From: Aggregatilinea lenta
GTDB taxonomy: Bacteria; Chloroflexota; Anaerolineae; Aggregatilineales; Aggregatilineaceae
Length of the DNA stretch: 64,000 nucleotides
Direction: 5' to 3'
NCBI RefSeq assembly: GCF_003569045.1
Contig: NZ_BFCB01000003.1
Coordinates: 1,612,001 to 1,676,000 of the forward strand
Shown here: positions 1 through 64,000 of the stretch, in pieces
How the letters are laid out: each line of letters starts with the position of its first letter
Position numbering within the stretch: position 1 is the first letter of the stretch
Made by a program: the position numbers and the translations under genes
The notes under the pieces: model-generated
What the model was told of the DNA's origin: nothing
Database searches by the model: none
Seen by the model: the letters and a program-made list of their open reading frames with translations, nothing else

Positions 1-424
1 CGGGTGAATACTCGCGATTGGCGTTGGCGTCCCAGGCATTTCCGGCCCAGGAAAACCCGAAGTGGTCGTAGCCCATCAGGGAGCGATACTCGAGCGCATT
101 GAGCCCGAAAAACTTCGGGTCATCCCACAGGCGCTTGAAGAAGCGCTCGTTGTGGTTGCCCAGCACGGTGGGGTAAAAACACGCCTCCGGCACCGCCGAC
201 ACCAACTCCTCGTAGCGTTCCCACTGGAAGTCCAGCTCGTCCTGCACCGTCTCCCGGCGATCCGGGTTCTTGTCGAACTTCGACAGGCGGTAGAAGTCGA
301 TGTCGTCCGAGCCGACCGGGACGACGTCGGGCTGGAAACGCTGCGTGAGTAGCAGCGCCAGCTCCCAGGCGTCGCGGTCGATGAAAATCCCGTGCTGGTC
401 GGTGAGCCAGGCGATCTTTGTCAT
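1..424 (-). CDS. Calcineurin-like metallophosphoesterase, partial (C-terminus beyond window)
   Basis: Reading the minus strand from ATG at 424 gives an open frame that runs off the left edge, 141 codons visible. The N-terminus reads MTKIAWLTDQHG, matching the first metal motif (D-x-H) of the calcineurin-like phosphoesterase fold, and a GNHNERF motif about 85 residues later matches the GNH(D/E) motif. The start overlaps the portal stop by four bases (ATGA), so it is translationally coupled to packaging genes. Phage metallophosphoesterases act on nucleotides or nucleic acid ends; the substrate cannot be told here. A dispersed palindrome at 39-54 lies in frame inside the gene. Confidence 0.8.
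   Translation of the reverse strand, partial: MTKIAWLTDQHGIFIDRDAWELALLLTQRFQPDVVPVGSDDIDFYRLSKFDKNPDRRETVQDELDFQWERYEELVSAVPEACFYPTVLGNHNERFFKRLWDDPKFFGLNALEYRSLMGYDHFGFSWAGNAWDANANREYSP
39..54. repeat. Dispersed palindrome, variant centre
   Basis: TTTCCGGCCCAGGAAA; arms intact, centre variant. In frame inside the phosphoesterase gene (reads FSWAGN). Confidence 0.7.
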
Positions 425-1977
425 TCTTTGTCCTCGCTGTTGTCGTCGTCAGAGTCGGATTCGCCGGCGGTTTTGTCGGCCTTGTCGGTCAGGGTGGTCG
501 GATCGGGCTGCGTCTGCTCGGCGATGCGCGCTGCCATCTCGGCTGCGCGGTCTTCGTCGGCACGAATACGTTCGATTTCCTGCGCAGGGTCTTTCGCGCC
601 CAGCAGTTCCAGGCCGCTTTCCAGCGACAGGGTTTTGGGCGTGGTCGAGAGGCGCTTGACCACCTCGTCGACGATTTCGGTGCGTTCGCGCGGCAGAATG
701 GGCGCGAAATTGACCTGAATGCGCGCGGTGTCGTAGATGCTGAGCAGGCCGGCGGGCATTCTGGCGGGGCGATTCGTCTGCGCGATGGTGACAATCAGGT
801 CGACCAGGCGCAGGATGCCGCTGCGCAAATAGGTGCGCGAGCGCTTGATTGAGCGGGTCAGCGGCCACATGCGGATAATCAGCGTCGCACCGGAACGCTG
901 GGAGCCCTGGTCGATGCCGAAGGCCACCGGCGGAGCGTAAGACGCGGTGCGCGCCCAGTCATAGACGAAGTTCACGTGATCGAACGACGACTCCGGGACC
1001 GGGTTTTTGGCCTCAAGGAGGTTAATCTGGGGCGGCTCGTTGCCGGGCAGCGTCCGGCCGAGGTTCCACAACTGATCCGGGTCGAGCGGGAACTCGTCGC
1101 GGTCGTTGATGTTGTTCGGCAGGTTCACACCCCACTTGAGCGGGTGCGCGTTGTAGGTAATGGCCTCGCCGATGTCGGCCAGGCGAATGTTCATCTCGTC
1201 CTGAGCGGCGCTGACTGCGTCGGTCAGGGCGTCGCCGTACGGGCTGTCGGCTCGCAGGCGCGGAAAATAGATCAGCGGGATTTTGCCCCAGGGGTTGCGT
1301 CCGCTGTACTGGTCGATGCGCTTGCCCTCGACGGTGTTGGTGTAGAGCGAGCGCGTCCAGTGCTCGATGCGATAGACGAACTGCTTGTCGGTGCTGATGC
1401 CGTAGATCTCGCGCGCGGCCGCGCCAGGCACGAGGATGACGAGGTAGGCTTCGATCAACTCATCTGGATCGTCGGGGTTCCAGACCGGGAAAAAAGCCGT
1501 GACCGGGAGGCGTTCGATGCGCACCCCGAAGGGGCGACGCGGATCGGGCGACACCTTGAGCACGCCCCCGCCGTAGCGTTCGCGGTCGAGGACCAGCTCC
1601 CACCCCTTCGTGTCGAAGCCGTTGTCGTCAAGCACGTCGTAGATATAGCGGCGCAGGTTATCTGCGGCCTCGCGGGCGCGCTCAGTGGGAATGGTGTACC
1701 CACCGGGATCGATGTCCAGATGAAAGAGGCGGTCATCCCACTCTCCCCAGATGGCATCCGCCTGAGAATGGCACAGCAGCTTGACCAGATTCATCCTGAC
1801 CGGGAACAACTCCGGGGGATTCGTCTCGGTCGGGTCCTCAATCGTCTCTTTCAGACGAAGGCCAGAGTAGTAGCGATGGTGCACGCCGTAGCGTTCCATC
1901 TGGCCCCACCACTCAGCGGCTGCGTTGGCTGGAAGCGCCCCGCCCAGGTCGGAAAACCACGGGAAGGTATGGTCCAT
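421..1977 (-). CDS. Phage portal protein
   Basis: The 518-residue product has the size and layout of phage portal proteins, the dodecameric ring at the packaging vertex. An N-terminal segment MNLVKLLCHSQAD is followed by a mixed alpha/beta body. A serine-glycine segment (GIDQGSQRSGATLIIRM) precedes a long basic helix, the usual stem/wing pattern of portals. The C-terminus is an acidic tail of Asp, Ser and Glu. The ATG at 1977 is preferred over a TTG at 1995, because GAGGA lies just upstream of it and the TTG falls in the T-run of a terminator. It lies downstream of TerL and dUTPase and overlaps the phosphoesterase by four bases. Portal identity is inferred from pattern and neighbourhood. Confidence 0.75.
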   Translation of the reverse strand: MDHTFPWFSDLGGALPANAAAEWWGQMERYGVHHRYYSGLRLKETIEDPTETNPPELFPVRMNLVKLLCHSQADAIWGEWDDRLFHLDIDPGGYTIPTERAREAADNLRRYIYDVLDDNGFDTKGWELVLDRERYGGGVLKVSPDPRRPFGVRIERLPVTAFFPVWNPDDPDELIEAYLVILVPGAAAREIYGISTDKQFVYRIEHWTRSLYTNTVEGKRIDQYSGRNPWGKIPLIYFPRLRADSPYGDALTDAVSAAQDEMNIRLADIGEAITYNAHPLKWGVNLPNNINDRDEFPLDPDQLWNLGRTLPGNEPPQINLLEAKNPVPESSFDHVNFVYDWARTASYAPPVAFGIDQGSQRSGATLIIRMWPLTRSIKRSRTYLRSGILRLVDLIVTIAQTNRPARMPAGLLSIYDTARIQVNFAPILPRERTEIVDEVVKRLSTTPKTLSLESGLELLGAKDPAQEIERIRADEDRAAEMAARIAEQTQPDPTTLTDKADKTAGESDSDDDNSEDKE

Positions 1978-1992
1978 AGGGTCCTCGGGAAA

Positions 1993-2054
1993 CAAAAAGA
2001 GGGCGCTGTTCTCCGCCCGGCAATTTCCTGCGCGGGAAAAGAACAGCGCCCTCT
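1993..2054 (-). terminator. Rho-independent terminator with the dispersed palindrome in its loop
   Basis: A perfect 15-bp stem (1998-2012 with 2040-2054, core GGGCGCTGTTCT) reads on the minus strand into TCTTTTTG. It separates the dUTPase/97-aa gene pair from the portal gene. The loop carries a copy of the TTTCC-N6-GGAAA palindrome, so the loop could itself fold. Confidence 0.8.
2024..2039. repeat. Dispersed palindrome
   Basis: TTTCCTGCGCGGGAAA, one mismatch, in the loop of the terminator between the portal gene and the 97-aa gene. Confidence 0.8.
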
Positions 2055-2074
2055 GTACGTCAGTCAGGCGGTGG

Positions 2075-2368
2075 TTAGCTGAATTTGTGGCTGCGGACCA
2101 TCTGGTAGCCGTCGATGGTCACCCGGCTTTCGCCGTGGACCGGCAGCCCATCCTGGACTTTGAGCACCTCGAAGGCGGCGGCGCCGCACTGGGCGGTCAG
2201 GTGTTCGGCGAGCGCGCGCAGCGGCTTTTCCGGCGCGCGCAGCGCGCGGATCAGGGCCGGCTCGGTCACGTCAACCTGAATCTCGACGTCTTCGATGCGC
2301 CCGTAGCCGAGCTGGTGCATGGCCGTGACCAGGCTTTGAAAACTTTGAAAGGTGGGGATGGGGATCAC
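2075..2368 (-). CDS. Hypothetical protein, 97 aa
   Basis: The gene starts with GTG at 2368, overlapping the dUTPase TGA by four bases, and ends just before a strong terminator. The product has an amphipathic N-terminal helix with repeated FQS, then VEIQVDVTEPALIRALRAP and a mixed alpha/beta C-terminus. No family is recognised. Its position between dUTPase and portal suggests a late or nucleotide-related accessory role, which is inference only. Confidence 0.65.
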   Translation of the reverse strand: MIPIPTFQSFQSLVTAMHQLGYGRIEDVEIQVDVTEPALIRALRAPEKPLRALAEHLTAQCGAAAFEVLKVQDGLPVHGESRVTIDGYQMVRSHKFS

Positions 2369-2820
2369 GCGGGTTCTCCTTGATTGATGCCGCCCTGGCC
2401 GCCGCGTTCAGTCGCGGTGACCTCATCCGATTCAACGGGGTCCAGATAGACCACCGGGGCGGTAACGAGCTGTGCAATCGCCTCCGCCTGCGACACCTTG
2501 AGGAAGCCGGGACCGGTGTGGCGCAGGGCGACCTTGAGCGTGCCGAGGCCCGGCGCGTCCGGGTCGTAGCGATAATCGGCGTCGACCGTGCCGTGGAAGC
2601 ACTCGATGCCCTGGCGGGCCGCGCGCGAGCGCGGGCGAATCTCGTGCTGCACGTTCGAGGGGCAGTCCGCGATGGCGATGCCGGTGTCAACCAACACCCA
2701 CCGTCCTGCAGGCAGTTCCATCGCGTGCAGCGGATAGAGATCCAGACCTGCACTGTGCGGCGTCGAGCGGGTCGGCAGTTTGGCTCCCGGAATGGCAATC
2801 TTGAATTGAATCTGCTTCAT
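2365..2820 (-). CDS. dut: dUTP diphosphatase (dUTPase)
   Basis: This enzyme hydrolyses dUTP to dUMP and pyrophosphate, keeping uracil out of DNA and supplying dUMP for dTTP synthesis. All five trimeric dUTPase motifs can be followed in the 151 residues: AGLDLYP (motif 1), RSRAA (2), GTVDADYR (3, with the catalytic Asp), EAIAQLV (4) and a degenerate glycine-rich ERGGQGG near the C-terminus (5). Motif 5 lacks the usual Phe, so the C-terminal arm is divergent. The ATG overlaps the TerL stop by four bases, placing it in the packaging operon. Confidence 0.9.
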   Translation of the reverse strand: MKQIQFKIAIPGAKLPTRSTPHSAGLDLYPLHAMELPAGRWVLVDTGIAIADCPSNVQHEIRPRSRAARQGIECFHGTVDADYRYDPDAPGLGTLKVALRHTGPGFLKVSQAEAIAQLVTAPVVYLDPVESDEVTATERGGQGGINQGEPA

Positions 2821-4325
2821 GCGGATCTCCTATAGCGCCCTTTCTGAGGGTGACGCGTGCCCTGCTGGTAGCGCAGGGGGCGCGAGCGTGGCTGATGCTG
2901 GATGCCCTCGTCCTTGCCGTCGACGTGACGGATCAGGAAGGCGATCATCGCCAGGGTCATGACCAGGTCGTTGTCCAGGTCCTTGTCGTTGCGGGTATAG
3001 CGTGCGAGCTGGAGGTGCAGGCCCTTGATGAAGGGGAAAGCGAGATCCTGGTTGGTCAGCAAGAGGGAGAGGGCGTTGAGCATGCCGCTCTTGTCGCGGT
3101 TGAAGTTGATGCGCGAGACCTCGATGCCGTTGGCCTCAAACGCCAGCTCGTCCATCGCGGCCTGGGTGCCCGTCGCGTCCAGGCCGCGCAGCGACGGGTA
3201 GTACTTGTCCAGCGCGTAGCGGTAACTGTCCAGGAAGGGCATGTAGGAGCCGCGCCCGCTGACCCAGTGCAGGTAGGCCAGCGAATACGGGCGATACGTG
3301 ACGTCCAGGACCATCACCGCGCCGGCGTTGCGGTTCGGGACGTCGCCCATACCGGGGTCGCCCGCCTCCACATAGATATGGCCGGGGATGTAGGGTCGCT
3401 CCCAGAGCGTGACGCCATGCCGTGGGTGCACGTCTTCGCGCCAGCCCGGCAGCGGGTCGCCCTTTTCCGGGCGAATGGCGAGCTCCATCGCGTCGTTCAG
3501 CAGGCGGTCTTCAGCCGTTGCGATATGACGCGCGGGGAACATGGTGTTGCCGTAATCGGGGAACTCGCCCATCAGCTCGACGCGGATCATCTCGTCCGAG
3601 TAGCCCGCCTTCATCAGACGAATCTGCTCGTCCGTGATGTGCGTGTTGTCGTAAATCGTCGAGCGGATGGCGGCGTAGTCGGCAAGCTGCATGTCCAGCG
3701 AGCCGGGCGTGCCGCGCGCGAACCAGTCGCGCAGCCAGGGGCAGTCGGTCGGCGAGGTCGTCGCGTCGAGGCGGGCCATACGCGGGATTCCGGGCAGGCG
3801 CTCGCCACGCAGACGGCCGCGCAGGGCGTTCATGGTCTCGATGTCATACTCGTACCCGGCCTCGTCGAACACCACGCGGTCGAACTCGAGACCGCGGATG
3901 TGAGTCGCCTGCTGCCCCGCCGTACGGAACAGCCAGCTCGATCCGTTTTTGAAGCGGATGAGCGGGTACGGGCGTTTGACGATGTCAGCAATCAGGTGGT
4001 CGATGCGCGGGCGGTACTGCTCCGAAGTGATCCACGAATAGGCCATCTCGAAGGGGATTTCAGCCTGCGCACTGGTGATCGAGGTGGATAGCGCCTTGAA
4101 CCCCGGGAGCGTGAGACAGTCAGACATGACTGACGCGGCGATCCCCCAGGATTTACCGGACGCGATAGACCCGACCCACGTGACGTTTGGCTGGCGCGCC
4201 TGGTGATAGGCGTACTGCTTCGCCAGCGGTTCGGCGCCGAAGTACCATTTCGTCAGATGCGGGTAGAGTTTGTTTTCCCGGAGCCCGGCGACCAGAAAAT
4301 AACGGTCGGCCTCGGTGAGGATCAT
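2817..4325 (-). CDS. terL: Terminase large subunit (TerL), ATPase and nuclease
   Basis: The motor that cuts and pumps phage DNA into proheads. In 502 residues, Walker A is GSIASGKS (about 52-59), Walker B with the catalytic Glu is VVFDEAG (about 151-157), and a coupling motif LDATTSP follows. The C-terminal RNase H-like nuclease shows acidic residues in EAGDPG (about D323), LDATG (about D383) and DNDLV (about D453). ATG at 4325 is preferred over GTG at 4328 because GGGAG then sits six bases upstream. A terminator at 4341-4363 separates it from the ParR-like gene. No adjacent small subunit is recognised. Confidence 0.9.
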   Translation of the reverse strand: MILTEADRYFLVAGLRENKLYPHLTKWYFGAEPLAKQYAYHQARQPNVTWVGSIASGKSWGIAASVMSDCLTLPGFKALSTSITSAQAEIPFEMAYSWITSEQYRPRIDHLIADIVKRPYPLIRFKNGSSWLFRTAGQQATHIRGLEFDRVVFDEAGYEYDIETMNALRGRLRGERLPGIPRMARLDATTSPTDCPWLRDWFARGTPGSLDMQLADYAAIRSTIYDNTHITDEQIRLMKAGYSDEMIRVELMGEFPDYGNTMFPARHIATAEDRLLNDAMELAIRPEKGDPLPGWREDVHPRHGVTLWERPYIPGHIYVEAGDPGMGDVPNRNAGAVMVLDVTYRPYSLAYLHWVSGRGSYMPFLDSYRYALDKYYPSLRGLDATGTQAAMDELAFEANGIEVSRINFNRDKSGMLNALSLLLTNQDLAFPFIKGLHLQLARYTRNDKDLDNDLVMTLAMIAFLIRHVDGKDEGIQHQPRSRPLRYQQGTRHPQKGRYRRSA

Positions 4326-4340
4326 CACGGGCTCCCAAAT

Positions 4341-4363
4341 TAAAAAGCCCTCGAAGGGGCTTT
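4341..4363 (-). terminator. Rho-independent terminator after the par operon
   Basis: On the minus strand AAAGCCC-loop-GGGCTTT is followed by further Ts. It lies between the ParR-like gene and terL, so segregation and packaging genes are probably separate transcripts. Confidence 0.75.
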
Positions 4364-4376
4364 GTGAATGTGGCTG

Positions 4377-4820
4377 TCAGGTGCGGAGTTTGCCGAGTAA
4401 GCCTTCGACGCGGTCCTTGACCTCGTCGTCGGCGTCCTCGGCGGGCGGGGCGGTGCTGACCTTGCCCGAGCGCAGCATGGCGTGAATTTCCAGCACGGTC
4501 TGGCGCAGCTCGTCGAGGCCCGCGATCTCCAGGCGCTCGTTCGGCGGTTTCCTACGCAGGAAATTCCGTACGGCGCTGGGCGCGCCCTCCGGGTCCTCAC
4601 TCAGGAGTGGGTGCAGCGTCGCGAGGAAGTCTTTGACCCACTCGGAGACGTCCTGCGGAAAGGCGTCAATGATCTCCGCAACTCGGCGGTCGCGGTCAGA
4701 GGCGTTCAACCAGAAGCCGTTGTAGCGCACGCGCTTGCCCTGTTCGTAGAGCGGAATAACGCTCTCAGGCATTCCGCCATACGCCCTGCGTCGAGGGGTG
4801 TTTCGCGGCCGGCCAGACAT
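4377..4820 (-). CDS. Probable ParR-like centromere-binding protein (or small terminase subunit)
   Basis: The 147-residue product begins with a basic tail (MSGRPRNTPRRR). A short strand-like segment (KRVRYNGFWLN), helix DRDRRVAEIIDAFP and helix DVSEWVKDFLATL resemble a ribbon-helix-helix fold. A flexible acidic stretch and a C-terminal helix follow. It starts two bases after the parM stop, the usual parM-parR order of type II partition loci, and precedes a terminator, so ParR is favoured over a small terminase subunit. Sequence identity alone does not prove it. A palindrome is in frame at 4548-4563, read as NFLRRK. Confidence 0.5.
   Translation of the reverse strand: MSGRPRNTPRRRAYGGMPESVIPLYEQGKRVRYNGFWLNASDRDRRVAEIIDAFPQDVSEWVKDFLATLHPLLSEDPEGAPSAVRNFLRRKPPNERLEIAGLDELRQTVLEIHAMLRSGKVSTAPPAEDADDEVKDRVEGLLGKLRT
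4548..4563. repeat. Dispersed palindrome
   Basis: TTTCCTACGCAGGAAA inside the ParR-like gene, read as FLRRK. Confidence 0.85.
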
Positions 4821-4822
4821 GA

Positions 4823-5827
4823 CTATTCTCCGATGCCGCGCATCAGGCCGAAGCGATAGGCGCCGACCACGTTCGCCATGTGGGACTTAATGCCATACGC
4901 GCTGTCGATGGAGAACGCATGCTTCCAGGGTAGCCAGGTGCCGACGTGCTCGGCCCCACCGCCCGTAATCAGAATGAGCTCGGCCTCATTACCCCCATCC
5001 CATTCGCTGTTAACCTTGCCGACGATGCGCTGCGCCAACGTGGAAGCGGCGTCGTCGATGACCGATCCGAGGCTCACGCGCTCCGGCCCGTGCATGAAGT
5101 AGCCCTCATACAGGGCCTTGTCGAGGTCCAGGGGGCTCAGCGTGCGGCCGTAGGCGCTCTGGATGTAATCGTCCAGGACCTGCCACAGCGAGGACATCCC
5201 GGCCTTGTCGATGCCCCAACACATGTTGGGGATCAGTTCCAGGTTGTCGAAGAACAGGCCGTCGGTCGTGCGACCGCCAATGTCAATCACCGCGACTCGC
5301 TTGTCCAGCAGGTCACCAGAGACGACTTGACCGGCCTTGTTAAGCAGCATGTAGCAGATGCTGCCGAAGCCTTCGGGGATCAGGTGCAGATCCTCCGCAT
5401 CGAGCTTGAAGCGGTAGGTCTGGCCCTCGAACGTGATCTCGTAGAAGCCGGCCAGGCGCTTACGGACTTCATCCCGCGCGTTCATATAGAAGCGCACCGG
5501 GAGCGAGGCTACGACGCCGAGGTCGGTCGAGCGGTGCAGCACGCTGACCATCGCGCCGGCGAAGAGCTGGCGGTAAGACTCGCCCTCGACGCGGTAGCGT
5601 CCCATCTGGGAAACGTCCATCCGGCCCAGCTTGAAAGCGGTGTGACCCAGCGCCAGGCGGGAGCCTTCGTATTCGATGACCAGATCGCCGTTGGTATCGG
5701 TCAAACCGTCGAAGTCCAGCGCCCCACTCTCCATCGCCACGAAGGACGGGAAAGCGATTTCCGCACGTGAGGAGACGGCCTTGGTGTTGACGTTACCGAT
5801 GTCCACTGAAAGCAGGCGTTTGCCCAT
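4823..5827 (-). CDS. parM: ParM-like actin ATPase (plasmid segregation)
   Basis: A 334-residue actin/Hsp70-fold ATPase expected to polymerise and push sister replicons apart. The phosphate-1 loop is SVDIGNVNTK near the N-terminus, phosphate-2 is VAVIDIGGRTTDG and the adenosine motif is LILITGGGAEHVG. A GGAGG ribosome-binding site precedes the ATG at 5827. Upstream lie 10-bp spaced repeats that resemble a parC centromere, and downstream a ParR-like gene. Its presence argues that the phage-like element is, or was, maintained as a low-copy plasmid. A tubulin-like or filament-forming phage role is possible, but the motifs are actin-type. Confidence 0.85.
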   Translation of the reverse strand: MGKRLLSVDIGNVNTKAVSSRAEIAFPSFVAMESGALDFDGLTDTNGDLVIEYEGSRLALGHTAFKLGRMDVSQMGRYRVEGESYRQLFAGAMVSVLHRSTDLGVVASLPVRFYMNARDEVRKRLAGFYEITFEGQTYRFKLDAEDLHLIPEGFGSICYMLLNKAGQVVSGDLLDKRVAVIDIGGRTTDGLFFDNLELIPNMCWGIDKAGMSSLWQVLDDYIQSAYGRTLSPLDLDKALYEGYFMHGPERVSLGSVIDDAASTLAQRIVGKVNSEWDGGNEAELILITGGGAEHVGTWLPWKHAFSIDSAYGIKSHMANVVGAYRFGLMRGIGE

Positions 5828-5837
5828 GGGTTTTCCT

Positions 5838-5918
5838 CCGGGGTAGGATACGTATGCTCAACGCATGTTCGCATACGTCAGCGTACGTAATTATACCCAT
5901 TTCCTGTGCAGGAAACCA
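5838..5918 (-). promoter_or_regulatory. parM promoter and parC-like iterons
   Basis: On the minus strand TGGTTT (5918-5913), a 17-bp spacer and TATAAT (5895-5890) form a sigma70-type promoter. The spacer contains most of a dispersed palindrome. Between it and parM are units on a 10-bp period, ACGTACGC, ACGTATGC and ACATGCG, then the inverted copy GCATACGT, as expected of a ParR-binding centromere that also autoregulates. Confidence 0.55.
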
Positions 5919-6184
5919 GGGGGAACGTGTGGGCGATAGGTAATTGGGTGGAACTCTGTGATCCAGATCGGGTTGCTCAACCGGTCGAGATAATCCTCGA
6001 CCGCTTTCCGCACCGTGGCGTCGCCGTTGTGCCACACGCTGTGGCAGATCCGGCAGAGCGTGACCATGCGATCTGGGTCATCCCGACCATGCGCGCCATA
6101 CGAGTCGACGTGGTGGGCATCTAATCCCTCGACCCGACCGCAGCAGACACAGGCTCCGTCCCGCTCCCGGACCTGTTTGGCCAT
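5891..6184 (-). CDS. HNH endonuclease
   Basis: A 97-residue HNH nuclease: CVCCG and LCRICHSVWH supply the zinc cysteines, and LDAHHV supplies the catalytic His pair. Small HNH proteins next to terminases often assist packaging-site cleavage; free-standing homing nucleases are the alternative. The ATG at 6184, five bases after the preceding TAA, is chosen over an upstream start at 6238 that would overlap that gene. Its last codons overlap the parM promoter. Confidence 0.8.
   Translation of the reverse strand: MAKQVRERDGACVCCGRVEGLDAHHVDSYGAHGRDDPDRMVTLCRICHSVWHNGDATVRKAVEDYLDRLSNPIWITEFHPITYRPHVPPGFLHRKWV
5900..5915. repeat. Dispersed palindrome
   Basis: TTTCCTGTGCAGGAAA, in frame near the HNH C-terminus (GFLHRK) and overlapping the -35/spacer of the parM promoter. 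Confidence 0.85.
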
Positions 6185-6188
6185 GGCC

Positions 6189-6506
6189 TTATTTCGTCTT
6201 CGAGCCACCCTTGGGCGCCTCTTCGGGCTTCGGGTCAACCTTGAGCGCTACGTCGAGCTTCACGCCAGCCACGGCCAGTATCTCGCCGATCACGTCCGCT
6301 GAGTCGTAGAGCGGGTTGATCTCAGCCTTGAGCTGGTACGTAAGGCCCCCTAAGGGGTGCTTGTGCTCCGACAGCTCGGCGTTGATGATGCCTTCGGCCG
6401 TGCGTGCCAGCGATATCTGGCGGCGATCTTCGCCCCAGATGACGAGCTTATCTGCTTCACCCGCAGGCGTTGGCGTGACGATATGGACAAACGCTGATTT
6501 CTTCAT
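6189..6506 (-). CDS. Hypothetical protein, 105 aa
   Basis: Starts at ATG 6506, overlapping the upstream stop by four bases. The product is predicted mostly beta (FVHIVTPTPAGEADKLVIWG), with a central helix and a C-terminal lysine-rich tail (APKGGSKTK). No known domain is recognised. It belongs to the minus-strand cluster 5.9-7.0 kb, read from the promoter near 7.1 kb. Confidence 0.65.
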   Translation of the reverse strand: MKKSAFVHIVTPTPAGEADKLVIWGEDRRQISLARTAEGIINAELSEHKHPLGGLTYQLKAEINPLYDSADVIGEILAVAGVKLDVALKVDPKPEEAPKGGSKTK

Positions 6507-6721
6507 GAGGCCCTTCCTCTCAAGGCGAGCAATCTGATCAGGTCGTGACGGGGCAGCTTAATCGCTCCCTCGTAGGCATTCAGCATCGTCGCCATATCGG
6601 CGACGAGGATTTTCAGCGCGTGGCCGATGTCCCCGTACGGGTCCTCGGCATAATCACAGCAGGCTTCGAGCGTTTTTTGCTGACGCTCATCCAGCATCCG
6701 GGTCCAATCACCGTTCTCCAT
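6503..6721 (-). CDS. Hypothetical protein, 72 aa
   Basis: A short all-helical protein (MENGDWTRMLDERQQK, then HALKILVADMATMLNAY). ATG at 6721 is chosen because GGAGG lies nine bases upstream; a start at 6745 lacks one. It overlaps the upstream gene by 14 bases and the downstream gene by four. No family is recognised. Confidence 0.6.
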   Translation of the reverse strand: MENGDWTRMLDERQQKTLEACCDYAEDPYGDIGHALKILVADMATMLNAYEGAIKLPRHDLIRLLALRGRAS

Positions 6722-6998
6722 CTCGAATCGCCTCCGCGAGGGCATTGTAAGCCAGCAGGCTCAGGTAGTCATAAGTCGCCCGAGGGAAGCGGTCCTGGAG
6801 AAAGACGATCAAACGGTCGAACTGCTTCGAGTCGGGCGTGAACTGCAACCCGACACGACTCCGGTAGATAATGCCTCGCGCCGCCATCAGGGCAACCTGC
6901 TCAGGGGCAGACCTAACCTGGACGCGCAGCATGGACCACGCCATGCCGACCAGCGCCAACGCGCTCAGGACAGCACAAACGAGCAGGACAACTGCCAT
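6708..6998 (-). CDS. Small membrane-anchored protein, 96 aa
   Basis: The N-terminus is one hydrophobic segment (residues 2-22, VVLLVCAVLSALALVGMAW), so the protein is likely tethered with a cytoplasmic C-terminal domain (DRLIVFLQDRFP, YDYLSLLAYNALAEAI). First gene after the promoter at 7095-7123. Function unknown. Confidence 0.65.
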   Translation of the reverse strand: MAVVLLVCAVLSALALVGMAWSMLRVQVRSAPEQVALMAARGIIYRSRVGLQFTPDSKQFDRLIVFLQDRFPRATYDYLSLLAYNALAEAIRDGER

Positions 6999-7027
6999 TG
7001 CTCACCTCGATTGTTGCCAGTGGGGAA

Positions 7028-7056
7028 AAGGAGGGGGCCCGCGCCGGCCCCCTGAG
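7028..7056 (-). terminator. GC-rich hairpin in 5' leader, possible attenuator
   Basis: GGGGGCC-loop-GGCCCCC followed on the minus strand by CTCCTTTTCC, between the promoter and the first gene of the minus-strand cluster. The position suggests attenuation, with a weak T-run. Confidence 0.45.
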
Positions 7057-7094
7057 CGCAGGGGAGATGTGCGCCGTGAACATTGTGAGGTACC

Positions 7095-7123
7095 ATTATA
7101 GCACATATGTTCTACTAAGTCAA
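7095..7123 (-). promoter_or_regulatory. sigma70-type promoter with SOS-like operator
   Basis: On the minus strand TTGACT (7123-7118), a 17-bp spacer and TATAAT (7100-7095). The spacer contains GAACATATGTGC, one mismatch from GAAC-N4-GTTC, the Bacillus/Actinobacteria LexA box. It drives the minus-strand genes from 6998 leftwards. Confidence 0.7.
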
Positions 7124-7263
7124 GGCTGAACATTGATGTTTGCGGAAAATGTTGCCGAGGGAGGAAGCCTGTCGCGGTGGGTATGGCGTGGCCCGGAGCA
7201 GGAGAAAACTCGGTGCTCAGGGCAGATCATCGTGTTGAGGGTTGGTGTCGGGAGAGGCGAGAA

Positions 7264-7635
7264 TCAATCTCGTTTGATAGGAAGCTGCCGCACGCGAACC
7301 GTTTCATCATCTACCGCGATGATAGAACCGGTTAGCAGATCCGCTTCGCAGCACGTCAGCACGTCTTCCAATCGTTTCGTGATCACATTTGCTGTTTCGT
7401 TGCCCAGACGGAAAATGATCACGCTGGGCAGCGCTGCGCCGCTGGCTGCCATCAGGTAGCCAAAATCGAGGTCGAGCGTCAGCACGATCTGGTCTTCGGC
7501 GTGCGCTTTCGCCAGAATAGCCGTATCGTCGGCCCGCTGCATGCCTTCATCGCGCACGTGCATCACCGCGTGGCCCTGCTCGCGCAACCATGTCACCGTG
7601 CTCTGCGCGATAGCCATGTCGGCCAAGAATTTCAC
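7264..7635 (-). CDS. DUF5615 PIN-like toxin
   Basis: 123 residues beginning (V)KFLADMAIAQSTVTWLREQG with DEGMQ, LTLDLDFGYL and PSVIIFRLG, the conserved acidic pattern of DUF5615 PIN-like proteins, presumed RNases. GTG at 7635 overlaps the antitoxin TGA by four bases, the usual DUF433-DUF5615 arrangement, and replaces an earlier in-frame start at 7674. As a toxin-antitoxin pair it probably stabilises the element. Confidence 0.85.
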   Translation of the reverse strand: MKFLADMAIAQSTVTWLREQGHAVMHVRDEGMQRADDTAILAKAHAEDQIVLTLDLDFGYLMAASGAALPSVIIFRLGNETANVITKRLEDVLTCCEADLLTGSIIAVDDETVRVRQLPIKRD

Positions 7636-7865
7636 GCGGACTGCCCGGTGTAGATCTGCTCCCGGGTTAGCCATGCCGCATACTCAAGTGCCTGTTGAAT
7701 GTCTTCCGGCTCCAGGTCAGGGTATTCAGCCTGGATTTCGGTGGGTCGCTTACCGTGCGCGACCAGGTTTACCACCAGCGACACGGGAATCCGCATGCCG
7801 CGGATGCACGCCTGTCCACCCAAGATGTGCCGATTGAAGGTGATTCGGTCGAGTTTGGGATCCAT
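7632..7865 (-). CDS. DUF433 antitoxin
   Basis: 77 residues matching DUF433: GGQACIRGMRIPVSLVVN, then EIQAEYPDLEPEDIQQALEYAA, a helix-turn-helix antitoxin that represses its operon and neutralises the DUF5615 toxin. ATG at 7865 is the start; the longer frame upstream has no family similarity. A TATAAT-like -10 lies on the minus strand at 7910-7905 without a clear -35. Confidence 0.88.
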   Translation of the reverse strand: MDPKLDRITFNRHILGGQACIRGMRIPVSLVVNLVAHGKRPTEIQAEYPDLEPEDIQQALEYAAWLTREQIYTGQSA

Positions 7866-8507
7866 GATTGCCTCTACCCCTGAAGTTGCCGTCTCACAAA
7901 ACTGATTATAACTCGTTCTGGCCGGTGACGGGCAAGCCGGACTGCTGCGCTCCGCGGGGATCATGCGGTCAGCAGGGCAGGGCTTTCGAGACTGCTCACA
8001 GATGTTCCCGCTGTGCGGAAGCACGCCATGGTGCGACGTCGTGGGGAAACAAGGGTTACCCTGGGCGTGTGAGTCCTAACGTTACCCTCCTAATAAGGTC
8101 TAAAGTGAACTACCCACCCCCGTCTTCAACCTTGAGCGGCGCGTTGGTCCGGCAGGTTTTCACAACTGCGACATGCCCCCCTGGGGGGGGTGTCTGCCGG
8201 CTGGGGCAGCGAAAAGCATGGTCGCGTGCCGCGACGCTTCAGTGTCTACCGCTCGCTAGCGCCGGTCCCCCCACACGCGCCAAAAGCGCGCGCGTGCGGG
8301 TGCCCACCGGCACGTCGCTCGCTGCGTTCCCCGCCTGCAAAAGGGTCCCCTGTGCCTGGCCTGCCACCGCTTGTGAACCCATGGCATGCGTTTCCTGCAC
8401 AGGAAATAACGCGTAGGGGGTGACTGCGCACGGCAAGGACAAGCCCTTTGGCCTTCGGCTCCGACGGTTAAGCACTTATTCGCTTTTACCTAACCCGGAG
8501 GCTCAAC
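7866..8507. other. Gene-poor intergenic region
   Basis: No convincing gene on either strand. It holds a -10-like element for the toxin-antitoxin operon, a G/C-tract hairpin near 8175 and a palindrome at 8391-8406. A likely ribosome-binding site (CGGAGG) for the next gene lies at its right end. Confidence 0.6.
8391..8406. repeat. Dispersed palindrome
   Basis: TTTCCTGCACAGGAAA, intergenic, about 100 bases before the 230-aa gene. Confidence 0.85.
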
Positions 8508-9200
8508 ATGTTTACAGTCAATCGTCAGTTCACCGTCACCGTCAACGACATGGCTCGTACGGCCGTCGCTGTGCAGATCAGTGACGAGCAGACCCTGGAC
8601 CAGGTCACGGCAGCCGTCAGCGACAAGGGCTGGGACGCCATCACGTCGCTGGTATGGCTCAAGGACGAGGCGCATGTATATCTGCGCAACGTCGTGGGCA
8701 AGACCATCACCACAGCCGAGCGTGTGCTCAAGGCCGTGCCCTCTGCATGGCTGCCCTGTGAGGGCGAGCTGGTAGTGGTGTACCCGCCGGCCAGCAAGAC
8801 GGGTCGCAAGCAGCAGCCCAAGACCCAGCCTGTACGTAAGGCCGAGCCTGTGCGCAAGGCCGAGCCGGCAGCGCGCCCGGTCATCATCAGCGTGTCTGTG
8901 CAGGGGGCCGACTGGCTGGTGTCCTACACAGTGCCCAAGCCTGACGGCACGACCGACGGCGCAGTGAAGTCCGGCAAGGTCGAGGGCTACAAGCCTGGGC
9001 AGGCGACGGTGCTGGGTGCACTGAAGGCCGCGCTCCAGGTGTGGCAGCCGAAAGCGACCTACCAGACGAGCATCACGCGCATCAGCGACACCAACGTCGG
9101 CCGGATGCTGCGCGGTGAGATGCAGTCGCGTGCCAACTCTGAGCTGCTCGCCGAAGTCAAGGACCTGTGCGCAAAGCATCAGGCCACGCTCAACCTGTAG
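8508..9200 (+). CDS. Hypothetical protein, 230 aa, two-domain
   Basis: The first domain (1-105) is alpha/beta, with FTVTVNDMARTAVAVQI and WLKDEAHVYLRNVVG. A linker with the repeated motif VRKAEP (about residues 110-125) joins it to a second alpha/beta domain (VIISVSVQGADWLVSYTV, then helices to the end). CGGAGG precedes the ATG and a strong terminator follows, so it is a single-gene transcript unit. Function unknown; the second domain is not confidently RNase H-like. Confidence 0.75.
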   Translation: MFTVNRQFTVTVNDMARTAVAVQISDEQTLDQVTAAVSDKGWDAITSLVWLKDEAHVYLRNVVGKTITTAERVLKAVPSAWLPCEGELVVVYPPASKTGRKQQPKTQPVRKAEPVRKAEPAARPVIISVSVQGADWLVSYTVPKPDGTTDGAVKSGKVEGYKPGQATVLGALKAALQVWQPKATYQTSITRISDTNVGRMLRGEMQSRANSELLAEVKDLCAKHQATLNL

Positions 9201-9205
9201 CGCAG

Positions 9206-9229
9206 AGCCCCCGAAAGGGGGCTTTTTTG
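9206..9229 (+). terminator. Rho-independent terminator
   Basis: AGCCCCCGAAAGGGGGCTTTTTTG just after the 230-aa gene. Confidence 0.9.
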
Positions 9230-9302
9230 CGTTGAATCTCTTCTGCCTTCGGCAGGGGCGGGTTCAACAGATTTTCTTTTTGTGCGCTCCCGGGAGGGTG
9301 AC

Positions 9303-9602
9303 ATGAACGCAGCTTACGCAGTCTGGCCCGTGCTGGTTTTGATCGTCCTGGTTGTCCTGTACGCTCGCTCTGGACGCAAGTCGCAGCCTGTCGTGGCCCA
9401 GGTCATGACGACGGTCGAAGCCTATTGGACCGCGGACGGCATCGAGGTCTACCAGGCCGACACGCTGCTGACGGTTCTCAGTGACAGCTTCGAGCTGCAC
9501 GACGTCGCCAGGGACAGTCACTGGCTGGTCGAGTGGGGGACGGTGCCGGGCGCGGACAAGGTCCAGCAGTGGTACGGCACGTCGCGCACCGCAGTTCGGT
9601 GA
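9303..9602 (+). CDS. Small membrane protein, 99 aa
   Basis: The N-terminal segment AVWPVLVLIVLVVLYA is one transmembrane helix; the rest (VAQVMTTVEAYWTADG, FELHDVARD) is a soluble domain. ATG at 9303 follows GGGAGGGTGAC. It is a stand-alone unit between two terminators. Function unknown. Confidence 0.7.
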   Translation: MNAAYAVWPVLVLIVLVVLYARSGRKSQPVVAQVMTTVEAYWTADGIEVYQADTLLTVLSDSFELHDVARDSHWLVEWGTVPGADKVQQWYGTSRTAVR

Positions 9603-9608
9603 GCATCA

Positions 9609-9640
9609 GGGGGGAGCCTGCGGGCTTCTCCCTTTTTTGC
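9609..9640 (+). terminator. Rho-independent terminator
   Basis: GGGAG-CCTGCGGGCTT-CTCCC followed by TTTTTT. Confidence 0.8.
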
Positions 9641-9913
9641 GTTCCCCGAATCCGACGGCGCCTGGACGGCGCCGACCTCATGACTGGGTCGCGACGGGGA
9701 TGCTTGAGGACACGCGACACCCGCATCGCACCTCGCCCGCAGGGTAGGGGCCGTCCGCTGTGTCCTGACCGTGCGCGCCCCGCACAGGGCGCGCGCACAA
9801 CCGCGTCCCGTTGCCGCACGCGAGTGCCCGAGACACGGCGACACGCCCGCATGGAGCGTGGGCGAACGGCGTGTGGATACTTCGCAGGCCGCCGTCCGAG
9901 CGCAAACTGGGGA

Positions 9914-9942
9914 TGGACAGCGAACGTATGTTCTGGTATAAT
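9914..9942 (+). promoter_or_regulatory. sigma70-type promoter with SOS-like box
   Basis: TGGACA (9914-9919), a 17-bp spacer and TATAAT (9937-9942). The spacer contains GAACGTATGTTC (9922-9933), a perfect GAAC-N4-GTTC box, so a bound LexA-like repressor would block the polymerase. Confidence 0.75.
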
Positions 9943-10182
9943 GCGCCGCCATTCGATCTTAACTCTCACGAAACGAGACCCCGGTGGGGAGAGGGTGAAG
10001 GTGACACCCACGTCAGCCCCTTTTCGCCCGTTTCTACCCGCTTTCGCCACAATCTGACCGCTCGACACACCCCGGTCGCACGATCACGCCACGACACCAG
10101 CGCTCAATATGCAGTACTCTCCAGATTGTCTCCATCCTGCAGAAGGCCCCTGAGACTCACGAGAACGCCCCTATTTCGCGTC

Positions 10183-10194
10183 GAACGGATGTTC
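10183..10194 (+). promoter_or_regulatory. Second SOS-like box
   Basis: GAACGGATGTTC followed by TGGTAC, the same spacing to a degenerate -10 as at 9922. Probably a diverged duplicate of that promoter. Confidence 0.5.
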
Positions 10195-10309
10195 TGGTAC
10201 ACGCGTCCCAGCACGACGTCTAAGGCGCTTCTAGAGTCCTCCAGAGCCTCAGATTCCTTGTGACTTCGTCTCGGTCTTTCAATCAAATCCAATCGACCGG
10301 GAGGCAGAA

Positions 10310-10711
10310 GTGAAAACCCTAATTTCAGGCTCAAGAGACATCCCCGACCTCCACTCGTTCATGGAGCAGGTCATCCGTCGTCTGAAGGAAAACGGTGACG
10401 GGCTCATCGTTGGTGACAACGCGCACGGCGTCGACCAGCTCGCCATCTACTACGCCTACCGCTACGACCTTCCCACCGAGGTTTTCGGATGCTCGAAGAA
10501 ACCCCGAGCGAAGCTGTACACCAACCAGGAGTACATGTTCAACGTTCGTATGACGTACACCGAACGGGATCGCTTCATGGTGAGCGCAGCAGACCGAGGC
10601 ATCTTCATCTGGAACGGACAATCGAAGGGTACCAAAGCCGCGTACGACCACATGCTATCCCTCCACAAGCCAGTCTTCCTATACAGCATCCCCTATAACA
10701 GGTGGAGGTAG
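10310..10711 (+). CDS. SLOG-family protein (DUF2493/YspA-like)
   Basis: 133 residues with a Rossmann-like SLOG fold: TLISGSRDIPD at the N-terminus, DGLIVGDNAHGVDQLAI, and a C-terminal GIFIWNGQSKGTKAAYDHM. This pattern marks the YspA/DUF2493 branch, proposed to bind nucleotides or ADP-ribose-like ligands. GTG at 10310 follows GGGAGG. It is the first gene after the SOS-like promoters and could be damage-induced. The substrate is unknown. Confidence 0.8.
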   Translation: MKTLISGSRDIPDLHSFMEQVIRRLKENGDGLIVGDNAHGVDQLAIYYAYRYDLPTEVFGCSKKPRAKLYTNQEYMFNVRMTYTERDRFMVSAADRGIFIWNGQSKGTKAAYDHMLSLHKPVFLYSIPYNRWR

Positions 10712-10744
10712 GTGGCCCCTCCGAAGGGTGGCCCTGACCGGCCA

Positions 10745-10760
10745 TTTCCTGCACTGGAAA
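10745..10760. repeat. Dispersed palindrome
   Basis: TTTCCTGCACTGGAAA, one mismatch, intergenic after the SLOG gene and just before a GTGCC hairpin. Confidence 0.8.
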
Positions 10761-10821
10761 TTCTTTTGTGCCTTCAGCAACCTGATGCCATATCCAACCC
10801 ATCAGATTGCTGGAGGCTTTC

Positions 10822-11040
10822 ATGCTCGACCCTCAAGGTTACTTCATGTCACTCGACGACGACGAACTGGACTCGACCATCGTCTCCCTTCGCCATCAGC
10901 TCCGCCAGTCCGACGCGGACATCCTGGAAGTCGGCTACACGCTTCAGGTCGCCGAGCAGGAGCAGGACCGCCGTCACGAGCGACGCCTCGCCAACGAGGC
11001 CGCTGTGAAATTCGCCCGTATCCAGAACGCCCTGCGCTAA
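10822..11040 (+). CDS. Hypothetical helical protein, 72 aa
   Basis: Acidic and highly helical (DDDELDSTIVSLRHQLRQ, ADILEVGYTLQVAEQEQDRR), likely a coiled coil. ATG at 10822 has GGAGG five bases upstream. Function unknown; the size and charge fit a small phage regulator. Confidence 0.7.
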   Translation: MLDPQGYFMSLDDDELDSTIVSLRHQLRQSDADILEVGYTLQVAEQEQDRRHERRLANEAAVKFARIQNALR

Positions 11041-11134
11041 CTCTTCCGTCTATCCCAGTGGGGGCTTGTGGCCCCTACTGGGCCTTCGGCCCTGCCAAGA
11101 ACATCAGACTGGATTGTCAACTTGGAGGGACATC

Positions 11135-11677
11135 ATGCTAATCAGATTTGCAAAACAGCCAGACTCGACCGCACTGGACACCAGCGTCAAGTCGGCCAGC
11201 ACGGGCAAGCTGCTTGCGCCAAGCTGGGACATCGTCGGCGGTCACAAGCGCTGGCGACACGAGCAGGACGGCTACGTCGCACCGGACTGGACGCTGCGCT
11301 ACGCGCCAGTCGACGACGTCGAGTACGCGCGGCGGTACATCAAGCTGCTGCGGAAACGCTACGCGCAGGACAAGGCAGCGTTCGAGACGCTGCTGAACTG
11401 CGACGAGCTGGTGCTGGGCTGCTACTGCGTGCTGGGCAACTTCTGTCATCGTGAGCTCGCAGCCATCGTACTGATGCTGCTTGGAGGGCAATGCGGCATA
11501 CAGGTCAGCATCGCGTGGCCCGACGTCGACCGCGCCTGGTGGGTCGACGATACCGGCGACCTGTGCATTTTCGAGGACGACGCGTACACGGACCTCTCAG
11601 ACTTGTTGATCGGACCGTTTCCGAGCCGTGCAGCAGCAGCGTACTACATCGTTCGTGAGCAGGAGGCGGGGGCGTAA
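11135..11677 (+). CDS. Hypothetical protein, 180 aa, DUF4326/DUF488-like cysteine motif
   Basis: The middle carries ELVLGCYCVLGNFCHRELAA, close to the CxC...CH pattern of DUF4326-type phage proteins, preceded by helix RRYIKLLRKRYAQ. The C-terminal part (SIAWPDVDRAWWVDD) is extra to that family. ATG at 11135 follows TGGAGGGACATC. The molecular role of the family is not known. Confidence 0.65.
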   Translation: MLIRFAKQPDSTALDTSVKSASTGKLLAPSWDIVGGHKRWRHEQDGYVAPDWTLRYAPVDDVEYARRYIKLLRKRYAQDKAAFETLLNCDELVLGCYCVLGNFCHRELAAIVLMLLGGQCGIQVSIAWPDVDRAWWVDDTGDLCIFEDDAYTDLSDLLIGPFPSRAAAAYYIVREQEAGA

Positions 11678-11705
11678 GCCCTCGCTTTCCCTCCCGGGAG
11701 GAATT

Positions 11706-11990
11706 ATGCAAACCGTTAAGTTCCGCAACCTCACCCTGACTGTGCATCACACGACCTACGCTGATCCTCAGAACCCTTGTCTGCAACTACTGGATGAGGA
11801 TGGTGGCCCCTACGCCATCGCCTCAGTCAACGTCGACCAGGTGCTGCTGCCAGGCATGGTCGCCATCAAGACCTGGTCGGAGAACGCCGGGCTGTACGAA
11901 GCGCTCGTGGACGCGAAGATCATCAGCCCGAAGATCGCCGAGATTCCGTGCGGCTTTGTCAGTGCCGCTGTTTGTCAGCTCATCACATAG
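11706..11990 (+). CDS. Hypothetical protein, 94 aa
   Basis: Begins MQTVKFRNLTLTVHHTTYAD and is predicted mixed alpha/beta. ATG at 11706 is preceded by GGGAGGAATT. Resembles small phage proteins of the type found in long early operons; no family is recognised. Confidence 0.7.
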   Translation: MQTVKFRNLTLTVHHTTYADPQNPCLQLLDEDGGPYAIASVNVDQVLLPGMVAIKTWSENAGLYEALVDAKIISPKIAEIPCGFVSAAVCQLIT

Positions 11991-12028
11991 TAGGGGAGGG
12001 GAGTGGCCCCTCCTTTCAGGAGACCCGC

Positions 12029-12286
12029 ATGCGTCACATTAAGCTCGGCAAGTTCGTCATCACCGCTCTCGGCATCGAGACCTACGGCCTCTACTGGCTG
12101 TGGCCGTGGAAGCGCCCCGGCATGCACTACCCACTCGCCAGCCTGGACTTCGGCGGCATGTACATCCGCTCCTACGCCGAACATCTCGAGGCACGGCTGC
12201 ACTACAACCAGACGCTCGCCAACGAACCCTGGACACCGTTCAAGATGACGTTCAAGCAGCGCCTGCTAAATCTGATCCTTCGCTAA
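12029..12286 (+). CDS. Hypothetical protein, 85 aa
   Basis: Begins MRHIKLGKFVITALGIETYG, with an aromatic WLWPWKRPG segment and a basic C-terminus (KQRLLNLILR). Start at ATG 12029 after CAGGAGACCCGC. Its TAA stop directly abuts a palindrome that supplies the next gene's ribosome-binding site. Confidence 0.65.
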   Translation: MRHIKLGKFVITALGIETYGLYWLWPWKRPGMHYPLASLDFGGMYIRSYAEHLEARLHYNQTLANEPWTPFKMTFKQRLLNLILR

Positions 12287-12302
12287 TTTCCTGCACAGGA
12301 AG
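12287..12302. repeat. Dispersed palindrome
   Basis: TTTCCTGCACAGGAAG directly after a TAA stop; AGGA lies at ribosome-binding distance from ATG 12308. Confidence 0.85.
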
Positions 12303-12307
12303 AAAAC

Positions 12308-12640
12308 ATGCACGAACCAAGCCCCGTCGAAGTCGACCTGATTGTCAACGTCGGCCTGCTGGCCGGCATCGCGTACCTGGAGCATAAGCTGGGCGACCGC
12401 TTCACGCTCTATGACGACTCGACCCTCGAGGCCGTCGCTCGCATCAGCAACTTCACCATCCTGCACAACATCCCCTTCGTCGCCGCCGCCTGCGAGATGT
12501 GGACCTCCTGGGCCCTGATCCAACGCGGACAGGACATCCTGGCTGCCATCGACATCTGGACCGACCTCGAGCGCAACAAAATCACACGCAGCATCTACGC
12601 AGCGAATGGGAGGAACTACGCCTTTCACGCTTATCGCTGA
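12308..12640 (+). CDS. Hypothetical protein, 110 aa
   Basis: All-helical (VDLIVNVGLLAGIAYLEHK, ILHNIPFVAAACEMWTSW). The only ribosome-binding site is the AGGA within the palindrome just upstream. No family recognised. Confidence 0.7.
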   Translation: MHEPSPVEVDLIVNVGLLAGIAYLEHKLGDRFTLYDDSTLEAVARISNFTILHNIPFVAAACEMWTSWALIQRGQDILAAIDIWTDLERNKITRSIYAANGRNYAFHAYR

Positions 12641-12646
12641 CCACGA

Positions 12647-12662
12647 TCTCCTGCACAGGAAA
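12647..12662. repeat. Dispersed palindrome
   Basis: TCTCCTGCACAGGAAA between two genes, giving AGGAAAGGA before ATG 12671. Confidence 0.8.
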
Positions 12663-12670
12663 GGACCGCC

Positions 12671-12922
12671 ATGATCTTCATCATCCAGCTCGAGTACGAC
12701 GAGGAAAACCTCGCACCGCACCCGGACGTCGTCCCGTGGGTAGACGACAGCCATCGCTTGTGCTGGGCGATCCGCTTCGACACCATCGAGCAGCTTGCCG
12801 CCTTCGCCAAGTCGGTCGGCAAGTTCGAGCTCAGCCATTACAACACGCCGCACCCGGTCATCACTCTCAACTCCCGGGTCGAACCTGACCCCACCGTCGC
12901 CTACCGCACCACCACGAAGTAA
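12671..12922 (+). CDS. Hypothetical protein, 83 aa
   Basis: MIFIIQLEYDEENL, then CWAIRFDTIEQLAAFAKSVG. The second half resembles the C-terminus of the 149-aa product at 43656-44105 (IQLNTIEKFDALVDALGSF), so the two are probably paralogous. Ends at a terminator. Function unknown. Confidence 0.7.
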   Translation: MIFIIQLEYDEENLAPHPDVVPWVDDSHRLCWAIRFDTIEQLAAFAKSVGKFELSHYNTPHPVITLNSRVEPDPTVAYRTTTK

Positions 12923-12926
12923 TCAC

Positions 12927-12956
12927 GGACCCCGGAGCTACCGGGGTCTCTTTTTT
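12927..12956 (+). terminator. Rho-independent terminator
   Basis: GACCCCGG-AGCTA-CCGGGGTC followed by a T-run, running directly into a GTGCC hairpin. Confidence 0.9.
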
Positions 12957-12969
12957 GTGCCTTCAGCAC
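12957..12969 (+). other. Short leader hairpin (GTGCC-N3-GCAC class)
   Basis: GTGCCTTCAGCAC directly after the terminator T-run. Related hairpins: 9243-9255, 10768-10779, 13416-13427, 14932-14944, 19035-19047, 39116-39128 and 39480-39492. Confidence 0.6.
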
Positions 12970-13008
12970 GCTGTTCTCATCAAGAGATTCAGATTGGAGA
13001 CTTTGAAA

Positions 13009-13227
13009 ATGGAACACACCCTTTGGAACGCGCTTGTTTCTGCTCAGCATCGCATGACCACCGCTGCCAACGCAGCGGAGTACGACCGTGCCGCCGGTGA
13101 TGCCCAACATCTCGCGCAGCAGATCAACACCCGCCGGGTGCAGCGCGGACTCAAGCCCTGCGCGCGTGCCCGCCAGCTCACCATCATCAACGCCGAGGAG
13201 GTGTATGACCACACAGGACATCGTTGA
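13009..13227 (+). CDS. Hypothetical protein, 72 aa
   Basis: Helical, basic C-terminal half (NTRRVQRGLKPCARARQ). ATG at 13009 with GGAG about ten bases upstream. Overlaps the next gene by 23 bases in another frame. No family is recognised. Confidence 0.65.
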   Translation: MEHTLWNALVSAQHRMTTAANAAEYDRAAGDAQHLAQQINTRRVQRGLKPCARARQLTIINAEEVYDHTGHR

Positions 13228-13408
13228 CCAGTTCGTGATGTCGAGCCTGAAGGAGAGCTTGACGCAGGCATTGGCCCGCACCAATGAACGCATCAAGACA
13301 TCGAAGGTGTTCTCCCCGGAGCGCACCGCCGCCTACAACGACCGCACGCGCTTTGAGCGCGAGCTGAAGAAGGTCAACAAGCACTTGAAGCGACTCAACC
13401 GCGCCTGA
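13205..13408 (+). CDS. Hypothetical helical protein, 67 aa
   Basis: MTTQDIVDQFVMSSLKESLT and a charged C-terminal helix (RFERELKKVNKHLKRLNRA), likely coiled coil. A strong GAGGAGG lies in the end of the preceding gene. Confidence 0.65.
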   Translation: MTTQDIVDQFVMSSLKESLTQALARTNERIKTSKVFSPERTAAYNDRTRFERELKKVNKHLKRLNRA

Positions 13409-13462
13409 GCCACGTGTGCCGTTGGCATAAATCATTCAATCGAAACAGCAGGGGAGAGACAC

Positions 13463-14056
13463 ATGACCAAAACTCACTTCACCATCGTCGTGGGCGCCGC
13501 CCACATCACCCTTCGGTCCTCGCGTCCGGTCGAGGACGGCAAGCGCCCGGTGCGCTACATCGTCGACGTGAACGGCGTGCCCGACGGCGAGCCGGCCAAG
13601 ACCCTCGACGCCGGTAAGACACACCTCCAGAACGTCGTCACGCGCTTCAGTGAGAGCCAGAAGGACGTACTGCCGCCCGCCAAGCTGCCCAACGGCATGC
13701 GCGCCATCATCGCCGCGACGGTCGCCGAAGAAGCGCAGAGCTTCGCCGAGGAGAATGGTTTCGTGCTGAGCGACATCCCGTCCTTGCCTGAGTCGCAGAA
13801 GAATCGCCTCGGCAAGATTCTGGCCGACCGCGTGGCCGAACGGGCCGCGCAGAACGGCATCTCGTACCACTTCGCCAGCGCGCAGAGCGACCACTCGCTG
13901 ACGCCCGAAGAACGCCGGCACTTCATCGAGCAGAAGCCCGACCGTTGGCTCAAGCCGCTCGGCTGGCGGGATGTGATAGGCCGTGCCGAGAAGTACGCCA
14001 CCACCTGCGCGTTCAACACCCTCCGAGAGGGGAGTGCGAACGCGACCTGGCGATGA
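13463..14056 (+). CDS. Hypothetical protein, 197 aa
   Basis: Starts MTKTHFTIVVGAAHITLR with a beta-rich N-terminal domain. A helical middle (AIIAATVAEEAQSFAEENG) and a C-terminus with LTPEERRHFIEQKPD follow. GGGGAGAG lies upstream. Coupled to the next gene by ATGA. No family is recognised; it lies two genes before SSB. Confidence 0.75.
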   Translation: MTKTHFTIVVGAAHITLRSSRPVEDGKRPVRYIVDVNGVPDGEPAKTLDAGKTHLQNVVTRFSESQKDVLPPAKLPNGMRAIIAATVAEEAQSFAEENGFVLSDIPSLPESQKNRLGKILADRVAERAAQNGISYHFASAQSDHSLTPEERRHFIEQKPDRWLKPLGWRDVIGRAEKYATTCAFNTLREGSANATWR

Positions 14057-14445
14057 TCGTCCTCGAAATCATCGCCGCGCTCATCCTGGCGCTCGTCGGA
14101 AGTCTCCTGGAGCTGCTTTTGCCTTCGGCACTGCACGTCAAGTGCCCGGAGTGTCAGGGCGAAGGCTATCAGCCGATCAGTACCGAGCACCAGCTTTTCG
14201 TCTCATGCCCAGACTGCGACGTTCGGGACCGGCGCTGTGGTACCTGCCACGGCTCCGGGCTCATCCCGGTCGAACACGCCTATCTTCCGTGCGAGCACTG
14301 TGCGCACGGGGAGTGGCCGCGAGTTTGGGCGTGGCGCATCAACCTTGTCGTAGGCTTGGACGGTCTGTACCGCGCCAGGTTTATGAACCGCATGTTTTCC
14401 CGTACCTACCACATTCGCGAGTATCACGTCGAGCAAGGAGCGTAA
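14053..14445 (+). CDS. Membrane-anchored DnaJ-type zinc-finger protein, 130 aa
   Basis: The N-terminal helix IVLEIIAALILALVGSLLEL is a probable membrane anchor. CPECQGEGY, CPDC, CGTCHGSGL and CEHC are four CxxC(xGxG) units, the DnaJ/CSS central-domain pattern that binds two zinc ions. There is no J-domain. It may bind unfolded protein or nucleic acid near the membrane; the role is unknown. Confidence 0.75.
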   Translation: MIVLEIIAALILALVGSLLELLLPSALHVKCPECQGEGYQPISTEHQLFVSCPDCDVRDRRCGTCHGSGLIPVEHAYLPCEHCAHGEWPRVWAWRINLVVGLDGLYRARFMNRMFSRTYHIREYHVEQGA

Positions 14446-14451
14446 CACATC

Positions 14452-14847
14452 ATGGCAGGCTTTCAGCAGACAATGATCATCGGTAACGTCGGGCGTTCAC
14501 CGGAGATGCGTTTCACCCAGGCCGGTGTGGCCGTGTGCGACTTCAGCGTAGCGGTCTCCCGCCGCTGGACCGACCGCGCCACCAACGAGAAGCGCGAGCA
14601 GACCACCTGGTTCCGCGTGACGTGCTGGCGCAATCTGGCTGAGACGTGCAATCAGTACGTCACCAAGGGCATGCAAGTCATGGTCAAGGGCAACATCGAA
14701 GCCTCGGCCTACGCGCGCCAGGACGGTCAGCCCGCCGCGTCGCTCGAGCTCACCGCAGAAGAAGTCCAGTTCCTAGGTGCGCGCCCGGAAAACGACGCGC
14801 GCCAGGAGCAGGGCGGTTTCGAGCAGCAGGCAGATCTGCCCTTCTAG
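14452..14847 (+). CDS. ssb: Single-stranded DNA-binding protein
   Basis: 131 residues of standard bacterial SSB. OB fold: MIIGNVGRSPEMRF, VAVCDFSVAVSRRW, TTWFRVTCWRNLAETC and QVMVKGNIEASAY. A short linker leads to the acidic tail ending ADLPF, which docks replication and repair partners. The tail is typical in form, so it can recruit the element's or host's partners. A terminator follows. Confidence 0.95.
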   Translation: MAGFQQTMIIGNVGRSPEMRFTQAGVAVCDFSVAVSRRWTDRATNEKREQTTWFRVTCWRNLAETCNQYVTKGMQVMVKGNIEASAYARQDGQPAASLELTAEEVQFLGARPENDARQEQGGFEQQADLPF

Positions 14848-14871
14848 CAGCCGACAACGGCACAACCGAGA

Positions 14872-14905
14872 AAGCCCCGGCGATCCACTCTCCGGGGCTT
14901 TTTTC
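14872..14905 (+). terminator. Rho-independent terminator
   Basis: AAGCCCCGG-loop-CCGGGGCTT followed by TTTT after ssb. Confidence 0.9.
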
Positions 14906-14987
14906 GTTTCGATCTTTCCTGAAACCCCTTTGAGCCTTCGGCTCAGTCGTTGAATTACGTTTGAACGTTTGCTGAGGAGATTTTTCC

Positions 14988-16844
14988 ATGACCGTACAGA
15001 TTCGACCGACACTCACTCTCAAGCAGGCCAAGCAGGACCTGACGATCATGCGCAGCTTCGGCTTGCGCGCCACCGATGAAACCGCCGCCGACGCCTTCCA
15101 GCACGCCCATCGCGAAGACTGGACCGAGCGCAACTTCCGCCGTAACGCCGCCCGCTTTGAGCAGAATCTGCCGAGCGCGAACCACCGCACGGCCGAGACA
15201 CTGCTGCGCCTCAAGCAGGTCGGCAGCACGCTGACCCGCTGGTTCACCCTGAGTGCCGAGGCTCAGGCCCACACGCTGCCCGACGTGCAGTTCGCGGCCC
15301 GCTTCGGTCACGACAAGCTGCGTTTTCCTGCGCAGGAAATCCTCAACCAGTGGTATCTATCCGGGCCGAACCAGTCGAAGGGCTGGGAGCGCTGGGAACA
15401 GGTGCCGGGCTACGAGGAGACCTGCGGCTACACGCTGGAACCGGACGATCCAGACTGTTTCATCGTCGAAGCTGGCAGCTACCTTCGCCTGACCGACGAA
15501 GAGACCGGCGAGGTCGACACCATCGGCTACGACTTCCTGCGCTCGATGTTCGACTGGGCCAACGATGACCTCACGACCGACCTGGAGGGCCCGTACACGC
15601 AGCCTGCGACTGAACGGGTCTATCGGGCGGGCAAGCTGATCGAGACGCGCGTTCTCGAGGCGCCTGAGGCCAACGCGCAGTGGCGTCAGGCCAACGACCG
15701 CATCAGCTACGCCGACGAGGACGAGGTAGGGCAGGAGGATCGCGGCTACGAGCCGCCCGGCTTCGGCAACCCCATCCCGATCCACTGGGACGCGGTGCAG
15801 ATGTTCCGCTCGCGCCATGAGGACGCGCTCACGCACCTGGTCGACGTCTACGTCCAGTTCACAGCGTTCAATCTGACAGACGACCTGCGGCTTGACATGG
15901 TGGCCCGCCTGGCGCCGCAGGAACGCTTCGCCCTGGCGCGCACGCTGGCCGGCGACATCCGGGCAAACATGTCGACCAAGTACGCGCGCTACCTGCGCAT
16001 CCTCAACAACCGCCTGACGCTGATGCGCCCGCACCTCCAGTACCGTGAGACGCGCATCCGCTACGCACGGCACAAGGCCCTGCGCGACAAGATCAGCGCG
16101 CGCTGGGCGCACGTGCGCGACTACGACGGCAACGTCGAGCGGCTGGTCGAGTTGTTCGGCATCGAGGCGTTTTTCGACGAGTGGGAGGACGAGCTGCTGG
16201 CCGCGACGTCCGGCGATCATCACTTCGTCACCAGCGAGCGCGACATCGAAGAGATGGCGGAGCGCGTGCTGGAGGAGTACATGCACGCGCCCGTGGCGCG
16301 TATCCCCGAAGCGCAGCTCCAGCAGATGTGGAGCGACCCGCAGACTCGGTCACAATTTCCTAGCCCGGAAAAAGTGAGGACCGAGAAGCGGGTCGGCTCA
16401 GTGTCGTTTTGGCTATACGACGACACGGATTATATCACACTCGCGCGTTTGCTCAAGCTCCAGGGCCTGGACCTGGGCGGGGCAGTGCACAGCCTGACGC
16501 CCTTCAAGAACCGCGCGGTCATGGACCACGTGCTGAACGGCGAGAATATCGTGCCCGCCTACAAGGCCGCGCACGCCGAGTACATGGCCGAGCGCGCCCT
16601 CCGTCACCCGAAGCAGGCCGCGCCGCAGACCACGTCGCGCAAGGTCGCACATCTGCTCGACTTCACGGACGGCATGTTCATCCTCGATGTGCCCGGTCGC
16701 CCGGCAAAAGCCCCGGCGGAAGCCGTCGAGAAGATGGGCATCTGCCTGACGGATGAGCACCTCGCCATCCTGACCAAGGCGCTCGCCGAACGGCCGGACA
16801 GCGCGCCCATCCGCCGCATCTGGCAGCGTATCACCAACGGGTAG
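14988..16844 (+). CDS. Large hypothetical protein, 618 aa
   Basis: The largest uncharacterised gene of the element. The first 60 residues (RPTLTLKQAKQDLTIMRS) are helical; residues 110-250 are acidic and aromatic-rich. A helical core (DVYVQFTAFNLTDDLRLD, RYLRILNNRLTLMRPHL) leads to the C-terminal half with LDFTDGMFILDVPGRP. No nucleotide-binding loop, nuclease motif or membrane segment is seen. Its own leader carries a GAGCC hairpin and GAGGAGATT before the ATG. Two palindromes lie in frame (15324-15339, 16356-16371), read FPAQE and FPSPEK. Confidence 0.8.
   Translation: MTVQIRPTLTLKQAKQDLTIMRSFGLRATDETAADAFQHAHREDWTERNFRRNAARFEQNLPSANHRTAETLLRLKQVGSTLTRWFTLSAEAQAHTLPDVQFAARFGHDKLRFPAQEILNQWYLSGPNQSKGWERWEQVPGYEETCGYTLEPDDPDCFIVEAGSYLRLTDEETGEVDTIGYDFLRSMFDWANDDLTTDLEGPYTQPATERVYRAGKLIETRVLEAPEANAQWRQANDRISYADEDEVGQEDRGYEPPGFGNPIPIHWDAVQMFRSRHEDALTHLVDVYVQFTAFNLTDDLRLDMVARLAPQERFALARTLAGDIRANMSTKYARYLRILNNRLTLMRPHLQYRETRIRYARHKALRDKISARWAHVRDYDGNVERLVELFGIEAFFDEWEDELLAATSGDHHFVTSERDIEEMAERVLEEYMHAPVARIPEAQLQQMWSDPQTRSQFPSPEKVRTEKRVGSVSFWLYDDTDYITLARLLKLQGLDLGGAVHSLTPFKNRAVMDHVLNGENIVPAYKAAHAEYMAERALRHPKQAAPQTTSRKVAHLLDFTDGMFILDVPGRPAKAPAEAVEKMGICLTDEHLAILTKALAERPDSAPIRRIWQRITNG
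15324..15339. repeat. Dispersed palindrome
   Basis: TTTCCTGCGCAGGAAA, perfect, in frame inside the 618-aa gene (FPAQE). Confidence 0.95.
16356..16371. repeat. Dispersed palindrome, variant centre
   Basis: TTTCCTAGCCCGGAAA, in frame inside the 618-aa gene (FPSPEK). Confidence 0.7.
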
Positions 16845-16894
16845 AGTAGGGGGGCCTCGTGCCCCCTGTGGTATACTTATCCCAGGAGGGATCT

Positions 16895-17221
16895 ATGCGC
16901 AACAGACTGCTTTTACTCCTTCTGCTCGGTGTCATCACCGGGGCAGCGGTGGCCCAGGTTGACCGGCTCAATCTGCGGCTCCAGTATCCCTTCGGGCGCC
17001 TGGCGCACCACGTCATGACCGCCCTGTGGCGCTTCATTCCCGAAGCGATCAAGGACACGCGTTGGTTCGATAACGCCTACGAGTGGACCTACAACGGCCG
17101 CTGGCGGTCACTTGAGCCCCAGACGCTGCCAGACTACGACTTCACCCTTGAGGACGTGCTCACCACGTTCCAGGCCAGCGCAGCCACTCAGGAGGCGTAC
17201 GATGCCGCCTTTGGCGCATAA
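16895..17221 (+). CDS. Secreted or membrane-attached protein, 108 aa
   Basis: The N-terminus MRNRLLLLLLLGVITGAAVA has a basic start, a leucine core and a likely signal peptidase site after AVA. The mature part is small and rich in Trp and Arg (FDNAYEWTYNGRW). AGGAGGG precedes ATG 16895. Overlaps the next gene. Export suggests a cell-envelope role. Confidence 0.7.
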   Translation: MRNRLLLLLLLGVITGAAVAQVDRLNLRLQYPFGRLAHHVMTALWRFIPEAIKDTRWFDNAYEWTYNGRWRSLEPQTLPDYDFTLEDVLTTFQASAATQEAYDAAFGA

Positions 17222-17588
17222 CGGGCGCTACTGGCGCACCGAAATCCACGAACGGGCGCTCCGCGATGCGGGGCGCTTTTTTATTCCCCGCGAGACCTTC
17301 GACGAGGTCGTGCGGCGCTTCCACGCGCTCGGAGACGAGCAAACGCACCACCGCAGCCAGGACGCAGACGTCGTGCAGATCGCGCGCCCGCTGGCCGCGC
17401 CGTGGACCGACAGTGTCTTCCGCGTCAAGTGGTACGACGACGACCTGTCCGCGCTGCGCGTGTTCTACGTCGTGTTCCGCGACGAGCCGGCAGGCAAACG
17501 CGGCACCCTCTGGCTGGTCGGCGTCACCGTGCGCAGTTCGGTCACGTACACTACCGAACTCGACCGCATCCTCGCCGATCTACTCTAA
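17202..17588 (+). CDS. Hypothetical protein, 128 aa
   Basis: Contains GRFFIPRETFDEVVRRFHAL and VFYVVFRDEPAGKR, mixed alpha/beta. GGAGG lies seven bases before ATG 17202. The last gene of this plus-strand block, ended by a strong terminator facing the minus-strand gene at 17801. No family is recognised. Confidence 0.7.
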   Translation: MPPLAHNGRYWRTEIHERALRDAGRFFIPRETFDEVVRRFHALGDEQTHHRSQDADVVQIARPLAAPWTDSVFRVKWYDDDLSALRVFYVVFRDEPAGKRGTLWLVGVTVRSSVTYTTELDRILADLL

Positions 17589-17596
17589 ACACGAAA

Positions 17597-17637
17597 CCGG
17601 GACGCTCCCATCTCGAGGGAGTGTCCCGGTTTTTTTG
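17597..17637 (+). terminator. Rho-independent terminator
   Basis: CCGGGACGCTCCC-loop-GGGAGTGTCCCGG followed by TTTTTTTG; separates convergent transcripts. Confidence 0.9.
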
Positions 17638-17800
17638 TGTTTCCAAGCCAATTGGGCGAGCGCTGACGCGCTCGAGACTGCACCCCCGCTGCGCGGGGAC
17701 CCCGACGCGACGGGGAGCGTCTCGCCTCCTCAAGCGTTTCAGACTGTCGCGTGAGCGACTGCGGGTATACCGGTTCGCAGGCCGCCGTCCGAGCGCAAAA

Positions 17801-18526
17801 TTACACGTCCTCGAACTCGCCTTCGATAATTTCCTGCGCAGGAAGTGCAGCCTCCAGGCGCTCTTCGGACCCCCTACCGGGGAGAGTCATGTTGCTGTCG
17901 ACGGTCGGATTGTTCACCGCCTCGTCTGCCAGCAGGTACTCCTCGGGCAGGGTGCCGTTGATGAGCGTGCCGATGTTGACCTGGGTCACGTTCACCACGC
18001 CCATCTCGCGGAAGAACTGCTCCAGCTCGTTGGTGTTCGAGGCTTTCGCGTGACTGGCCTGCACGTTTGCCAGCTCGTAGACTTTCTCGATCAGTCTGGC
18101 CTTGACCGTGGCCGGCGTCGTGCTGGCACGCAGCAGGCTCAGCATCTCCTGGGTCGCCAGTGTCACCGCGTCGACGATGGCCGCTTTCGCCACGTCAATG
18201 CGTGGGTCATGTCCGGCGCTGCCCAGTGGGAAGACCTGCTGGAAGAAGGGTGTGCGGTACAGCTCGTCCAGATCACGCACGGAGTAGGGGATGTCGAAGT
18301 GCCCCGCGACCTGGCGCGCGATCGCGGCACTGGTGTGATGGGCGTTGATGTCCATCAGCATCGGAATGACAAGCCGGCAGATATTTTCTTCTGTCGGCTC
18401 ACGTGGTATTTCGTCGTCCGGGAGGGTAGGTTGTGCCTCCGGCTCTGGAATTAAAGCAGCGTGCTGCTCCATCTGTTGCGCCCGTCGCCGCCGTTGGTTG
18501 CGAGGGGGGCCAGCTTGTCGTGGCAT
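17801..18526 (-). CDS. Isolated minus-strand protein, 241 aa, small-terminase-like layout
   Basis: Proline- and arginine-rich N-terminus, then a helix-turn-helix-like segment (HTSAAIARQVAGHF) followed by DELYRTPFFQQVFPLG and helices AIVDAVTLATQEMLSLLR and KARLIEKVYELANV. HTH plus oligomerisation helices is the general plan of small terminase subunits, and none is found beside terL. A transcription regulator is equally possible, since it is divergent from the 18.8 kb promoter. A palindrome lies at its C-terminal coding end (LPAQE). Confidence 0.55.
   Translation of the reverse strand: MPRQAGPPRNQRRRRAQQMEQHAALIPEPEAQPTLPDDEIPREPTEENICRLVIPMLMDINAHHTSAAIARQVAGHFDIPYSVRDLDELYRTPFFQQVFPLGSAGHDPRIDVAKAAIVDAVTLATQEMLSLLRASTTPATVKARLIEKVYELANVQASHAKASNTNELEQFFREMGVVNVTQVNIGTLINGTLPEEYLLADEAVNNPTVDSNMTLPGRGSEERLEAALPAQEIIEGEFEDV
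17830..17845. repeat. Dispersed palindrome
   Basis: TTTCCTGCGCAGGAAG, in frame in the 3' end of the 241-aa minus-strand gene. Confidence 0.9.
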
Positions 18527-18834
18527 GGGGACTCCCTATGTGGATGATCATACAAGCAGATTAAAAGCTACAAGCACTCTCTGGATTACTAGCACTTGGG
18601 CTCTTAAGATCCTGACAGATTGGTTTAAAACAATCTGAATCACAAGCATATATAGTATAAATACTATACGCGCGCGAGGGCGCTTGAGGATAGGAGTTGG
18701 AGACATACTGTGGACCTATTCATTATACCACAGCGGCTCCCGAAAATCCAGACTGAATTGTAAGTTAGCCCTTGACTCTATCGAGGCACTCTGGTACAAT
18801 GTACCCCGTCCCGAACAAATGTTCTGGAGGTATC
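18527..18834. promoter_or_regulatory. AT-rich divergent control region with inverted repeats
   Basis: The most AT-rich stretch of the element. It contains CAGATTG-N8-CAATCTG, TATAGTAT-AA-ATACTATA and CTGTGG...CCACAG. A strong plus-strand promoter (TTGACT 18772-18777, 17-bp spacer, TACAAT 18795-18800) is followed by an SOS-like box at 18813-18824. It could be an operator cluster or a replication origin; no gene is present. Confidence 0.6.
18772..18824 (+). promoter_or_regulatory. sigma70 promoter with downstream SOS-like box
   Basis: TTGACT-N17-TACAAT, then GAACAAATGTTC (perfect GAAC-N4-GTTC) at about +7, just before the GGAGG of the next gene. Confidence 0.75.
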
Positions 18835-19005
18835 GTGATCGGTCCACTGCTCATTGGCTTCTTCGCAGTCTCGTGGGTCCTCGGCAGTCTGATCACCGCG
18901 CTCTGGCGCCGTTTCGCTCGTCCCTCCCGGTCCACCTGGAGGGAGTGGGAGGAGTGGGATGATGTGGCGCTCGCCGAATCCACGTTCGAGGATCACTTCC
19001 ACTAA
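18835..19005 (+). CDS. Small membrane protein, 56 aa
   Basis: GTG start at 18835 with GGAGG four bases upstream. IGPLLIGFFAVSWVLGSLIT is a transmembrane helix, followed by a basic patch (RRFARPSRS) and an acidic tail. First gene downstream of the SOS-like promoter, so possibly damage-induced. Holin-like size, but only one membrane span. Confidence 0.65.
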   Translation: MIGPLLIGFFAVSWVLGSLITALWRRFARPSRSTWREWEEWDDVALAESTFEDHFH

Positions 19006-19118
19006 GCTCTTCTGAACACTCCCGGTCTTGCTTTGTGCCGTTGGCACGTCTGTAGCGTCAACGAAACCCAGTCTGTGGTCGCCTAGTCTGAGGTGTTCCA
19101 TGAACTAACGGGTAGAGT

Positions 19119-19168
19119 CCTTCCGAGCTTGACCGGAATCTGGGGTTCGACTCCCTCTCGGAAGGCCA
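19119..19168 (+). ncRNA. tRNA-like minihelix (acceptor + T-arm + CCA)
   Basis: CCTTCCGAG (19119-19127) pairs over nine bases with CTCGGAAGG (19157-19165), followed by CCA (19166-19168). Just inside the 3' strand is a T-arm, GGGG-TTCGACT-CCCT (19142-19156). D- and anticodon arms are absent; only a 14-base insert (19128-19141) lies between. A degenerate tRNA or an attachment-site relic is the alternative. Confidence 0.4.
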
Positions 19169-19202
19169 GCACGTCCTTCGCTCGTACACACCAGGAGGCA
19201 AC

Positions 19203-19517
19203 ATGTCCAAGAAATCCAACCAACCCATCGTAACACCCGAAGAGGCCATCCCGCCGGTGGAACAAGTGCCGCAGATGGCGACCCCGTCGATTCCGGAGTA
19301 CACCACTATCGCCGACGCCCAGGGCCTGATCGTCAAGCGCGCCCGCAAGGTCGTCCTGACCCGCGTCGTGAAGATGAACCACGCGTTCCTGTGCCACACC
19401 CGGGAGGGTGACGTGAAGGGGCGAGCGGGTGACTACCTGGCCTTCGACACAGGCGGATACGCCTACCCGATTCTGGCGAGCGAGTTCGCCGCGATGTACG
19501 AGATCGCCAGCGGGTAA
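19203..19517 (+). CDS. Hypothetical phage protein, 104 aa (GDYLAFD motif)
   Basis: A flexible N-terminus, then VVLTRVVKMNHAFLC and GRAGDYLAFDTGGYAYPIL. The GDYL...Y.I...F...Y layout is common in small phage proteins of unknown role. CAGGAGG before ATG. Its TAA abuts a palindrome. Confidence 0.7.
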   Translation: MSKKSNQPIVTPEEAIPPVEQVPQMATPSIPEYTTIADAQGLIVKRARKVVLTRVVKMNHAFLCHTREGDVKGRAGDYLAFDTGGYAYPILASEFAAMYEIASG

Positions 19518-19533
19518 TTTCCCGCGCAGGAAA
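19518..19533. repeat. Dispersed palindrome
   Basis: TTTCCCGCGCAGGAAA directly after a TAA stop. Confidence 0.9.
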
Positions 19534-20041
19534 TCTGGAGCCTGCGGGCTCCACAGGCGGGACACCGGCCGGCATGGTTTCATCCACGCCGGAGAGGGAC
19601 GGGTGCTTTAAGGCCCCCGACCGGGTTCAAAACCCGGGTCGCGCTCAAGGCCGTTGGCCTATCGTCTGACAACCCCCGACACAGGACATCCCCTCCCGAG
19701 CCCCTTCACCAGAGGCACCGGTGATCGAGGATCACTCGAACGAGAGCCAAACGACAACCAGAGTAAGGGAACCCTAATTCCCTATCCAGGAAACCAGGCT
19801 GGCTGAAAAGCTCGGGCGATCAAAATCCGATTAAAAAGTCGCAAACGGGGAGTTAATGTCGTCAATGTTTAGCTTATACAGACTTCATGAATAAAAGCAT
19901 AGAACACTTGTATTGCGATCTGGAAATGGTAAAATTCCGTGTCGTAAGGTTGACATGGAATTGAGTTAGTGCCCCATCATTAATTCTTTTCCCAGGGCGT
20001 AAGCCATCTCACCCTTACCTATCCTAATCAGTGGAGGATTC
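19534..20041. other. Gene-free leader of the ubiquitin-like operon
   Basis: About 500 bases without a gene. It contains a T-arm-like hairpin (CCGGG-TTCAAAA-CCCGG, near 19621-19637), a degenerate palindrome near 19776-19791 and an AT-rich second half (19840-19970) with TTGACA near 19950 but no well-spaced -10. GGAGG precedes the Ubl GTG start. Confidence 0.5.
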
Positions 20042-20404
20042 GTGACCGACGAACTCAACAACACCAATGCAGTGCCTGCCGACGACCAGATGCCCGCGAT
20101 GGAAGACCTGTGGGCCGTCGAAGACGAAGAAGAAGAGCAAGACACGCTCTTCGAAGACGAGTTCGAGACCGAAGCTATGGGCCCGACCGTGCGCGTGATG
20201 CTCGCCGGTCGCTCGCCGATTGACGTGCCGCTGCCCGGCGAAGGCCAGAGCATGACGGTCGCGACGGCACTGGACCGCGCCAACGTCGCGATTCGTGCGG
20301 GCGAACAGACTGTTTACGTCGACGGCGTGCAGGCTGGCATGGAGACCATGGTCGGCGTCGGCCAGACCATCATGCCGGTGGGTGCCGTCAAGGGCGGCAA
20401 GTAG
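20042..20404 (+). CDS. Ubiquitin-like (beta-grasp) modifier protein
   Basis: 120 residues: an acidic disordered N-terminus (1-45), then a ThiS/MoaD/ubiquitin-like beta-grasp domain. The order is strand VRVMLAG, strand IDVPLPG, helix VATALDRANV, strand QTVYVDG and a terminal strand ending AVKGGK. The Gly-Gly near the C-terminus (118-119) is the group that E1 enzymes adenylate; one Lys follows and may need trimming. GTG start with GGAGG. It is followed by E2-, JAB- and E1-like genes, which identify it as the likely conjugated protein. A sulfur-carrier role is less likely because no cofactor enzyme is nearby. Confidence 0.78.
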   Translation: MTDELNNTNAVPADDQMPAMEDLWAVEDEEEEQDTLFEDEFETEAMGPTVRVMLAGRSPIDVPLPGEGQSMTVATALDRANVAIRAGEQTVYVDGVQAGMETMVGVGQTIMPVGAVKGGK

Positions 20405-20433
20405 CCCCCTAGAAACCACGTAGGAAACCGCAA

Positions 20434-20458
20434 GGGAGGCCGCGCCGCCTCCCTTTTT
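20434..20458 (+). terminator. Intra-operon terminator-like hairpin fused to a palindrome
   Basis: GGGAGGC-CGC-GCCTCCC followed by TTTTT; the last Ts are the first arm of a dispersed palindrome. Could set an excess of Ubl over the enzymes by partial termination. Confidence 0.65.
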
Positions 20459-20471
20459 CCTGCACAGGAAA
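20456..20471. repeat. Dispersed palindrome
   Basis: TTTCCTGCACAGGAAA between Ubl and E2; its AGGA is the E2 ribosome-binding site. Confidence 0.9.
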
Positions 20472-20478
20472 AATCATC

Positions 20479-21258
20479 ATGGATAACTTGACCGGCAACG
20501 TCCTGGGGGGACTTGGGGCGTTCAAACCCAAGAAGGTCGTCCAGAAGCCTGCGGTGCAGGTGGACGTGGACGGCATCATCAAGATTGTGAAGCCTTATGT
20601 GCGCGATATGGTGGCCCGGGCGGACCGCGACATCGAAAGCACGAGCCGCGATGTCGAGTACGTGACGGGCGAACGCGCGCGTGTCGCTGCTCTTGAGCGT
20701 CTTCAGATCGCCAAGGCCCACAAGGCCGCGCTGAAGCAGCGCTGGGGCGCCGGCATCGACGCCTATCTCACCGGGTTGTTCTCGCTTAAGGACTACACCC
20801 ACATCTGGGCCGAAGAGCATCCCAAAGTACCGTTCCGCATCCCGGGCGTGCCGTACATCATCGGCCAGACGACCGAGGTCGAGTTCGAGATCGGGCCTTT
20901 CGACCGCGTCTCCAACGACCCGGTGGGCCAGGTTCGTCGCTACGACCCCGTTCCCGGACGCCGGGTTTCCGCCGGCCAGTATCGCATCATGATTCCGCTG
21001 GGCGGCGCCGTCGGCGACGTACACTGGGTGCCCATGCGGCAGCCCGATACGCTGTCTCGTCATCCGCATCATCACCTTGGAGGAGGAGTCCCACGCACAT
21101 GTTGGGGTACGTTCGCTGGTTACGTGACATCACTCGTGGCGAACGGCGAGTTCGTTCCGATGATTCGCCTGTGCGGGCAGTTCTGCCACGTGTACAACCC
21201 GGGCAGCCCGCTGATCCATCTGTCGAGCATCCCGTTCCTACGGCTCATCAACGAGTAA
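20479..21258 (+). CDS. E2-like ubiquitin-conjugating enzyme
   Basis: 259 residues. Residues 30-100 are helical with many charged residues. The E2-like fold follows: strands TEVEFEIGPFDR and QYRIMIPLGG, then RHPHHHLGGG (194-203) and TCWG with the candidate catalytic Cys208. This mirrors the HPN...C active-site layout of E2 enzymes, and an HPH...CWG signature is seen in bacterial E2-like families. The C-terminus has further cysteines (LCGQFCHVY) and a helix. It would take the Ubl from the E1 thioester. The N-terminal helices may bind substrate. The start follows the palindrome-borne AGGA. Confidence 0.78.
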   Translation: MDNLTGNVLGGLGAFKPKKVVQKPAVQVDVDGIIKIVKPYVRDMVARADRDIESTSRDVEYVTGERARVAALERLQIAKAHKAALKQRWGAGIDAYLTGLFSLKDYTHIWAEEHPKVPFRIPGVPYIIGQTTEVEFEIGPFDRVSNDPVGQVRRYDPVPGRRVSAGQYRIMIPLGGAVGDVHWVPMRQPDTLSRHPHHHLGGGVPRTCWGTFAGYVTSLVANGEFVPMIRLCGQFCHVYNPGSPLIHLSSIPFLRLINE

Positions 21259-21263
21259 GCCCG

Positions 21264-22286
21264 GTGACCACGACCTGGACTGATCCCAACGCCATGCGTA
21301 TCGACCTCTCGTCGACCGCCTATCGCAAGATGATGGCGGCCGTGGCGAGCACGCAGCTCGAGGTGTCAGGCTACGGGCGGGTGGCGGTCTACCACGAGGA
21401 GCGCGACCTGCGCGAGCCGCTCACCATGCGGCGCCTGAAGGCCATGCCCAAAGAGGGACCGTATGGGTTTGTGTTCCGTATCGAGGACGTGTGGCTGCTG
21501 GACATCGGGTCTGGCGCCGAGACGACCATCCAACCGCCGGTCGCCGCCAGGTGGCTGGCCGAGCGCGTCGCCGCTGGTGACAACCCTGAGCAGCTCAAGC
21601 TGTGGTGGCACCGCCACCCACTGACAGGCGGCTGGTCGGGGACCGATGAGCGCGCCATTCGCAAAACACCGATGGGGAACACAGGTGACCCGGAGGGGAT
21701 AGGCTGGATGGTCAGCATCGTCTGGTGCACCGCGACCAGTTGGAACGGCCGCTTCGACCAGCTCGCCAAGCCCGGACTCACCATCCACTGCCCAGTGACG
21801 ATTGAGTCCCAGCCTCAATTCGAGCCGACCATCCAGGCTGAGCTTAGCACGCTTTACGCCCAACACAAGCCGCGGCACATCATCACAGCGGTCAAGCCCC
21901 TCTTCGACGTGCAGCAGGCCGCGGAAGACGCGGCCATGATGCGGGAAGTCGCCGAAGAAATGGCGCTGCTCGATCACACGCTGGACCGGGCCCTGATGGC
22001 CCACGATTACGACCTGGCCGCTCAGATGATGACCGAGCAGTTTTGGGAAGCGCTAGCCGATATGGACTGGGGCGACATCGACGCTTACCAGCTCTGTCAG
22101 GAGCTGACCAGCGACCTCGGCGTGATCGTCTCCGGGTACGGCTTCGACGCCGAACGCATCCGCCGCCTTTTCGAGCGCACCTCATCCCGCTACGACATCG
22201 ACGTCGACGTCTTCTTCGACATCGCCTACGTGCTGTGGGGCCGCTTCGAACCTGCCAACCAACTACCGCTCTTCCGAGGAAGCTGA
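21264..22286 (+). CDS. JAB/JAMM metallopeptidase (deubiquitinase-like)
   Basis: The zinc site is complete: E33 in LEVSGYG, H116 and H118 in WWHRHPL, S125 and D128 in WSGTDE, the JAMM ExnHxHx10D signature. This peptidase domain fills residues 10-200. A C-terminal helical domain of about 140 residues (MREVAEEMALLDHTLD, WEALADMDWGDIDAYQL) is extra. It should trim the Ubl C-terminus or remove Ubl from targets. GTG at 21264, five bases after the E2 stop, is the likely start; ATG 21294 is the alternative. The gene is seven bases from the E1 gene. Confidence 0.88.
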   Translation: MTTTWTDPNAMRIDLSSTAYRKMMAAVASTQLEVSGYGRVAVYHEERDLREPLTMRRLKAMPKEGPYGFVFRIEDVWLLDIGSGAETTIQPPVAARWLAERVAAGDNPEQLKLWWHRHPLTGGWSGTDERAIRKTPMGNTGDPEGIGWMVSIVWCTATSWNGRFDQLAKPGLTIHCPVTIESQPQFEPTIQAELSTLYAQHKPRHIITAVKPLFDVQQAAEDAAMMREVAEEMALLDHTLDRALMAHDYDLAAQMMTEQFWEALADMDWGDIDAYQLCQELTSDLGVIVSGYGFDAERIRRLFERTSSRYDIDVDVFFDIAYVLWGRFEPANQLPLFRGS

Positions 22287-22292
22287 CATCAC

Positions 22293-23030
22293 ATGAACAT
22301 CGGCGCAGACCAAATCAATCTGCGCAGCCTCGCTCTCTGTTCGCCTGAACAACTCAACTCGAAGTTCTCTACTACCGACGTGATTGGCTGCGGCGGGATC
22401 GGGTCGAGTGTTGTCATGGCGCTGTCAAAGATGGGGCTGCAAAACATCTGGGTGTTCGACGACGATACGCTCGAACCCCACAACCTGGGCAACCAGTTCC
22501 TGCCCTACCGCGAGTACTGCGAAGGCAACGAATACATTTTCCTGGGCAGGAATAAAGTCGACGCGATGGAGGGCCTGCTGGTCAACCTGCTGCCCGACAT
22601 CGACACGCTGCACTTCGAGCCGGAGCGGTTCACCGACCAGACCCCTGGTAGTCCGCTGGTCATCGTCACGGTCGACTCGATGGCCGCGCGTAAGGCCATC
22701 TGGAAGCACGTGTTCGACAACGGCGTCAACACCCGCTACTTCATCGACGCCCGCATGGGCGCCCAGACGCTGCGCGTGTTCACCGTCGACCTGCTGGACG
22801 GACCGAACATCGACCACTACGAGGACTCGCTGTACGACGACGACGTGGCCGTCGAGGAGCCCTGCACCGCACGCGGCATCGTCTATACCTCGATGTTCGC
22901 CGGGGCGCACGTGGCGAACATCGTGAAAATGCTGGCAACCGGCCCGCAGGACGCGCCCTGGGAGCTGAACCACCTGATCGAGCACAACGCGGTGGTGACC
23001 TCGCCCCAGCGCGTGCAGCGCAATGGGTAA
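22293..23030 (+). CDS. E1-like (ThiF-fold) Ubl-activating enzyme
   Basis: 245 residues of ThiF/MoeB/E1 adenylation domain. The ATP-binding loop is IGCGGIGSSVVMALSKMG (31-48), then WVFDDDTLEPHNLGNQF with the Asp and Asn/Arg-type residues, IVTVDSM and FIDARMG (150-156). C191 in EEPCTARG is the candidate thioester cysteine. The C-terminal zinc CxxC pairs of MoeB are absent, a simplified form. Expected to adenylate the Ubl C-terminus and pass it to the E2-like protein. Its stop overlaps the primase start by eight bases, so it is co-transcribed with replication genes. A palindrome is in frame at 22538 (FLGRN). Confidence 0.88.
   Translation: MNIGADQINLRSLALCSPEQLNSKFSTTDVIGCGGIGSSVVMALSKMGLQNIWVFDDDTLEPHNLGNQFLPYREYCEGNEYIFLGRNKVDAMEGLLVNLLPDIDTLHFEPERFTDQTPGSPLVIVTVDSMAARKAIWKHVFDNGVNTRYFIDARMGAQTLRVFTVDLLDGPNIDHYEDSLYDDDVAVEEPCTARGIVYTSMFAGAHVANIVKMLATGPQDAPWELNHLIEHNAVVTSPQRVQRNG
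22538..22553. repeat. Dispersed palindrome, variant
   Basis: TTTCCTGGGCAGGAAT inside the E1-like gene. Confidence 0.65.
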
Positions 23031-24114
23031 TCTGGACCTGGAGCTCCTGCGGGGGCTCTATGACCTCAACACCATCGCCTCACAGGCCATCGGCAAGTCC
23101 ATACGGAACGGGTCAGCGTACCTCTGCCCGTTCCCGCACCACGCGCACCATCACAACACGCCGAGTTTCTCGGTCTACCCGCGGCGCGACGGCCGGCTGT
23201 ACTTCAAGTGTAAGGGCGCCTGCGGGGCGTACGGCGACGTCGTCGACTTCATGGGCTTCATGACGCTCGGCGCCGGCTACGACGCGCACAATCCTGAGCA
23301 CGTCTATACCGCCGCGCGGGCCCTGGGCCAGCGTGACCTGTGCCCGCCCAGGCCGATGCTGAAGTCGGAACGGCGCGCCCTCAACCCGGTCTACGCCCGG
23401 CTGCGCGCCGAGGAGTGGGCTGAGGCGCTGGCGACCTGCTCGCCGGCCCAAGACTATCTGGAACAGCGTGGTGTGCTCTCCGTAGCCCGGCGCTTTCTGC
23501 TGGGCTACCGCTATTTGCCGCCGGAAAACGCCAAGCGGACGCGGCGCGGACAGACCTACCCGCCGCTCCCGGGACACTACATCAGTCTCCCGCACCGCCG
23601 CGACGGGACCGTGCACGGCATCAAGCTGCGCCGCATCGACAGCCATCCAGATTATGTGGGTATGCCCGAAGAGGCCCTGCCGCTGCGTTATGATGCGCTG
23701 AGCGGGGGCCGGGCGATCTTCTTCAACTTCGACCAGATCGCCTTCCAATCTGGAGCGCTGTTCATCCCCGAAGGCGAGTTCGACATGCTGCTGATGGTGG
23801 CCCTGGGCTATATGGCCGGTGGTGACACGGCCGGGGCGAGCTCGATGGAGAGCTTCGACGAGACGTTACGCCTCGCGACCACCTACGCCACGCCGATCTT
23901 CGTCGAGGACCCGGATGAAGCCGGGAGGAAAGCCGCCCAGCGGCGCCTCAAGTGGTTCGGACGGGGCACCATCGCCAACGCTCGTGACCGCCACGACGTC
24001 GGCGATCTGTATGCACACGGCGGCCCGGACGCGGTGCGGACCTGGGCCGAGGAGACGATCCATGCAAGTCTGGGACATCAAGGAACGACGCTACGAGAAC
24101 GGGTCTTTGCTTAG
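23023..24114 (+). CDS. DnaG-type primase (CHC2 zinc finger + TOPRIM)
   Basis: 363 residues. The zinc finger has C35PFPHH and C63KGAC67; a primase core follows and the TOPRIM metal site is IPEGEFD (248-254) with EDPDEAGR (295-302). It synthesises RNA primers for the lagging strand. Shorter than cellular DnaG (about 600), without a recognisable C-terminal helicase-binding domain; the helicase is encoded separately at 26742. ATG at 23023 overlaps E1. The next small gene starts inside its 3' end. Confidence 0.88.
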   Translation: MGNLDLELLRGLYDLNTIASQAIGKSIRNGSAYLCPFPHHAHHHNTPSFSVYPRRDGRLYFKCKGACGAYGDVVDFMGFMTLGAGYDAHNPEHVYTAARALGQRDLCPPRPMLKSERRALNPVYARLRAEEWAEALATCSPAQDYLEQRGVLSVARRFLLGYRYLPPENAKRTRRGQTYPPLPGHYISLPHRRDGTVHGIKLRRIDSHPDYVGMPEEALPLRYDALSGGRAIFFNFDQIAFQSGALFIPEGEFDMLLMVALGYMAGGDTAGASSMESFDETLRLATTYATPIFVEDPDEAGRKAAQRRLKWFGRGTIANARDRHDVGDLYAHGGPDAVRTWAEETIHASLGHQGTTLRERVFA

Positions 24115-24316
24115 CATGACCCTTGAAGAAGGCTTCGACAACCCGCGCACCTTTGGGCCGGTCAGCCTGGTCCGCCAGCTCCACGTCCACCGCTCGCCCG
24201 ATGACCGGTGGAGCTTCGAGCTGACCGGGCCACGCGGCGGCCCCAAGGGTGGGGCGCAGTTTTCCAAGGCGGCCCTGCGCGCCTTCTTCACACGACTGCG
24301 AGTTGAGATCGAGTGA
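24062..24316 (+). CDS. Hypothetical protein, 84 aa
   Basis: MQVWDIKERRYENG, then FELTGPRGGPKGGAQFSKAALRAFF. Begins inside the primase 3' end in another frame after GAGGAGACG. Predicted beta hairpin plus C-terminal helix. Function unknown. Confidence 0.6.
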   Translation: MQVWDIKERRYENGSLLSMTLEEGFDNPRTFGPVSLVRQLHVHRSPDDRWSFELTGPRGGPKGGAQFSKAALRAFFTRLRVEIE

Positions 24317-24570
24317 TCACCGAGCAAGACATCGTCCGCAATCTCACCGGCATCCTGGCCGGCGAGCACAAGGCTTTACACAGCGCCATCCGCATGGCGT
24401 TTCGCATGCACCCGGCGCTGACGCAGTTAGACATCGACGAGCTGACCTACCGCCTGCGCTTCTATCTGCGGGCGCTGCATCCCCAGGCCAACGAGCTGGT
24501 GGACCAGTGGGTCAGCGAGGTCGCCGAGCCGGTTAGCCACGGCGACAGAATCATCTGGAGACCTATGTGA
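24313..24570 (+). CDS. Hypothetical protein, 85 aa
   Basis: Helical (MITEQDIVRNLTGILAGEHK, YRLRFYLRALHPQANELVDQW). GTG overlaps the upstream TGA by four bases. No family recognised; in the replication operon. Confidence 0.65.
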   Translation: MITEQDIVRNLTGILAGEHKALHSAIRMAFRMHPALTQLDIDELTYRLRFYLRALHPQANELVDQWVSEVAEPVSHGDRIIWRPM

Positions 24571-24812
24571 GCGAGCTAGAGCAAACGCTCGACGCGCTGG
24601 ACTTCGACTGGACCCTGCGCTGCCAGGACGGCCAGTACGCCATGCACGACGACTTCGGCGTCGAGACCCGCTGGCACCTGACGCCTGACAGCGCCGTAAG
24701 AGACCTGGTGTTCAGGCGAGAGGTTCGTCGCGACTGGCTGCGCCGTTTCCCGCGCAGGAAATTCACAGGAGCATCGGATGCCACCCTCCGCCGCGCTCGA
24801 CGGCGCGTCTAA
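24567..24812 (+). CDS. Hypothetical protein, 81 aa
   Basis: Begins MSELEQTLDALDFDWTLRCQ and ends in a highly basic tail (RRARRRV). GTG start coupled by a four-base overlap. Carries a palindrome in frame (RFPRRK), so part of the basic tail is repeat-derived. Confidence 0.6.
   Translation: MSELEQTLDALDFDWTLRCQDGQYAMHDDFGVETRWHLTPDSAVRDLVFRREVRRDWLRRFPRRKFTGASDATLRRARRRV
24746..24761. repeat. Dispersed palindrome
   Basis: TTTCCCGCGCAGGAAA in frame in the 81-aa gene, just upstream of ATG 24778. Confidence 0.9.
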
Positions 24813-25134
24813 GCTGCCCCCCGGGTGGCCGCGCCAGCACTTCAACCTTGAACGCATGGTGTCCATCACTGAGCGCGCCTTCTTTCAAATCACGCGCCAG
24901 CAGGGCTTCGACGACTACGACAAGCTCGTCCAGGACGGACTGCGCGCCGTGTGGCGCCAGTACGACTTCATCGTGCTCCAGGAAGCTGAGGCGGGCCGTG
25001 CGGTGTGCAATCCGGGCGGGCTGATGTGGCGCCTGCTGCGCGGCGAGGTGAACCGCCTGCGCGACGACGCGCCACCGCACAACGAACAAACTGCACCTGA
25101 TCTGTTCACGGGAGTCATTCGGCATGCCCGATAA
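24778..25134 (+). CDS. Hypothetical protein, 118 aa, weakly sigma-region-2-like
   Basis: ERMVSITERAFFQITRQQGFDDYDKL, then GLMWRLLRGEVNRLRDD. The helix spacing recalls sigma-70 region 2 (helix, helix, then a short basic helix), but no region 4 is present. Could be a truncated sigma-like or recombination-associated protein. ACAGGAG before ATG. Confidence 0.55.
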   Translation: MPPSAALDGASKLPPGWPRQHFNLERMVSITERAFFQITRQQGFDDYDKLVQDGLRAVWRQYDFIVLQEAEAGRAVCNPGGLMWRLLRGEVNRLRDDAPPHNEQTAPDLFTGVIRHAR

Positions 25135-25663
25135 GAACTGGAAACGTTTCGAGCGCAATATCGCGACCCTGTTCAACGCCACCCGCACCCCGGTGCTGGG
25201 CGACATTGACGCCGACATCAAGTCGCCAGATTATTTTCTCTGGATCGACTGCAAGCTGCGCAAGGAAGTGCCCGCGACCTACGGCGTGATGTTATCCCAC
25301 GCGGAAGCCCTGGGCTTCGAGGCCGTGGCCTGGTCCCTCCCGGAAGGACCGAAGCTGATCATCATGCGCACCCCGACGGTGCGCGAGCTGACCCAGCGCC
25401 CGCCGAAATACATCTGGAGCGACCGCGCACCCAGGGGCGACCGCCCGTGGGCGTGGGTCGAGCACATCGCACTCTCGGCGCCGGAGCCCTACCTGCCGTG
25501 CATCGTGATGTCCAGGCCCGGCACACCGTCGATGCAGGCGGTGGCCGTCTTCGATGCGGATCGTCTCGGCGTGTGGATGGTGCGCTGGGCCGCTCTATCA
25601 TCCGGCAAGATTTCTGCCTTCGGCGAGGCGCTTTCCTCAGAGTTGCTCAATCAGGAGGCATAG
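25124..25663 (+). CDS. PD-(D/E)XK nuclease, Holliday-junction-resolvase-like
   Basis: The N-terminus KNWKRFERNIATLFNATRTPVLG with DADIKSPDYFLWIDCKLRK gives the Asp...(D/E)xK active site of archaeal-type resolvases and Mrr-like nucleases. 179 residues, longer than minimal resolvases, with a C-terminal beta domain (QAVAVFDADRLGVWMVRW). Expected to resolve branched DNA during phage replication. Lies two genes before the DnaB helicase. Confidence 0.75.
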   Translation: MPDKNWKRFERNIATLFNATRTPVLGDIDADIKSPDYFLWIDCKLRKEVPATYGVMLSHAEALGFEAVAWSLPEGPKLIIMRTPTVRELTQRPPKYIWSDRAPRGDRPWAWVEHIALSAPEPYLPCIVMSRPGTPSMQAVAVFDADRLGVWMVRWAALSSGKISAFGEALSSELLNQEA

Positions 25664-26749
25664 ATGCCGCGCAGACCCCAGAACACCGCTCTGGCCGTCC
25701 CGGAGCTGAACGAAGAAGAGGTCCAGATTCAGGAATGGATCGCGGGCCTGGACATCCGCAACCCGCGCGCCCGTGAGCTGGCGGAGCTCGCGGCTAACCC
25801 GACCGTACCGACCCTCGGCGGGGCCATCGCGGGCTTGGAGGCCGGCATTCGCCGCCAGGCGGCGATTGACGTGCTGGAAGCCGTCGCGTCCGGCACCATG
25901 ACGCAGACGCAGATCAAGGCCGTGTACTACGGCGCGATGCTCAACCGCTCGCGTGTTATCAACTTCGCGGGCTTCGAGATCATGTACAGCCTGCTGCGCA
26001 CCATCCGCGACGAGCGCCTGGCCCAGCAGCACCCGAACGACTACACCACCGTGAATGGCAACGAAGACCGCTCCTTCCTGCGCATGGCGGAAGAAGAAGC
26101 GGGCGTGTCCAACTCGGTGGCCTCCGACCTGATGATCCTGGGCGACATCATCCTGCCCTACGTCGAGGAGGAGCTGGGAGTTGCACGCGCCGAAATCTGG
26201 GAGCGCATCTCCACCACCAATCTGCGTGCCATGACGCCCATCCTGCGCCTGCTGATCAACCGCGTGCGTGAGACCGACGACACGCGCCGCCCGCAGGACC
26301 GCATCACGCGCCGCATGCAGAACGTCGAGGAGCGCTGGGCCGCCGACGAGCTGAACGTCGAGGTCGATCCCGACAACACGCGTCTGCAAGACATGACCCA
26401 GGCCGAGCGCCAGACCTACCTCGGCACGATCAATGCCAACCGCACGCGGGTCGTCGACTGGCTGGAACAGCAGCCGACCGAGACTGTCGTGCGCGGCACG
26501 GTGGGCTGGCTGCTGGACGCGGGTGAGAACACCACCACGGCCGGCTTCACGCGCCTGATCGGCACGGCCGAGGACAACGCGGTCGAGCCGGTGGTCTACG
26601 AAGACCAGGACGGCGTCGTGACGATGGTGTCCACTATGACGCGCGATCAGTACGACAACATGAAGCGTGTCATGCGCACCCGCATGTCGCCGCGCGAGGT
26701 CCGCAACTGGGCCGAGCTGCTGCGCACGCTGGAGGGTCGCGATGCCTAG
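25664..26749 (+). CDS. Hypothetical protein, 361 aa, replication operon
   Basis: Predicted mainly helical (ARELAELAANPTVPTLGGAI, QIKAVYYGAMLNRSRVINF), with a C-terminal region RTRMSPREVRNWAELLRTL. No P-loop or catalytic motif is seen. Its position directly before DnaB and overlap with it (ATGCCTAG) fit a helicase loader or replication initiator, which is inference only. Confidence 0.7.
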   Translation: MPRRPQNTALAVPELNEEEVQIQEWIAGLDIRNPRARELAELAANPTVPTLGGAIAGLEAGIRRQAAIDVLEAVASGTMTQTQIKAVYYGAMLNRSRVINFAGFEIMYSLLRTIRDERLAQQHPNDYTTVNGNEDRSFLRMAEEEAGVSNSVASDLMILGDIILPYVEEELGVARAEIWERISTTNLRAMTPILRLLINRVRETDDTRRPQDRITRRMQNVEERWAADELNVEVDPDNTRLQDMTQAERQTYLGTINANRTRVVDWLEQQPTETVVRGTVGWLLDAGENTTTAGFTRLIGTAEDNAVEPVVYEDQDGVVTMVSTMTRDQYDNMKRVMRTRMSPREVRNWAELLRTLEGRDA

Positions 26750-28163
26750 TCTCCCCGCTGATCCGTATGCTGAGATGCAGCTCATTGGCGCCATCCTTCG
26801 CGACCCGCACCACAGCATGCTTCAGATCGCCGGCGAGGGGCTTATCACCCAGCAAGACATCCACATGGCCGAGCATGACCTGATCATGCAATCCATCTTC
26901 GCCCTGAACGCCGACGGACGCACCATCTCGGTCGATTCAGTGGCGTCCTGGCTGAACGGACGCGGCAACCTGGAGGCGGCGGGTGGCTATAACTACGTCG
27001 CCTCTCTGGTCGAGCACGCCGGCGACCTCGAGGAAGCCGCGGACCTGGTGATGCAGGCGGCAGTGCGCCGCCAGCTCCTGTTCTTCGGTGCTGGCGTCAC
27101 GGCCAAGGCCGCCGACGAAGCGCGGCCCGTCGACGACGTGATCGACGAGCTGGAGCAGGGCCTGATCGAGCTGCGGCGTCGCCGCCGGCAGCGAGTTGTT
27201 CCGATTGGGGCTATCGCCCAGTTGTTCCGGGAGCGTATCAATCGGCAGCGCGCGGGCACGTGGGGCGCGCCACGTCGCGTCGGCGTGCGGCAGATTGACG
27301 ACATCCTGGGCCCGATGGAGGACAACGAGTTCCTCATCGTCGGGGGGCGACCGGGGGATGGCAAGTCCACGTTCCTCAAGTGGGCGGCTTACCAGACGGC
27401 GATTGCGCCCGCGCCTGAAGACCGGCGCGGGGTCTACATCGCCGACTTCGAGGAAGGCGAGGCCGTGGTGACGATGCACTTCGTCGCCATGATCTCAGGC
27501 ATCTCGACGACGCTGCTGAAAAACGCCACCCAGCTCAGCGAGGAGCAGCTCCAGGCCGTCATGGACGCCCTGGACATCCTCAGCGGCGCGCCGCTGTTCG
27601 TCGACTCGATTGCCGGCTGTACGCCTGCGATCTATAAGTCAAAAGTACTGGATGCGATCCAACAGTGCGACAGCGAGTTCGGTGTCCCGCTCGCCTGGCA
27701 CGGGGCCGATTACATCCAGCTCATGGTGGGGCAGGGCGAGTCAAGCGTCGCCACCAACACCTTCATCTCGCATCAAATGCGAGCGCTGTGCCAACCAGAC
27801 AAGCTGGGTCTGCCAGCGTTATGCTCCGCGCAGCTCTCGCGCGCACCGGTCGGATCGAACGGGGCGCCGCGTGAGTACGTCATCTCCGATCTGCGTGAGA
27901 CGGGCGCGCTGGAGCAAGACGCGTCGATCATCGTGTTCCCCGTTCGTCCCTGGCTGCTCAGCCCGCCGGCTGACGAAACCGTGCGCCGGCTGGAGGAGAA
28001 CGTCGAGGCCGGGGGACGCACATCACGCCAGTGGCTCGCCGAGCCAATCCAGTGGAAGGTCGCCAAGAACCGCAACGGCGGCACGGGTAAGACGGACCTG
28101 CTCGTCTGGCATCGCGATACGGGACGCTACGAGGAGGACGAGAGAGTCCATGACATGGCCTAA
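26742..28163 (+). CDS. dnaB: Replicative DNA helicase, DnaB family
   Basis: 473 residues. DnaB N-terminal helical domain (DPYAEMQLIGAILRDPHHSM, AGGYNYVASL), linker helix, then a RecA-like ATPase with Walker A GRPGDGKST (202-210), Walker B-type HGADYIQLM and the DnaB H4 signature SDLRETGALEQDASIIVF with AQLSR upstream. It unwinds duplex DNA at the fork as a hexamer. ATG 26742 overlaps the previous gene by eight bases. Confidence 0.93.
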   Translation: MPSLPADPYAEMQLIGAILRDPHHSMLQIAGEGLITQQDIHMAEHDLIMQSIFALNADGRTISVDSVASWLNGRGNLEAAGGYNYVASLVEHAGDLEEAADLVMQAAVRRQLLFFGAGVTAKAADEARPVDDVIDELEQGLIELRRRRRQRVVPIGAIAQLFRERINRQRAGTWGAPRRVGVRQIDDILGPMEDNEFLIVGGRPGDGKSTFLKWAAYQTAIAPAPEDRRGVYIADFEEGEAVVTMHFVAMISGISTTLLKNATQLSEEQLQAVMDALDILSGAPLFVDSIAGCTPAIYKSKVLDAIQQCDSEFGVPLAWHGADYIQLMVGQGESSVATNTFISHQMRALCQPDKLGLPALCSAQLSRAPVGSNGAPREYVISDLRETGALEQDASIIVFPVRPWLLSPPADETVRRLEENVEAGGRTSRQWLAEPIQWKVAKNRNGGTGKTDLLVWHRDTGRYEEDERVHDMA

Positions 28164-28533
28164 TTTCCTGCGCCGGAAACTCAAGTGGGTGGACGTCCCG
28201 ATGTACGTCGAGCGGCGTTACATCGGATCGGTTAAACGTGTTAACCGGGTGCGCTGGTTCGTGCGCCTGGATCGCCCGCTGGCGCTGCCGGAGCCGCATC
28301 GCGGCTGGCTGCTGCACTCCCGGCTGGTATCGTATCAATGCAGGCACACGCCGAACGGCATGATCACGCGTGAGGTGCACAAAGCCCTCCTCACCATCAT
28401 CCGGGTCGGCGCGACCTGGCGGCAAGCAACCCGACTTGCGGTGAGCCTGGCGCTTTCTAAATCGGTGTGGACGGTGGCGCTCTGTCGCCGCTGGCCCTAC
28501 ATAAGGATCGCGCATGAACACCCTCTGTCTTGA
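28150..28533 (+). CDS. Hypothetical basic protein, 127 aa
   Basis: Begins MTWPNFLRRKLKW, where FLRRK comes from a palindrome lying across the DnaB stop codon. The rest is basic (RRYIGSVKRVNRVRWFVR). A start at ATG 28201 is possible and would exclude the repeat. Overlaps both neighbours by about 15-20 bases. Function unknown; the charge fits DNA or RNA binding. Confidence 0.6.
   Translation: MTWPNFLRRKLKWVDVPMYVERRYIGSVKRVNRVRWFVRLDRPLALPEPHRGWLLHSRLVSYQCRHTPNGMITREVHKALLTIIRVGATWRQATRLAVSLALSKSVWTVALCRRWPYIRIAHEHPLS
28164..28179. repeat. Dispersed palindrome
   Basis: TTTCCTGCGCCGGAAA directly after the dnaB TAA and in frame in the next gene. Confidence 0.85.
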
Positions 28534-29326
28534 CAGCGGGCAGACGCTCGACTGGAGCGACTGCCTGAGCTGTGCCGCCACCGGCACCCAGCCCTGTGGC
28601 TGGGACTACGCCCTGCTGCGCGCAACACGCGACCATCAAGCGCGGGTGCGCACAGGGATTCACGTCTCGGACGTAAAGGACTGTCCGCGGCGCGCGATCC
28701 TGGAGAAAACGCTCCCGGAGCCCGCGATCTACCCGTCCGAGAGCGAGATCGTGCTCATCGGCACGGCGGTGCACGCGCTGACCGAACACAACGACCACGA
28801 AGTCTGGACCGACGTGCCGGTCATCGGCACCTTCGGCGGACACGTGCTCATTGGCACAGCCGACGCGTACTACTTCAAACTGGGCCGCCTCGTCGACTAC
28901 AAGACGACGCGGCGCATCAGCAAGGATAAGCTGCCTTACGGGGCCCACGAGGATCAGGTTCGGATTTACGCCATGATGATGCGCCAGATGGGGCTGGCGG
29001 TCAACAGCGCGGCGATCCAGTACATCGACATGATGGGACCTGCCCGGTGCCCGTACTGCAAGACCGGCAAGCTGATTCCTGGGCAGGTAATTTACACCTG
29101 CCAAAACTGCGGACGTGAGTGGGATGCGGGCAAGTCGTCCATCCACTCCGGCGCAGTATCGTATGAGGTCGACCTCGACGGCCTGGATGTTCTCTCTGTG
29201 GAAGTGACAGACCGGCTCGAACACCTCAATGAAGCCCTCGCCTCCGGCCGTGTGCCGGCAGGTGACCCGTCTTGGCTCTGCCAGTATTGTCAGTTTCATG
29301 GAGACTGCCCGGATGCACTCACTTAA
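28514..29326 (+). CDS. Cas4/RecB-type Fe-S exonuclease
   Basis: 270 residues with the PD-(D/E)XK core H87, GTADAY (D117), VDYKT (D128, K130) and Q148. A first cysteine C57 and a C-terminal CQYCQFHGDC likely hold a 4Fe-4S cluster, as in Cas4 and AddB. An internal zinc ribbon CPYC...CQNC (179-199) is an unusual insert. Phage Cas4-like nucleases resect DNA ends for recombination. No CRISPR or other cas genes are nearby, so CRISPR adaptation is unlikely. Confidence 0.85.
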   Translation: MNTLCLDSGQTLDWSDCLSCAATGTQPCGWDYALLRATRDHQARVRTGIHVSDVKDCPRRAILEKTLPEPAIYPSESEIVLIGTAVHALTEHNDHEVWTDVPVIGTFGGHVLIGTADAYYFKLGRLVDYKTTRRISKDKLPYGAHEDQVRIYAMMMRQMGLAVNSAAIQYIDMMGPARCPYCKTGKLIPGQVIYTCQNCGREWDAGKSSIHSGAVSYEVDLDGLDVLSVEVTDRLEHLNEALASGRVPAGDPSWLCQYCQFHGDCPDALT

Positions 29327-29612
29327 CACCTCCGACACGATCACCCTGGACTTCGTTGACACCGAGGGCGCTTGCGCCCACCAGGACCTGCAACCTGTTT
29401 GCGATTTTGAGCAGCAAATCAACCTGCTCAATGATGAGCGCCGCCACTTATGGGACCTTCGGAACGAAGCCATTAAGGAGGCTTACCCGAATCCTGTCGA
29501 GCCCAACCGCAAGCTCAACCAGCGACTGCGCGTCATTGAGCGCGAGCTGAAGCGGCTTGAGGACGGACGGCGGCGCGCATTCGCCCACCAGAATCGGAGG
29601 AACGCTCGATGA
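29313..29612 (+). CDS. Hypothetical coiled-coil protein, 99 aa
   Basis: Acidic N-terminus, then heptad-like EQQINLLNDERRHLWDLRNE and a basic C-terminal helix (KLNQRLRVIERELKRLED). Overlaps both the Cas4-like and the ATPase gene, so probably a partner of one of them. Confidence 0.65.
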   Translation: MHSLNTSDTITLDFVDTEGACAHQDLQPVCDFEQQINLLNDERRHLWDLRNEAIKEAYPNPVEPNRKLNQRLRVIERELKRLEDGRRRAFAHQNRRNAR

Positions 29613-30622
29613 GCATGCTCAATCTGTTCCAACCGGCCCAGGAGAGCCAGACTCGCCTGCGGCTGGCAATCACCGGCGCGACGGGACGTGGCAAGACGCT
29701 CACCATGCTCAAAGTCCTGAGCGCGATGATGCGTTTCAAGGCCGAAGAAGAGGGCCTCGAGACCGTGCCGAAGTTCGCCGTGCTCGACACGGAAGGCTTC
29801 TCGGCGTCGAAGTACAAGTACGAGGAAGGCGTGGGGCCGTTCGACGTGCTGCCCATGCCGTTTACCGGCGCGAAGTACGCGGGTCACCACCCGCTGAATT
29901 ACGTGCACGTCATCGAGATGGCCGGGCAGCACTACGCCGCGCTCGGCATCGACTCGCTGTCGCACGAGTGGTTCGGCAAGGACGGGTCACTCCAGCTCGT
30001 GGACAAGTACACGCTGGCGTCGAAGTCCAAGAACAGCTACACCGAAGGCTGGGGCAAGGTGACACCCTGGCACACGACTCTGATCGAGACGCTGCTCGGC
30101 TCGCCGCTGCACATCTGCGCGACCATGCGCAGCAAGCAGGACTACGTCCTGGAGAACAACAAGCCGCGTAAGGTTGGCCTGGGGCCCATCCAGCGCGATG
30201 GCACCGACTACGAGTTCGACATCGTGGCCGACATGCGCGAGGTGGCCGTGGCCGCCATCGACAAGACTCGCTGCTCGCGCTTGCGCGATGGCGTGTTCCA
30301 AGAGCCGGGCGAGGACCTGGCGCGTATCCTGTGGGACTGGATCACGTCGGGCGAAGCCGACCACGGCCTCGAGGAAGCGCAGGCCAGGATCGCAGCCAAA
30401 ATCGCCGAGGCTCGCGCCAAGGCGCCCGCCTCACCGGCGACCACGCCCGAGAGCCACGACGATCATACCTACGGCGCGCTGCTGACCGAGCTGGTCACCA
30501 CCCGCAAGGCGTTCCGCTCCAAGCCGGAAGTCGACAAGTGGCTGGCCGAGACGTTCGGCGGCGAGTTCGATGCGGCCCAGTGGGACGAGTACATGGCTGC
30601 GTCAGCCAACGGGGTCCATTAA
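29609..30622 (+). CDS. RecA-like ATPase, phage Sak4 type
   Basis: 337 residues; Walker A GATGRGKT (23-30), Walker B-type ALGIDSLSHEW, then CATMRSKQDYV and VGLGPIQRDGTDYEFD, the signature of phage single-domain AAA/RecA proteins (Sak4 group) that help SSB-coated strand annealing. The C-terminal 80 residues are a separate small domain (LLTELVTTRKAFRSKPEVDK). Neighbouring Cas4-like nuclease and SSB make a recombination set. Confidence 0.82.
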   Translation: MSMLNLFQPAQESQTRLRLAITGATGRGKTLTMLKVLSAMMRFKAEEEGLETVPKFAVLDTEGFSASKYKYEEGVGPFDVLPMPFTGAKYAGHHPLNYVHVIEMAGQHYAALGIDSLSHEWFGKDGSLQLVDKYTLASKSKNSYTEGWGKVTPWHTTLIETLLGSPLHICATMRSKQDYVLENNKPRKVGLGPIQRDGTDYEFDIVADMREVAVAAIDKTRCSRLRDGVFQEPGEDLARILWDWITSGEADHGLEEAQARIAAKIAEARAKAPASPATTPESHDDHTYGALLTELVTTRKAFRSKPEVDKWLAETFGGEFDAAQWDEYMAASANGVH

Positions 30623-31155
30623 TGAACCACCTGTTTGTGCGCGGCATCTGCTTCTACTGTGGGGCGCCCGAAGAGGGCGCCTCAGAGTTCTGCGTCAATC
30701 CCAAGCCTGAGACCATCCGCGAGGCCGTCATTGGGGCCACCAAGCTCGCGCTCATCGAGCACGAATGGACGCATGCCGAGCTGCCGCCGTACCAGATTCT
30801 GGATACGGTGGGCGCGCGCGTGGCCGAGGCGTGGAAGAAGCTCAGCAAGGCTGGCACGCTGTCCGTCGTGCGCATTACCAAGCGTGACGGCGGCGAGGAA
30901 ATCTACCGCGACTTTGTCCTGAGCGACTACGCGCACGTCGGCGAGTCCGTGCAGGAAGCGCTGGAGACCCTGGGCGAAGGGTGTCACACGCTGTCGGTGG
31001 TGGTCGACCGCGTCAACGATCCCGAGATACTCACCTACCTGTGTCTATGGGACCTGCGCAAAACCATGGATCTGCGCGCGCCGAAGACAGCCATGGCGAC
31101 GGCCAAGCTCGTCGCCGAGAAGGTCACCTACTGGAGGCGTTATGGCCGCCTGTAA
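30622..31155 (+). CDS. Hypothetical protein, 177 aa, N-terminal zinc-ribbon half
   Basis: ICFYCGAPEEGASEFC at residues 9-24 may hold zinc. The body is helical with EHEWTHAELPPYQILDTVGA and KVTYWRRYGRL. ATG overlaps the preceding TAA by one base. Function unknown. Confidence 0.65.
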   Translation: MNHLFVRGICFYCGAPEEGASEFCVNPKPETIREAVIGATKLALIEHEWTHAELPPYQILDTVGARVAEAWKKLSKAGTLSVVRITKRDGGEEIYRDFVLSDYAHVGESVQEALETLGEGCHTLSVVVDRVNDPEILTYLCLWDLRKTMDLRAPKTAMATAKLVAEKVTYWRRYGRL

Positions 31156-31552
31156 ATGCCCGCGCTGCCGCCAGATCGTGACGCAGGCGGTGGCCGACTG
31201 CCACCATCCGGTGTGCCGCATCAACGCCGCCAAGCTGTCGCCGAACGATATGGACATCCTGCGCGAGAAACACCCGGAGCTGACGGTCGAGCTGCTGGAC
31301 CAGCAGCGCAACGCCCAGTGGATCGACCGGGAGGGCCGCCACACCGGCCCCTACTCGCGTTACTCGCACCCTGACCTGCTGGAAGTCGTCACCTGCCGCG
31401 TCAAGCAGTATGTGCGCGACGACCGCGGTCGCCCGACGGAAATCTGGCGCTGGCCGGCGGAATACGACCGGGCGCGCGACATGGAGCTGGCGCGCGAGGT
31501 GATCGCCTCCTACAAGCCGCCGACGCTCACCGAACTGCTGGAGCGTGCCTGA
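31142..31552 (+). CDS. Hypothetical zinc-binding protein, 136 aa
   Basis: CKCPRCRQIV with CHHPVC at the N-terminus forms a likely zinc site; LTVELLDQQRNAQWIDREGR and a C-terminal helix follow. Overlaps the upstream gene and ends one base into the next. Function unknown. Confidence 0.65.
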   Translation: MAACKCPRCRQIVTQAVADCHHPVCRINAAKLSPNDMDILREKHPELTVELLDQQRNAQWIDREGRHTGPYSRYSHPDLLEVVTCRVKQYVRDDRGRPTEIWRWPAEYDRARDMELAREVIASYKPPTLTELLERA

Positions 31553-31875
31553 TGGGCTTCTTCACGTGGACCGACGACCCAGAAGAGGACCTGGAAGAGG
31601 AATCTGTGGCGCAGATGATCCTCGAGGGCCAGCCAAGAGTTCCTGCGCAGGAAAAATCGCCCGTGTGCCCTGAGTGCGGCTGCCCCTTGTGCCTTGCGGC
31701 CGAGGTACAAGGTGTTGTCTGGTTCGATTACGCGGAGGGCGTCCAGGTGGATTTCACCTACCCACGCTATCTCCGCGGCACGCTCTCGAACCTGGTCATG
31801 GTGTGTGAGGAGTGCGGCGAGACCTTCGGGGACCCGCTGTACAAGGCGCGCTACATCGACGGCAGCATCGTCTGA
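31552..31875 (+). CDS. Zinc-ribbon protein, 107 aa
   Basis: Two CxxC pairs, CPECGCPLC (39-47) and CEECGE (about 85-90), form a zinc ribbon around a beta domain. An acidic N-terminal tail (DDPEEDLEEE) precedes. The residues VPAQEK before the first CxxC come from an in-frame palindrome. Function unknown. Confidence 0.7.
   Translation: MGFFTWTDDPEEDLEEESVAQMILEGQPRVPAQEKSPVCPECGCPLCLAAEVQGVVWFDYAEGVQVDFTYPRYLRGTLSNLVMVCEECGETFGDPLYKARYIDGSIV
31639..31654. repeat. Dispersed palindrome
   Basis: GTTCCTGCGCAGGAAA, in frame in the zinc-ribbon gene. Confidence 0.85.
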
Positions 31876-31911
31876 CCCGCCCCTGTTCCCTCCCGGGCGG
31901 GCAGGTTTTTG
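31874..31911 (+). terminator. Probable terminator
   Basis: CCCGCCC-loop-GGGCGGG followed by CAGGTTTTTG. Confidence 0.6.
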
Positions 31912-31937
31912 TCCGGGAGGGGAAGGCGGAGGTCAGC

Positions 31938-32048
31938 TTGATCATCTTTTTCCATATCACACGCCGCCAGGTTCGTCTGTTTAAGACGGCGGTGTTCATC
32001 CTGGCGCTGGTGTGCCTGGCGGGATTGGTGCTGGCATGCTGGCGGTAA
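31938..32048 (+). CDS. Membrane peptide, 36 aa
   Basis: TTG start at 31938 with GGAGG five bases upstream. After a basic stretch (ITRRQVRLFK) comes one membrane span TAVFILALVCLAGLVLAC. Overlaps the next gene by 13 bases. The alternative is that it is untranslated leader. Confidence 0.5.
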   Translation: MIIFFHITRRQVRLFKTAVFILALVCLAGLVLACWR

Positions 32049-32836
32049 TCTGCAAGTCCTACCCGGAGATGAAGCGCGTCGCACGTGAGCTGAAACTCAT
32101 GGATCGCTACGAAGCAGTCGACGGCGCGGCTCTCATCAGCGGCGTCTACTGGGCACGCGACCCGGAGACGGTGCACGTCCGCGTCAACGACGGCGTGCGG
32201 GTCTACCGGCAAAACGGCCAGGACATCGTGTATGAGATGCGCCGGGACGCCGAGCCGCAGCAATTTCGCGCCAAACAGCGCCACGCCTGGCTGCTGACCC
32301 ACTGCCCGCGCCTGGACATGGAATGGTACGGCGGCCTGATGCCAGGTGTGCGTGTGACGCGCTACAACCTGCGCTACAGCCTGCCGCTCGACGACTACCA
32401 CTGGGAAGCTTCGCGCCAGCGCGCGCGCAGCGAAAACCGCCGGCTGCGCTTCCGGGCGTGGTTTCACCGGCGCTACCCTCACCTGTACTTCCACATCGGG
32501 GACATGCCGCCGCAGGGCCGCCCCGGACGCGATGGGGCGGGTGACTGCGCCGTGTGGTGCGCAATTCCAGACGCGAAGTGCCCCGACGGACGTCGCGACG
32601 GCACGGCCACCGGGTTTAACTTCTCATGGCCGCCTGTGCCCACGACCTACGAAACGCTCGATGCCCTCGAGCGCGAAGCGGAGAAGGCCAGCCAGCCCGG
32701 CTGGTTCTTCTGTACCCACTGCCGCACGGCTCACCCCCAAGAAGACTACAGCGGCTTCTACTTCGCGGAACGGCGCTGCAAGACCTGCGCCGCACCAGAG
32801 TGGAAACGCAAAGCAGCAGCCGAGACCTACAACTAG
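32036..32836 (+). CDS. Hypothetical protein, 266 aa, C-terminal zinc finger
   Basis: The N-terminal part (MLAVICKSYPEMKRVARELK) is alpha/beta and rich in Arg and Tyr. The C-terminus has FFCTHCRTAHP...RRCKTCAAPEW, a CxxC...CxxC finger. ATG 32036 lies within the end of the membrane peptide gene. No family is recognised; probably nucleic-acid binding. Confidence 0.65.
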   Translation: MLAVICKSYPEMKRVARELKLMDRYEAVDGAALISGVYWARDPETVHVRVNDGVRVYRQNGQDIVYEMRRDAEPQQFRAKQRHAWLLTHCPRLDMEWYGGLMPGVRVTRYNLRYSLPLDDYHWEASRQRARSENRRLRFRAWFHRRYPHLYFHIGDMPPQGRPGRDGAGDCAVWCAIPDAKCPDGRRDGTATGFNFSWPPVPTTYETLDALEREAEKASQPGWFFCTHCRTAHPQEDYSGFYFAERRCKTCAAPEWKRKAAAETYN

Positions 32837-32843
32837 GAGCGTC

Positions 32844-33317
32844 ATGCACACCATCACCGGCAACCCTCCACATCTCCTTGTCAAAATCACCGTGCCGACC
32901 GATCACGGTCCGCTGAACATCAGCGGCGGGGAAGCGCCTTACCACCTCAGCGTCTTTGCTGAGCTGTATATCAATCGGGTCAGCTTCGAAATCTCCACGC
33001 ACATGATGGTCTGGCCGGACCATGACATCGACTGCACGCCCGAAGATCAGGGCGCGCCCAGTCCTCACCAGTGCCTGGTTATCCAGCGCGTGGGCGGTGG
33101 GGCAGGGCCCTCCGAGAAAGCCCGACAGCAGGCCCTTGAAATCATCTGCGGGGCCCTTGAGAACCTGCCGGCCGATTACTTACGCGCTTGCAACGCAGCC
33201 TGGGTTGAGAACCGCATTCAACCGATCGACCAGCGCGTCACGATGCTGAAGGGCCTCATCGCCAATCTGGAGCACGACATCGCGCTCTATCAGAGCGAGG
33301 AAAGCTGGTACGTATGA
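32844..33317 (+). CDS. Hypothetical protein, 157 aa
   Basis: MHTITGNPPHLLVKITVPTD, beta-rich first half, helical second half (ARQQALEIICGALENLPADY, TMLKGLIANLEHDIALYQ). TAGGAGCGTC upstream. Overlaps the next gene by four bases. Function unknown. Confidence 0.7.
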   Translation: MHTITGNPPHLLVKITVPTDHGPLNISGGEAPYHLSVFAELYINRVSFEISTHMMVWPDHDIDCTPEDQGAPSPHQCLVIQRVGGGAGPSEKARQQALEIICGALENLPADYLRACNAAWVENRIQPIDQRVTMLKGLIANLEHDIALYQSEESWYV

Positions 33318-34054
33318 CCTCGTATGTCAAGATCCCTATCCGGCGCGGCTTCGAGCAGATCGACTGGTTGCTGGATCTGCTGGCGGGCCTGCCCTTCGTC
33401 GTCGCGGGCGGCTTCGCGCGTTACTGCGCGACGCCGCAGCACATCCCGCTGGGTGCTACCCAGCGGGGCCAGCAGCCCGACATCGACCTCTTTCCGTATC
33501 AGGCCGGAGCCGCCGCCGCAATGATCGAGCGCCTGGTAGACCACGGCCTGACGGTGAAGCACGCCTCTGACTATGCCACGACCTTTAGCTGGCCGTACGA
33601 GGAGCTTCGAATGGGCGGTTCGTTCGCCCCGGACATCCAGATCATCCACTGGCACCGCGACTGGCACAGCGCCGAGGACATCCTCGACTCGTTCGATTTC
33701 GCGAACAGCGCGGTCGCGCTGATGGGCTGCTATGCCCTGGCGCACCCGCTGTTCGAGGAGGCCGAGGAACACGACACGCTGCGCATCGTCGCCATCGACG
33801 ACCCGGTGCGCTGTCTCAAGCGGGTGATGAAGTATGCCAGGAAGGGCTACGACGTGCCGTACACCGAGTTGGCGCGGCTATTCCTGGAGTGGGATCGGCG
33901 CTCGCCAGCGTACCGGGCGCGCGTGGCGGCTGTCTTCGAGGACAACGTCTTCGCCGAGCTCGACATCGCGGACAAGGTGGACCTCTACACCACGTTTTCG
34001 GTCGAAGCCGACATCGAGCCGGTAGGCAAGCTCGAGCCCGAGCTGCCCTTCTGA
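33314..34054 (+). CDS. Nucleotidyltransferase-fold protein
   Basis: 246 residues. VVAGGFARYC (28-37) and PDIDLF (54-60) match the GG...R and DxD of the Pol-beta nucleotidyltransferase fold; a third acidic site may be PDIQII (105-110). Similar phage proteins are annotated as nucleotidyltransferases of unknown substrate. The C-terminal helical half resembles the tRNA/nucleotide-binding part of such enzymes. Ends directly before a palindrome. Confidence 0.65.
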   Translation: MTSYVKIPIRRGFEQIDWLLDLLAGLPFVVAGGFARYCATPQHIPLGATQRGQQPDIDLFPYQAGAAAAMIERLVDHGLTVKHASDYATTFSWPYEELRMGGSFAPDIQIIHWHRDWHSAEDILDSFDFANSAVALMGCYALAHPLFEEAEEHDTLRIVAIDDPVRCLKRVMKYARKGYDVPYTELARLFLEWDRRSPAYRARVAAVFEDNVFAELDIADKVDLYTTFSVEADIEPVGKLEPELPF

Positions 34055-34070
34055 TTTCCTGCGCAGGAAA
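34055..34070. repeat. Dispersed palindrome
   Basis: TTTCCTGCGCAGGAAA, perfect, directly after a TGA stop; supplies AGGAAAAGG before ATG 34077. Confidence 0.95.
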
Positions 34071-34076
34071 AGGCTG

Positions 34077-34283
34077 ATGCCAACCTACACCTACCGCTGC
34101 GACTGCTGTGGGCTGGAACGCGACATTCGCCGGGGATTCGATCAAGATGAGTCCCCGGCGTTTTGCCCCGACCCGGACTGCGACGGGCGCTTGCATCGCA
34201 TCTTCGCCGTCCCGGCGGTCATCTACCGCGGCAACGGGTGGTACGCGAAGGATCACAAGGAGAAACCCCATGACGAGTCTTGA
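34077..34283 (+). CDS. FmdB-type zinc-ribbon protein, 68 aa
   Basis: MPTYTYRCDCCGLERDI and FCPDPDCDGRLHRIFAVPAV match the FmdB/putative regulatory zinc-ribbon family (CxxC...CxxxxC). Phage copies are common and of unknown target. Ribosome-binding site supplied by the palindrome. Confidence 0.8.
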   Translation: MPTYTYRCDCCGLERDIRRGFDQDESPAFCPDPDCDGRLHRIFAVPAVIYRGNGWYAKDHKEKPHDES

Positions 34284-34461
34284 CGTCTATCTGGTGCTGC
34301 TCATCATGCTGTTCATTGCCGTAGCGATGCTGACCGGCCTGGTTATCACCCTCAGCGGGCACGTCGACAAGCTCGAATATCGCATGCGCACCATGCAGAA
34401 GAAAACGACCACCACCCACTCGCTTTACCACGTTCACACACGCCCGTTTGACGGGAGGTAA
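34270..34461 (+). CDS. Small membrane protein, 63 aa
   Basis: VYLVLLIMLFIAVAMLTGLVI is one membrane helix followed by a coiled-coil-like basic tail (DKLEYRMRTMQKKTTT). The start overlaps the preceding gene. Spanin/holin accessory is possible but unproven. Confidence 0.6.
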   Translation: MTSLDVYLVLLIMLFIAVAMLTGLVITLSGHVDKLEYRMRTMQKKTTTTHSLYHVHTRPFDGR

Positions 34462-34462
34462 C

Positions 34463-34909
34463 ATGCCCAGCGTTTATCTTGCCGGCCCGATCAAGGGCCT
34501 GTCGTACGCAGACAGCACCGACTGGCGCGACTTCGTGTGTCAGATGTTGCCCCAGGCCATCACGCCGCTCTCGCCGATGCGCTACAAACAGTACCTGAAT
34601 GCCGAGCACAGCCTCGACGACGCCTATGAGCACCCGCTCTCGACTGCTCAGGGCATCGTCGCGCGCGATCGTTTTGACGTCATGCGCTGCGACATGGTGC
34701 TGGCCTTCCTGGCCGGTGCGCCAGTGGCCTCCATCGGCACCATGATCGAGTTCGGCTGGGCGGATGCTTATCGCAAGCCCATCGTGGCCGTGATGACGGC
34801 ACAGGACGTGCACTGGCATGCCATGGTACGCGAGCTATCGGGCTTCGTCGTCGAGGACCTGAAGAGCGCGATGGACATCATCGCCGCCATCCTGCTCCCG
34901 GAGCGGTAG
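34463..34909 (+). CDS. Nucleoside 2-deoxyribosyltransferase-like protein
   Basis: 148 residues: VYLAGPIKG (4-12), VARDRFDVMRCDMVLAF and SIGTMIEFGWADAYRKPIV follow the nucleoside 2-deoxyribosyltransferase/DUF4406 pattern, where GT(x)xE provides the nucleophile Glu. The family swaps or hydrolyses the base of deoxynucleosides. With dUTPase and the Nmad1-like gene it suggests altered nucleotide pools. GGGAGGTAAC precedes ATG 34463. Confidence 0.8.
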   Translation: MPSVYLAGPIKGLSYADSTDWRDFVCQMLPQAITPLSPMRYKQYLNAEHSLDDAYEHPLSTAQGIVARDRFDVMRCDMVLAFLAGAPVASIGTMIEFGWADAYRKPIVAVMTAQDVHWHAMVRELSGFVVEDLKSAMDIIAAILLPER

Positions 34910-34911
34910 CG

Positions 34912-35193
34912 ATGGATGTCGTAAATCTGCCCGTCGGAACGTTCAGCTTCAAGTGGTGGGGCAAGGACGACGAGCGCCATTACCCGAACGACTCTCTGGC
35001 CTGGCTCAATGCTGCCGCAGAAGCCGCGCAGGGAATGGACTTCGATGACCTCTACCCCGGCATGGTTGCCGAGCAGCGCCGGCATATCGGCGAACAACTG
35101 CAAGCGATCCACGACTTGCAGGCTATCAAGACATCGCTCGAAACCCAGCTTCTACTGACCCGGCAAGAACTCGAAAGGCTGCGCGCAAAATGA
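34912..35193 (+). CDS. Hypothetical protein, 93 aa
   Basis: Begins MDVVNLPVGTFSFKWWGKDD and ends with coiled coil (LETQLLLTRQELERLR). The next product ends with a similar helix, so the two may have arisen together. Function unknown. Confidence 0.65.
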   Translation: MDVVNLPVGTFSFKWWGKDDERHYPNDSLAWLNAAAEAAQGMDFDDLYPGMVAEQRRHIGEQLQAIHDLQAIKTSLETQLLLTRQELERLRAK

Positions 35194-35567
35194 CCTGGCC
35201 GTTTGGCGAACACGAAAAACGCAAGCGCATCTTGCCGGTTGAGCCACGCCTCAGTCTCTGGGAAGAAGCCGCTATCCGCGCCTGTGAGGGCATACCCATA
35301 CGCGAACTGAAGCCGGGGCGCTTCGGCGAGCTGATGCGCGAACGCCAGGCCATTCTGGACCGCGAACGACGGTTTCAGGTTGACAGCAACGGGCGCAGCG
35401 AAGACATCACCAATCTGGTGCGGCTGAAGGACAGCCTCGAACGCCAGCTTGATCTGGCCCAGCAAACCATCGCGATCTACCGTGACGGCGGGTTTCAGAA
35501 GCGCCGGGAACGCACAGACCCGTCGTTCAAGCCGCCCGCAGACTGGTTGCCTCGTGGCGATCTTTGA
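35190..35567 (+). CDS. Hypothetical coiled-coil protein, 125 aa
   Basis: Basic N-terminus (MTWPFGEHEKRKRILP), then IPIRELKPGRFGELMRERQ and helix LVRLKDSLERQLDLAQQTIA. Overlaps neighbours on both sides. Function unknown. Confidence 0.65.
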   Translation: MTWPFGEHEKRKRILPVEPRLSLWEEAAIRACEGIPIRELKPGRFGELMRERQAILDRERRFQVDSNGRSEDITNLVRLKDSLERQLDLAQQTIAIYRDGGFQKRRERTDPSFKPPADWLPRGDL

Positions 35568-35790
35568 GAACCTGAAGCACCTGTCGCCAGACGAGCGCGC
35601 GCGGATTCACGAGCGCGCCAGACTGGCTGAAGCCGTCATGCTGGACCTGCTTGAGCTGGTCGAGCCCGTCAAGAGCACCTACCTGTACGAGTGCGAAGTC
35701 CTCCAGCTACGCGGCGGGTGTGATGCCACCCGCTACTTCGCGCTCTGTGCCGAAGGCGAGGAGGCCCGATGCACAGCATCTGTGTCGTAG
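35554..35790 (+). CDS. Hypothetical protein, 78 aa
   Basis: GTG start inside the previous gene. Helices (LSPDERARIHERARLAEAVM) then YECEVLQLRGGCDATRYFALC. Function unknown. Confidence 0.55.
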   Translation: MAIFENLKHLSPDERARIHERARLAEAVMLDLLELVEPVKSTYLYECEVLQLRGGCDATRYFALCAEGEEARCTASVS

Positions 35791-36080
35791 ATAACGATCC
35801 GCTGAGTCAGGGTCCTCGCACCCTGTTGATTCACGGCGAGGCCGGGACCATCGAGCTTCCGCTGCGCGACGCCTACCTTGACGAGCTGGCGACGCTGCTC
35901 GAGCTCTCCAGTAGCGGATTTATCTACGAGGAAGGCAACTTCCTGGTCTCCGTATTCTACGAGCAAGGGCTCGTGGTTTGGCACGCCATGGGGTGGGGCG
36001 CCAAGGACATCACCTTCACCACCCACACTCAGTCCGAGCTAGTCGAGCTGGCAACCTTCCTTCGCCAGCACAGCCGATAG
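35769..36080 (+). CDS. Hypothetical protein, 103 aa
   Basis: MHSICVVDNDPLSQG, beta-rich, ends with helix ELVELATFLRQH. Starts 22 bases inside the previous gene. Function unknown. Confidence 0.65.
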   Translation: MHSICVVDNDPLSQGPRTLLIHGEAGTIELPLRDAYLDELATLLELSSSGFIYEEGNFLVSVFYEQGLVVWHAMGWGAKDITFTTHTQSELVELATFLRQHSR

Positions 36081-36088
36081 GAGGGTCG

Positions 36089-36292
36089 ATGCCACAGTAC
36101 GTTACTGCGCCCATCCGGGAAGAGATGTTGTCGCTGACGTTCCCACAGCTACTCACGCTGGGCCTGTCCGCCCGCGTGCGCGGCAGCCAGCGCACCGACG
36201 TCACCCTGGGTGAGGCTGTCTCGCAGGGCTGGCGGCTCATCAGCGTTGTGCCCGAGGGCGGGCGTAACATCGCGTATCTGGAAAAATCATGA
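36089..36292 (+). CDS. Hypothetical protein, 67 aa
   Basis: MPQYVTAPIREEMLSLTFPQ; small alpha/beta. AGGAGGGTCG before ATG. Its TGA stop abuts a palindrome. Confidence 0.65.
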   Translation: MPQYVTAPIREEMLSLTFPQLLTLGLSARVRGSQRTDVTLGEAVSQGWRLISVVPEGGRNIAYLEKS

Positions 36293-36308
36293 TTTCCTGC
36301 ACAGGAAA
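36293..36308. repeat. Dispersed palindrome
   Basis: TTTCCTGCACAGGAAA directly after a TGA stop. Confidence 0.9.
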
Positions 36309-36328
36309 TGCTCCACAAGGAGAGCTCC

Positions 36329-36559
36329 ATGACCGACCTCGTCATTTACACCCTGAAGGGCGATGAGATTCTCGAAGACATCACCCAGCACGTAAAATCC
36401 GTGACGTTTGTGCTGGGCGCATTCGGCGTAGAGAAGATCGACCTTCTGGGCGATCCTGTCTTGCACGAGAAGCTGTTGTCCCCAAACCGCATCGGACTAT
36501 CGGTGCGCGGCGCGCCGATAGTCCTCACGTTCGACCGCACCCTTCCACCCATGCACTAA
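36329..36559 (+). CDS. Hypothetical protein, 76 aa
   Basis: MTDLVIYTLKGDEILEDITQ, beta-strand rich, hydrophobic core VTFVLGAFGVEKI. AGGAGAGCTCC before ATG 36329. Function unknown. Confidence 0.65.
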   Translation: MTDLVIYTLKGDEILEDITQHVKSVTFVLGAFGVEKIDLLGDPVLHEKLLSPNRIGLSVRGAPIVLTFDRTLPPMH

Positions 36560-36568
36560 GGAGCCCTC

Positions 36569-37189
36569 GTGAACCTCACGCAACAAGAAGCATTTCAGAT
36601 TCAGCTCGGCGTCATCGCCGACGCGTTGTCCATCCTCATGGTGAAACGCCGGGACTACTCCGGGACAGTGGACCCCTTCGGCAACCTGCGCACCGCCGAG
36701 GTCCTGGACATCCACCCGGTCGTGGGCACGTTCAACCGCATGCTGGACAAGATCGTGCGCGTCAAGACGATGATCGGCGAAGGCACGCTGAAGCGAGGCG
36801 GGGCGGTCGGCGAGAGCGCGGCGGACGCGTTCCGCGACATCATTAACTACGATTGCATCGCGGCGGGCCTGGTGGCCGAAGAAGTGCCCGAGCTGTACGA
36901 GCACTGGATGGCACTCGGCGAGCGCTTCCAGGACATTCTGGAAGATGTCGAGCGAGGCTTTCTCTTCGAGGAATCGCAGCCGGCCAGCCTCGCGGAAGCC
37001 AGTTGTGCCTTCGGCTGCGCCGATTGTGCAGAGCGCGATCTGGGCGTGCAGTGCTGCGACGGCGTCGAGATCGATCAGGCGGCCAACCTGTACCCGTTCG
37101 CCGAGGACCTGACGACCTTGCTCGCCCAGTTTGGATGCACGCCGACATGGCATTTGGCAGTTCGTCCCGAGCTGTATAGGCCGGAGTAA
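36569..37189 (+). CDS. Nmad1 (DUF1599)-like protein, nucleotide-modification associated
   Basis: 206 residues; KRRDYSGTVDPFGNLR (26-41), FNRMLDKIVRVKTM and a later FRDIINYDCIAA match the helical metal-binding core of Nmad1/DUF1599, found in phages that carry modified nucleotides and related to MazG/dUTPase-type all-alpha NTP pyrophosphatases. The C-terminal cysteines (CAFGCADC...CC) are extra. GTG start after AGGAGCCCTC. Followed by a terminator. Confidence 0.7.
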   Translation: MNLTQQEAFQIQLGVIADALSILMVKRRDYSGTVDPFGNLRTAEVLDIHPVVGTFNRMLDKIVRVKTMIGEGTLKRGGAVGESAADAFRDIINYDCIAAGLVAEEVPELYEHWMALGERFQDILEDVERGFLFEESQPASLAEASCAFGCADCAERDLGVQCCDGVEIDQAANLYPFAEDLTTLLAQFGCTPTWHLAVRPELYRPE

Positions 37190-37210
37190 GCTCGCCCATT
37201 CCCGTGTCTT

Positions 37211-37236
37211 CAAGAGCGCCTCGCCGGCGCTCTTTT
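37211..37236 (+). terminator. Rho-independent terminator
   Basis: AAGAGCGCC-TCGCC-GGCGCTCTTTTT. Confidence 0.9.
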
Positions 37237-37256
37237 TAATTCCGAAAGGACTCTGC

Positions 37257-37592
37257 ATGCACAACCTACGTCGTCAGGTTTCCACGGCTGAAGGCGCCTG
37301 GATTCTGGTGTTCACCATTGGGTTAGTCGTCCTCGCGACCATTTTCAGGGGCTACGTTGCTATGCAGTTATGGGGGTGGTCTGTGGCCCCCGCACTCGGC
37401 GCACCTGCTCTCGCGCTGCGCTATGCCATCGGCATCGGCGTTTTGTGTGGCATGTGGGCTGGCAGGCAGCCGACCCAGCAGCAGGTAACAGAAGAAATCG
37501 ATCCTTGGGCACCGGTGCGCAACGTCTTCGCCGGCATCCTGTACACCTCAGTGCCTGTGCTGTTGATCGGCTACCTGGTTCACGTTCTCTAG
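37257..37592 (+). CDS. Integral membrane protein, 111 aa
   Basis: Three predicted membrane helices: AWILVFTIGLVVLATIF, LALRYAIGIGVLCGMW and FAGILYTSVPVLLIGYLV. AAAGGACTCTGC before ATG. Holin-like topology is possible, but no lysis enzyme is seen nearby. Confidence 0.65.
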   Translation: MHNLRRQVSTAEGAWILVFTIGLVVLATIFRGYVAMQLWGWSVAPALGAPALALRYAIGIGVLCGMWAGRQPTQQQVTEEIDPWAPVRNVFAGILYTSVPVLLIGYLVHVL

Positions 37593-37621
37593 CGCCTATT
37601 CGCACTGAAAGGGTTCCTCAC

Positions 37622-38164
37622 GTGAAGACACGCTTCCGTTCCATCTTGTTCGTCCTGATGCTGCTCCTGGTGTTCCTGGCAACCACGGCTCAGTCGTGCG
37701 AGCCATCCAACGTAGCTCCGAAGGTCGACACAGACAACGGGCTCACCTGGAACACGACCACCAAGATCCAGGAAAGCCTGGTCGACACTAATCTCTATCT
37801 CTTGACTGTGGAGATCGGGCGCGACGCTGCCTCTCAAACCTACCAATCTGAGGCCGCCAGTGGCTCCGCATTCCTCTACGGTGACTACGGGCGCGCCACC
37901 TATCGCGGCCCGGAAATCACCGGCAAGGGTCTGAGTATCGGCAAAGTGCTGTCCTCTAACTATCCTGGCACGGTCGTTGTGATGAAATTTTCCGACCTCA
38001 AGGCCAGCATCCTGACCGAAGGTGACATCGTCGACATCGCCTGTCGTCGGGATCTGGAAGCGGTCTCACCCGTCCTCAACAACCAGACGTGGCAAGCCGA
38101 TGCCGTGACCTGGGAGCTGGACGTATGCCGCATCGCCAATCCAGCCATCCGGCGCGCCGAGTAA
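37622..38164 (+). CDS. Predicted lipoprotein, 180 aa
   Basis: Signal peptide with basic start, hydrophobic core (ILFVLMLLLVFLATTA) and lipobox AQSC with Cys26. The mature part is beta-rich (VVVMKFSDLKASILTEGDIV). Prophage lipoproteins often alter the host surface or block superinfection; inference only. GTG start. Its TAA abuts a palindrome. Confidence 0.7.
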   Translation: MKTRFRSILFVLMLLLVFLATTAQSCEPSNVAPKVDTDNGLTWNTTTKIQESLVDTNLYLLTVEIGRDAASQTYQSEAASGSAFLYGDYGRATYRGPEITGKGLSIGKVLSSNYPGTVVVMKFSDLKASILTEGDIVDIACRRDLEAVSPVLNNQTWQADAVTWELDVCRIANPAIRRAE

Positions 38165-38180
38165 TTTCCCACGCTGGAAA
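38165..38180. repeat. Dispersed palindrome
   Basis: TTTCCCACGCTGGAAA directly after a TAA stop. Confidence 0.8.
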
Positions 38181-38235
38181 TTCCGGGAGCTGACAACCTC
38201 AGCTCCCGGACTCACGACGACTACCTGGAGGTAGC

Positions 38236-38643
38236 GTGACCACCATACAGATTCTCTCCAATCTGGATCGCCCCTTGAAGGGGCTGTACATCAACAACCA
38301 TCTCATCCTGGAAAGCGACACCCTGAGCGCCGAGGACGTGCTGGTCCACCTGGCCGGAATGTTCGACTACGACTTCCTCACGCTGCACCAGTGGGATACG
38401 TGGTTTGAGGAACATGGCGGCAAGTGCCCGCCGTTCTTCAGCGAGCCACCCTACATCACCGAGGACCGCACCACCGCGCTGCGCCACCGGCAGCACCCCA
38501 ACCCCTTCGTGCGCATGGCGGCCTACCGCGCGCTGGACGAAATTCGGCGCGGCGCGTGGGACGAGAAGTGGTCGGCGACCTTCCGCAATCTCATGGAAGA
38601 CCCCTATGACACCCAAGTCGACCTGCGTGCTGTACGTCCGTGA
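38236..38643 (+). CDS. Hypothetical protein, 135 aa
   Basis: GTG start after GGAGGTAGC. MTTIQILSNLDRPLKG, then RHRQHPNPFVRMAAYRAL, a short helical-repeat-like segment. Function unknown. Confidence 0.7.
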   Translation: MTTIQILSNLDRPLKGLYINNHLILESDTLSAEDVLVHLAGMFDYDFLTLHQWDTWFEEHGGKCPPFFSEPPYITEDRTTALRHRQHPNPFVRMAAYRALDEIRRGAWDEKWSATFRNLMEDPYDTQVDLRAVRP

Positions 38644-38821
38644 AAACGGGCGAGCCCGGCAGATTAAGACCTTCAGTTCACGCGGGAGCGAGAAGGACCT
38701 CTACATCACCGTTGCGATGGCCGTGTTGGACTTCTACGCGCCAGAGGCGCTTGTGATGGCCGAGGGGCAGCTCGTGGCTCGCTACTACGAGGAAGAGGAC
38801 CGATGGAACATCGGGTTGTGA
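38606..38821 (+). CDS. Hypothetical protein, 71 aa
   Basis: MTPKSTCVLYVRENGRARQI, alpha/beta, acidic C-terminus. Starts 38 bases inside the previous gene. Function unknown. Confidence 0.55.
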   Translation: MTPKSTCVLYVRENGRARQIKTFSSRGSEKDLYITVAMAVLDFYAPEALVMAEGQLVARYYEEEDRWNIGL

Positions 38822-39093
38822 CTATCGACGATGTAGAGTGCGCTGTTCTGGGCTCGGCCCTGTACACGCCCGAACAGGCGCTGACGCCGCAGCAAATCGC
38901 CGCCATCAAGTGGGCCGCGCTGGCGTACATCGACAACTACTGCGAGTGGTACGTCGACACCGACTGGGTTGAGGACCTGGAAAACGACGGGGTCCCGGAA
39001 GATCTGGACCCACGGGCCGTGTACTGGCTGACAGCCCTGGCGCGCGAAGCCAAGTCCAAGGGCATCGCCGATCTCTTTATCGCCCTCATCTAA
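38803..39093 (+). CDS. Hypothetical acidic protein, 96 aa
   Basis: Strongly acidic (WYVDTDWVEDLENDGVPEDL) with helix IAAIKWAALAYIDNY. Could mimic DNA; function unknown. Confidence 0.65.
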   Translation: MEHRVVTIDDVECAVLGSALYTPEQALTPQQIAAIKWAALAYIDNYCEWYVDTDWVEDLENDGVPEDLDPRAVYWLTALAREAKSKGIADLFIALI

Positions 39094-39160
39094 GCAGCGC
39101 CTGCGCCTGCCGATTGTGCCTTCGGCACATGGAATCCAATCTGAAGCGAAGGAGAAACGC

Positions 39161-39472
39161 ATGAGCGATACCCTCACTCTGTACCGTAGCATCCCGCCCA
39201 ACGACCTGTCGGACGCGCCGCCCATTCACGCCGAGATTGAGATCGGTGAGGCAGTGGACAACGGCGGCATCTGGGTCACCCTGTCGAATGACCAGCTTGA
39301 AGCCTTCAGCGCAGTCTTCATCGAAAACCGGCTGACTGACGACGGCAAACCCGGCGTCCGCATCCACGTCTGGACCGCCTCCGATGTCGATGGGGGTGAC
39401 CCAGCCTTCATCATTGATCCACTGAACGAGCAGTACGCGCAGTACCAGCCGCTGGAGCGCATCGAGGGCTAA
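39161..39472 (+). CDS. Hypothetical protein, 103 aa
   Basis: MSDTLTLYRSIPPNDLSDAP, then AFSAVFIENRLTDDGKPGVR. ATG 39161 after AAGGAGAAACGC and a GTGCC leader hairpin at 39116-39128. Function unknown. Confidence 0.65.
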   Translation: MSDTLTLYRSIPPNDLSDAPPIHAEIEIGEAVDNGGIWVTLSNDQLEAFSAVFIENRLTDDGKPGVRIHVWTASDVDGGDPAFIIDPLNEQYAQYQPLERIEG

Positions 39473-39506
39473 GCCCTTTGTGCCTCTGGCACCTCTTCAT
39501 CTCTGA

Positions 39507-39522
39507 TTTCCTGCACCGGAAA
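39507..39522. repeat. Dispersed palindrome
   Basis: TTTCCTGCACCGGAAA, intergenic, upstream of GGGAGGGTGA and ATG 39536. Confidence 0.85.
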
Positions 39523-39535
39523 ACCGGGAGGGTGA

Positions 39536-40072
39536 ATGTATAGCAAAGTAGTCGACCGGCGGAACCGCAAAGTGATGACGCGCTTCCTGCGCAACCACTT
39601 CCGTTACTCCACCATGAACTCGTGGAACCTCGCCACGAGTTACGCACATTGCGTGAAGATCACGCGCATGAGCATCCCTCACAATCTGCTGGGCCGGGCG
39701 TTCGACATGCTCGAATCCGAGGAGGTTCAGGATGCCCTGAGCCTGTGCATCGACGCGTGGGAGCGCAAGTACAACTACGCGTGGCAGGTGAAGTTCAACG
39801 GCCGCTCGAACGGCTACCTCGTGTTGTGTCGCGGTGGACGAAGCCCTGAAGGGCGCGTGTACGCCCAGCCGGGTCTCGCGGTCGACGACGACGCAGACTA
39901 CGAGGAGTGGCCGATTGAGGAGCTGCGCGAGCGCGTGGCAGTCGTGCAATCGTTCGACGCGCTGTGCGACGAACTGGCGGCGCTGTTCCTGAGCTACGTG
40001 CGCCACTACAAGTTCGTCGAGGAGATCGTGATGGTCCCCCAGACCGTGCGCCGGCTGCGCGAGGTGGCGTAA
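39536..40072 (+). CDS. Hypothetical protein, 178 aa
   Basis: Basic N-terminus (MYSKVVDRRNRKVMTRFLRN) and NSWNLATSYAHCVKI; the middle has WQVKFNGRSNGYLVL; the C-terminal helix is VRHYKFVEEIVMVPQTVRRL. Phage proteins with the WNGRSGGYLVL pattern are common but uncharacterised. Confidence 0.7.
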   Translation: MYSKVVDRRNRKVMTRFLRNHFRYSTMNSWNLATSYAHCVKITRMSIPHNLLGRAFDMLESEEVQDALSLCIDAWERKYNYAWQVKFNGRSNGYLVLCRGGRSPEGRVYAQPGLAVDDDADYEEWPIEELRERVAVVQSFDALCDELAALFLSYVRHYKFVEEIVMVPQTVRRLREVA

Positions 40073-40266
40073 TGCAGTATATCGTCAAGGTTCAGGTGCT
40101 GGTCGACGTGCCGGTCGGGGCTGACAGCCCCGACCAGGCCAAGTGGCGTGCCTGCGCGGCCGTGCACCGCGACCTTGTGTATCCGCTGGCGGGATACGAT
40201 CGCTGCATCTCGCCGTCGAGCGTGACCGAGATCGCGCCCAAGGAGAAACCCAATGGCGAAATGTAA
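40072..40266 (+). CDS. Hypothetical protein, 64 aa
   Basis: MQYIVKVQVLVDVPVGADSP, a small alpha/beta protein. One-base overlap with the previous stop. Function unknown. Confidence 0.6.
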   Translation: MQYIVKVQVLVDVPVGADSPDQAKWRACAAVHRDLVYPLAGYDRCISPSSVTEIAPKEKPNGEM

Positions 40267-40525
40267 GCAGTGCGGCGGGCAGGTGGTGCTGGACGTGACG
40301 GAGCACCACGCCTCGACCGTGTATTTTGACAAAGACGGGCGGCAGCAAACGGTTGAAACCGGCACATTCATCACGGATGAAGTCGAGCTGCTGCGCTGCG
40401 ACAACTGCCACGCCGAGAACGACGAGACCGGCTGGGTCTACACGGAGTACTACGACTCCTGTCGCGAGGATGACGAGGGCGGCCACCGCCTCACGCGCGT
40501 GGAGGAGGCTGATGGCGACCTGTAA
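40253..40525 (+). CDS. Zinc-ribbon paralogue 1, 90 aa
   Basis: CKQCGGQVVLDVTEHHAS, then LLRCDNCHAENDETGW: CxxC...CxxC ribbon. The layout is shared with products at 40512, 45521 and 45928, an expanded family of the element. Function unknown. Confidence 0.75.
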   Translation: MAKCKQCGGQVVLDVTEHHASTVYFDKDGRQQTVETGTFITDEVELLRCDNCHAENDETGWVYTEYYDSCREDDEGGHRLTRVEEADGDL

Positions 40526-40760
40526 GCACTGCGGCGGCGAAGTGGTGCTGCGCATGGAGGTCTCGCATTTCGCCCTGATCGGCTTCGCTAACAACGGGCG
40601 CCGCGCGTGGACCAATCACGAAGATGAGCGGCGCGAGATGCCCCTGAACATGCTGTGCATGCGCTGCGGCGCGGCTGGCGACGATACGGGCTATCGCGCC
40701 GAACACGTTCGTGGCGAAGGTCTCACGGCGGTCAGAATAGAGGGACCCAACAATGGCTAA
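40512..40760 (+). CDS. Zinc-ribbon paralogue 2, 82 aa
   Basis: CKHCGGEVVLRMEVSHF, then LCMRCGAAGDDTGYRA. Tandem duplicate of the previous gene, overlapping it by 14 bases. Confidence 0.75.
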   Translation: MATCKHCGGEVVLRMEVSHFALIGFANNGRRAWTNHEDERREMPLNMLCMRCGAAGDDTGYRAEHVRGEGLTAVRIEGPNNG

Positions 40761-41199
40761 GTCTGACGCGGAGCACCTCAAGTCCCTGCCTGCGCGCGAA
40801 GCGTGGTGGATCTCACTGGACGGAGATGCGTATCCCTGTCTGTGGTGCTGGCACGAGCGCATTGCTGTCGAGCTCGCCCTGGCCTGGTACGACATCGACG
40901 TGACGGAGGAAGACGAGCGGTTCTACGTCTCCAACCCCGGCACGGTCACGCTGGACGAACACGGCTGGTTGAAGGTCCTCGCCAGCGGCAACTACAACCA
41001 CGGGACAGAGGACGCCGTCATGACCGACGGACAGCTCGAGGCCCTGGTGTACATCTTGAACGAGACGGAGCCGGGCAGCAAGCACGACGTCCTCAAGGTG
41101 CAGATCGACATGGACCTCCATGCGCGCGCCTGGCAAGACGGCAGCGAATCGCCGCCAATGATCCTGCTGCCTGACATACGCGGGAAAAGGCGCCCATGA
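40753..41199 (+). CDS. Hypothetical protein, 148 aa
   Basis: MAKSDAEHLKSLPAREAWWI, CLWCWHERIAVELALAWYDI. One CxxC only. Function unknown. Confidence 0.7.
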   Translation: MAKSDAEHLKSLPAREAWWISLDGDAYPCLWCWHERIAVELALAWYDIDVTEEDERFYVSNPGTVTLDEHGWLKVLASGNYNHGTEDAVMTDGQLEALVYILNETEPGSKHDVLKVQIDMDLHARAWQDGSESPPMILLPDIRGKRRP

Positions 41200-41471
41200 G
41201 CGACTGCAAGCGCGTACCCAACCACATCACCTCGATCACCTTCAGCCTCCTGAACACGCCAGGCACCCCCATCCGCATGATCAACACGAAGGCTGAAGCG
41301 CCCTGGCTGCTGGAGATGGTGCGCAGTGGCCCGACCGGCGAGCTCATCTGCCACTACGCGCTTACGCCAGCCCGCCTCCAGCGTCTGAAGCGAGCGCTCG
41401 GAAAGCACGCGGAGGGATACACCGAGTACTCGATCACCGGTGCGGGCGTGATTCTAACCATCGAGCTGTAA
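41196..41471 (+). CDS. Hypothetical protein, 91 aa
   Basis: MSDCKRVPNHITSITFSLLN, beta-rich, then helix RLQRLKRALGKHAEGY. Its TAA abuts a palindrome. Function unknown. Confidence 0.65.
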   Translation: MSDCKRVPNHITSITFSLLNTPGTPIRMINTKAEAPWLLEMVRSGPTGELICHYALTPARLQRLKRALGKHAEGYTEYSITGAGVILTIEL

Positions 41472-41487
41472 TTTCCCGCACAGGAAA
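41472..41487. repeat. Dispersed palindrome
   Basis: TTTCCCGCACAGGAAA directly after a TAA stop. Confidence 0.9.
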
Positions 41488-41515
41488 TCCCAGGAGGGAC
41501 CGAGGCCCTCAAGTC

Positions 41516-41890
41516 ATGAACATGTATTTCGACACCGTAGAAGGCCGAGCGCAGTGGTTTGCTAACTTGCGCACCGTCGCGCAGAAGGCGCGCTCGGATG
41601 TGAGCGAGGCGATGGGCATTGGCGAGTCCCAGGAGGGGCTGTGGGGCGGCGAACTGGCCGAGCGCATCATGGCTAACCTGGAACCGTACCTGTTCGGGAC
41701 TCACCTCAACCTGTTGGAAGTCATCAATGCCATCATCGACATGGGTCACTATTCGGACTCTGACGTGTGCAACACGCTAGCGCTGGCCGGCAAGTCCCCC
41801 ACGTTCGCCGTCCTCTACGCGCTGCTCATAGGCCACGAGTTGCCCGACGTGGTGGAGTTCATGCGCGGCACCAAGCTGCACATCATTTAG
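41516..41890 (+). CDS. Hypothetical helical protein, 124 aa
   Basis: RAQWFANLRTVAQKARSDVS, LNLLEVINAIIDMG, SPTFAVLYALLIGHELPDVV; all helical. Function unknown. Confidence 0.65.
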   Translation: MNMYFDTVEGRAQWFANLRTVAQKARSDVSEAMGIGESQEGLWGGELAERIMANLEPYLFGTHLNLLEVINAIIDMGHYSDSDVCNTLALAGKSPTFAVLYALLIGHELPDVVEFMRGTKLHII

Positions 41891-41916
41891 TCCTGGGAGA
41901 TCCCAGAAAGGGAAGC

Positions 41917-42642
41917 ATGCAGACCCACATTACCACCGTCCTACCGGATGGTCACGACCAAATTGAAATCGACGCGACAGTCGAGCGCACGCTGCTCACG
42001 GTAAGGGATCGGATTCTAGGCGAGGCGGCGACGGTTACTATCACGGACCCGGACGACCTGGACAGCATCCTGTACCACCTCCGGGCCTACAAGGACGACT
42101 GGGTCGCCATCACCGGCAGCCCGCTGGGTGCACGCGTCCTCGTGGGGTGCTCTCGGAATTACCTGGGCATCACTCAGGCGCCTGATGACGACGAGCCAGC
42201 TATGGTGGGAGCGCGCTGGGGCGACTACTGGGCCCTTCTCGTCGAAGCCCTGGCCCAAGCACGCGCCTTGCTGGGTCGCGAGTTTCCTGTGCAGGAAACT
42301 CGCGGGGAGGGCCAGACAGCCAGACAGGAAGTCTGGGGCGAGATTATCCGGCTGCTGAACGAGCACGCCAAGGCCGAGTTCATCGCGGAGTACCGCGCGA
42401 CGCAGCGGCCACCCGAGATGGCTATCGAAACGTTGGCCGCCGTCATCGCTTCGGTCTGCGAGTACAACGGCTCTGAGGCCGCCATCATTATCATCGCACT
42501 GCTTGCGATTACTCTGGACAACTGCGGCTGGCAGGCGTCCAGAGACATCGCCGAACACTGGCTCGCGCAGCTCAGGGACGGGGTAGACCCTGACGACCTG
42601 GGCTGGGAGAAGACACTTCCCGCACAGGAAAAGGGAGAATAA
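41917..42642 (+). CDS. Hypothetical protein, 241 aa, two in-frame palindromes
   Basis: The N-terminal half is alpha/beta (ITTVLPDGHDQIEIDATVER, WVAITGSPLGARVLVG). The C-terminal half is helical with a hydrophobic stretch (AAIIIIALLAITLDNCGW). A palindrome encodes FPVQE near residue 125, another LPAQE at the extreme C-terminus. Function unknown. Confidence 0.65.
   Translation: MQTHITTVLPDGHDQIEIDATVERTLLTVRDRILGEAATVTITDPDDLDSILYHLRAYKDDWVAITGSPLGARVLVGCSRNYLGITQAPDDDEPAMVGARWGDYWALLVEALAQARALLGREFPVQETRGEGQTARQEVWGEIIRLLNEHAKAEFIAEYRATQRPPEMAIETLAAVIASVCEYNGSEAAIIIIALLAITLDNCGWQASRDIAEHWLAQLRDGVDPDDLGWEKTLPAQEKGE
42283..42298. repeat. Dispersed palindrome with extended arms
   Basis: TTTCCTGTGCAGGAAA; with flanks GCGAG...CTCGC it makes a 26-base inverted repeat with one mismatched pair. 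In frame in the 241-aa gene. Confidence 0.9.
42616..42631. repeat. Dispersed palindrome
   Basis: CTTCCCGCACAGGAAA at the 3' end of the 241-aa gene; provides AGGA plus GGGAGA before ATG 42642. Confidence 0.8.
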
Positions 42643-43040
42643 TGGACACCATCACGCAGAAATTCGAGAACGACGGCACCTTCTGGGCCGAGTTCCGCAA
42701 CGGCTTCACCGATAAGATCACCGGCATCGAGCTGTGGGGTGGGGGCAACGTGGGTGTGCACATCGACGTGCTCTCCTCAAAGGGTGAGGCGCTGCGTGGC
42801 GGCGCCTACATCCCGAAAGAAGCCATGTTCGACGCCTGCGCCGAGCTCCTGCGCCAACACGGCTACACGGTCATCGTGCCAGAAGAAGCCAGGCTCACAA
42901 CCTACATCGAGTTCCTGCGCCAGCAGGGCTATGCCGTCACACCTCCCGGCGAGGATACGTCGAAAGAAGCGCGTATTGAGGCGAGCGTCGAGCTCCTGCT
43001 CAACGAGGGGTTTTCCGTCGCGCGTTGGGGGCAGGGATGA
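42642..43040 (+). CDS. Hypothetical protein with internal repeat, 132 aa
   Basis: The segment ELLRQHGYTV...EFLRQQGYAV...ELLLNEGFSV is a three-fold helix-turn repeat of about 30 residues. N-terminal beta part (ITGIELWGGGNVGVHIDV). Function unknown. Confidence 0.7.
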   Translation: MDTITQKFENDGTFWAEFRNGFTDKITGIELWGGGNVGVHIDVLSSKGEALRGGAYIPKEAMFDACAELLRQHGYTVIVPEEARLTTYIEFLRQQGYAVTPPGEDTSKEARIEASVELLLNEGFSVARWGQG

Positions 43041-43654
43041 TGCAGCAGATTTTCATGCACGTCATTCCGTTCGTAGAGGGCTCCACGAGCCAGGACCTGC
43101 ACGTCACGAGCAATCTGGGGCGCTATCTGACCGATGAGGAAATTGTGCGCTTCCGCCTGCTCTCCCACTCAATCCGGGAGCTGGAGGGCGACAAGTCGTC
43201 GGAAGCGCGGGCGTTCCTGATCGTGCAGCTCAAGCGCCGCGAGGAGTTGGGCTACGTGGTGCCGGGAGACTTCGGGATTCCTGGCATGCCCGAAGACCTG
43301 CTTGGCAGCGCGCTGGGCTGGTACACCGCTGACCCCGGGGCCATCGAAGTCGAGAACGAAAAGCGCATCATCGCGCAGGGTGGTCAGTACAACCCCGCGG
43401 ACCTGATGCTGCCGTTCGCTGACGACGATGATGAGGTCCAGACCGCCTGCCACATCATCGGCGCTGTTCGCGACGCGCTCCCGGTCAGCAAGGACAGCCT
43501 GGAGACCGTGCGCACCTTCCTGGGGGCGGCACGCCTACGCTCCACCGACCTCAAGCCGATGGAACGGGAGGCGTTCGACAATGTCGATATGCTCTTGAGC
43601 GCCCTCGTCGATCAGCTCGAGAAGCGCGGCTGGGTCGTGCTGGTGGAGAGCTGA
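43037..43654 (+). CDS. Hypothetical protein, 205 aa
   Basis: ATG at 43037 overlaps the previous TGA (ATGATGCAG). FRLLSHSIRELEGDKSSEAR; acidic middle (PFADDDDEVQTA); C-terminal helices. Function unknown. Confidence 0.7.
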   Translation: MMQQIFMHVIPFVEGSTSQDLHVTSNLGRYLTDEEIVRFRLLSHSIRELEGDKSSEARAFLIVQLKRREELGYVVPGDFGIPGMPEDLLGSALGWYTADPGAIEVENEKRIIAQGGQYNPADLMLPFADDDDEVQTACHIIGAVRDALPVSKDSLETVRTFLGAARLRSTDLKPMEREAFDNVDMLLSALVDQLEKRGWVVLVES

Positions 43655-43655
43655 C

Positions 43656-44105
43656 GTGGAATTTCACCTACTCAGAGCAATCTACGACGAGGACTGCGGG
43701 TCCTACCGGTACGAAGAGTTCTACACCCTTGAGCCGCCCATAGCGGGCGCCTACATCAAGGGGCATCCGATCTACCTGGTAGAGTGGAAGGTCTTTCCGC
43801 GTGTCATCGAGTACTTCGACAAGATAGAGGACGGGCTTCTCTGGAAGGCACAGATCGAGACGGAAAACGAAGACGCAGTCGCCTGGGCGTCGCGGGGGCT
43901 GGAGCATGGGCACACCTTCGAAAACTCGACCACTAACCGGTGGTGGCGCAAGATGCCCTACTACGCCTGGTATATCCAGCTCAACACCATCGAGAAGTTC
44001 GACGCGCTGGTCGACGCACTCGGATCGTTCAAGGTCAACAATCTCTACGACACCGTGGTAAAAGCCGACAGCCCAGCCATCGTCATCGTCGACAGGGGGA
44101 GCTGA
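43656..44105 (+). CDS. Hypothetical protein, 149 aa, paralogue of the 83-aa product at 12671
   Basis: GTG start. First half FHLLRAIYDEDCGSYRYEEF; second half YAWYIQLNTIEKFDALVDAL matches the 12671-12922 product (CWAIRFDTIEQLAAFAKSVG) in hydrophobic pattern and TIE motif. Function unknown. Confidence 0.65.
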   Translation: MEFHLLRAIYDEDCGSYRYEEFYTLEPPIAGAYIKGHPIYLVEWKVFPRVIEYFDKIEDGLLWKAQIETENEDAVAWASRGLEHGHTFENSTTNRWWRKMPYYAWYIQLNTIEKFDALVDALGSFKVNNLYDTVVKADSPAIVIVDRGS

Positions 44106-44383
44106 TGCTAACCACAACCGTTCGCATCTGGGTGGTGATTCACATCACGCCGGACCCTCGCCTGCCGCAAGTCTATCTGGACCCCTACGGGGGGCACGCC
44201 TGGAACAAGCTGAGCGAGATCCTGCACGAGGTCACGGGTCTTCCGGTCGACACCGCCGAGCAGCAGGAGCACGCGATGAACGTGGCCGAGAACATGGGCC
44301 ACACGCTGCACGTCCGTTCGCGCGAGGTGCCACTCGCCTTCGATCTCAACTTCAATCTGACCCTGAAAGAGGGGAGCGCATGA
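44105..44383 (+). CDS. Hypothetical protein, 92 aa
   Basis: MLTTTVRIWVVIHITPDPRL, beta-helix-beta layout, one-base overlap with previous stop. Function unknown. Confidence 0.6.
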   Translation: MLTTTVRIWVVIHITPDPRLPQVYLDPYGGHAWNKLSEILHEVTGLPVDTAEQQEHAMNVAENMGHTLHVRSREVPLAFDLNFNLTLKEGSA

Positions 44384-44715
44384 ACGAAAAGCAATACGTC
44401 ATCGCCTACTTCAAAAAGAACTGGGCCGACGAGTTCGACGTGTGCGGTTTCATCGTCGGTGAGCGCGACGATGTAACCCAGTACGTTCGCCAGGTTGACA
44501 ACGCGCCGAAGGGATTCTGGCCGCAAGACTGGTACTTCGGAACCAACGAGCGGATCGTCTTCCACAACGCGGCCGAGTTCGACCGGTGCTGGACCATCGA
44601 GCCCGTTAGGCAGGAAACCTTCGAGGACCTGGTGCACGGGCGACCCATCCGCTTCTGGGGCCTTTCGCCCTGCGTCATACTGGATAGCGTCGGAGACTGG
44701 CTGGAAGACGCATGA
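44380..44715 (+). CDS. Hypothetical protein, 111 aa
   Basis: MNEKQYVIAYFKKNWADEFD, WYFGTNERIVFHNAAEFDR; beta-rich. GGGGAGCGC upstream. Four-base overlaps on both sides. Function unknown. Confidence 0.65.
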   Translation: MNEKQYVIAYFKKNWADEFDVCGFIVGERDDVTQYVRQVDNAPKGFWPQDWYFGTNERIVFHNAAEFDRCWTIEPVRQETFEDLVHGRPIRFWGLSPCVILDSVGDWLEDA

Positions 44716-45128
44716 GCTGCGACCTGTTCTACGAAATCCTGCTAAATGGCCCGGATCGCGACGTCGCCGCGCAGGAACTCACGCACTGGCTGCGCAATGA
44801 CGACAGCGAGGACGTGGAGGAGTATCGCGACGTCAACTCCGTTTGTCTGGCCGCGAAAGACGGCACGCACAGCGTCGGCGATACGTTTCACTGGCGTCTG
44901 ACCGACGTGGCACGCGCAATCACCCAACCCCTCGACGTCGAGGGCACGATCACCTTCGAGGGGTGTGTCAACTACACCGCCTTCTGCGGCAAGAATATCG
45001 AGCCACGCCTCGCGCGCGAACACTTCCACGAGATGTTCCAACACGTGCGTTACCTGACAGAAGCCGACCGCGCCGAGATGATCGAAATCCTCACTCGCCA
45101 GGGAGCCGACGATGTACAACGAGACTGA
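44712..45128 (+). CDS. Hypothetical protein, 138 aa
   Basis: MSCDLFYEILLNGPDRDVAA, then FHWRLTDVARAITQPLDVEG; C-terminal helix YLTEADRAEMIEILTRQG. Function unknown. Confidence 0.65.
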   Translation: MSCDLFYEILLNGPDRDVAAQELTHWLRNDDSEDVEEYRDVNSVCLAAKDGTHSVGDTFHWRLTDVARAITQPLDVEGTITFEGCVNYTAFCGKNIEPRLAREHFHEMFQHVRYLTEADRAEMIEILTRQGADDVQRD

Positions 45129-45534
45129 CGACTTCGAGGACCTGGAGGCCGCTGCGCATCATCTGGACCGCATGATCCACGTGATCACGCGCAAGGACGA
45201 CGTGGACCTTCACGTCATCTATGTGACGCACAACCTGGCGCAGGTCATCCTGGCGATGCTTGCGGCTCAGCGCACCATCCTGGCGAACAACTTTCACCCG
45301 GAGGAGTTCTTCGACGACGAGCTCTGGGAGTTCATGCCGGACCGTTTCGACGACGTCGAGTGGCCCAACGATAACGGCGAAGCGTGGGATCTGCTCACCG
45401 ACGCCGAAATCAAGTGCGCCTACCAGGGCTGGTGCGACACGCACTGGAACGCGCCGGTATTGGAGACGCACAGCGTCACGCCGGACGAATTGTTCGGCCT
45501 GCCGTTCCCCGGAGGGATCAATGCTCACGTGTAG
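45112..45534 (+). CDS. Hypothetical acidic protein, 140 aa
   Basis: MYNETDDFEDLEAAAHHLDR, helical, strongly acidic (FFDDELWEFMPDRFDDVEW). Function unknown. Confidence 0.65.
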   Translation: MYNETDDFEDLEAAAHHLDRMIHVITRKDDVDLHVIYVTHNLAQVILAMLAAQRTILANNFHPEEFFDDELWEFMPDRFDDVEWPNDNGEAWDLLTDAEIKCAYQGWCDTHWNAPVLETHSVTPDELFGLPFPGGINAHV

Positions 45535-45985
45535 GAAATGCGGCGCGCAAAAGGTCGTGCTGGCGGCGGACATGGTCATTCACCAGTACGCCGACATCGA
45601 CGACGAAGGCTGGGAAATCGAGAACTGGGAGACGCTGGACGATCTCGAGGTTCTGCGCACCATGGCCTGGTGCATGGACTGCGGCACCGAGGGTCGTGAC
45701 ACCGGCTGGGTCCCCATCTCGGACGACGACCTGATGACCCAGCTCATCCCCGAAGAATTTCTTGCGCCGGAAATTCCTCAACCGCCGCAGCTCGACAAGG
45801 ATGTCCTGCGCGCGGCAGAGCTCTTGCGAGATGCCCTGCACGACAGCCGGCGCATCGGTTGCGTGGCCGATATGCCGGTGGCGCAGGCGCTCAATCTACT
45901 GGAACACGCCCTCATGGAGCATCAGATATGCCAATCTGCAAAACCTGCTGCGGCGGAAAGCTGCAAGTCCGCTACGACGAAGTAA
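45521..45985 (+). CDS. Zinc-ribbon paralogue 3, 154 aa
   Basis: MLTCRKCGAQKVVLAADMVI, then CMDCGTEGRDTGWVPIS, as in the 40253/40512 pair, plus a helical C-terminal extension (DVLRAAELLRDALHDSRR). A palindrome is in frame (FLAPEI). Confidence 0.7.
   Translation: MLTCRKCGAQKVVLAADMVIHQYADIDDEGWEIENWETLDDLEVLRTMAWCMDCGTEGRDTGWVPISDDDLMTQLIPEEFLAPEIPQPPQLDKDVLRAAELLRDALHDSRRIGCVADMPVAQALNLLEHALMEHQICQSAKPAAAESCKSATTK
45758..45773. repeat. Dispersed palindrome, variant
   Basis: TTTCTTGCGCCGGAAA in frame in zinc-ribbon paralogue 3. Confidence 0.7.
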
Positions 45986-46440
45986 CCCCGGTTATGGTCC
46001 TCTTCGACGATCGCGGCGAGGAGATCTCGTGCGAAGCGCTCGACGAGTACCTCTACCGCCGCAACCCGTACGTGCTGTGCGAGGACTGCGGGGCAATGGA
46101 CCGCGCCACGGGCTACACCGTGCGCACGCTGGCGCATGGGCGCTTCAAGCTCGAGAAAATCGAGGCTGAAGAGGCAACCCCGCGGCGCATGGACGAGGCA
46201 CGCGAGGCGGTGCGCAAGCTGAGCCTTATCCAGAGCGATTTGGATGAAGACGCCGGGACGGTCGTGCGGCAAGTCCACGCGCAGTACTACCTGCACACTG
46301 GTCCCGGCTCTTACGCGGGCGATAAGGGCGATTTCACCGTCGTGAGCTGCGGCCCGATAACGCCGGAGACGGTGCGCCGGACTATCGCGGCCGTCACCCA
46401 GCGCCACGTGCGCGACGTGACCCTCATCAACTGGCGTTAA
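45928..46440 (+). CDS. Zinc-ribbon paralogue 4, 170 aa
   Basis: CKTCCGGKLQVRYDEVTPVM, then LCEDCGAMDRATGYTVR, with a longer C-terminal alpha/beta domain (VRQVHAQYYLHTGPGSYAG). Overlaps paralogue 3 by 58 bases. Confidence 0.7.
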   Translation: MPICKTCCGGKLQVRYDEVTPVMVLFDDRGEEISCEALDEYLYRRNPYVLCEDCGAMDRATGYTVRTLAHGRFKLEKIEAEEATPRRMDEAREAVRKLSLIQSDLDEDAGTVVRQVHAQYYLHTGPGSYAGDKGDFTVVSCGPITPETVRRTIAAVTQRHVRDVTLINWR

Positions 46441-46459
46441 ACGCGCGGGAGGCGCATTC

Positions 46460-46870
46460 ATGAAACTGCTGACCAAAGCGATGTACAAGACACTGCCTGG
46501 GCCTCACGCTCAGGAGTCTGCCACTCTGGATGGCGTAGCCATCCACGCCAAGTTCTTCCTCTCGTTCTCGAATTGGACCTGGTGGGTATCAGAGGCGTGG
46601 GCCCTGGTCGAGCGCGAGCCGGAACCGGATAACTACAACAACCCGGACCCACCGGAGCTCAAAGAAGTCGCACTGTGCGACCTGGATGATGGCGACAAGA
46701 TCGAGGACATCATCTTCTTCGGCCCGGTTCGTGGAGACTTTCTCGAGTGGGGCACGTTTGCGCTGTCCGAGCTGGAGGCAGTGCGCAATAGTGTCGGCCT
46801 GAAGGTCGAGCGCGACATGTACTGGCAGCCCACCCGCTGGGGGGACATCTCCGACAGCGAGAAGGAATAA
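46460..46870 (+). CDS. DUF2958 family protein
   Basis: 136 residues: KLLTKAMYKTLPG, VAIHAKFFLSFSNWTWWVSE, then EWGTFALSELEAVRNSVGLK and VERDMYWQPT, the DUF2958 pattern. The family is common on mobile elements; role unknown. Confidence 0.8.
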   Translation: MKLLTKAMYKTLPGPHAQESATLDGVAIHAKFFLSFSNWTWWVSEAWALVEREPEPDNYNNPDPPELKEVALCDLDDGDKIEDIIFFGPVRGDFLEWGTFALSELEAVRNSVGLKVERDMYWQPTRWGDISDSEKE

Positions 46871-46925
46871 CTTCGTATAGCCATTCACCCCTCTAAGGGG
46901 AGATGCGATCACCCTGGAGGGGTCA

Positions 46926-47147
46926 ATGAAATCCGAGTGGTACGTTGTACGACGCGTCGAGCGGCGCGATGCGGAAGGCACGACCAAGATACACCACGTC
47001 GCCATCAACCTCGACGACTTCCTCAGCCTCGCACCCACACAGACCTGGTTGGACCCGGCGCTCAAGGGCGGCGGCGAAACTGCCGACCAGGCCATCGAAG
47101 TGCTACGCGAGCGTTTTTCCTGCGCAGGAAAGGACGATTCAGATTGA
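46926..47147 (+). CDS. Hypothetical protein, 73 aa
   Basis: MKSEWYVVRRVERRDAEGTT; the C-terminus FSCAGKDDSD is mostly encoded by a palindrome. CTGGAGGGGTCA before ATG. Confidence 0.6.
   Translation: MKSEWYVVRRVERRDAEGTTKIHHVAINLDDFLSLAPTQTWLDPALKGGGETADQAIEVLRERFSCAGKDDSD
47116..47131. repeat. Dispersed palindrome
   Basis: TTTCCTGCGCAGGAAA, perfect, at the 3' end of the 73-aa gene; AGGAAAGGA lies upstream of TTG 47144. Confidence 0.95.
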
Positions 47148-47425
47148 ATACAGTCGGCAAGCTGAGCGTGCCGCTGCTCAAGGCCGATCTCGACCAGGCC
47201 AACGAGTGGTTCGGCGAGCTGTACCCGCGCGAGCAACCGCCGGAAGCCGTCGAGCGCCTCATGACCACGCTCGGCATCCTGGCGATGCGATGTGAGCGCG
47301 GCGCGCTGCGACGGGTGCACATCCTACCCAGTGACCGCTTCCCGGATAACACGACTGACTGCGGTCACTTCCTGGAGTCGCCGCAGACCTGGCCGGGCAG
47401 CTACGACGGAGAGAACTATGCGTAA
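47144..47425 (+). CDS. Hypothetical protein, 93 aa
   Basis: TTG start overlapping the previous TGA by four bases, with the palindrome-borne AGGA upstream. LLKADLDQANEWFGELYPRE, helical. Function unknown. Confidence 0.6.
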   Translation: MNTVGKLSVPLLKADLDQANEWFGELYPREQPPEAVERLMTTLGILAMRCERGALRRVHILPSDRFPDNTTDCGHFLESPQTWPGSYDGENYA

Positions 47426-47630
47426 CTTCATCTTGCAGCGCGACGTGGACGTATCGGGGATATCCGGGACGGGCGCCGTGGCCGAAGGCGTCGAGTTCTC
47501 CAATGGCCGCGTAGTCGTGGCCTGGCAAGGGGCTATCCCGTCGGTGGTCGTATGGGATAACATCGACCAGGTCGAGAAGATCCACGGCCACAACGGCTCG
47601 ACCAAAATCGTGTGGGTTGATGCGCCATAA
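47418..47630 (+). CDS. Conserved phage protein, 70 aa
   Basis: NFILQRDVDVSGISGTGAVA with EKIHGHNGSTKIVWVD matches a widespread small phage/mobile-element family (SGTG...HGHxG). Function unknown. Confidence 0.75.
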   Translation: MRNFILQRDVDVSGISGTGAVAEGVEFSNGRVVVAWQGAIPSVVVWDNIDQVEKIHGHNGSTKIVWVDAP

Positions 47631-47645
47631 TAACGCATCATAACA

Positions 47646-47800
47646 GCTCTTATGTTGCGTCACCGGCCTGGCCGGGAGCCCTCTCACGGGAGAGCCCGTA
47701 TCCCCAGACGCGGTGCTAAGAGCCGAAAACGGCGCAACATAATATTTCTACCCTCCAGATCCTCCGGGAATGACTCCCGGGGGATCTGTTATTTCCTGCG
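47646..47800 (+). ncRNA. Candidate structured RNA or regulatory region
   Basis: Dense inverted repeats: TTATGTTGCG (47650-47659) with CGCAACATAA (47733-47742); GCTCTTA (47646-47652) with TAAGAGC (47717-47723), mutually exclusive with the first; CCGGCC-T-GGCCGG; GCCG-AAAA-CGGC; and CAGATC...GGATCTG near 47755-47788. No gene present. Could be a terminator cluster, switch or origin. Confidence 0.45.
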
Positions 47801-47808
47801 AGGGACAT
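47793..47808. repeat. Degenerate half palindrome
   Basis: TTTCCTGCGAGGGACA; left half intact, right half replaced by the next gene's GAGGGA ribosome-binding site. Confidence 0.5.
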
Positions 47809-47809
47809 C

Positions 47810-48097
47810 ATGTTCAATCTGCGTGACCGGGTGCGCATCGTGGCCCGGAGCGAGGACTTGCGCCCCGCTAACGGGCTGGTGGGCCTGATTGGCCTGACTG
47901 ACATGCGGCGGCTGGCGGAACGCGGCAGCTACGGGGTCAGCGTCACGCTGCCCGACAAACGCTACAGCCAGTACGTCTTCTGCAACGACGACGAGCTTGT
48001 CATGGCCCCCCGAGAACAGCGCACGGCGCAGACGTGGGATGAGCTGCGCGCGCAAACCGGCAGCGTCAAGAAGCGCCGGCGCAAGGCGCGTGCCTGA
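47810..48097 (+). CDS. Hypothetical protein, 95 aa
   Basis: MFNLRDRVRIVARSEDLRPA, small beta barrel-like first half, basic C-terminus (KKRRRKARA). Could bind nucleic acid. One-base overlap with the next gene. Confidence 0.65.
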   Translation: MFNLRDRVRIVARSEDLRPANGLVGLIGLTDMRRLAERGSYGVSVTLPDKRYSQYVFCNDDELVMAPREQRTAQTWDELRAQTGSVKKRRRKARA

Positions 48098-48477
48098 TGC
48101 GTCCCCGCGGCTGCCTGACTGATCTCCTGTGGTTCCTGATGGGAGTGGTGGCCGCAGCTCACGAGAGCAAGCCTCACCCGACCAGCTCACGCGCTGGATA
48201 TGTCTACCTCGTCGAAGCGATAGGGCAGAAGGGGTTGTACAAAATCGGGCACACCAAAGACCCGAAGCGTCGCCGCAGCACCTTCAAGCTCGCCTTGCCC
48301 TTCGACATCGAATACCTGCACCTGATCCCCTGTCGTGACCGTTACGCGGCGGAGAAGGTCCTGCACGCACGTTACGCGGCCAAGCGGCTGCGCAGTGACG
48401 AGACCGGACGCTGGACCGAGTGGTTCAGACTGAGCCGGAAAGACGTACGAGACGTCAAGTCTATCAAGAAGTTGTAG
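48097..48477 (+). CDS. GIY-YIG-like (T5orf172/Mug113) nuclease-domain protein
   Basis: 126 residues. GYVYLVEAIGQKGLYKIGHT followed by KRRRSTFKLALPFD and AAEKVLHARYAAKRL fits the T5orf172/Mug113 branch of GIY-YIG domains. The catalytic Arg and Glu positions are plausible (KDPKRRR, AAEKVLH). Lies just before the recombinase cluster. Confidence 0.8.
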   Translation: MRPRGCLTDLLWFLMGVVAAAHESKPHPTSSRAGYVYLVEAIGQKGLYKIGHTKDPKRRRSTFKLALPFDIEYLHLIPCRDRYAAEKVLHARYAAKRLRSDETGRWTEWFRLSRKDVRDVKSIKKL

Positions 48478-48490
48478 CCGAGGAGCACCT

Positions 48491-48655
48491 ATGGCACATG
48501 ATCGTAACCATGACGTGAGCGCGATACAAAGAACACCCAACGGGACGGAACAAGCAGCAATCGAGGACTTATGCGGCCTTCTGTCTCGTGTCCTGATTCG
48601 GTTGACCGCTGCACCGGCTGAGCAGAGGACTTCACAAGGAGCACCGAAGGCATGA
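48491..48655 (+). CDS. Short protein coupled to the recombinase, 54 aa
   Basis: ATG at 48491 after GAGGAGCACCT; the frame MAHDRNHDVSAIQRTPNGT continues to a TGA that overlaps the recombinase ATG (ATGA). Helical centre (AAIEDLCGLLSRVLIRLT). Translational coupling suggests a recombinase partner, possibly a directionality factor; inference only. Confidence 0.6.
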   Translation: MAHDRNHDVSAIQRTPNGTEQAAIEDLCGLLSRVLIRLTAAPAEQRTSQGAPKA

Positions 48656-50097
48656 CCAAACGCGCTGCCGCCTATGTGCGGGTATCAAGTGAGGAACAGA
48701 CTGAAGGCTGGAGTCTGGATGGGCAGGAACGCGCGATCCGTGACTACGCGGATCGGAACAACTACGACATCGTGAGTGTGTACCACGACGATGTGACAGG
48801 AAGCAAAGAAGAGCGGCCTGGCTTCGAGCAGATGATCATGGACGCGCACGACAAGCAGTTTGAAGGCATCATCGTCTTCCACACCTCTCGGTTATTCCGC
48901 AATGTGGCCCTTGCGCGCCGCTACAAGGATCTGCTCCGCAATAAGCTCAGCATCGATCTCGTCTTCATCAACCAGCCGGTCGTATCACCTGACGATCCTA
49001 CCGCCTTCATGATGGAGGGCATCAACGAGCTGTTCGACGAGTACTACCTGCACCAATTGCGGTTCTGGACCTCACTGGGTAAGCAAACCCGCGCCCAGCA
49101 AGGCATGTGGAATGGCACGCTGCCGTTCGGGTACATGACCGACCCGGAGACAGGATTGCCGGCGCCACATCCCCAGAATGCCCAGGGGCTTGTGATGGCG
49201 TTCGCGGCGTATGCGACCGGGCGGTACACGGACGGGCAGGTTGCGGAGCTTCTAAATCGCGAAGGCTATCGCACGACCGGGAACTGGGGTGAGAGGTCCT
49301 TCACGAAGGACACGGTCAACCGGATGCTGCGCAACGTGTTCTACCTGGGGCTGGTGAAGTACAAAGGCCAGACGTTCCCCGGTCAGCATCCGCCACTGAT
49401 CGAGCAAGAGTTGTTCGACACGTGCCAGGAGGTGCGGGCAACCCGAAGTCGGCATCCCCGGTCGTTTGGGCAGAAGAAGCGGGACTATGTGCTGGCGGGC
49501 ATTGCGCGCTGTGTTGAATGCAATCTGACGCTCCGGTGTGGCTCATGGGGAGAAAACGGCGGTCGATACTATCGTCACACCGCCCAAGAGCGTGGCTACG
49601 ACTGCTCAGTGCCTGGTAAATACCTTCGAGCCGAAATACTCGAAGATCAGTGGTCGGAGATCATCGCTGCGATTGAGCTTCCAGACGACTGGAAACAGCG
49701 CATCGAGGAACTGGCCGGCAATGTAGAGCGGCGCGCGGCGATTCTCCGCGAACGCGAGCAGGTGGAAGAAAAGCTCCGGCGGCTTCGGCGCATGTACCAG
49801 GATTTGGTGATCGGCGATGCGGAGTATCAGGAGACGCAGAAGCAATTGCAGTCGCGGCTGGCGGCATTAGTGGTTCCCGCCGAATCGCAACTCGTGCGGG
49901 GCGGGGAGTACCTGGAGAACCTGGGCCTGCTCTGGTCAGCGGCGACGCTGGCCGAGCAGCGCGACATCACACGCGTGCTCATCAAGGCGGTATACGTCGA
50001 TGTCGCGGATGCGCAGATTGTCGCCCTGGAGCCGGTTCCGGCTTTCCGAATCCTGTTTGAGGCGTTCTGCCAGGATCTTGGTGTGGCGATCCTCTAG
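48652..50097 (+). CDS. Large serine recombinase (integrase)
   Basis: 481 residues. The resolvase catalytic domain shows AAAYVRVSSEEQ with Arg10 and nucleophile Ser12, and HTSRLFRN (R80, R83). A recombinase domain (RTTGNWGERSFTKDTVNRML) and a zinc ribbon (ARCVECNLTLRCG...CSVPGKY) follow, then a coiled coil and a conserved tail ending VPAFRILFEAFCQDLG. Such enzymes integrate phages between attP and attB. Three decayed copies of its 3' end recur downstream among the defence-type genes. Confidence 0.93.
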   Translation: MTKRAAAYVRVSSEEQTEGWSLDGQERAIRDYADRNNYDIVSVYHDDVTGSKEERPGFEQMIMDAHDKQFEGIIVFHTSRLFRNVALARRYKDLLRNKLSIDLVFINQPVVSPDDPTAFMMEGINELFDEYYLHQLRFWTSLGKQTRAQQGMWNGTLPFGYMTDPETGLPAPHPQNAQGLVMAFAAYATGRYTDGQVAELLNREGYRTTGNWGERSFTKDTVNRMLRNVFYLGLVKYKGQTFPGQHPPLIEQELFDTCQEVRATRSRHPRSFGQKKRDYVLAGIARCVECNLTLRCGSWGENGGRYYRHTAQERGYDCSVPGKYLRAEILEDQWSEIIAAIELPDDWKQRIEELAGNVERRAAILREREQVEEKLRRLRRMYQDLVIGDAEYQETQKQLQSRLAALVVPAESQLVRGGEYLENLGLLWSAATLAEQRDITRVLIKAVYVDVADAQIVALEPVPAFRILFEAFCQDLGVAIL

Positions 50098-50116
50098 GGC
50101 AGGGCACGTTCTGCTA

Positions 50117-50132
50117 TTTCCCGCGCAGGAAA
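50117..50132. repeat. Dispersed palindrome
   Basis: TTTCCCGCGCAGGAAA 20 bases after the recombinase stop. Confidence 0.9.
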
Positions 50133-50348
50133 CGGCCGCTGATTACGGCTTGCACACCTGTAACCAGCGACCGATTTCCTCGCAAATCCTCGAAAGCAGC
50201 TTAGTATAGCTGATCGCTTTCGTTGATGAAGCCCGACGCCGGAAGTTTGTAAAAAGTAAACGAACGTGATCTCAAATGGCGACTCAATAAATCATTTCAA
50301 GAAGAAACTCTTCATATGGCATTATATACGTGCCGAGATTTTCGGATT

Positions 50349-50379
50349 ACTCAGGGCTTGATATGATTAAGTCCTGAGT
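50349..50379 (+). promoter_or_regulatory. Inverted repeat before the STAND-like gene
   Basis: ACTCAGGGCTT-N9-AAGTCCTGAGT (one mismatch), followed by TTTATTC. Could be an operator or a leader terminator; the gene starts 23 bases later with GAGGGG. Confidence 0.5.
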
Positions 50380-50402
50380 TTTATTCGAGGGGCGAAAAAC
50401 AG

Positions 50403-53400
50403 ATGAGCGAACAAAACACGTATCTCCCACTAGAGTCTATTGATGATGGTGACTTCGAGACGTTAGTAACTTACTTTCTACGCACAATCAACCCTGCATT
50501 AGCAGAACTGATTTCAACTGGAATAAATGCTTCTGGGAAACCTATACCCTGTCCCGTAGATAACATTTATTTCAGGCAAGGTAATCCCCCTCAGTGCATT
50601 GCGATTGCCTCAACAACCACTAAGCGTAAAAATCTCAAGGGGAAGTGGCTTGGACCTGATGGAGATATATATAAGTCAAAACGGGAATTTGAGAACAACT
50701 GGGCAGATACTCCAAACACAGAGTATCATCTCTATCTTGCTACAAACCTTCCTATAAAAAGCGATATAAAGCTATACCGTGATGCGGTGGCCTTGGCGCA
50801 AAAATTAGGAATAATCTTTCATTTGGTCGAAGCATCGCAACTTGTTGGGTTTCTAGATACTAACCCAGACGGCCAATATTTACGGTGGAGTTTTTTTGGG
50901 ATTCCAGTCGAGCGGCTTGGGCCAGAGACACTAAAGTATATTGCTGCACGCTCTTTACTTCACCATGAAACAAGTGAATCTGTTGTCAACGCCGAGAATA
51001 TCGAGATAGAGCGAGATATCGAGCGTGAATTAAGCTTTGAACGTCCATCAATCGAAGGCACCAATGTATTGCTGCAAGGTGCGTCGGGGGCTGGCAAATC
51101 CACCTTAGCCAGGCATATTGGACACAGACTCAATGAATCTGGCGGTGTGGCAATATGGCTACCCGCTGAAAAACTCTACCCAAGTGCAACGCTGTCTTCT
51201 GCGCTTCTTGGTGCTTTTCAAGAGTTTCTTCCTTCTCTACAAACCTTCTCGGCAAATGAAATCCTCAATCTACCGAAACTTATTTCGCAGCATATCACTT
51301 TGATTGTTGACGATATTAATCGTCTCTCACAGCCCAACAAGGCCCTCAAGAAACTCTCAGATTGGACGAACTATCAGCGAAAGGCGAATGCAGTTCAAAC
51401 CCCATTTTCTCAAGATTATGGCTACCGATTTGTCGTTCCCGTCTGGCCTGAATTAGCACGAAGCGAACACTTAGGCAACAACTGGAAGATTATTGAGCTA
51501 AGAAGCTACTCCTCTCAGGAAAGAGAGCGTTTTGCCGCCGCATACACTGAACGTAACTTGCTCCCTAGGAATTTTCGTGAGCTAACTGAGATGCTTGGTG
51601 GCGATCCATTTCTGTGTGGTTTAGCAACTAACAAAAGTGGTGTCTTTATGCAATCACCTCATACCAGCCTTATCCGCGACATATTTGAAGGATTTCTCAG
51701 GTCTACCTCTCATGACGTTAGTGAGAACACTTCGTGTACTCCGCAAGAAGCGTTGTTAGCGCTTGACTGCTTGGTCGCGCTCACGATAGAGAAGGATGCG
51801 CCACTGCTACCATGGGACGTGGTTCGGAATTCATGTGAACAAAAAACGTCTGATATTTTGTTTACCTGGAGCCAGCACAAAAGTTTAGGCTGGATTACGA
51901 TAACCAGCGTTTCGGAATCTTGGAGATGGAAACACCAAAGACTACGAGACATGCTAATTGGACGCTTTTTAGCACGCCAGATTGAAGCAACACCTATCGA
52001 GAATCTATCTGATATTTTGCAGACTTGGCTAGAAAATCCAGGGCTGGCAGAAGCCGGAGCAATCTCTTTTATTTTCCTGAGTGATGAGGGCAAGAAGCAA
52101 CAGATTTTAGCATTGATAAAAAGCAAGGCTCCGCTGGTATTGGCGGAAATCTTGAGATTAGGGATTGCCATAGAAAAATCCGATCTGAGAAGTAAATTGA
52201 TAGCCTTTCTGCGAGATACATTGAGCGAACTAGAGTATGGAGCGAATATATCTCCCTTACAACGGGCAATCTGGGAAAAACTCGTTCTCACCAACGATAC
52301 GGCTGTGCTTGATATATCAGGCGGACTAGAAGACAGAGCAGACATTCTGGCAGCCCGATTACGCAATGGAGATATATTGGCAGGATTGAGGTGGATTGAC
52401 CGTGAGAAATCTTGGGAATTCTTGCCGAGTGTTAACTATCCATTTTGGGAACAATCTGTAGAAGCGTTCGCTAGGCTTGCCGATCAGAATCGAACGCAAG
52501 TCATAGAAAAAATTACTCGCTTGCTAAGAAAACAAGCACATAGCGATGTTGTATTTCTTTTTGCCGGTTACTTAGCCTGGAAGGAATGTGCTTCTCCGTT
52601 GGCTGAAATCTGGGAAACCTTCACCATCGAGACAAAACTTAGTACACTCACTAGCTTTATTTGGATGATGAGCCGATGTGGAAGTACCTCGACCCAGAAG
52701 CATCTGGCTGAGGCGTTGTCACTAGTTCAACTACTCGAAGACAGAATAGAGGATAGAGATGATGATGGGGATAGTAGTCCCCAACGTTACTATATATTCA
52801 ATTACCCGCTTGAATTTACCTTTCAGAGATGGGAAATCGATCCCAGTGCCGCGAAAACCTGGGCGCATGCGGTTGCAGCATATCCTGAAGCAGAGGATGA
52901 TCTGTGTTTTGTCGCCCGTGTAATTGACTATCCTGAAACCGTCGGAGCACATATTAGATGGTGCGCCAGAAATAGTCGCGGTTTTCTCATGGATTGGGCA
53001 TGGCCCCTAGACCCTAACGCAAAAAGGGACAAGTATCGGACCAGAATCGCAGAAAGGCCAGAAACACGAGCCTACTTGTGGCGTCTATTTGAACATGAAT
53101 CAGATGAGAATACGAGATACTGGCTATTAATGCATCTCGAACGCATGTTGCACCCAAGCGATCTCGATGCACTAAGAGCAATCCCTGATAGCGATGCTTT
53201 ATATGAAATGGCGCTCAAGATGAGACTGCGCTTATATGATGAAACTGGCATTGAAGATATGTTTAAATTCATTGAAGAAAAACCCCTGCTTTGGTTTATT
53301 TACTTATCGCTTTTCTTAGAGAGAAATGATGTCTATCGCTTCTTTGTGGAACACTTTGAGAGGGCGTTGAAAACGGCTGAAATCGCATACCATGTTATTC

Positions 53401-54113
53401 GCTACTTGCCACCCAATCGGATAAGCGGTTTTATCGGAGAAAACCTTACCCTTCTTAGGCAAACACCTCGGACATGGAACCCTCTCTGGCGCACAGAGCA
53501 CGTGGCAGCACTTCAGTTTGTTCAAGATGCTTTAGCAAAAGAAGAGATTAACAGTGTAAAGCGCTTTTTCCACGGAATTACAGGTTACCCATATCCTGTT
53601 TCACTGACTATGCTGGATGCATTGGTTCCAGTACTCGATAGATTTACTGCACCAGAATTAACGGAGCTGGCAGTTCTGGCATTAAGAAATGGTCACGAGG
53701 AGTGGGCTAGAGCAAATCTAATGCAGACTATCCTGGCCAACAAGAATCGTACATCCTGGTCCACTAAGGAAGATTTGAAACAGGCGCTCGATCTATTACT
53801 TTCAAAAATACCAGAAGGATCGAAAGCCATATATGAAACTCATGAGTTTTATAAGTTGGCACGAAAACGGAAAGCGGACGACAGTGATCGGCTTGATTTT
53901 GGAGATAACGCAGTTGATGCTATACGGGAATGGCTAGGAGAAAAGCCCAGCGACAATCAAGTGATAGTGGCATCTATGCTTCTAGTAGAAATCGAGAGCG
54001 AGCAATCGCTTCAATGGTGGGAAACGATCATTCCGACATCAAGGGAAGCGCGTGATGCGTGGTCTCGCGCCCGGTTTTCGCTTAGGAGAGCAAAGTGGCA
54101 AAGTGGAATTTAG
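50403..54113 (+). CDS. STAND-like NTPase with nuclease-like N-terminus, probable anti-phage defence protein
   Basis: 1236 residues, AT-rich unlike the phage part. The N-terminal 170 residues have the layout of PD-(D/E)XK domains of defence NTPases (FETLVTYFLR ... HLYLATNLPI ... LRWSFFGI), but the usual (D/E)xK strand reads CIAIAST, so it may be inactive. P-loop GASGAGKS (226-233), Walker B LIVDDINR (D303, D304), winged-helix-like part, then about 650 residues of helical repeats as sensor. Such NTPases oligomerise on sensing phage proteins and trigger an effector. First cargo after the recombinase. Confidence 0.75.
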   Translation: MSEQNTYLPLESIDDGDFETLVTYFLRTINPALAELISTGINASGKPIPCPVDNIYFRQGNPPQCIAIASTTTKRKNLKGKWLGPDGDIYKSKREFENNWADTPNTEYHLYLATNLPIKSDIKLYRDAVALAQKLGIIFHLVEASQLVGFLDTNPDGQYLRWSFFGIPVERLGPETLKYIAARSLLHHETSESVVNAENIEIERDIERELSFERPSIEGTNVLLQGASGAGKSTLARHIGHRLNESGGVAIWLPAEKLYPSATLSSALLGAFQEFLPSLQTFSANEILNLPKLISQHITLIVDDINRLSQPNKALKKLSDWTNYQRKANAVQTPFSQDYGYRFVVPVWPELARSEHLGNNWKIIELRSYSSQERERFAAAYTERNLLPRNFRELTEMLGGDPFLCGLATNKSGVFMQSPHTSLIRDIFEGFLRSTSHDVSENTSCTPQEALLALDCLVALTIEKDAPLLPWDVVRNSCEQKTSDILFTWSQHKSLGWITITSVSESWRWKHQRLRDMLIGRFLARQIEATPIENLSDILQTWLENPGLAEAGAISFIFLSDEGKKQQILALIKSKAPLVLAEILRLGIAIEKSDLRSKLIAFLRDTLSELEYGANISPLQRAIWEKLVLTNDTAVLDISGGLEDRADILAARLRNGDILAGLRWIDREKSWEFLPSVNYPFWEQSVEAFARLADQNRTQVIEKITRLLRKQAHSDVVFLFAGYLAWKECASPLAEIWETFTIETKLSTLTSFIWMMSRCGSTSTQKHLAEALSLVQLLEDRIEDRDDDGDSSPQRYYIFNYPLEFTFQRWEIDPSAAKTWAHAVAAYPEAEDDLCFVARVIDYPETVGAHIRWCARNSRGFLMDWAWPLDPNAKRDKYRTRIAERPETRAYLWRLFEHESDENTRYWLLMHLERMLHPSDLDALRAIPDSDALYEMALKMRLRLYDETGIEDMFKFIEEKPLLWFIYLSLFLERNDVYRFFVEHFERALKTAEIAYHVIRYLPPNRISGFIGENLTLLRQTPRTWNPLWRTEHVAALQFVQDALAKEEINSVKRFFHGITGYPYPVSLTMLDALVPVLDRFTAPELTELAVLALRNGHEEWARANLMQTILANKNRTSWSTKEDLKQALDLLLSKIPEGSKAIYETHEFYKLARKRKADDSDRLDFGDNAVDAIREWLGEKPSDNQVIVASMLLVEIESEQSLQWWETIIPTSREARDAWSRARFSLRRAKWQSGI

Positions 54114-54197
54114 GGCGGCGCAGTGGGCCCCTAGGTGAGTCCCGGCGCGGGTTGGGAGCCAAGGAAGACCCGCATCCAATATCCCGACGACAGTCAG

Positions 54198-54305
54198 GTG
54201 CGACGATAACGCGATAAGTCGCACGTGCACATATTGTCGCGTTTGATCGATGCCCATATTTCGGGTCTTGTTCGAGAAGTTCTGCCGAGATCGCGGAGTG
54301 ACTAG
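54198..54305 (+). pseudogene. Recombinase 3'-end remnant (copy B)
   Basis: PIFRVLFEKFCRDRGV aligns with the intact tail PAFRILFEAFCQDLGV. The preceding piece (GCACATATTGTCGCGTTTG) aligns with the codons AQIVAL, but one base is lost between them. A stretch of about 30 bases upstream is missing relative to the intact gene, as in copies C and D. Confidence 0.75.
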
Positions 54306-54333
54306 CCCCCAGAGGAGTGCGCCAGGCCCGTTA

Positions 54334-54349
54334 TTTCCTGCGCAGGAAA
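54334..54349. repeat. Dispersed palindrome
   Basis: TTTCCTGCGCAGGAAA, perfect, shortly after recombinase remnant B, as at 50117 after the intact gene. Confidence 0.95.
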
Positions 54350-54448
54350 TACCTGCTAGCCGCGAGCTAGCAGTCGCGCAACCAGAGTGCTTCGGCATCA
54401 TCAAGAATCACGTTGGGGCACTACCTCCATATAGCGAATGAGGAATAG

Positions 54449-54596
54449 GCGGGAGCGACGGGGCTCGACCGATTACGCGTATACGCCCGCTCATCTTCAT
54501 TGCCAGGCATGTGGTGACCGATTTCCTCGCAAGTCGCTCGAAAGCAGCTTAGTACAGCTGGTAGTTTTCGTTGATGAAGCCCGACACCAGGGGTTT
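54449..54596. repeat. Junction repeat R2, copy B
   Basis: Nearly identical to 61018-61157 (shared ATACGCCCGCTCATCTTCAT, CGATTTCCTCGCAAGTCGCT, GTTGAT(G/A)AAGCCCGACACCA) and partly to 50141-50237. Both strands are open; coding nature unclear. Confidence 0.8.
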
Positions 54597-54599
54597 GAG

Positions 54600-54840
54600 G
54601 GGCTGTCGGGGCCAAAAACGCTCAATTCATCGACCGATGTAACTTCCCCGGTCACCAAAATCCTCGCACAGCTTAATGGGGCTCCCTCGCAGCCTAGCCC
54701 TACCCAAACAACGCGCGCACGCAATACTATTATATACTCGTGCCCGGTATGCTGCGGGTGTTTCGCAAGCCGAACTCGCGCGGCAGTTCGGAATTTCATA
54801 TCAACGGGTGCACCAGATTGTACAGAGAAAAAGACGATAG
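54600..54840 (+). pseudogene. Decayed small HTH gene (copy B)
   Basis: SPVTKILAQLN in one frame, then after a frameshift GVSQAELARQFGISYQRVHQ, ending IVQRKRR and a stop. A sigma-region-4/Xre-like HTH. It aligns with the longer open copy at 61237-61476. Confidence 0.7.
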
Positions 54841-54964
54841 CCCGGTCAGCAATTGGTAACATGACGGGCGTGTGCACACGAGTCATTCCCGTAGAATCCG
54901 ATGACCTGTGGACCTACATAGCGTAGCATTCCACCACCTCACGGATAGAACTGCCCGCAACCAG

Positions 54965-57289
54965 TCACGGTCTTTTGCTCAGTTGTTCGATTGCTAATTT
55001 GGAGATACCGTCAAGGCCGTATTCGTTCCAGTCAATATACGCCACAGTACGGTGAAACCCCTTTATCTGTTCCACATCGTCCAATCTAGCCAGAAATATG
55101 TATCCTTTGTCCATTAAGTCTCTGTCTTGCGCAGATTGCCGTTCATGTTGTGCATATGTCGACTCGTTATACGCTCTAGATGCCAGAATTACACAGAGTC
55201 TTGCCTTATCCCGATAAATAACCATAAGTTCGTCTAGAAGGTTTCGGCCGATTAGATCGGGTAACTGATTGCGATCATAAAACACCCGTAACTTCTGTCC
55301 TCTCAAGCACTCAGCCAGATCGGAGGCGAAATTACGCTCTTTTCCCGCGTACGAAATCGCAATATCGTAAGTGAATTGGCTATCCCATGCATCCGGCACA
55401 GATGAAGGGTAACTCTCTACATTCACAAGGGTGACAAGTACTGGCCTAGTGCCCTCAACAACATTCTTCTGAATGTCGGGCATATCGGACAAGTATGAGT
55501 AGAAGGTGTACGGATGGATATTGCCTCTTTTTGTGACCTTGTTCCTCAGTTCGACCAAGAGCATTGTTTGTTCGGGTTGATGAGAGAGTACTTCTCGAAC
55601 GGTGTTTTCGAGTCTATCTCTCTTCGTCTGCGTGGGTGAAAACTCATAGTCGCGAATCAGTCTGGCCTCGAGGCGCCGCGGCCGTTCCGATATAACTGAC
55701 ATCTTAACAGCGGGGCAGTTGTGCAACATAGTGTAGACCCTGCCGGAATTTGGCGAATCCATGTTCTTAGATATTTCGGTCACTAATTGAGCGGTCGGCA
55801 TTTGATCTACCTGACATTGCTCGAAAGCAGAGACAACCAGCTTCGCGAATCTTTCCTTTGTCCACACAGTTGTGTCAGAACCAACGGGAATCTTTGAGGT
55901 TACCTGCCAATCGGCTGGCTGATAAAGTCCTCTATCGACTCTCGTGAAGTGCTCTGTACAAAGATAAGCAGTTATACTACTCCGTTTCACAGGTCGCTTT
56001 TGCTGGACATACTCGAATATCTCTTTCTCTCTGGCAGGCCGATTATGGCGGTGAAAGAAATCCCTCATCACATTTATAACTGTGTCCTGAACCACATCAT
56101 CCCATTCTGCAAGCGCCCATGCCCTCTTCCCAATAGGAATAAAGCGTGGGTCATGCGCCATTGCATTGCTAACCGTCCGGCGCGTAGGTATGTTTTCGCC
56201 CATCGTAGCTAGTCGACGCGCAATTTCTCTATGAATGTCATGGTGACTCAGCGGTTCACCATGTTCAACCAGCACTCGGTAAGCTTGGTCCTGCGACCCA
56301 CGTAGCCTGTGAAAGGCTATCTGGAAAGTGTCGTTGTCTAGTAATTCTATGTCGGAGCAAACCTTGATGGCCGTTCTAAGCATAAAATCACTATGTCTCG
56401 CTCGTTTATTGACGGAGATTTTAAGGTCAAAATAGGAGACTTTTATACACTCGTTCATAAGATAATTGACTAGTTTCTGCGTCACCGCCTTCAGTTCTTT
56501 GATGTCAAATTGACCTGGCTTGGTTATCCAAAATGGGTCAATATCAAATCCGGCAACAAGAGAGTTTTCGACTCGCTCCCAACCAAACACGAAAAACAAA
56601 AGTTGGCAGTATTTCCTGTGCTCTGTTGTAAGCTGCATTCCGTATCTCTGTGAAATATCCTCGAAAATTCTCTCCTCGGTATGAACAGTGTTTTCTTCTT
56701 CGAGCTGCCTTTTAAGGAACTGGGCTTCGCTAGAGAACTCATTGGAGAACGGTGTGAAGCTGTCTTCAAGGTTCAACTGATTAACGTCCTCAAGCAGCAT
56801 CGCTTTTCGCAACATTCTGATTCCATCGTTCTGCAACTGTCTTATTCGTTCGCGAGATATGTCGAGGAATCTGCCTATTTCGTCCAGCGTATACCATTTG
56901 CTTCCGTTTAAGCCGAATCTCCGAACTAGTACCGTAAAAATCCGTGACTTGCTGGTTTCTGAGAAGAACATTTCTATAGTTGGTCTGAGATTCTGAGGCA
57001 ATTGAAAAATGCTTTCGTCCGCAGCTGTACTTGGGGCTTCCGCAGTTCTGGGTTCCGAGTCGGTCGGATTGGACACAACATTTAGTACTAGCTTCCATAA
57101 GGTGTCAGCTCTATCAAATTCAACATTGGTAATTAACGAGATACCTTCTGCCTGCAAATCATATACATCTCCAACCGTTGCATACCCCTTGGCAACGAGA
57201 AGATCAGTTAGGTCCTTGTCGTCACTCAGACCGTCTAAAGGAATGATGGCGAGGGGTTGGTCAAGGATTTCATTCACATGGTCTAGCAT
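54965..57289 (-). CDS. alphaCTD-sigma4-HARE-HTH-TIR fusion, probable defence protein
   Basis: 774 residues. N-terminal HhH-like segment (DLTDLLVAKGYATVGDVYDL) recalls the RNA polymerase alpha C-terminal domain. Residues about 110-165 are sigma region 4 (TLDEIGRFLDISRERIRQLQ). Two HARE-HTH-like winged helices follow (AYRVLVEHGEPLSHHDIHRE; YVQQKRPVKRSSITAYLC). The C-terminal TIR domain (640-774) has YDIAISYAGKERN and the catalytic-type Glu716 in YAQHERQSA. TIR domains in defence cleave NAD+ or make signals. This domain order is unfamiliar to me. Minus strand, AT-rich. Confidence 0.78.
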   Translation of the reverse strand: MLDHVNEILDQPLAIIPLDGLSDDKDLTDLLVAKGYATVGDVYDLQAEGISLITNVEFDRADTLWKLVLNVVSNPTDSEPRTAEAPSTAADESIFQLPQNLRPTIEMFFSETSKSRIFTVLVRRFGLNGSKWYTLDEIGRFLDISRERIRQLQNDGIRMLRKAMLLEDVNQLNLEDSFTPFSNEFSSEAQFLKRQLEEENTVHTEERIFEDISQRYGMQLTTEHRKYCQLLFFVFGWERVENSLVAGFDIDPFWITKPGQFDIKELKAVTQKLVNYLMNECIKVSYFDLKISVNKRARHSDFMLRTAIKVCSDIELLDNDTFQIAFHRLRGSQDQAYRVLVEHGEPLSHHDIHREIARRLATMGENIPTRRTVSNAMAHDPRFIPIGKRAWALAEWDDVVQDTVINVMRDFFHRHNRPAREKEIFEYVQQKRPVKRSSITAYLCTEHFTRVDRGLYQPADWQVTSKIPVGSDTTVWTKERFAKLVVSAFEQCQVDQMPTAQLVTEISKNMDSPNSGRVYTMLHNCPAVKMSVISERPRRLEARLIRDYEFSPTQTKRDRLENTVREVLSHQPEQTMLLVELRNKVTKRGNIHPYTFYSYLSDMPDIQKNVVEGTRPVLVTLVNVESYPSSVPDAWDSQFTYDIAISYAGKERNFASDLAECLRGQKLRVFYDRNQLPDLIGRNLLDELMVIYRDKARLCVILASRAYNESTYAQHERQSAQDRDLMDKGYIFLARLDDVEQIKGFHRTVAYIDWNEYGLDGISKLAIEQLSKRP

Positions 57290-57469
57290 TTTGGGACTCC
57301 GATTTCGGACATGTATGCCGTCACATGTACAACTAGTTTCGCTCCTAGTTTATGTCAAGGAAACGCTCTTGACAATAGCTGCGGCGCGGGCGGTCCCTGG
57401 GTGGGGACGCGCGTGGGAACGCGCAGGGCGGGGGCCAGGAAGGACCCGCGACCAGCATCCGGCGATAGC

Positions 57470-57564
57470 TGAGCGCGACGATAACGCGATACGGCGCAGA
57501 TGCGCATATTGTCGTGCTTGAGTCGGTGCCCATGTTGTGGGTGCTGTTCGAGGGGCCTACGTAG
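57470..57564 (+). pseudogene. Recombinase 3'-end remnant (copy C)
   Basis: GADAHIVVLESVPMLWVLFE aligns with ADAQIVALEPVPAFRILFE of the intact gene, ending early in GPT and a stop. The upstream bases (AGCGCGAC-GATAACGCGAT) match remnants B and D. Confidence 0.75.
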
Positions 57565-57721
57565 CAGGGCATTCCAACATCTTGCGGACGGAATCGTCTA
57601 CGGCGTGGTGCTCCTGTACGTGGGGCAGAAAGTTCCATCAATGCCATAAACAAGCCACACACCAGCCAAGTTCAAGCGCAATGAAGAAATCAGATCGCGG
57701 TACGCAGCAGGAGAAACCGGT

Positions 57722-57800
57722 GACTGCCTTGCTAAGCTATTCGGAATTTCCGAGCAACGCGTTTCGCAAGTTGTGCGGGGACATCGTAGAAAATCACCAC
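57722..57800 (+). pseudogene. HTH remnant (copy C)
   Basis: AKLFGISEQRVSQVVRGHRR aligns with the HTH of copies B and D (ARQFGISYQRVHQIVQRKRR). Only the recognition half is left. Confidence 0.65.
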
Positions 57801-57850
57801 GTTAGGACTCAAGTAGCCGAGCGGTGGCATTTGCTCGGCTCACGTCCTAT

Positions 57851-60811
57851 CTATTTAGCCCCCCGAATAGATGGTTCCTGGCTGAGCTTCATGCGCACCA
57901 ATTCAAGCGGTCCTCCAGGTATGTAAACATATTCTGGTACACCGATTACATCTCGTGCGAATCTCTCGTCTAGCTCCCTGCGTACCGAGTCTTGGTCAAT
58001 TTCGTGTAACGGTTGCAATGGCTTCTGTTTCGTGTCTTCGAACAATTCCACAGCCGCATTAAGCTGTTGCTCGGAAAGCGTTGTGACGTTCAGGGTAGGT
58101 AAAGTCTGAAGTGTTTGTTTGGTGATGATTCCTCTACCAGACTGTTGTCTTGACGAGTGCCACCAATACATGAGTAAACCCAATGACGTGTTTGCCCACA
58201 GTACCAGAGCTTTTTCATGTTCGACCCTCGGAAGTTGTATCGATAGCCAAGCTCGACCGCCAATAGTCTTTCGTGTCGTAAACTGCATGGCAGTAGACTG
58301 GCTATTAAACTGGAAGTCCATATTTGAATGGCAATGCGAGGCTGTAGCCCAAACGCGTTCTACCTTACGGCTGATTTCGGCTTGTTCATCCTGCGTTGTG
58401 GCGTGATGCGGTATGCCTTCGCAGTCCGCTTCGAACGCAAAGGTTCGCTCTCTATCTGCATCGTGTGCCCACAGTACAGGATATGTCGGAACGTTACCTG
58501 CCTGCAAAGTGTGTATCTCAAAAGGTCCTCTTATATCCCCGTCTTGATTCCTGCCGTTAATATCACGGTGAATTGGCCCGATTGTTGCGATTGTGCTGAC
58601 TGTGGTTATATCCAACGTGGTAGCTAATGGCTTGTTCATGGTGGGTAACCATATATTGCCATGCTCAGCCAGCTGAAATGCAGTTTGCGCCAACGAGGGA
58701 TCACTAACACGAACCAGTTTCCACCCATCAGAATCAGGCAGCGGGGCATTCAATGCATGTCCGATTGTATCATTTCCGAACTTGAGGACATTTCCACCGA
58801 ATGGGCCGTCTTCTATTTTGCGGACCTCATCACCTTTTATTAGGCGGCGAATTTGCTCGGCTGCGGTGTATCCAAGAAGTGGATACTCGGGTGCGGCGTT
58901 GAGCACAACAAACGTGGCCCGTTTGCTAAAGCTAGTAACCTTTTTGCCAATGATGAGGCATTCGCCCATACCTGTGTCAGCGGAAAATGACATTTCAGAG
59001 CTTCCGCCGCCCGCAATTGTCACAACAATCAAATTGCTGTACTGCCGCGCCAAGAGTGTTCGGGCTTGCTGCCAGGAAGAACCGGACAGAAGTGTAAGCG
59101 GCATAACTAGAGCTAACATTCCGCCTGGCTTGAGCTTGCGATCAGCCAGAGCTAGAAAGATAGATGCTTCACCCGCATTGCCGTGATAGCAGGTTCCCTG
59201 AGCGAACCTTTTTGTGGCTTCAGCCATCAGCTTCTGTTCTCTAGCGTTCGAACCAAAAGCTGCAAACATTGGATTCGGAACACCTGCATGTCCGCCTTCG
59301 TGGTTCGTTGGGCGGGTAAATGGCGGATTCATTATTACAGCGTCAAACGATTCGTTCGGTAGAATCCTCCAAGTTTCCTGCTCCGCTACGCCTGCGCTCT
59401 CAAGCACCAACGATGTAATTGAAAGTCCTGGTAGCATCCCCTGATTATCAAGCAAATTGAGCGAGCCAAGTGCGATGTTTCCGTTCGGCTGTTCACCATA
59501 GGCAACAGTCAGAATGGAACTTCCCTTATACTGCACGGTCGGGTGTGCACCAGCCAACATGGACGCTGTTAAATGTGCAGCAGCTGGTAGAACGTCGCAT
59601 CCGACTAAGGCCGAATTCATCATGTCAGGGTGTATGGCTTCAGCGTCTCCGCCAGCAAGTTCATGTAGTTGGCTGATGCGTTGATAGGCGGTAGATACCA
59701 GTGTTCCTGTGCCACACGCGAAGTCGGCAATCTTCAAAGCTTTTACACTCTCAGCATCTCCCCATGAGCCGCCTGCGGGCGTTACTTCTGGTGTGATGGC
59801 TAAGCCAACGAGGAGAGCAGCCGAAGCCGGTGTTGTATAGAAGGCAGCAAGAAACTTGCGGTCAGCAATCAACCGCTGGAAGACTGCGCCAGTCAAGTCG
59901 TGGGAACGCATAAGTCGATTTTCGAGCAGGCTATCAGCAGTCTGCACGAGTCCGTCAATGAGCGGTTTACTTTCACTGGTTGGAATTGCTTCGAGAATTC
60001 GGCGTGCAATATCAAAAATCGGCCAGTAATTAATCTCGAGTATTTTCCGCCATTCCGCGAGGACGCTTGATTTTCCTAGTCCAACATTGGAACCTCGCAA
60101 TTCCTCGCAAGATGTGATTCTTGCAAGCTCGCCAGGTCCACCGGCTAGACTGCCGTGAAACATGAATGCATTAGCCAGGATGGTCGCAGCCATGCGACGC
60201 GTCTGCGTGTCGTCTTCCTGGTGCAACTGCTCGCTGATTTTCTGAATCGCACCCGGATGATTCGTTGCCATATCATCGAGCAAACCAGCTGTTTCAATGA
60301 CGCCATTTGTTAGGTGGTCTGCCGCTTCCTCGATGACATCAGGTGGAACAGAAGCTGACTGTATAAGAATGGAGAGGTCCGAGAGCGTTGCACGAATCCA
60401 ACCAGAGCGCGGCCAACGTGTGCAACTTGCTGAACTGCTACCGGTAAAAAGTGCGAGTTCGATGTCTCCGGCGTTGGCTATTTCTTGCTCTAGGCCAATA
60501 TCTTGAAGCTGGCGCAATCTGACTGGTAGCCTGACGGCCACTGTAGATAGAATGGTTCTGCCATTCGTCCGTATCCGTTCGCCTAGTCGTGCTACCGCTT
60601 CCGCTTCCACCGCAACGGCTGGTAGAACCTCGGTTTCAACCGCAACCGGGGAAACATTTGGCTCAAGAACCAAAATATCGGGGCGAGCGTTGCTGCCGCG
60701 CAACATGCCGTTGTTCTCTGACTTAACGATGTTTGAATCGCGCCAAGCACGGCGAGTCCCTCGTAACAGCCTAGCAATTGCGTCATTAATTGTATGCTCG
60801 GTAGTCGACAT
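57851..60811 (-). CDS. DNA N6-adenine methyltransferase, type I/IIG-like
   Basis: 986 residues. N-terminal domain has RPDILVLEPNVSPVAVETEV (43-62), like a PD-(D/E)XK fold with ExE in place of ExK. Helical linker, then AdoMet motif I DFACGTGT (363-370) and catalytic motif NPPF (495-498). The C-terminal half is a probable target-recognition region (GPFEIHTLQAGNVPTYPVLW). No separate restriction or specificity gene is next to it, so it is either a single-chain RM protein or an orphan defence methyltransferase. Minus strand. Confidence 0.82.
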   Translation of the reverse strand: MSTTEHTINDAIARLLRGTRRAWRDSNIVKSENNGMLRGSNARPDILVLEPNVSPVAVETEVLPAVAVEAEAVARLGERIRTNGRTILSTVAVRLPVRLRQLQDIGLEQEIANAGDIELALFTGSSSASCTRWPRSGWIRATLSDLSILIQSASVPPDVIEEAADHLTNGVIETAGLLDDMATNHPGAIQKISEQLHQEDDTQTRRMAATILANAFMFHGSLAGGPGELARITSCEELRGSNVGLGKSSVLAEWRKILEINYWPIFDIARRILEAIPTSESKPLIDGLVQTADSLLENRLMRSHDLTGAVFQRLIADRKFLAAFYTTPASAALLVGLAITPEVTPAGGSWGDAESVKALKIADFACGTGTLVSTAYQRISQLHELAGGDAEAIHPDMMNSALVGCDVLPAAAHLTASMLAGAHPTVQYKGSSILTVAYGEQPNGNIALGSLNLLDNQGMLPGLSITSLVLESAGVAEQETWRILPNESFDAVIMNPPFTRPTNHEGGHAGVPNPMFAAFGSNAREQKLMAEATKRFAQGTCYHGNAGEASIFLALADRKLKPGGMLALVMPLTLLSGSSWQQARTLLARQYSNLIVVTIAGGGSSEMSFSADTGMGECLIIGKKVTSFSKRATFVVLNAAPEYPLLGYTAAEQIRRLIKGDEVRKIEDGPFGGNVLKFGNDTIGHALNAPLPDSDGWKLVRVSDPSLAQTAFQLAEHGNIWLPTMNKPLATTLDITTVSTIATIGPIHRDINGRNQDGDIRGPFEIHTLQAGNVPTYPVLWAHDADRERTFAFEADCEGIPHHATTQDEQAEISRKVERVWATASHCHSNMDFQFNSQSTAMQFTTRKTIGGRAWLSIQLPRVEHEKALVLWANTSLGLLMYWWHSSRQQSGRGIITKQTLQTLPTLNVTTLSEQQLNAAVELFEDTKQKPLQPLHEIDQDSVRRELDERFARDVIGVPEYVYIPGGPLELVRMKLSQEPSIRGAK

Positions 60812-60903
60812 AACAGTCCCTCTCTCGAATTTTGTAATCTTAGCTCAACTAGGCTTTACGTACAATTGGAGAAGGCCAAATGGCTATCGCGCGGGCGCGG
60901 GCG

Positions 60904-61016
60904 CGGCGATAACGCGATGCGTCGCAGTTGTGCATATTGCCGCGCTTGAGTCGGTGCCCATGTTGCGAGTGCTGTTCGAGGAGTTCTGTCGAGGTCTCAG
61001 GGGGACGATTCGCTAG
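60904..61016 (+). pseudogene. Recombinase 3'-end remnant (copy D)
   Basis: AALESVPMLRVLFEEFCRGL aligns with VALEPVPAFRILFEAFCQDL, in frame to its own stop. The best-preserved remnant, closest to copy C. Confidence 0.8.
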
Positions 61017-61017
61017 G

Positions 61018-61157
61018 CAGGGGCGACGAGGCTCGACCGGTTACGTGTATACGCCCGCTCATCTTCATTGCCAGGGATGTGGCGACCGATTTCCTCGCAA
61101 GTCGCTCGAAAGTAGCTTAGTACAGTTGACCGCTTTCGTTGATAAAGCCCGACACCA
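61018..61157. repeat. Junction repeat R2, copy D
   Basis: About 140 bases nearly identical to 54449-54591; directly follows remnant D. A 48-base unique insert then precedes GGGGCTGTCGGGGCCAAAAA, also shared with copy B. Confidence 0.8.
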
Positions 61158-61236
61158 AGACTGTGATCGGGCTTCAGTTCGTTTTCCATGAGACCAAGGC
61201 TCTCGAGGGGCTGTCGGGGCCAAAAACGCTCATTCA

Positions 61237-61476
61237 TTGAGCGGGGTAGCTTCGCCAGTTGCCAAAATCCTCGCGCAGCTTAATACAGTTCCTTCGCAGC
61301 TTAGGACTACCCTAACTACGCTCGAACGCAACAGCATCATTCTTGCTCGACACGTTGCAGGCGTTTCACAAGCAGAACTCGCGCGGCAGTTCGGGATTTC
61401 GTGTCAACGAGCATATCCAGATTATAAACAGAAGCAGGTCTTAACAAAAACTTGGTTATACCCAGGAGTTGGCTAA
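61237..61476 (+). CDS. Small HTH protein, 79 aa (copy D, possibly decayed)
   Basis: MSGVASPVAKILAQLNTVPS, then HVAGVSQAELARQFGISCQR, a sigma-4/Xre-like helix-turn-helix. After the recognition helix the frame departs from copy B (AYPDYKQKQ for VHQIVQRKRR), so the end is probably frameshifted. No clear ribosome-binding site is seen. Confidence 0.5.
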   Translation: MSGVASPVAKILAQLNTVPSQLRTTLTTLERNSIILARHVAGVSQAELARQFGISCQRAYPDYKQKQVLTKTWLYPGVG

Positions 61477-61501
61477 GGCGAAACTCTCTTGCTTAATGAC
61501 T

Positions 61502-64000
61502 TCATGTGTCGTGCAGCCAAGCTGAACGAACACACTCCGTGAGAGTCATATTAGGCGTATCCCGCAAATATGATTCTATGGGAGCTAGTAGCTCAAAGAA
61601 CCAAGCAGTATGCCCTTGCCACAGGGGAATGTCGCTTACCAACCTGCATAACTCCGAGTAAAAGCGAGAAGCGTGATCATGCCTATTGCCAGCGAGTAAA
61701 TCGTCCATACTGTGGACCATACGAATTAGAGTCTCAAAGATTTCTTCAACAGGAGTAGCGCCTAATTCCTCCGGCAGTTCGGCAAACTGTGTTATCCCAA
61801 GCACCATAGCTAGCTCGAGCGCTTTCTCGTATGCGTACGCAGCATCGTCTACATCGCCAAGCTGTAAACTTGTTTCGCCGCTAAATAGGAAAAACTGCCA
61901 CAAATTGTCATAGTGGTTTAAATCACTAGCACGCTGCATTGCTTGAGTCAGTTCGGCCTCAATACTATTTAGAGAGCCTAACTCCCGATGCACATAGCCA
62001 AGGGAGAGGATACACCCCTCCTCTAGGTTCACGTCTTCTGCGGACTGAGCCGCTTCTAGACCTTGTTTGTAGCATTCTTGAGCATCAAGTAGGTTACTGC
62101 GTGAAAAGTAGAAGTTACCAAGGCTGACCAGTACATTGGCTTCATCGCGCCTGAGATAGTAACGACGACTTAACTCACGAGCTTCTTGGAAAGCCGCTAG
62201 AGCAGCGTTGTCGTTATTCACTTGCTCATATGCTAGGCCGAGGTTATTAAGGGCTGTAACTGTAAGCTCATGGTCACTTCGCTGCCTCGCAGCAATAACG
62301 ATATTCTCCAATAGTCGAATCCCCTCATCGTATTTTTCCTGACGACGTAGTACTTCACCAAGATTATGGGCAACGTTTTCGGCCAAGCGGGCTGGTCCGG
62401 TGACTTTTGCGTGGGTCAAAGCGTTTCGTAAATCATTCTCGGCTGCATCAAGCAAATTACATTCTGCAAAGCAATTGCCGCGATTGTATTCTGCGATAGC
62501 TAGTAATTCTGGCAACTCCAGGTCTCCGGCCAGTCTGATGCTCTGAGCATAAGCGTCGAAAGCATCTCGGAATCGTCGTCGTTTCTCACAAGTAACGCCA
62601 TAATCTATCAACTTAGTCGCCAAGGTTTCTACATCATGTAAATCACTCAGAAGACTTATCTCCCGCTGAAAACAAGCAAAAGCGACGCGATCTCTTTGTA
62701 GAACATCAAGATAGATTCTTCCCAGCGTGTTATACACCTGAGCTAACGGCTGAAGTGAGGCGTGTTCCACGAGTCGGTTCTTCAACTGAATCAGTATACG
62801 TGTAATTCGCCTTGGATCTGGGGAATCAACAGCAATCAGGTAGCAGTTCACGAGAAAAACAGTGCGGGCTTTCGCATCCCTTAGATTCTCAAAAATGTCG
62901 AATCCCTTTTTATAGTACTCTATTGCCCGTTGCTCATTGGAAAGTTTCCAATAGAAGCTTCCGATATCAAAATAGGTAGTGGCGAGCTGTGCTGTATCAT
63001 CTATTCGCTCGTGAATTGCGGCAGCTTCCTCAAAGTACCTAATTGCAGCGTCATAATTGTTTTTTTCTGCGGCAGCAACTCCACGTGCCGTGAGAACCAT
63101 GGTCTGAATGTCTCTAAATCCGTATCGCCCAGCGATCTCGAATGCTTTATCCATCATGTCATTGGAAGCTACTTCTTCCTCCTGATGTGATTTGTGTAGC
63201 CCCAGATTATATGAAAGCTTGGCAATGTCATAGGGTAAGTCTAGCTTTTCAGCAATCGAGTACGCCGCTAGTACATGGTCATCCGCTTTCTGCCACAGTT
63301 CTTGTTCAGCATAGAGATATGCAAAGCCCGCATGCAGAATCATCCGATCGTAGTCTCCATCGGGAATTAGGTCTAGAAGTTCTAGGCCCTGTGACAACAT
63401 TTTTGCAGCTTCAGGATATCGTGCTTCCTGAATATAAAGCGTACCAAGATTGTTATACAGTTGAAGTTGATGTAATTTTGAATCTAGCTGTTTTGCGTTG
63501 GCAAGACCGTTTAAGTAGTAGCGTTCTGCAATCCCCGCATCGATGTTAAGGAAGGCATTCCCCAACCCACGTTGAGCAATAATTACTGCCTCAGTGGCCT
63601 CAAGCTCCTGAGCGATTTGGAGCATTTCATTGTAGTGGGTTTGTGCTGTTTCGTATTTGCGCCAGTGAAAAGCGAACTGGCCTTGAGCGTCCAGTATTCG
63701 CATCCAGTTTTGAGGTGATACTTTATCCGAATCAAAACGATCTAATAGTGTTTTCGCCAGATCGGGGTAATAAAGCATCAGCCCACTATCGTTTAGCTCG
63801 ATAAGTACCTCCGCGGCTTTATTGAGAGCATCGGTTTTGAAGTAGAGGAGAAATGCCTCAAGAACCGTGATGCTGTTGTCAGCATCCTCAAGTAGATAGT
63901 CGGCCAACTTGGTGCGCAGGCTATCCAAGCCATCTGAGTAATTCAAGGTCAGGGTGCGCACTATTTCGTGAATATCATAAAGGTCATCGCCAAGCTGCTC
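61502..64000 (-). CDS. TPR protein, probably C-terminal part of an NB-ARC/STAND regulator, partial
   Basis: Open from the right edge to the stop at 61502; the first codons read GDDLYDIHEIVRTLTLNYSD, so a GTG at 63961 is internal rather than the true start. The rest is about 14 tetratricopeptide-like repeats (YNNLGTLYIQEARYPEAAKM, LNNLGLAYEQVNNDNAALAA, LVSLGNFYFSRSNLLDAQEC). LYDIH(x)LVR before TPRs is usual at the winged-helix end of NB-ARC proteins, so an NTPase may lie beyond the window. AT-rich, fourth cargo of the island. Confidence 0.75.
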   Translation of the reverse strand, partial: EQLGDDLYDIHEIVRTLTLNYSDGLDSLRTKLADYLLEDADNSITVLEAFLLYFKTDALNKAAEVLIELNDSGLMLYYPDLAKTLLDRFDSDKVSPQNWMRILDAQGQFAFHWRKYETAQTHYNEMLQIAQELEATEAVIIAQRGLGNAFLNIDAGIAERYYLNGLANAKQLDSKLHQLQLYNNLGTLYIQEARYPEAAKMLSQGLELLDLIPDGDYDRMILHAGFAYLYAEQELWQKADDHVLAAYSIAEKLDLPYDIAKLSYNLGLHKSHQEEEVASNDMMDKAFEIAGRYGFRDIQTMVLTARGVAAAEKNNYDAAIRYFEEAAAIHERIDDTAQLATTYFDIGSFYWKLSNEQRAIEYYKKGFDIFENLRDAKARTVFLVNCYLIAVDSPDPRRITRILIQLKNRLVEHASLQPLAQVYNTLGRIYLDVLQRDRVAFACFQREISLLSDLHDVETLATKLIDYGVTCEKRRRFRDAFDAYAQSIRLAGDLELPELLAIAEYNRGNCFAECNLLDAAENDLRNALTHAKVTGPARLAENVAHNLGEVLRRQEKYDEGIRLLENIVIAARQRSDHELTVTALNNLGLAYEQVNNDNAALAAFQEARELSRRYYLRRDEANVLVSLGNFYFSRSNLLDAQECYKQGLEAAQSAEDVNLEEGCILSLGYVHRELGSLNSIEAELTQAMQRASDLNHYDNLWQFFLFSGETSLQLGDVDDAAYAYEKALELAMVLGITQFAELPEELGATPVEEIFETLIRMVHSMDDLLAGNRHDHASRFYSELCRLVSDIPLWQGHTAWFFELLAPIESYLRDTPNMTLTECVRSAWLHDT

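Follow-up and report, generated by a model that had tools for sequence, protein, structure and literature searches.

Four adjacent genes in a Chloroflexota prophage, integrated in the genome of Aggregatilinea lenta, appear on balance to form a self-contained, reversible ubiquitin-like (Ubl) conjugation cassette that is part of the phage DNA replication programme. Coordinates below refer to the window, i.e., the whole 64,000-nucleotide stretch of DNA that was analysed. The four open reading frames are intact, lie on the plus strand in the order Ubl, E2-like, JAB, E1, and run into a gene for a DnaG-type primase. Intergenic gaps are 74 nt (Ubl-E2), 35 nt (E2-JAB, or 5 nt if the JAB gene starts at the GTG at 21264) and 6 nt (JAB-E1), and the E1 gene and the primase start overlap by 8 nt. 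An earlier note, made from the sequence alone, had given the same reading frames and order, and the motifs on which it relied are all present.

The Ubl gene

The product of the first gene (20042..20404, plus strand) is a 120-aa putative modifier precursor, and its assignment as a beta-grasp ubiquitin-like protein is well supported by sequence comparison and modelling. It has one predicted Ubl domain (residues 49-119), preceded by an acidic N-terminus (residues 1-48) for which the prediction is of low confidence. The chain ends in ...AVKGGK, that is, in GG followed by a single Lys. The AlphaFold2 model is of modest confidence (pLDDT 59, shallow alignment) and its Foldseek matches are mostly ubiquitin-like folds, in agreement with the beta-grasp fold proposed earlier for this frame. 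A homologue from locus L084 matches ThiS (PRK08364, 1.5e-8) and SAMP2 (5e-4); the best PDB matches of the Ubl profile (A6), namely PF1061, SAMP2 and RnfH, are weak (E 0.03-0.3). The homologues in L060 and L084 end in KGG, other relatives in GGIA or GGYTR, and some have no terminal Gly, as in L036, where the end is KSN.

A hairpin followed by a U-tract, resembling a terminator or attenuator, lies between the Ubl and E2-like genes (20432..20460, plus strand; MFE -26.8, z -4.2). A hairpin is found at the matching site in L060, L090, L091 and L092, i.e., in five phages including the one in the window. It has the longest stem among same-strand gaps in three of the five loci, and is terminator-like in the two closest phages.

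The E2-like gene

The second gene (20479..21258, plus strand) probably encodes an E2, although this is not proven. The protein carries RHPHHHLGGGVPRTCWG, with HPH at residues 195-197 and the candidate catalytic Cys208 (codon 21100-21102). An iterated E2 HMM run against 997 open reading frames retrieved cassette genes only (the E2s of L090, 6e-12, L036, 1e-11, and L035), and the motif HPH-C[LFW]G-x(27-33)-N/D is likewise confined to cassette genes. In almost every locus examined, the cassette includes an E2-like gene with an invariant Cys. The protein has no informative match in Pfam, NCBIfam or PDB, and its AlphaFold2 model, built on a shallow alignment, is unusable (pLDDT 37). Profile-profile comparison by hhalign gave no link to PRTRC_B and only a weak one to the E2 of crAss-like phages (P 0.0075), though the motif was aligned; tblastn with the window E2 across phages and plasmids returned no match.

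The JAB and E1 genes

The third gene (21294..22286, plus strand) is securely assigned, from its sequence, to the JAB/JAMM metalloproteases. Its motif HRHPLTGGWSGTD corresponds to H-x-H-x(9)-D, complemented by E23 (predicted site E23, H106, H108, S115, D118), and falls one residue short of the usual JAMM spacing, HxHx7SxxD; the protein has an extra C-terminal region. The JAB profile (A7) matches RPN11 (2.7e-9), CSN5 (3.6e-7) and BRCC36, and the metal ligands are kept in relatives.

Equally secure is the predicted identity of the fourth gene product (22293..23030, plus strand), a 245-aa E1/ThiF-like adenylating enzyme with a single adenylation domain (PF00899, 1.1e-16). It has GCGGIG, D56/D58, K88, D128, R133 and C191, the last within PCTAR. 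Its profile (A10) matches UBA5 (3.8e-18), ThiF, MoeB, UBA1 and BubCD, and CBASS E1-E2 models also match it.

Cassette motifs are kept in relatives at roughly 20-40% identity. Since the E1 matches PF00899, the JAB profile matches RPN11, and the motifs persist in divergent relatives, these reading frames are not chance.

The prophage and its gene neighbourhood

The element is a prophage of about 76 kb, as indicated by its location inside a 2.9-Mb contig and by its genes for terminase, portal, capsid and a large serine recombinase (phrog and Pfam matches). The earlier description of it as phage-plasmid-like was dropped, given that it is integrated and encodes an integrase; a gene for a ParM/actin-like partition protein is present (4823..5827, minus strand; phrog_691, 5.5e-39, PF17989). 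The large terminase (2817..4328, minus strand; phrog_2, 1.2e-23) is 53% identical to that of a sister phage. The recombinase gene marks the right end (48652..50097, plus strand; phrog_95, 3.5e-83, PF00239, PF07508), which is flanked by defence-like genes. A search for att repeats at the prophage flanks found none longer than 12 nt.

Downstream of the cassette, and co-directional with it, are genes for the primase (23023..24114; TIGR01391, 1.7e-11; PF01807, 5.8e-6) and, in the same gene run, a DnaB-type replicative helicase (26742..28163; TIGR00665, 3.1e-49), followed by an AAA_24 (Sak4-like) ATPase (29609..30622, plus strand; PF13479, 1e-11). The cassette may belong to the replication transcript, as proposed earlier, but the terminator-like hairpin separates the Ubl gene from the E2-like gene. 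The nearest recognised structural gene is more than 15 kb away, on the opposite strand.

Cassettes in other phages and loci

The sister phage retains the cassette though the two share only 19 of 116 genes; those shared genes whose role is known are structural, replication or cassette genes. The order Ubl-E2-JAB-E1 is also found in Crassvirales, in Flavobacterium phages and in several IMG/VR phages, mostly near genes for primase, DnaB or Sak4-like ATPase (the AAA_24 family is downstream of the cassette in L037 and L091, too). A few cassettes are chromosomal. Divergent homologues occur in L061, a multi-component Ubl locus in a relative of the host, and in L084; because neither contig shows recognised phage genes, the replication linkage is not universal. 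Neither the window E1 nor the window E2, each searched as a single protein against viral and genome contigs, gave any match; a JAB alignment search of viral contigs was equally empty, and the JAB of L037 had no match in phages.

In phiCrAss001, a cultured crAss-like gut phage that serves as a model, the cassette corresponds to gp79-gp76, within a block (gp80-gp76) beside the primase. The annotation of these genes goes no further than hypothetical, metalloprotease or thiamine biosynthesis. The JAB and E1 of Crassvirales are homologous to those in the window, whereas their E2-like and JAB proteins are much longer. The Crassvirales Ubl is assigned by position only. The proteins in this position carry a C-terminal extension, and their profile has no ubiquitin-like match in PDB; the crAss E2 profile likewise has no E2 match there. 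Homologues of the crAss-type E2 occur in 74 of 50,697 phage records. We tentatively suggest, as a possibility rather than an expectation, that unrelated tailed-phage lineages, including cultured Crassvirales, have a core E1-E2-Ubl-JAB set near their replication genes and that Ubl tagging controls viral replication.

Proposed function and alternatives

In the cycle that we propose, the hairpin after the Ubl gene, judging by its position, would limit read-through into the enzyme genes and leave the Ubl in excess. JAB may remove the terminal Lys, exposing GG, as the KGG, GGIA and GGYTR ends of relatives suggest. The E1, with its residues intact, would adenylate the Ubl C-terminus and then hold it as a thioester on C191, from which C208 of the E2-like protein would accept it for transfer to target amines with no recognisable E3. 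Later, JAB could strip the Ubl off its targets. No gene for an E3 or a target was identified; our guess is that the targets are proteins found where the phage replicates, or host proteins by which they are restricted.

The alternative that we take most seriously, while considering it unlikely, is that the true system consists of Ubl, E1 and JAB and the second gene product is structural or an adaptor. The missing fold confirmation and family match speak for it; on the other hand, position, HPH...C[WLF]G, the invariant Cys and an NP-type tail fit E2 logic in several lineages. Slightly less likely is a prophage-borne anti-phage weapon of Bil/CBASS type, which would tag the proteins of superinfecting phages and so protect the lysogen or exclude competitors. 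The gene order of Bil, the CBASS matches of the E1 and the defence-like genes at the right end are consistent with such a role, but the cassette sits inside a replication gene run, in crAss-like phages too, rather than among accessory cargo, is one of the few things retained in the sister phage, and matches no Bil model.

We give still less credence to counter-defence, in which the phage, in order to survive, attaches its Ubl to a defence protein of the host or uses its JAB to take apart Bil/CBASS conjugates that the host has made. JAB and Ubl are parts expected to disturb host Ubl systems, and the L061 locus places a Ubl system in a relative of the host; yet deconjugation needs no whole E1/E2/Ubl set, and the surroundings of the cassette revealed no Ubl system on the host side that could be its target. 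Least probable, and by our estimate improbable, is sulfur carriage, with a ThiS/MoaD-like Ubl serving phage nucleotide or tRNA modification, the E1 adenylating it for thiocarboxylation and JAB trimming it. The ThiS match of the L084 relative and the single-domain, ThiF/MoeB-like E1 would suit this role, but not the dedicated E2-like gene with its invariant Cys. Moreover, no sulfurtransferase or thiamine/MoCo gene (rhodanese, cysteine desulfurase, SirA and thiouridylase included) was recognised near the cassette, which argues for protein modification over sulfur carriage.

Most of what is known of Ubl conjugation in bacteria concerns host defence (Bil, CBASS, Bub). If our preferred reading, a replication-linked conjugation cassette, is true, the story is reversed: phages themselves may use ubiquitin-like tagging, from within their replication modules. 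The phiCrAss001 genes gp76-gp79 and the FpV4 cassette offer testable genes for a question so far posed mostly on the host side. We found no earlier report among open-licence papers, a set that leaves out most subscription papers and all preprints and does not establish priority.

Comparison with known systems

As the earlier note recognised, the complete Ubl, E2-like, JAB and E1 set follows a logic related to Bil. The two have in common gene content, the order Ubl-E2-JAB-E1 (BilA-B-C-D), a single operon (predicted here) and the lack of an E3 gene in it. Ubl maturation by JAB is shown for BilC and would apply by inference to the window JAB. BilA carries a pair of Ubl domains, and BilD has a Cys domain in addition to an inactive and an active adenylation domain (PMC11354881), whereas the window Ubl has one domain and its E1 a single adenylation domain. 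The E2 motif HPH...CWG differs from the C-E-H-H motif of Bil, the location in a phage replication module is also unlike Bil, and PADLOC gave no Bil model match for the cassette.

Type II CBASS likewise has E1, E2 and JAB activities in one operon. There, E1 and E2 are fused in Cap2, a separate Ubl is absent, and the protein that becomes conjugated is cGAS itself (PMC10097602); in the window, E1 and E2 are separate genes, and no CD-NTase was found among the neighbouring genes scanned. Phage Ubl and JAB proteins are also known from lambda-type tail assembly (TAPI and TAPK, the latter JAB-NlpC), in a tail module with no E1 or E2 (PMC1779556). Identity with TAPI/TAPK was rejected, as the module is the wrong one: the cassette adjoins the primase, far from recognised structural genes.

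In gene content and relative order, the cassette resembles type 6d of Iyer et al. (2006), the PRTRC plasmid cassette with stand-alone Ubl, E2 (PRTRC_B), JAB (PRTRC_A) and ThiF. Membership in PRTRC was rejected: the E1 falls outside the PRTRC clade (100/100) and scores 32 bits against TIGR03736 (cut-off 144.75). PRTRC NCBIfam models had no match among the three partner genes and the nearby genes scanned, profile comparison did not link the E2 to PRTRC_B/Prok-E2_D, and the ParB, E and F partners of PRTRC are not beside the cassette. What the cassette does share with types 6a-6e as a whole is an E1-like protein without a rhodanese domain, encoded 6 nt from a JAB gene, and a Ubl with C-terminal glycine (GGK).

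The four-gene cassette and its enzymes

The four genes of the ubiquitin-like conjugation operon proposed in the earlier note are present where it placed them, every ORF intact and on the forward strand: Ubl (20042-20404), E2-like (20479-21258), JAB (21294-22286, or from a GTG at 21264) and E1 (22293-23030). The stop of E1 overlaps the start of the primase (TIGR01391, 1.7e-11), and the same gene run includes, also on the forward strand, DnaB (26742-28163; TIGR00665, 3e-49) and an AAA_24/Sak4-like ATPase (29609-30622).

E1 matches PF00899 (1.1e-16), and a profile of seven homologues matches UBA5, ThiF, MoeB, UBA1 and BubCD (3.8e-18 to 3.5e-10); relatives show little or no variation in the nucleotide-pocket residues or at C191 (PCTAR). 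JAB gave no informative match as a single sequence; a profile of six homologues matches RPN11 (2.7e-9), as well as CSN5, BRCC36 and archaeal JAMM1. Residues E23, H106, H108, S115 and D118 are invariant in the homologue alignment; in the window JAB the spacing is one residue shorter than the usual HxHx7SxxD.

The Ubl was linked to the β-grasp fold through its relatives and through a structure model. A chromosomal relative (locus L084) matches ThiS (1.5e-8) and SAMP2 (5e-4), and residues 49-119 of the window protein align with it with the GG termini in register (E 0.01). The family profile, when compared to PDB, places PF1061, SAMP2 and RnfH on top as weak matches (E 0.03-0.3). AlphaFold2 modelled the window protein with modest confidence (pLDDT 59; best blocks 76-79), and the Foldseek matches of this model, with probabilities up to 1.0 and none below E 0.001, are mostly β-grasp domains, including NEDD8, ISG15, ubiquitin, SAMP1, ThiS and Raf-RBD. 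In several homologues GG is the very C-terminus (KGG in L084 and in the sister phage L060), and elsewhere one to three residues follow it (GGK in the window; GGIA and GGYTR in phages L090 and L091), as expected of a precursor that would be trimmed by JAB.

The E2-like protein has no family match. An HMM of five homologues, iterated over 997 ORFs of 51 loci, is significant only for cassette genes at the E2 position (L090, 6e-12; phages L036 and L035, 1e-11 and 3.5e-4). These proteins have in common HPH-x(4-10)-C-[WLF]-G, followed after 27-33 residues by Asn or Asp and then by Asp/Ser; this motif occurs in no other of the 997 ORFs and in no shuffled set, the pattern being derived from the same genes. 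In L090 the sequence is HPHIYQDGDICFGN, which we take to be the HPN...C register of classical E2s (UBC proteins). The AlphaFold2 model, built from five divergent rows, failed (pLDDT 37). The E2 fold is thus an unproven candidate, among the main weaknesses of our reading of the cassette.

A strong hairpin with a U-tract (20432-20460, z -4.2) follows the Ubl stop; it was listed by the repeat search and not by the automatic scan of the region. L060 likewise has a long hairpin with a U-tract after the Ubl stop (z -2.5), and L090, L091 and L092 have hairpins at the same site (z -5.6, -4.0 and -4.4) without a clear U-tract. When stems in same-strand gaps of 40-150 nt were compared within each locus, the post-Ubl hairpin was the longest in three loci (first of 7, of 6 and of 5) and tied for third in the remaining two (of 17 and of 7). 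Phage L037, with just a few nucleotides in this gap, has no such hairpin. We read the predicted hairpin as a possible means of producing modifier in excess over enzyme.

The prophage and the relatives of the cassette

The element, which had been called phage-plasmid-like, is a prophage: it encodes terminase, portal, capsid and a large serine recombinase, and lies in a contig of 2.9 Mb. It also encodes a protein of tape-measure size, dUTPase, SSB and a ParM-like actin. On window coordinates it spans some 76 kb, with its left end near -26.4 kb and its right end near +50.2 kb; a search for att sites found none. A 618-aa ORF (14988-16844) has no convincing family match in Pfam, NCBIfam or PHROGs, and a protein of 131-147 aa (4377-4820, reverse strand) has a close paralogue at -30.1 kb, just beyond the prophage on its left side. 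At 50 kb, GC falls from about 0.61 to 0.45, and the low-GC block (50403-64000, on to about 66 kb), which adjoins the integrase, encodes a STAND/AAA NTPase, a protein combining TIR, HARE-HTH and sigma70-r4, an Eco57I-like methylase (mad2-like) and a TPR protein; this block looks like a defence island beside the prophage end.

In the sister phage L060 (contig G037:C91), capsid, terminase and portal are 52%, 53% and 43% identical to those of the prophage. L060 has homologues of just 19 of the 116 prophage genes, among them E2 (25%), JAB (31%), E1 (36%), primase (29%) and helicase (31%); its Ubl is at contig positions 8258-8566. Cassette relatives of varying completeness are found in IMG/VR phages L035-L037 and L088-L094, of which L035 and L036 have multiple E2/JAB/E1 sets together with a polyUbl of three β-grasp-like repeats (4252-4917 and 5401-6066, respectively) that adjoins an SbcC-like ATPase. 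Five GenBank phages (cr111_1, FpV4, Dulem virus 41, phiCrAss001 and bajarodcaudo virus 1) have the row of primase or toprim protein, Ubl-position gene, E2-like, JAB and E1, with a uracil-DNA glycosylase gene close by. The crAss E2 matches 74 of 50,697 phage records, including cultured crAss001, DAC15, DAC17 and FpV4. In phiCrAss001 (NC_049977, L108; 3714-8124), gp79-gp76 follow the order Ubl(?)-E2-JAB-E1 and adjoin primase gp80, the E2-like gene being annotated "hypothetical protein".

Relatives also occur at loci where no phage gene was recognised: L061, L084/L085 and, for E2 alone, L101. Directly upstream of the cassette homologues in L061 (G026:C76, about 2880-8241) is a second chromosomal set of ThiF-like protein, E2 (UQ_con, 8e-4), Ubl-size protein, JAB-like protein and AAA ATPase.

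Comparison with known systems

The identities of E1 and JAB, catalytic residues, gene order, linkage and conservation are direct observations on the cassette; by its likely mechanism, JAB would trim the Ubl terminus, and the Ubl would then pass along a thioester relay and may be conjugated to targets. The cassette is real and out of the ordinary, a variant of bacterial Ubl operons sited in phage replication modules. Phages are represented among the operon types defined in 2006 (PMC1779556) by the tail set TAPI/TAPK, whereas a stand-alone Ubl/E2/JAB/E1 set makes up type 6d. Judging by common gene content and taxa, type 6d probably corresponds to the plasmid cassette PRTRC. Seven plasmid PRTRC ThiFs form a separate 100/100 clade apart from the phage E1s, in a tree with weak support on most deeper branches. 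CBASS Cap2/Cap3 (PMC10097602) and the antiphage system BilA-D (PMC11354881) have been described; Bil provides a biochemical precedent for the proposed mechanism.
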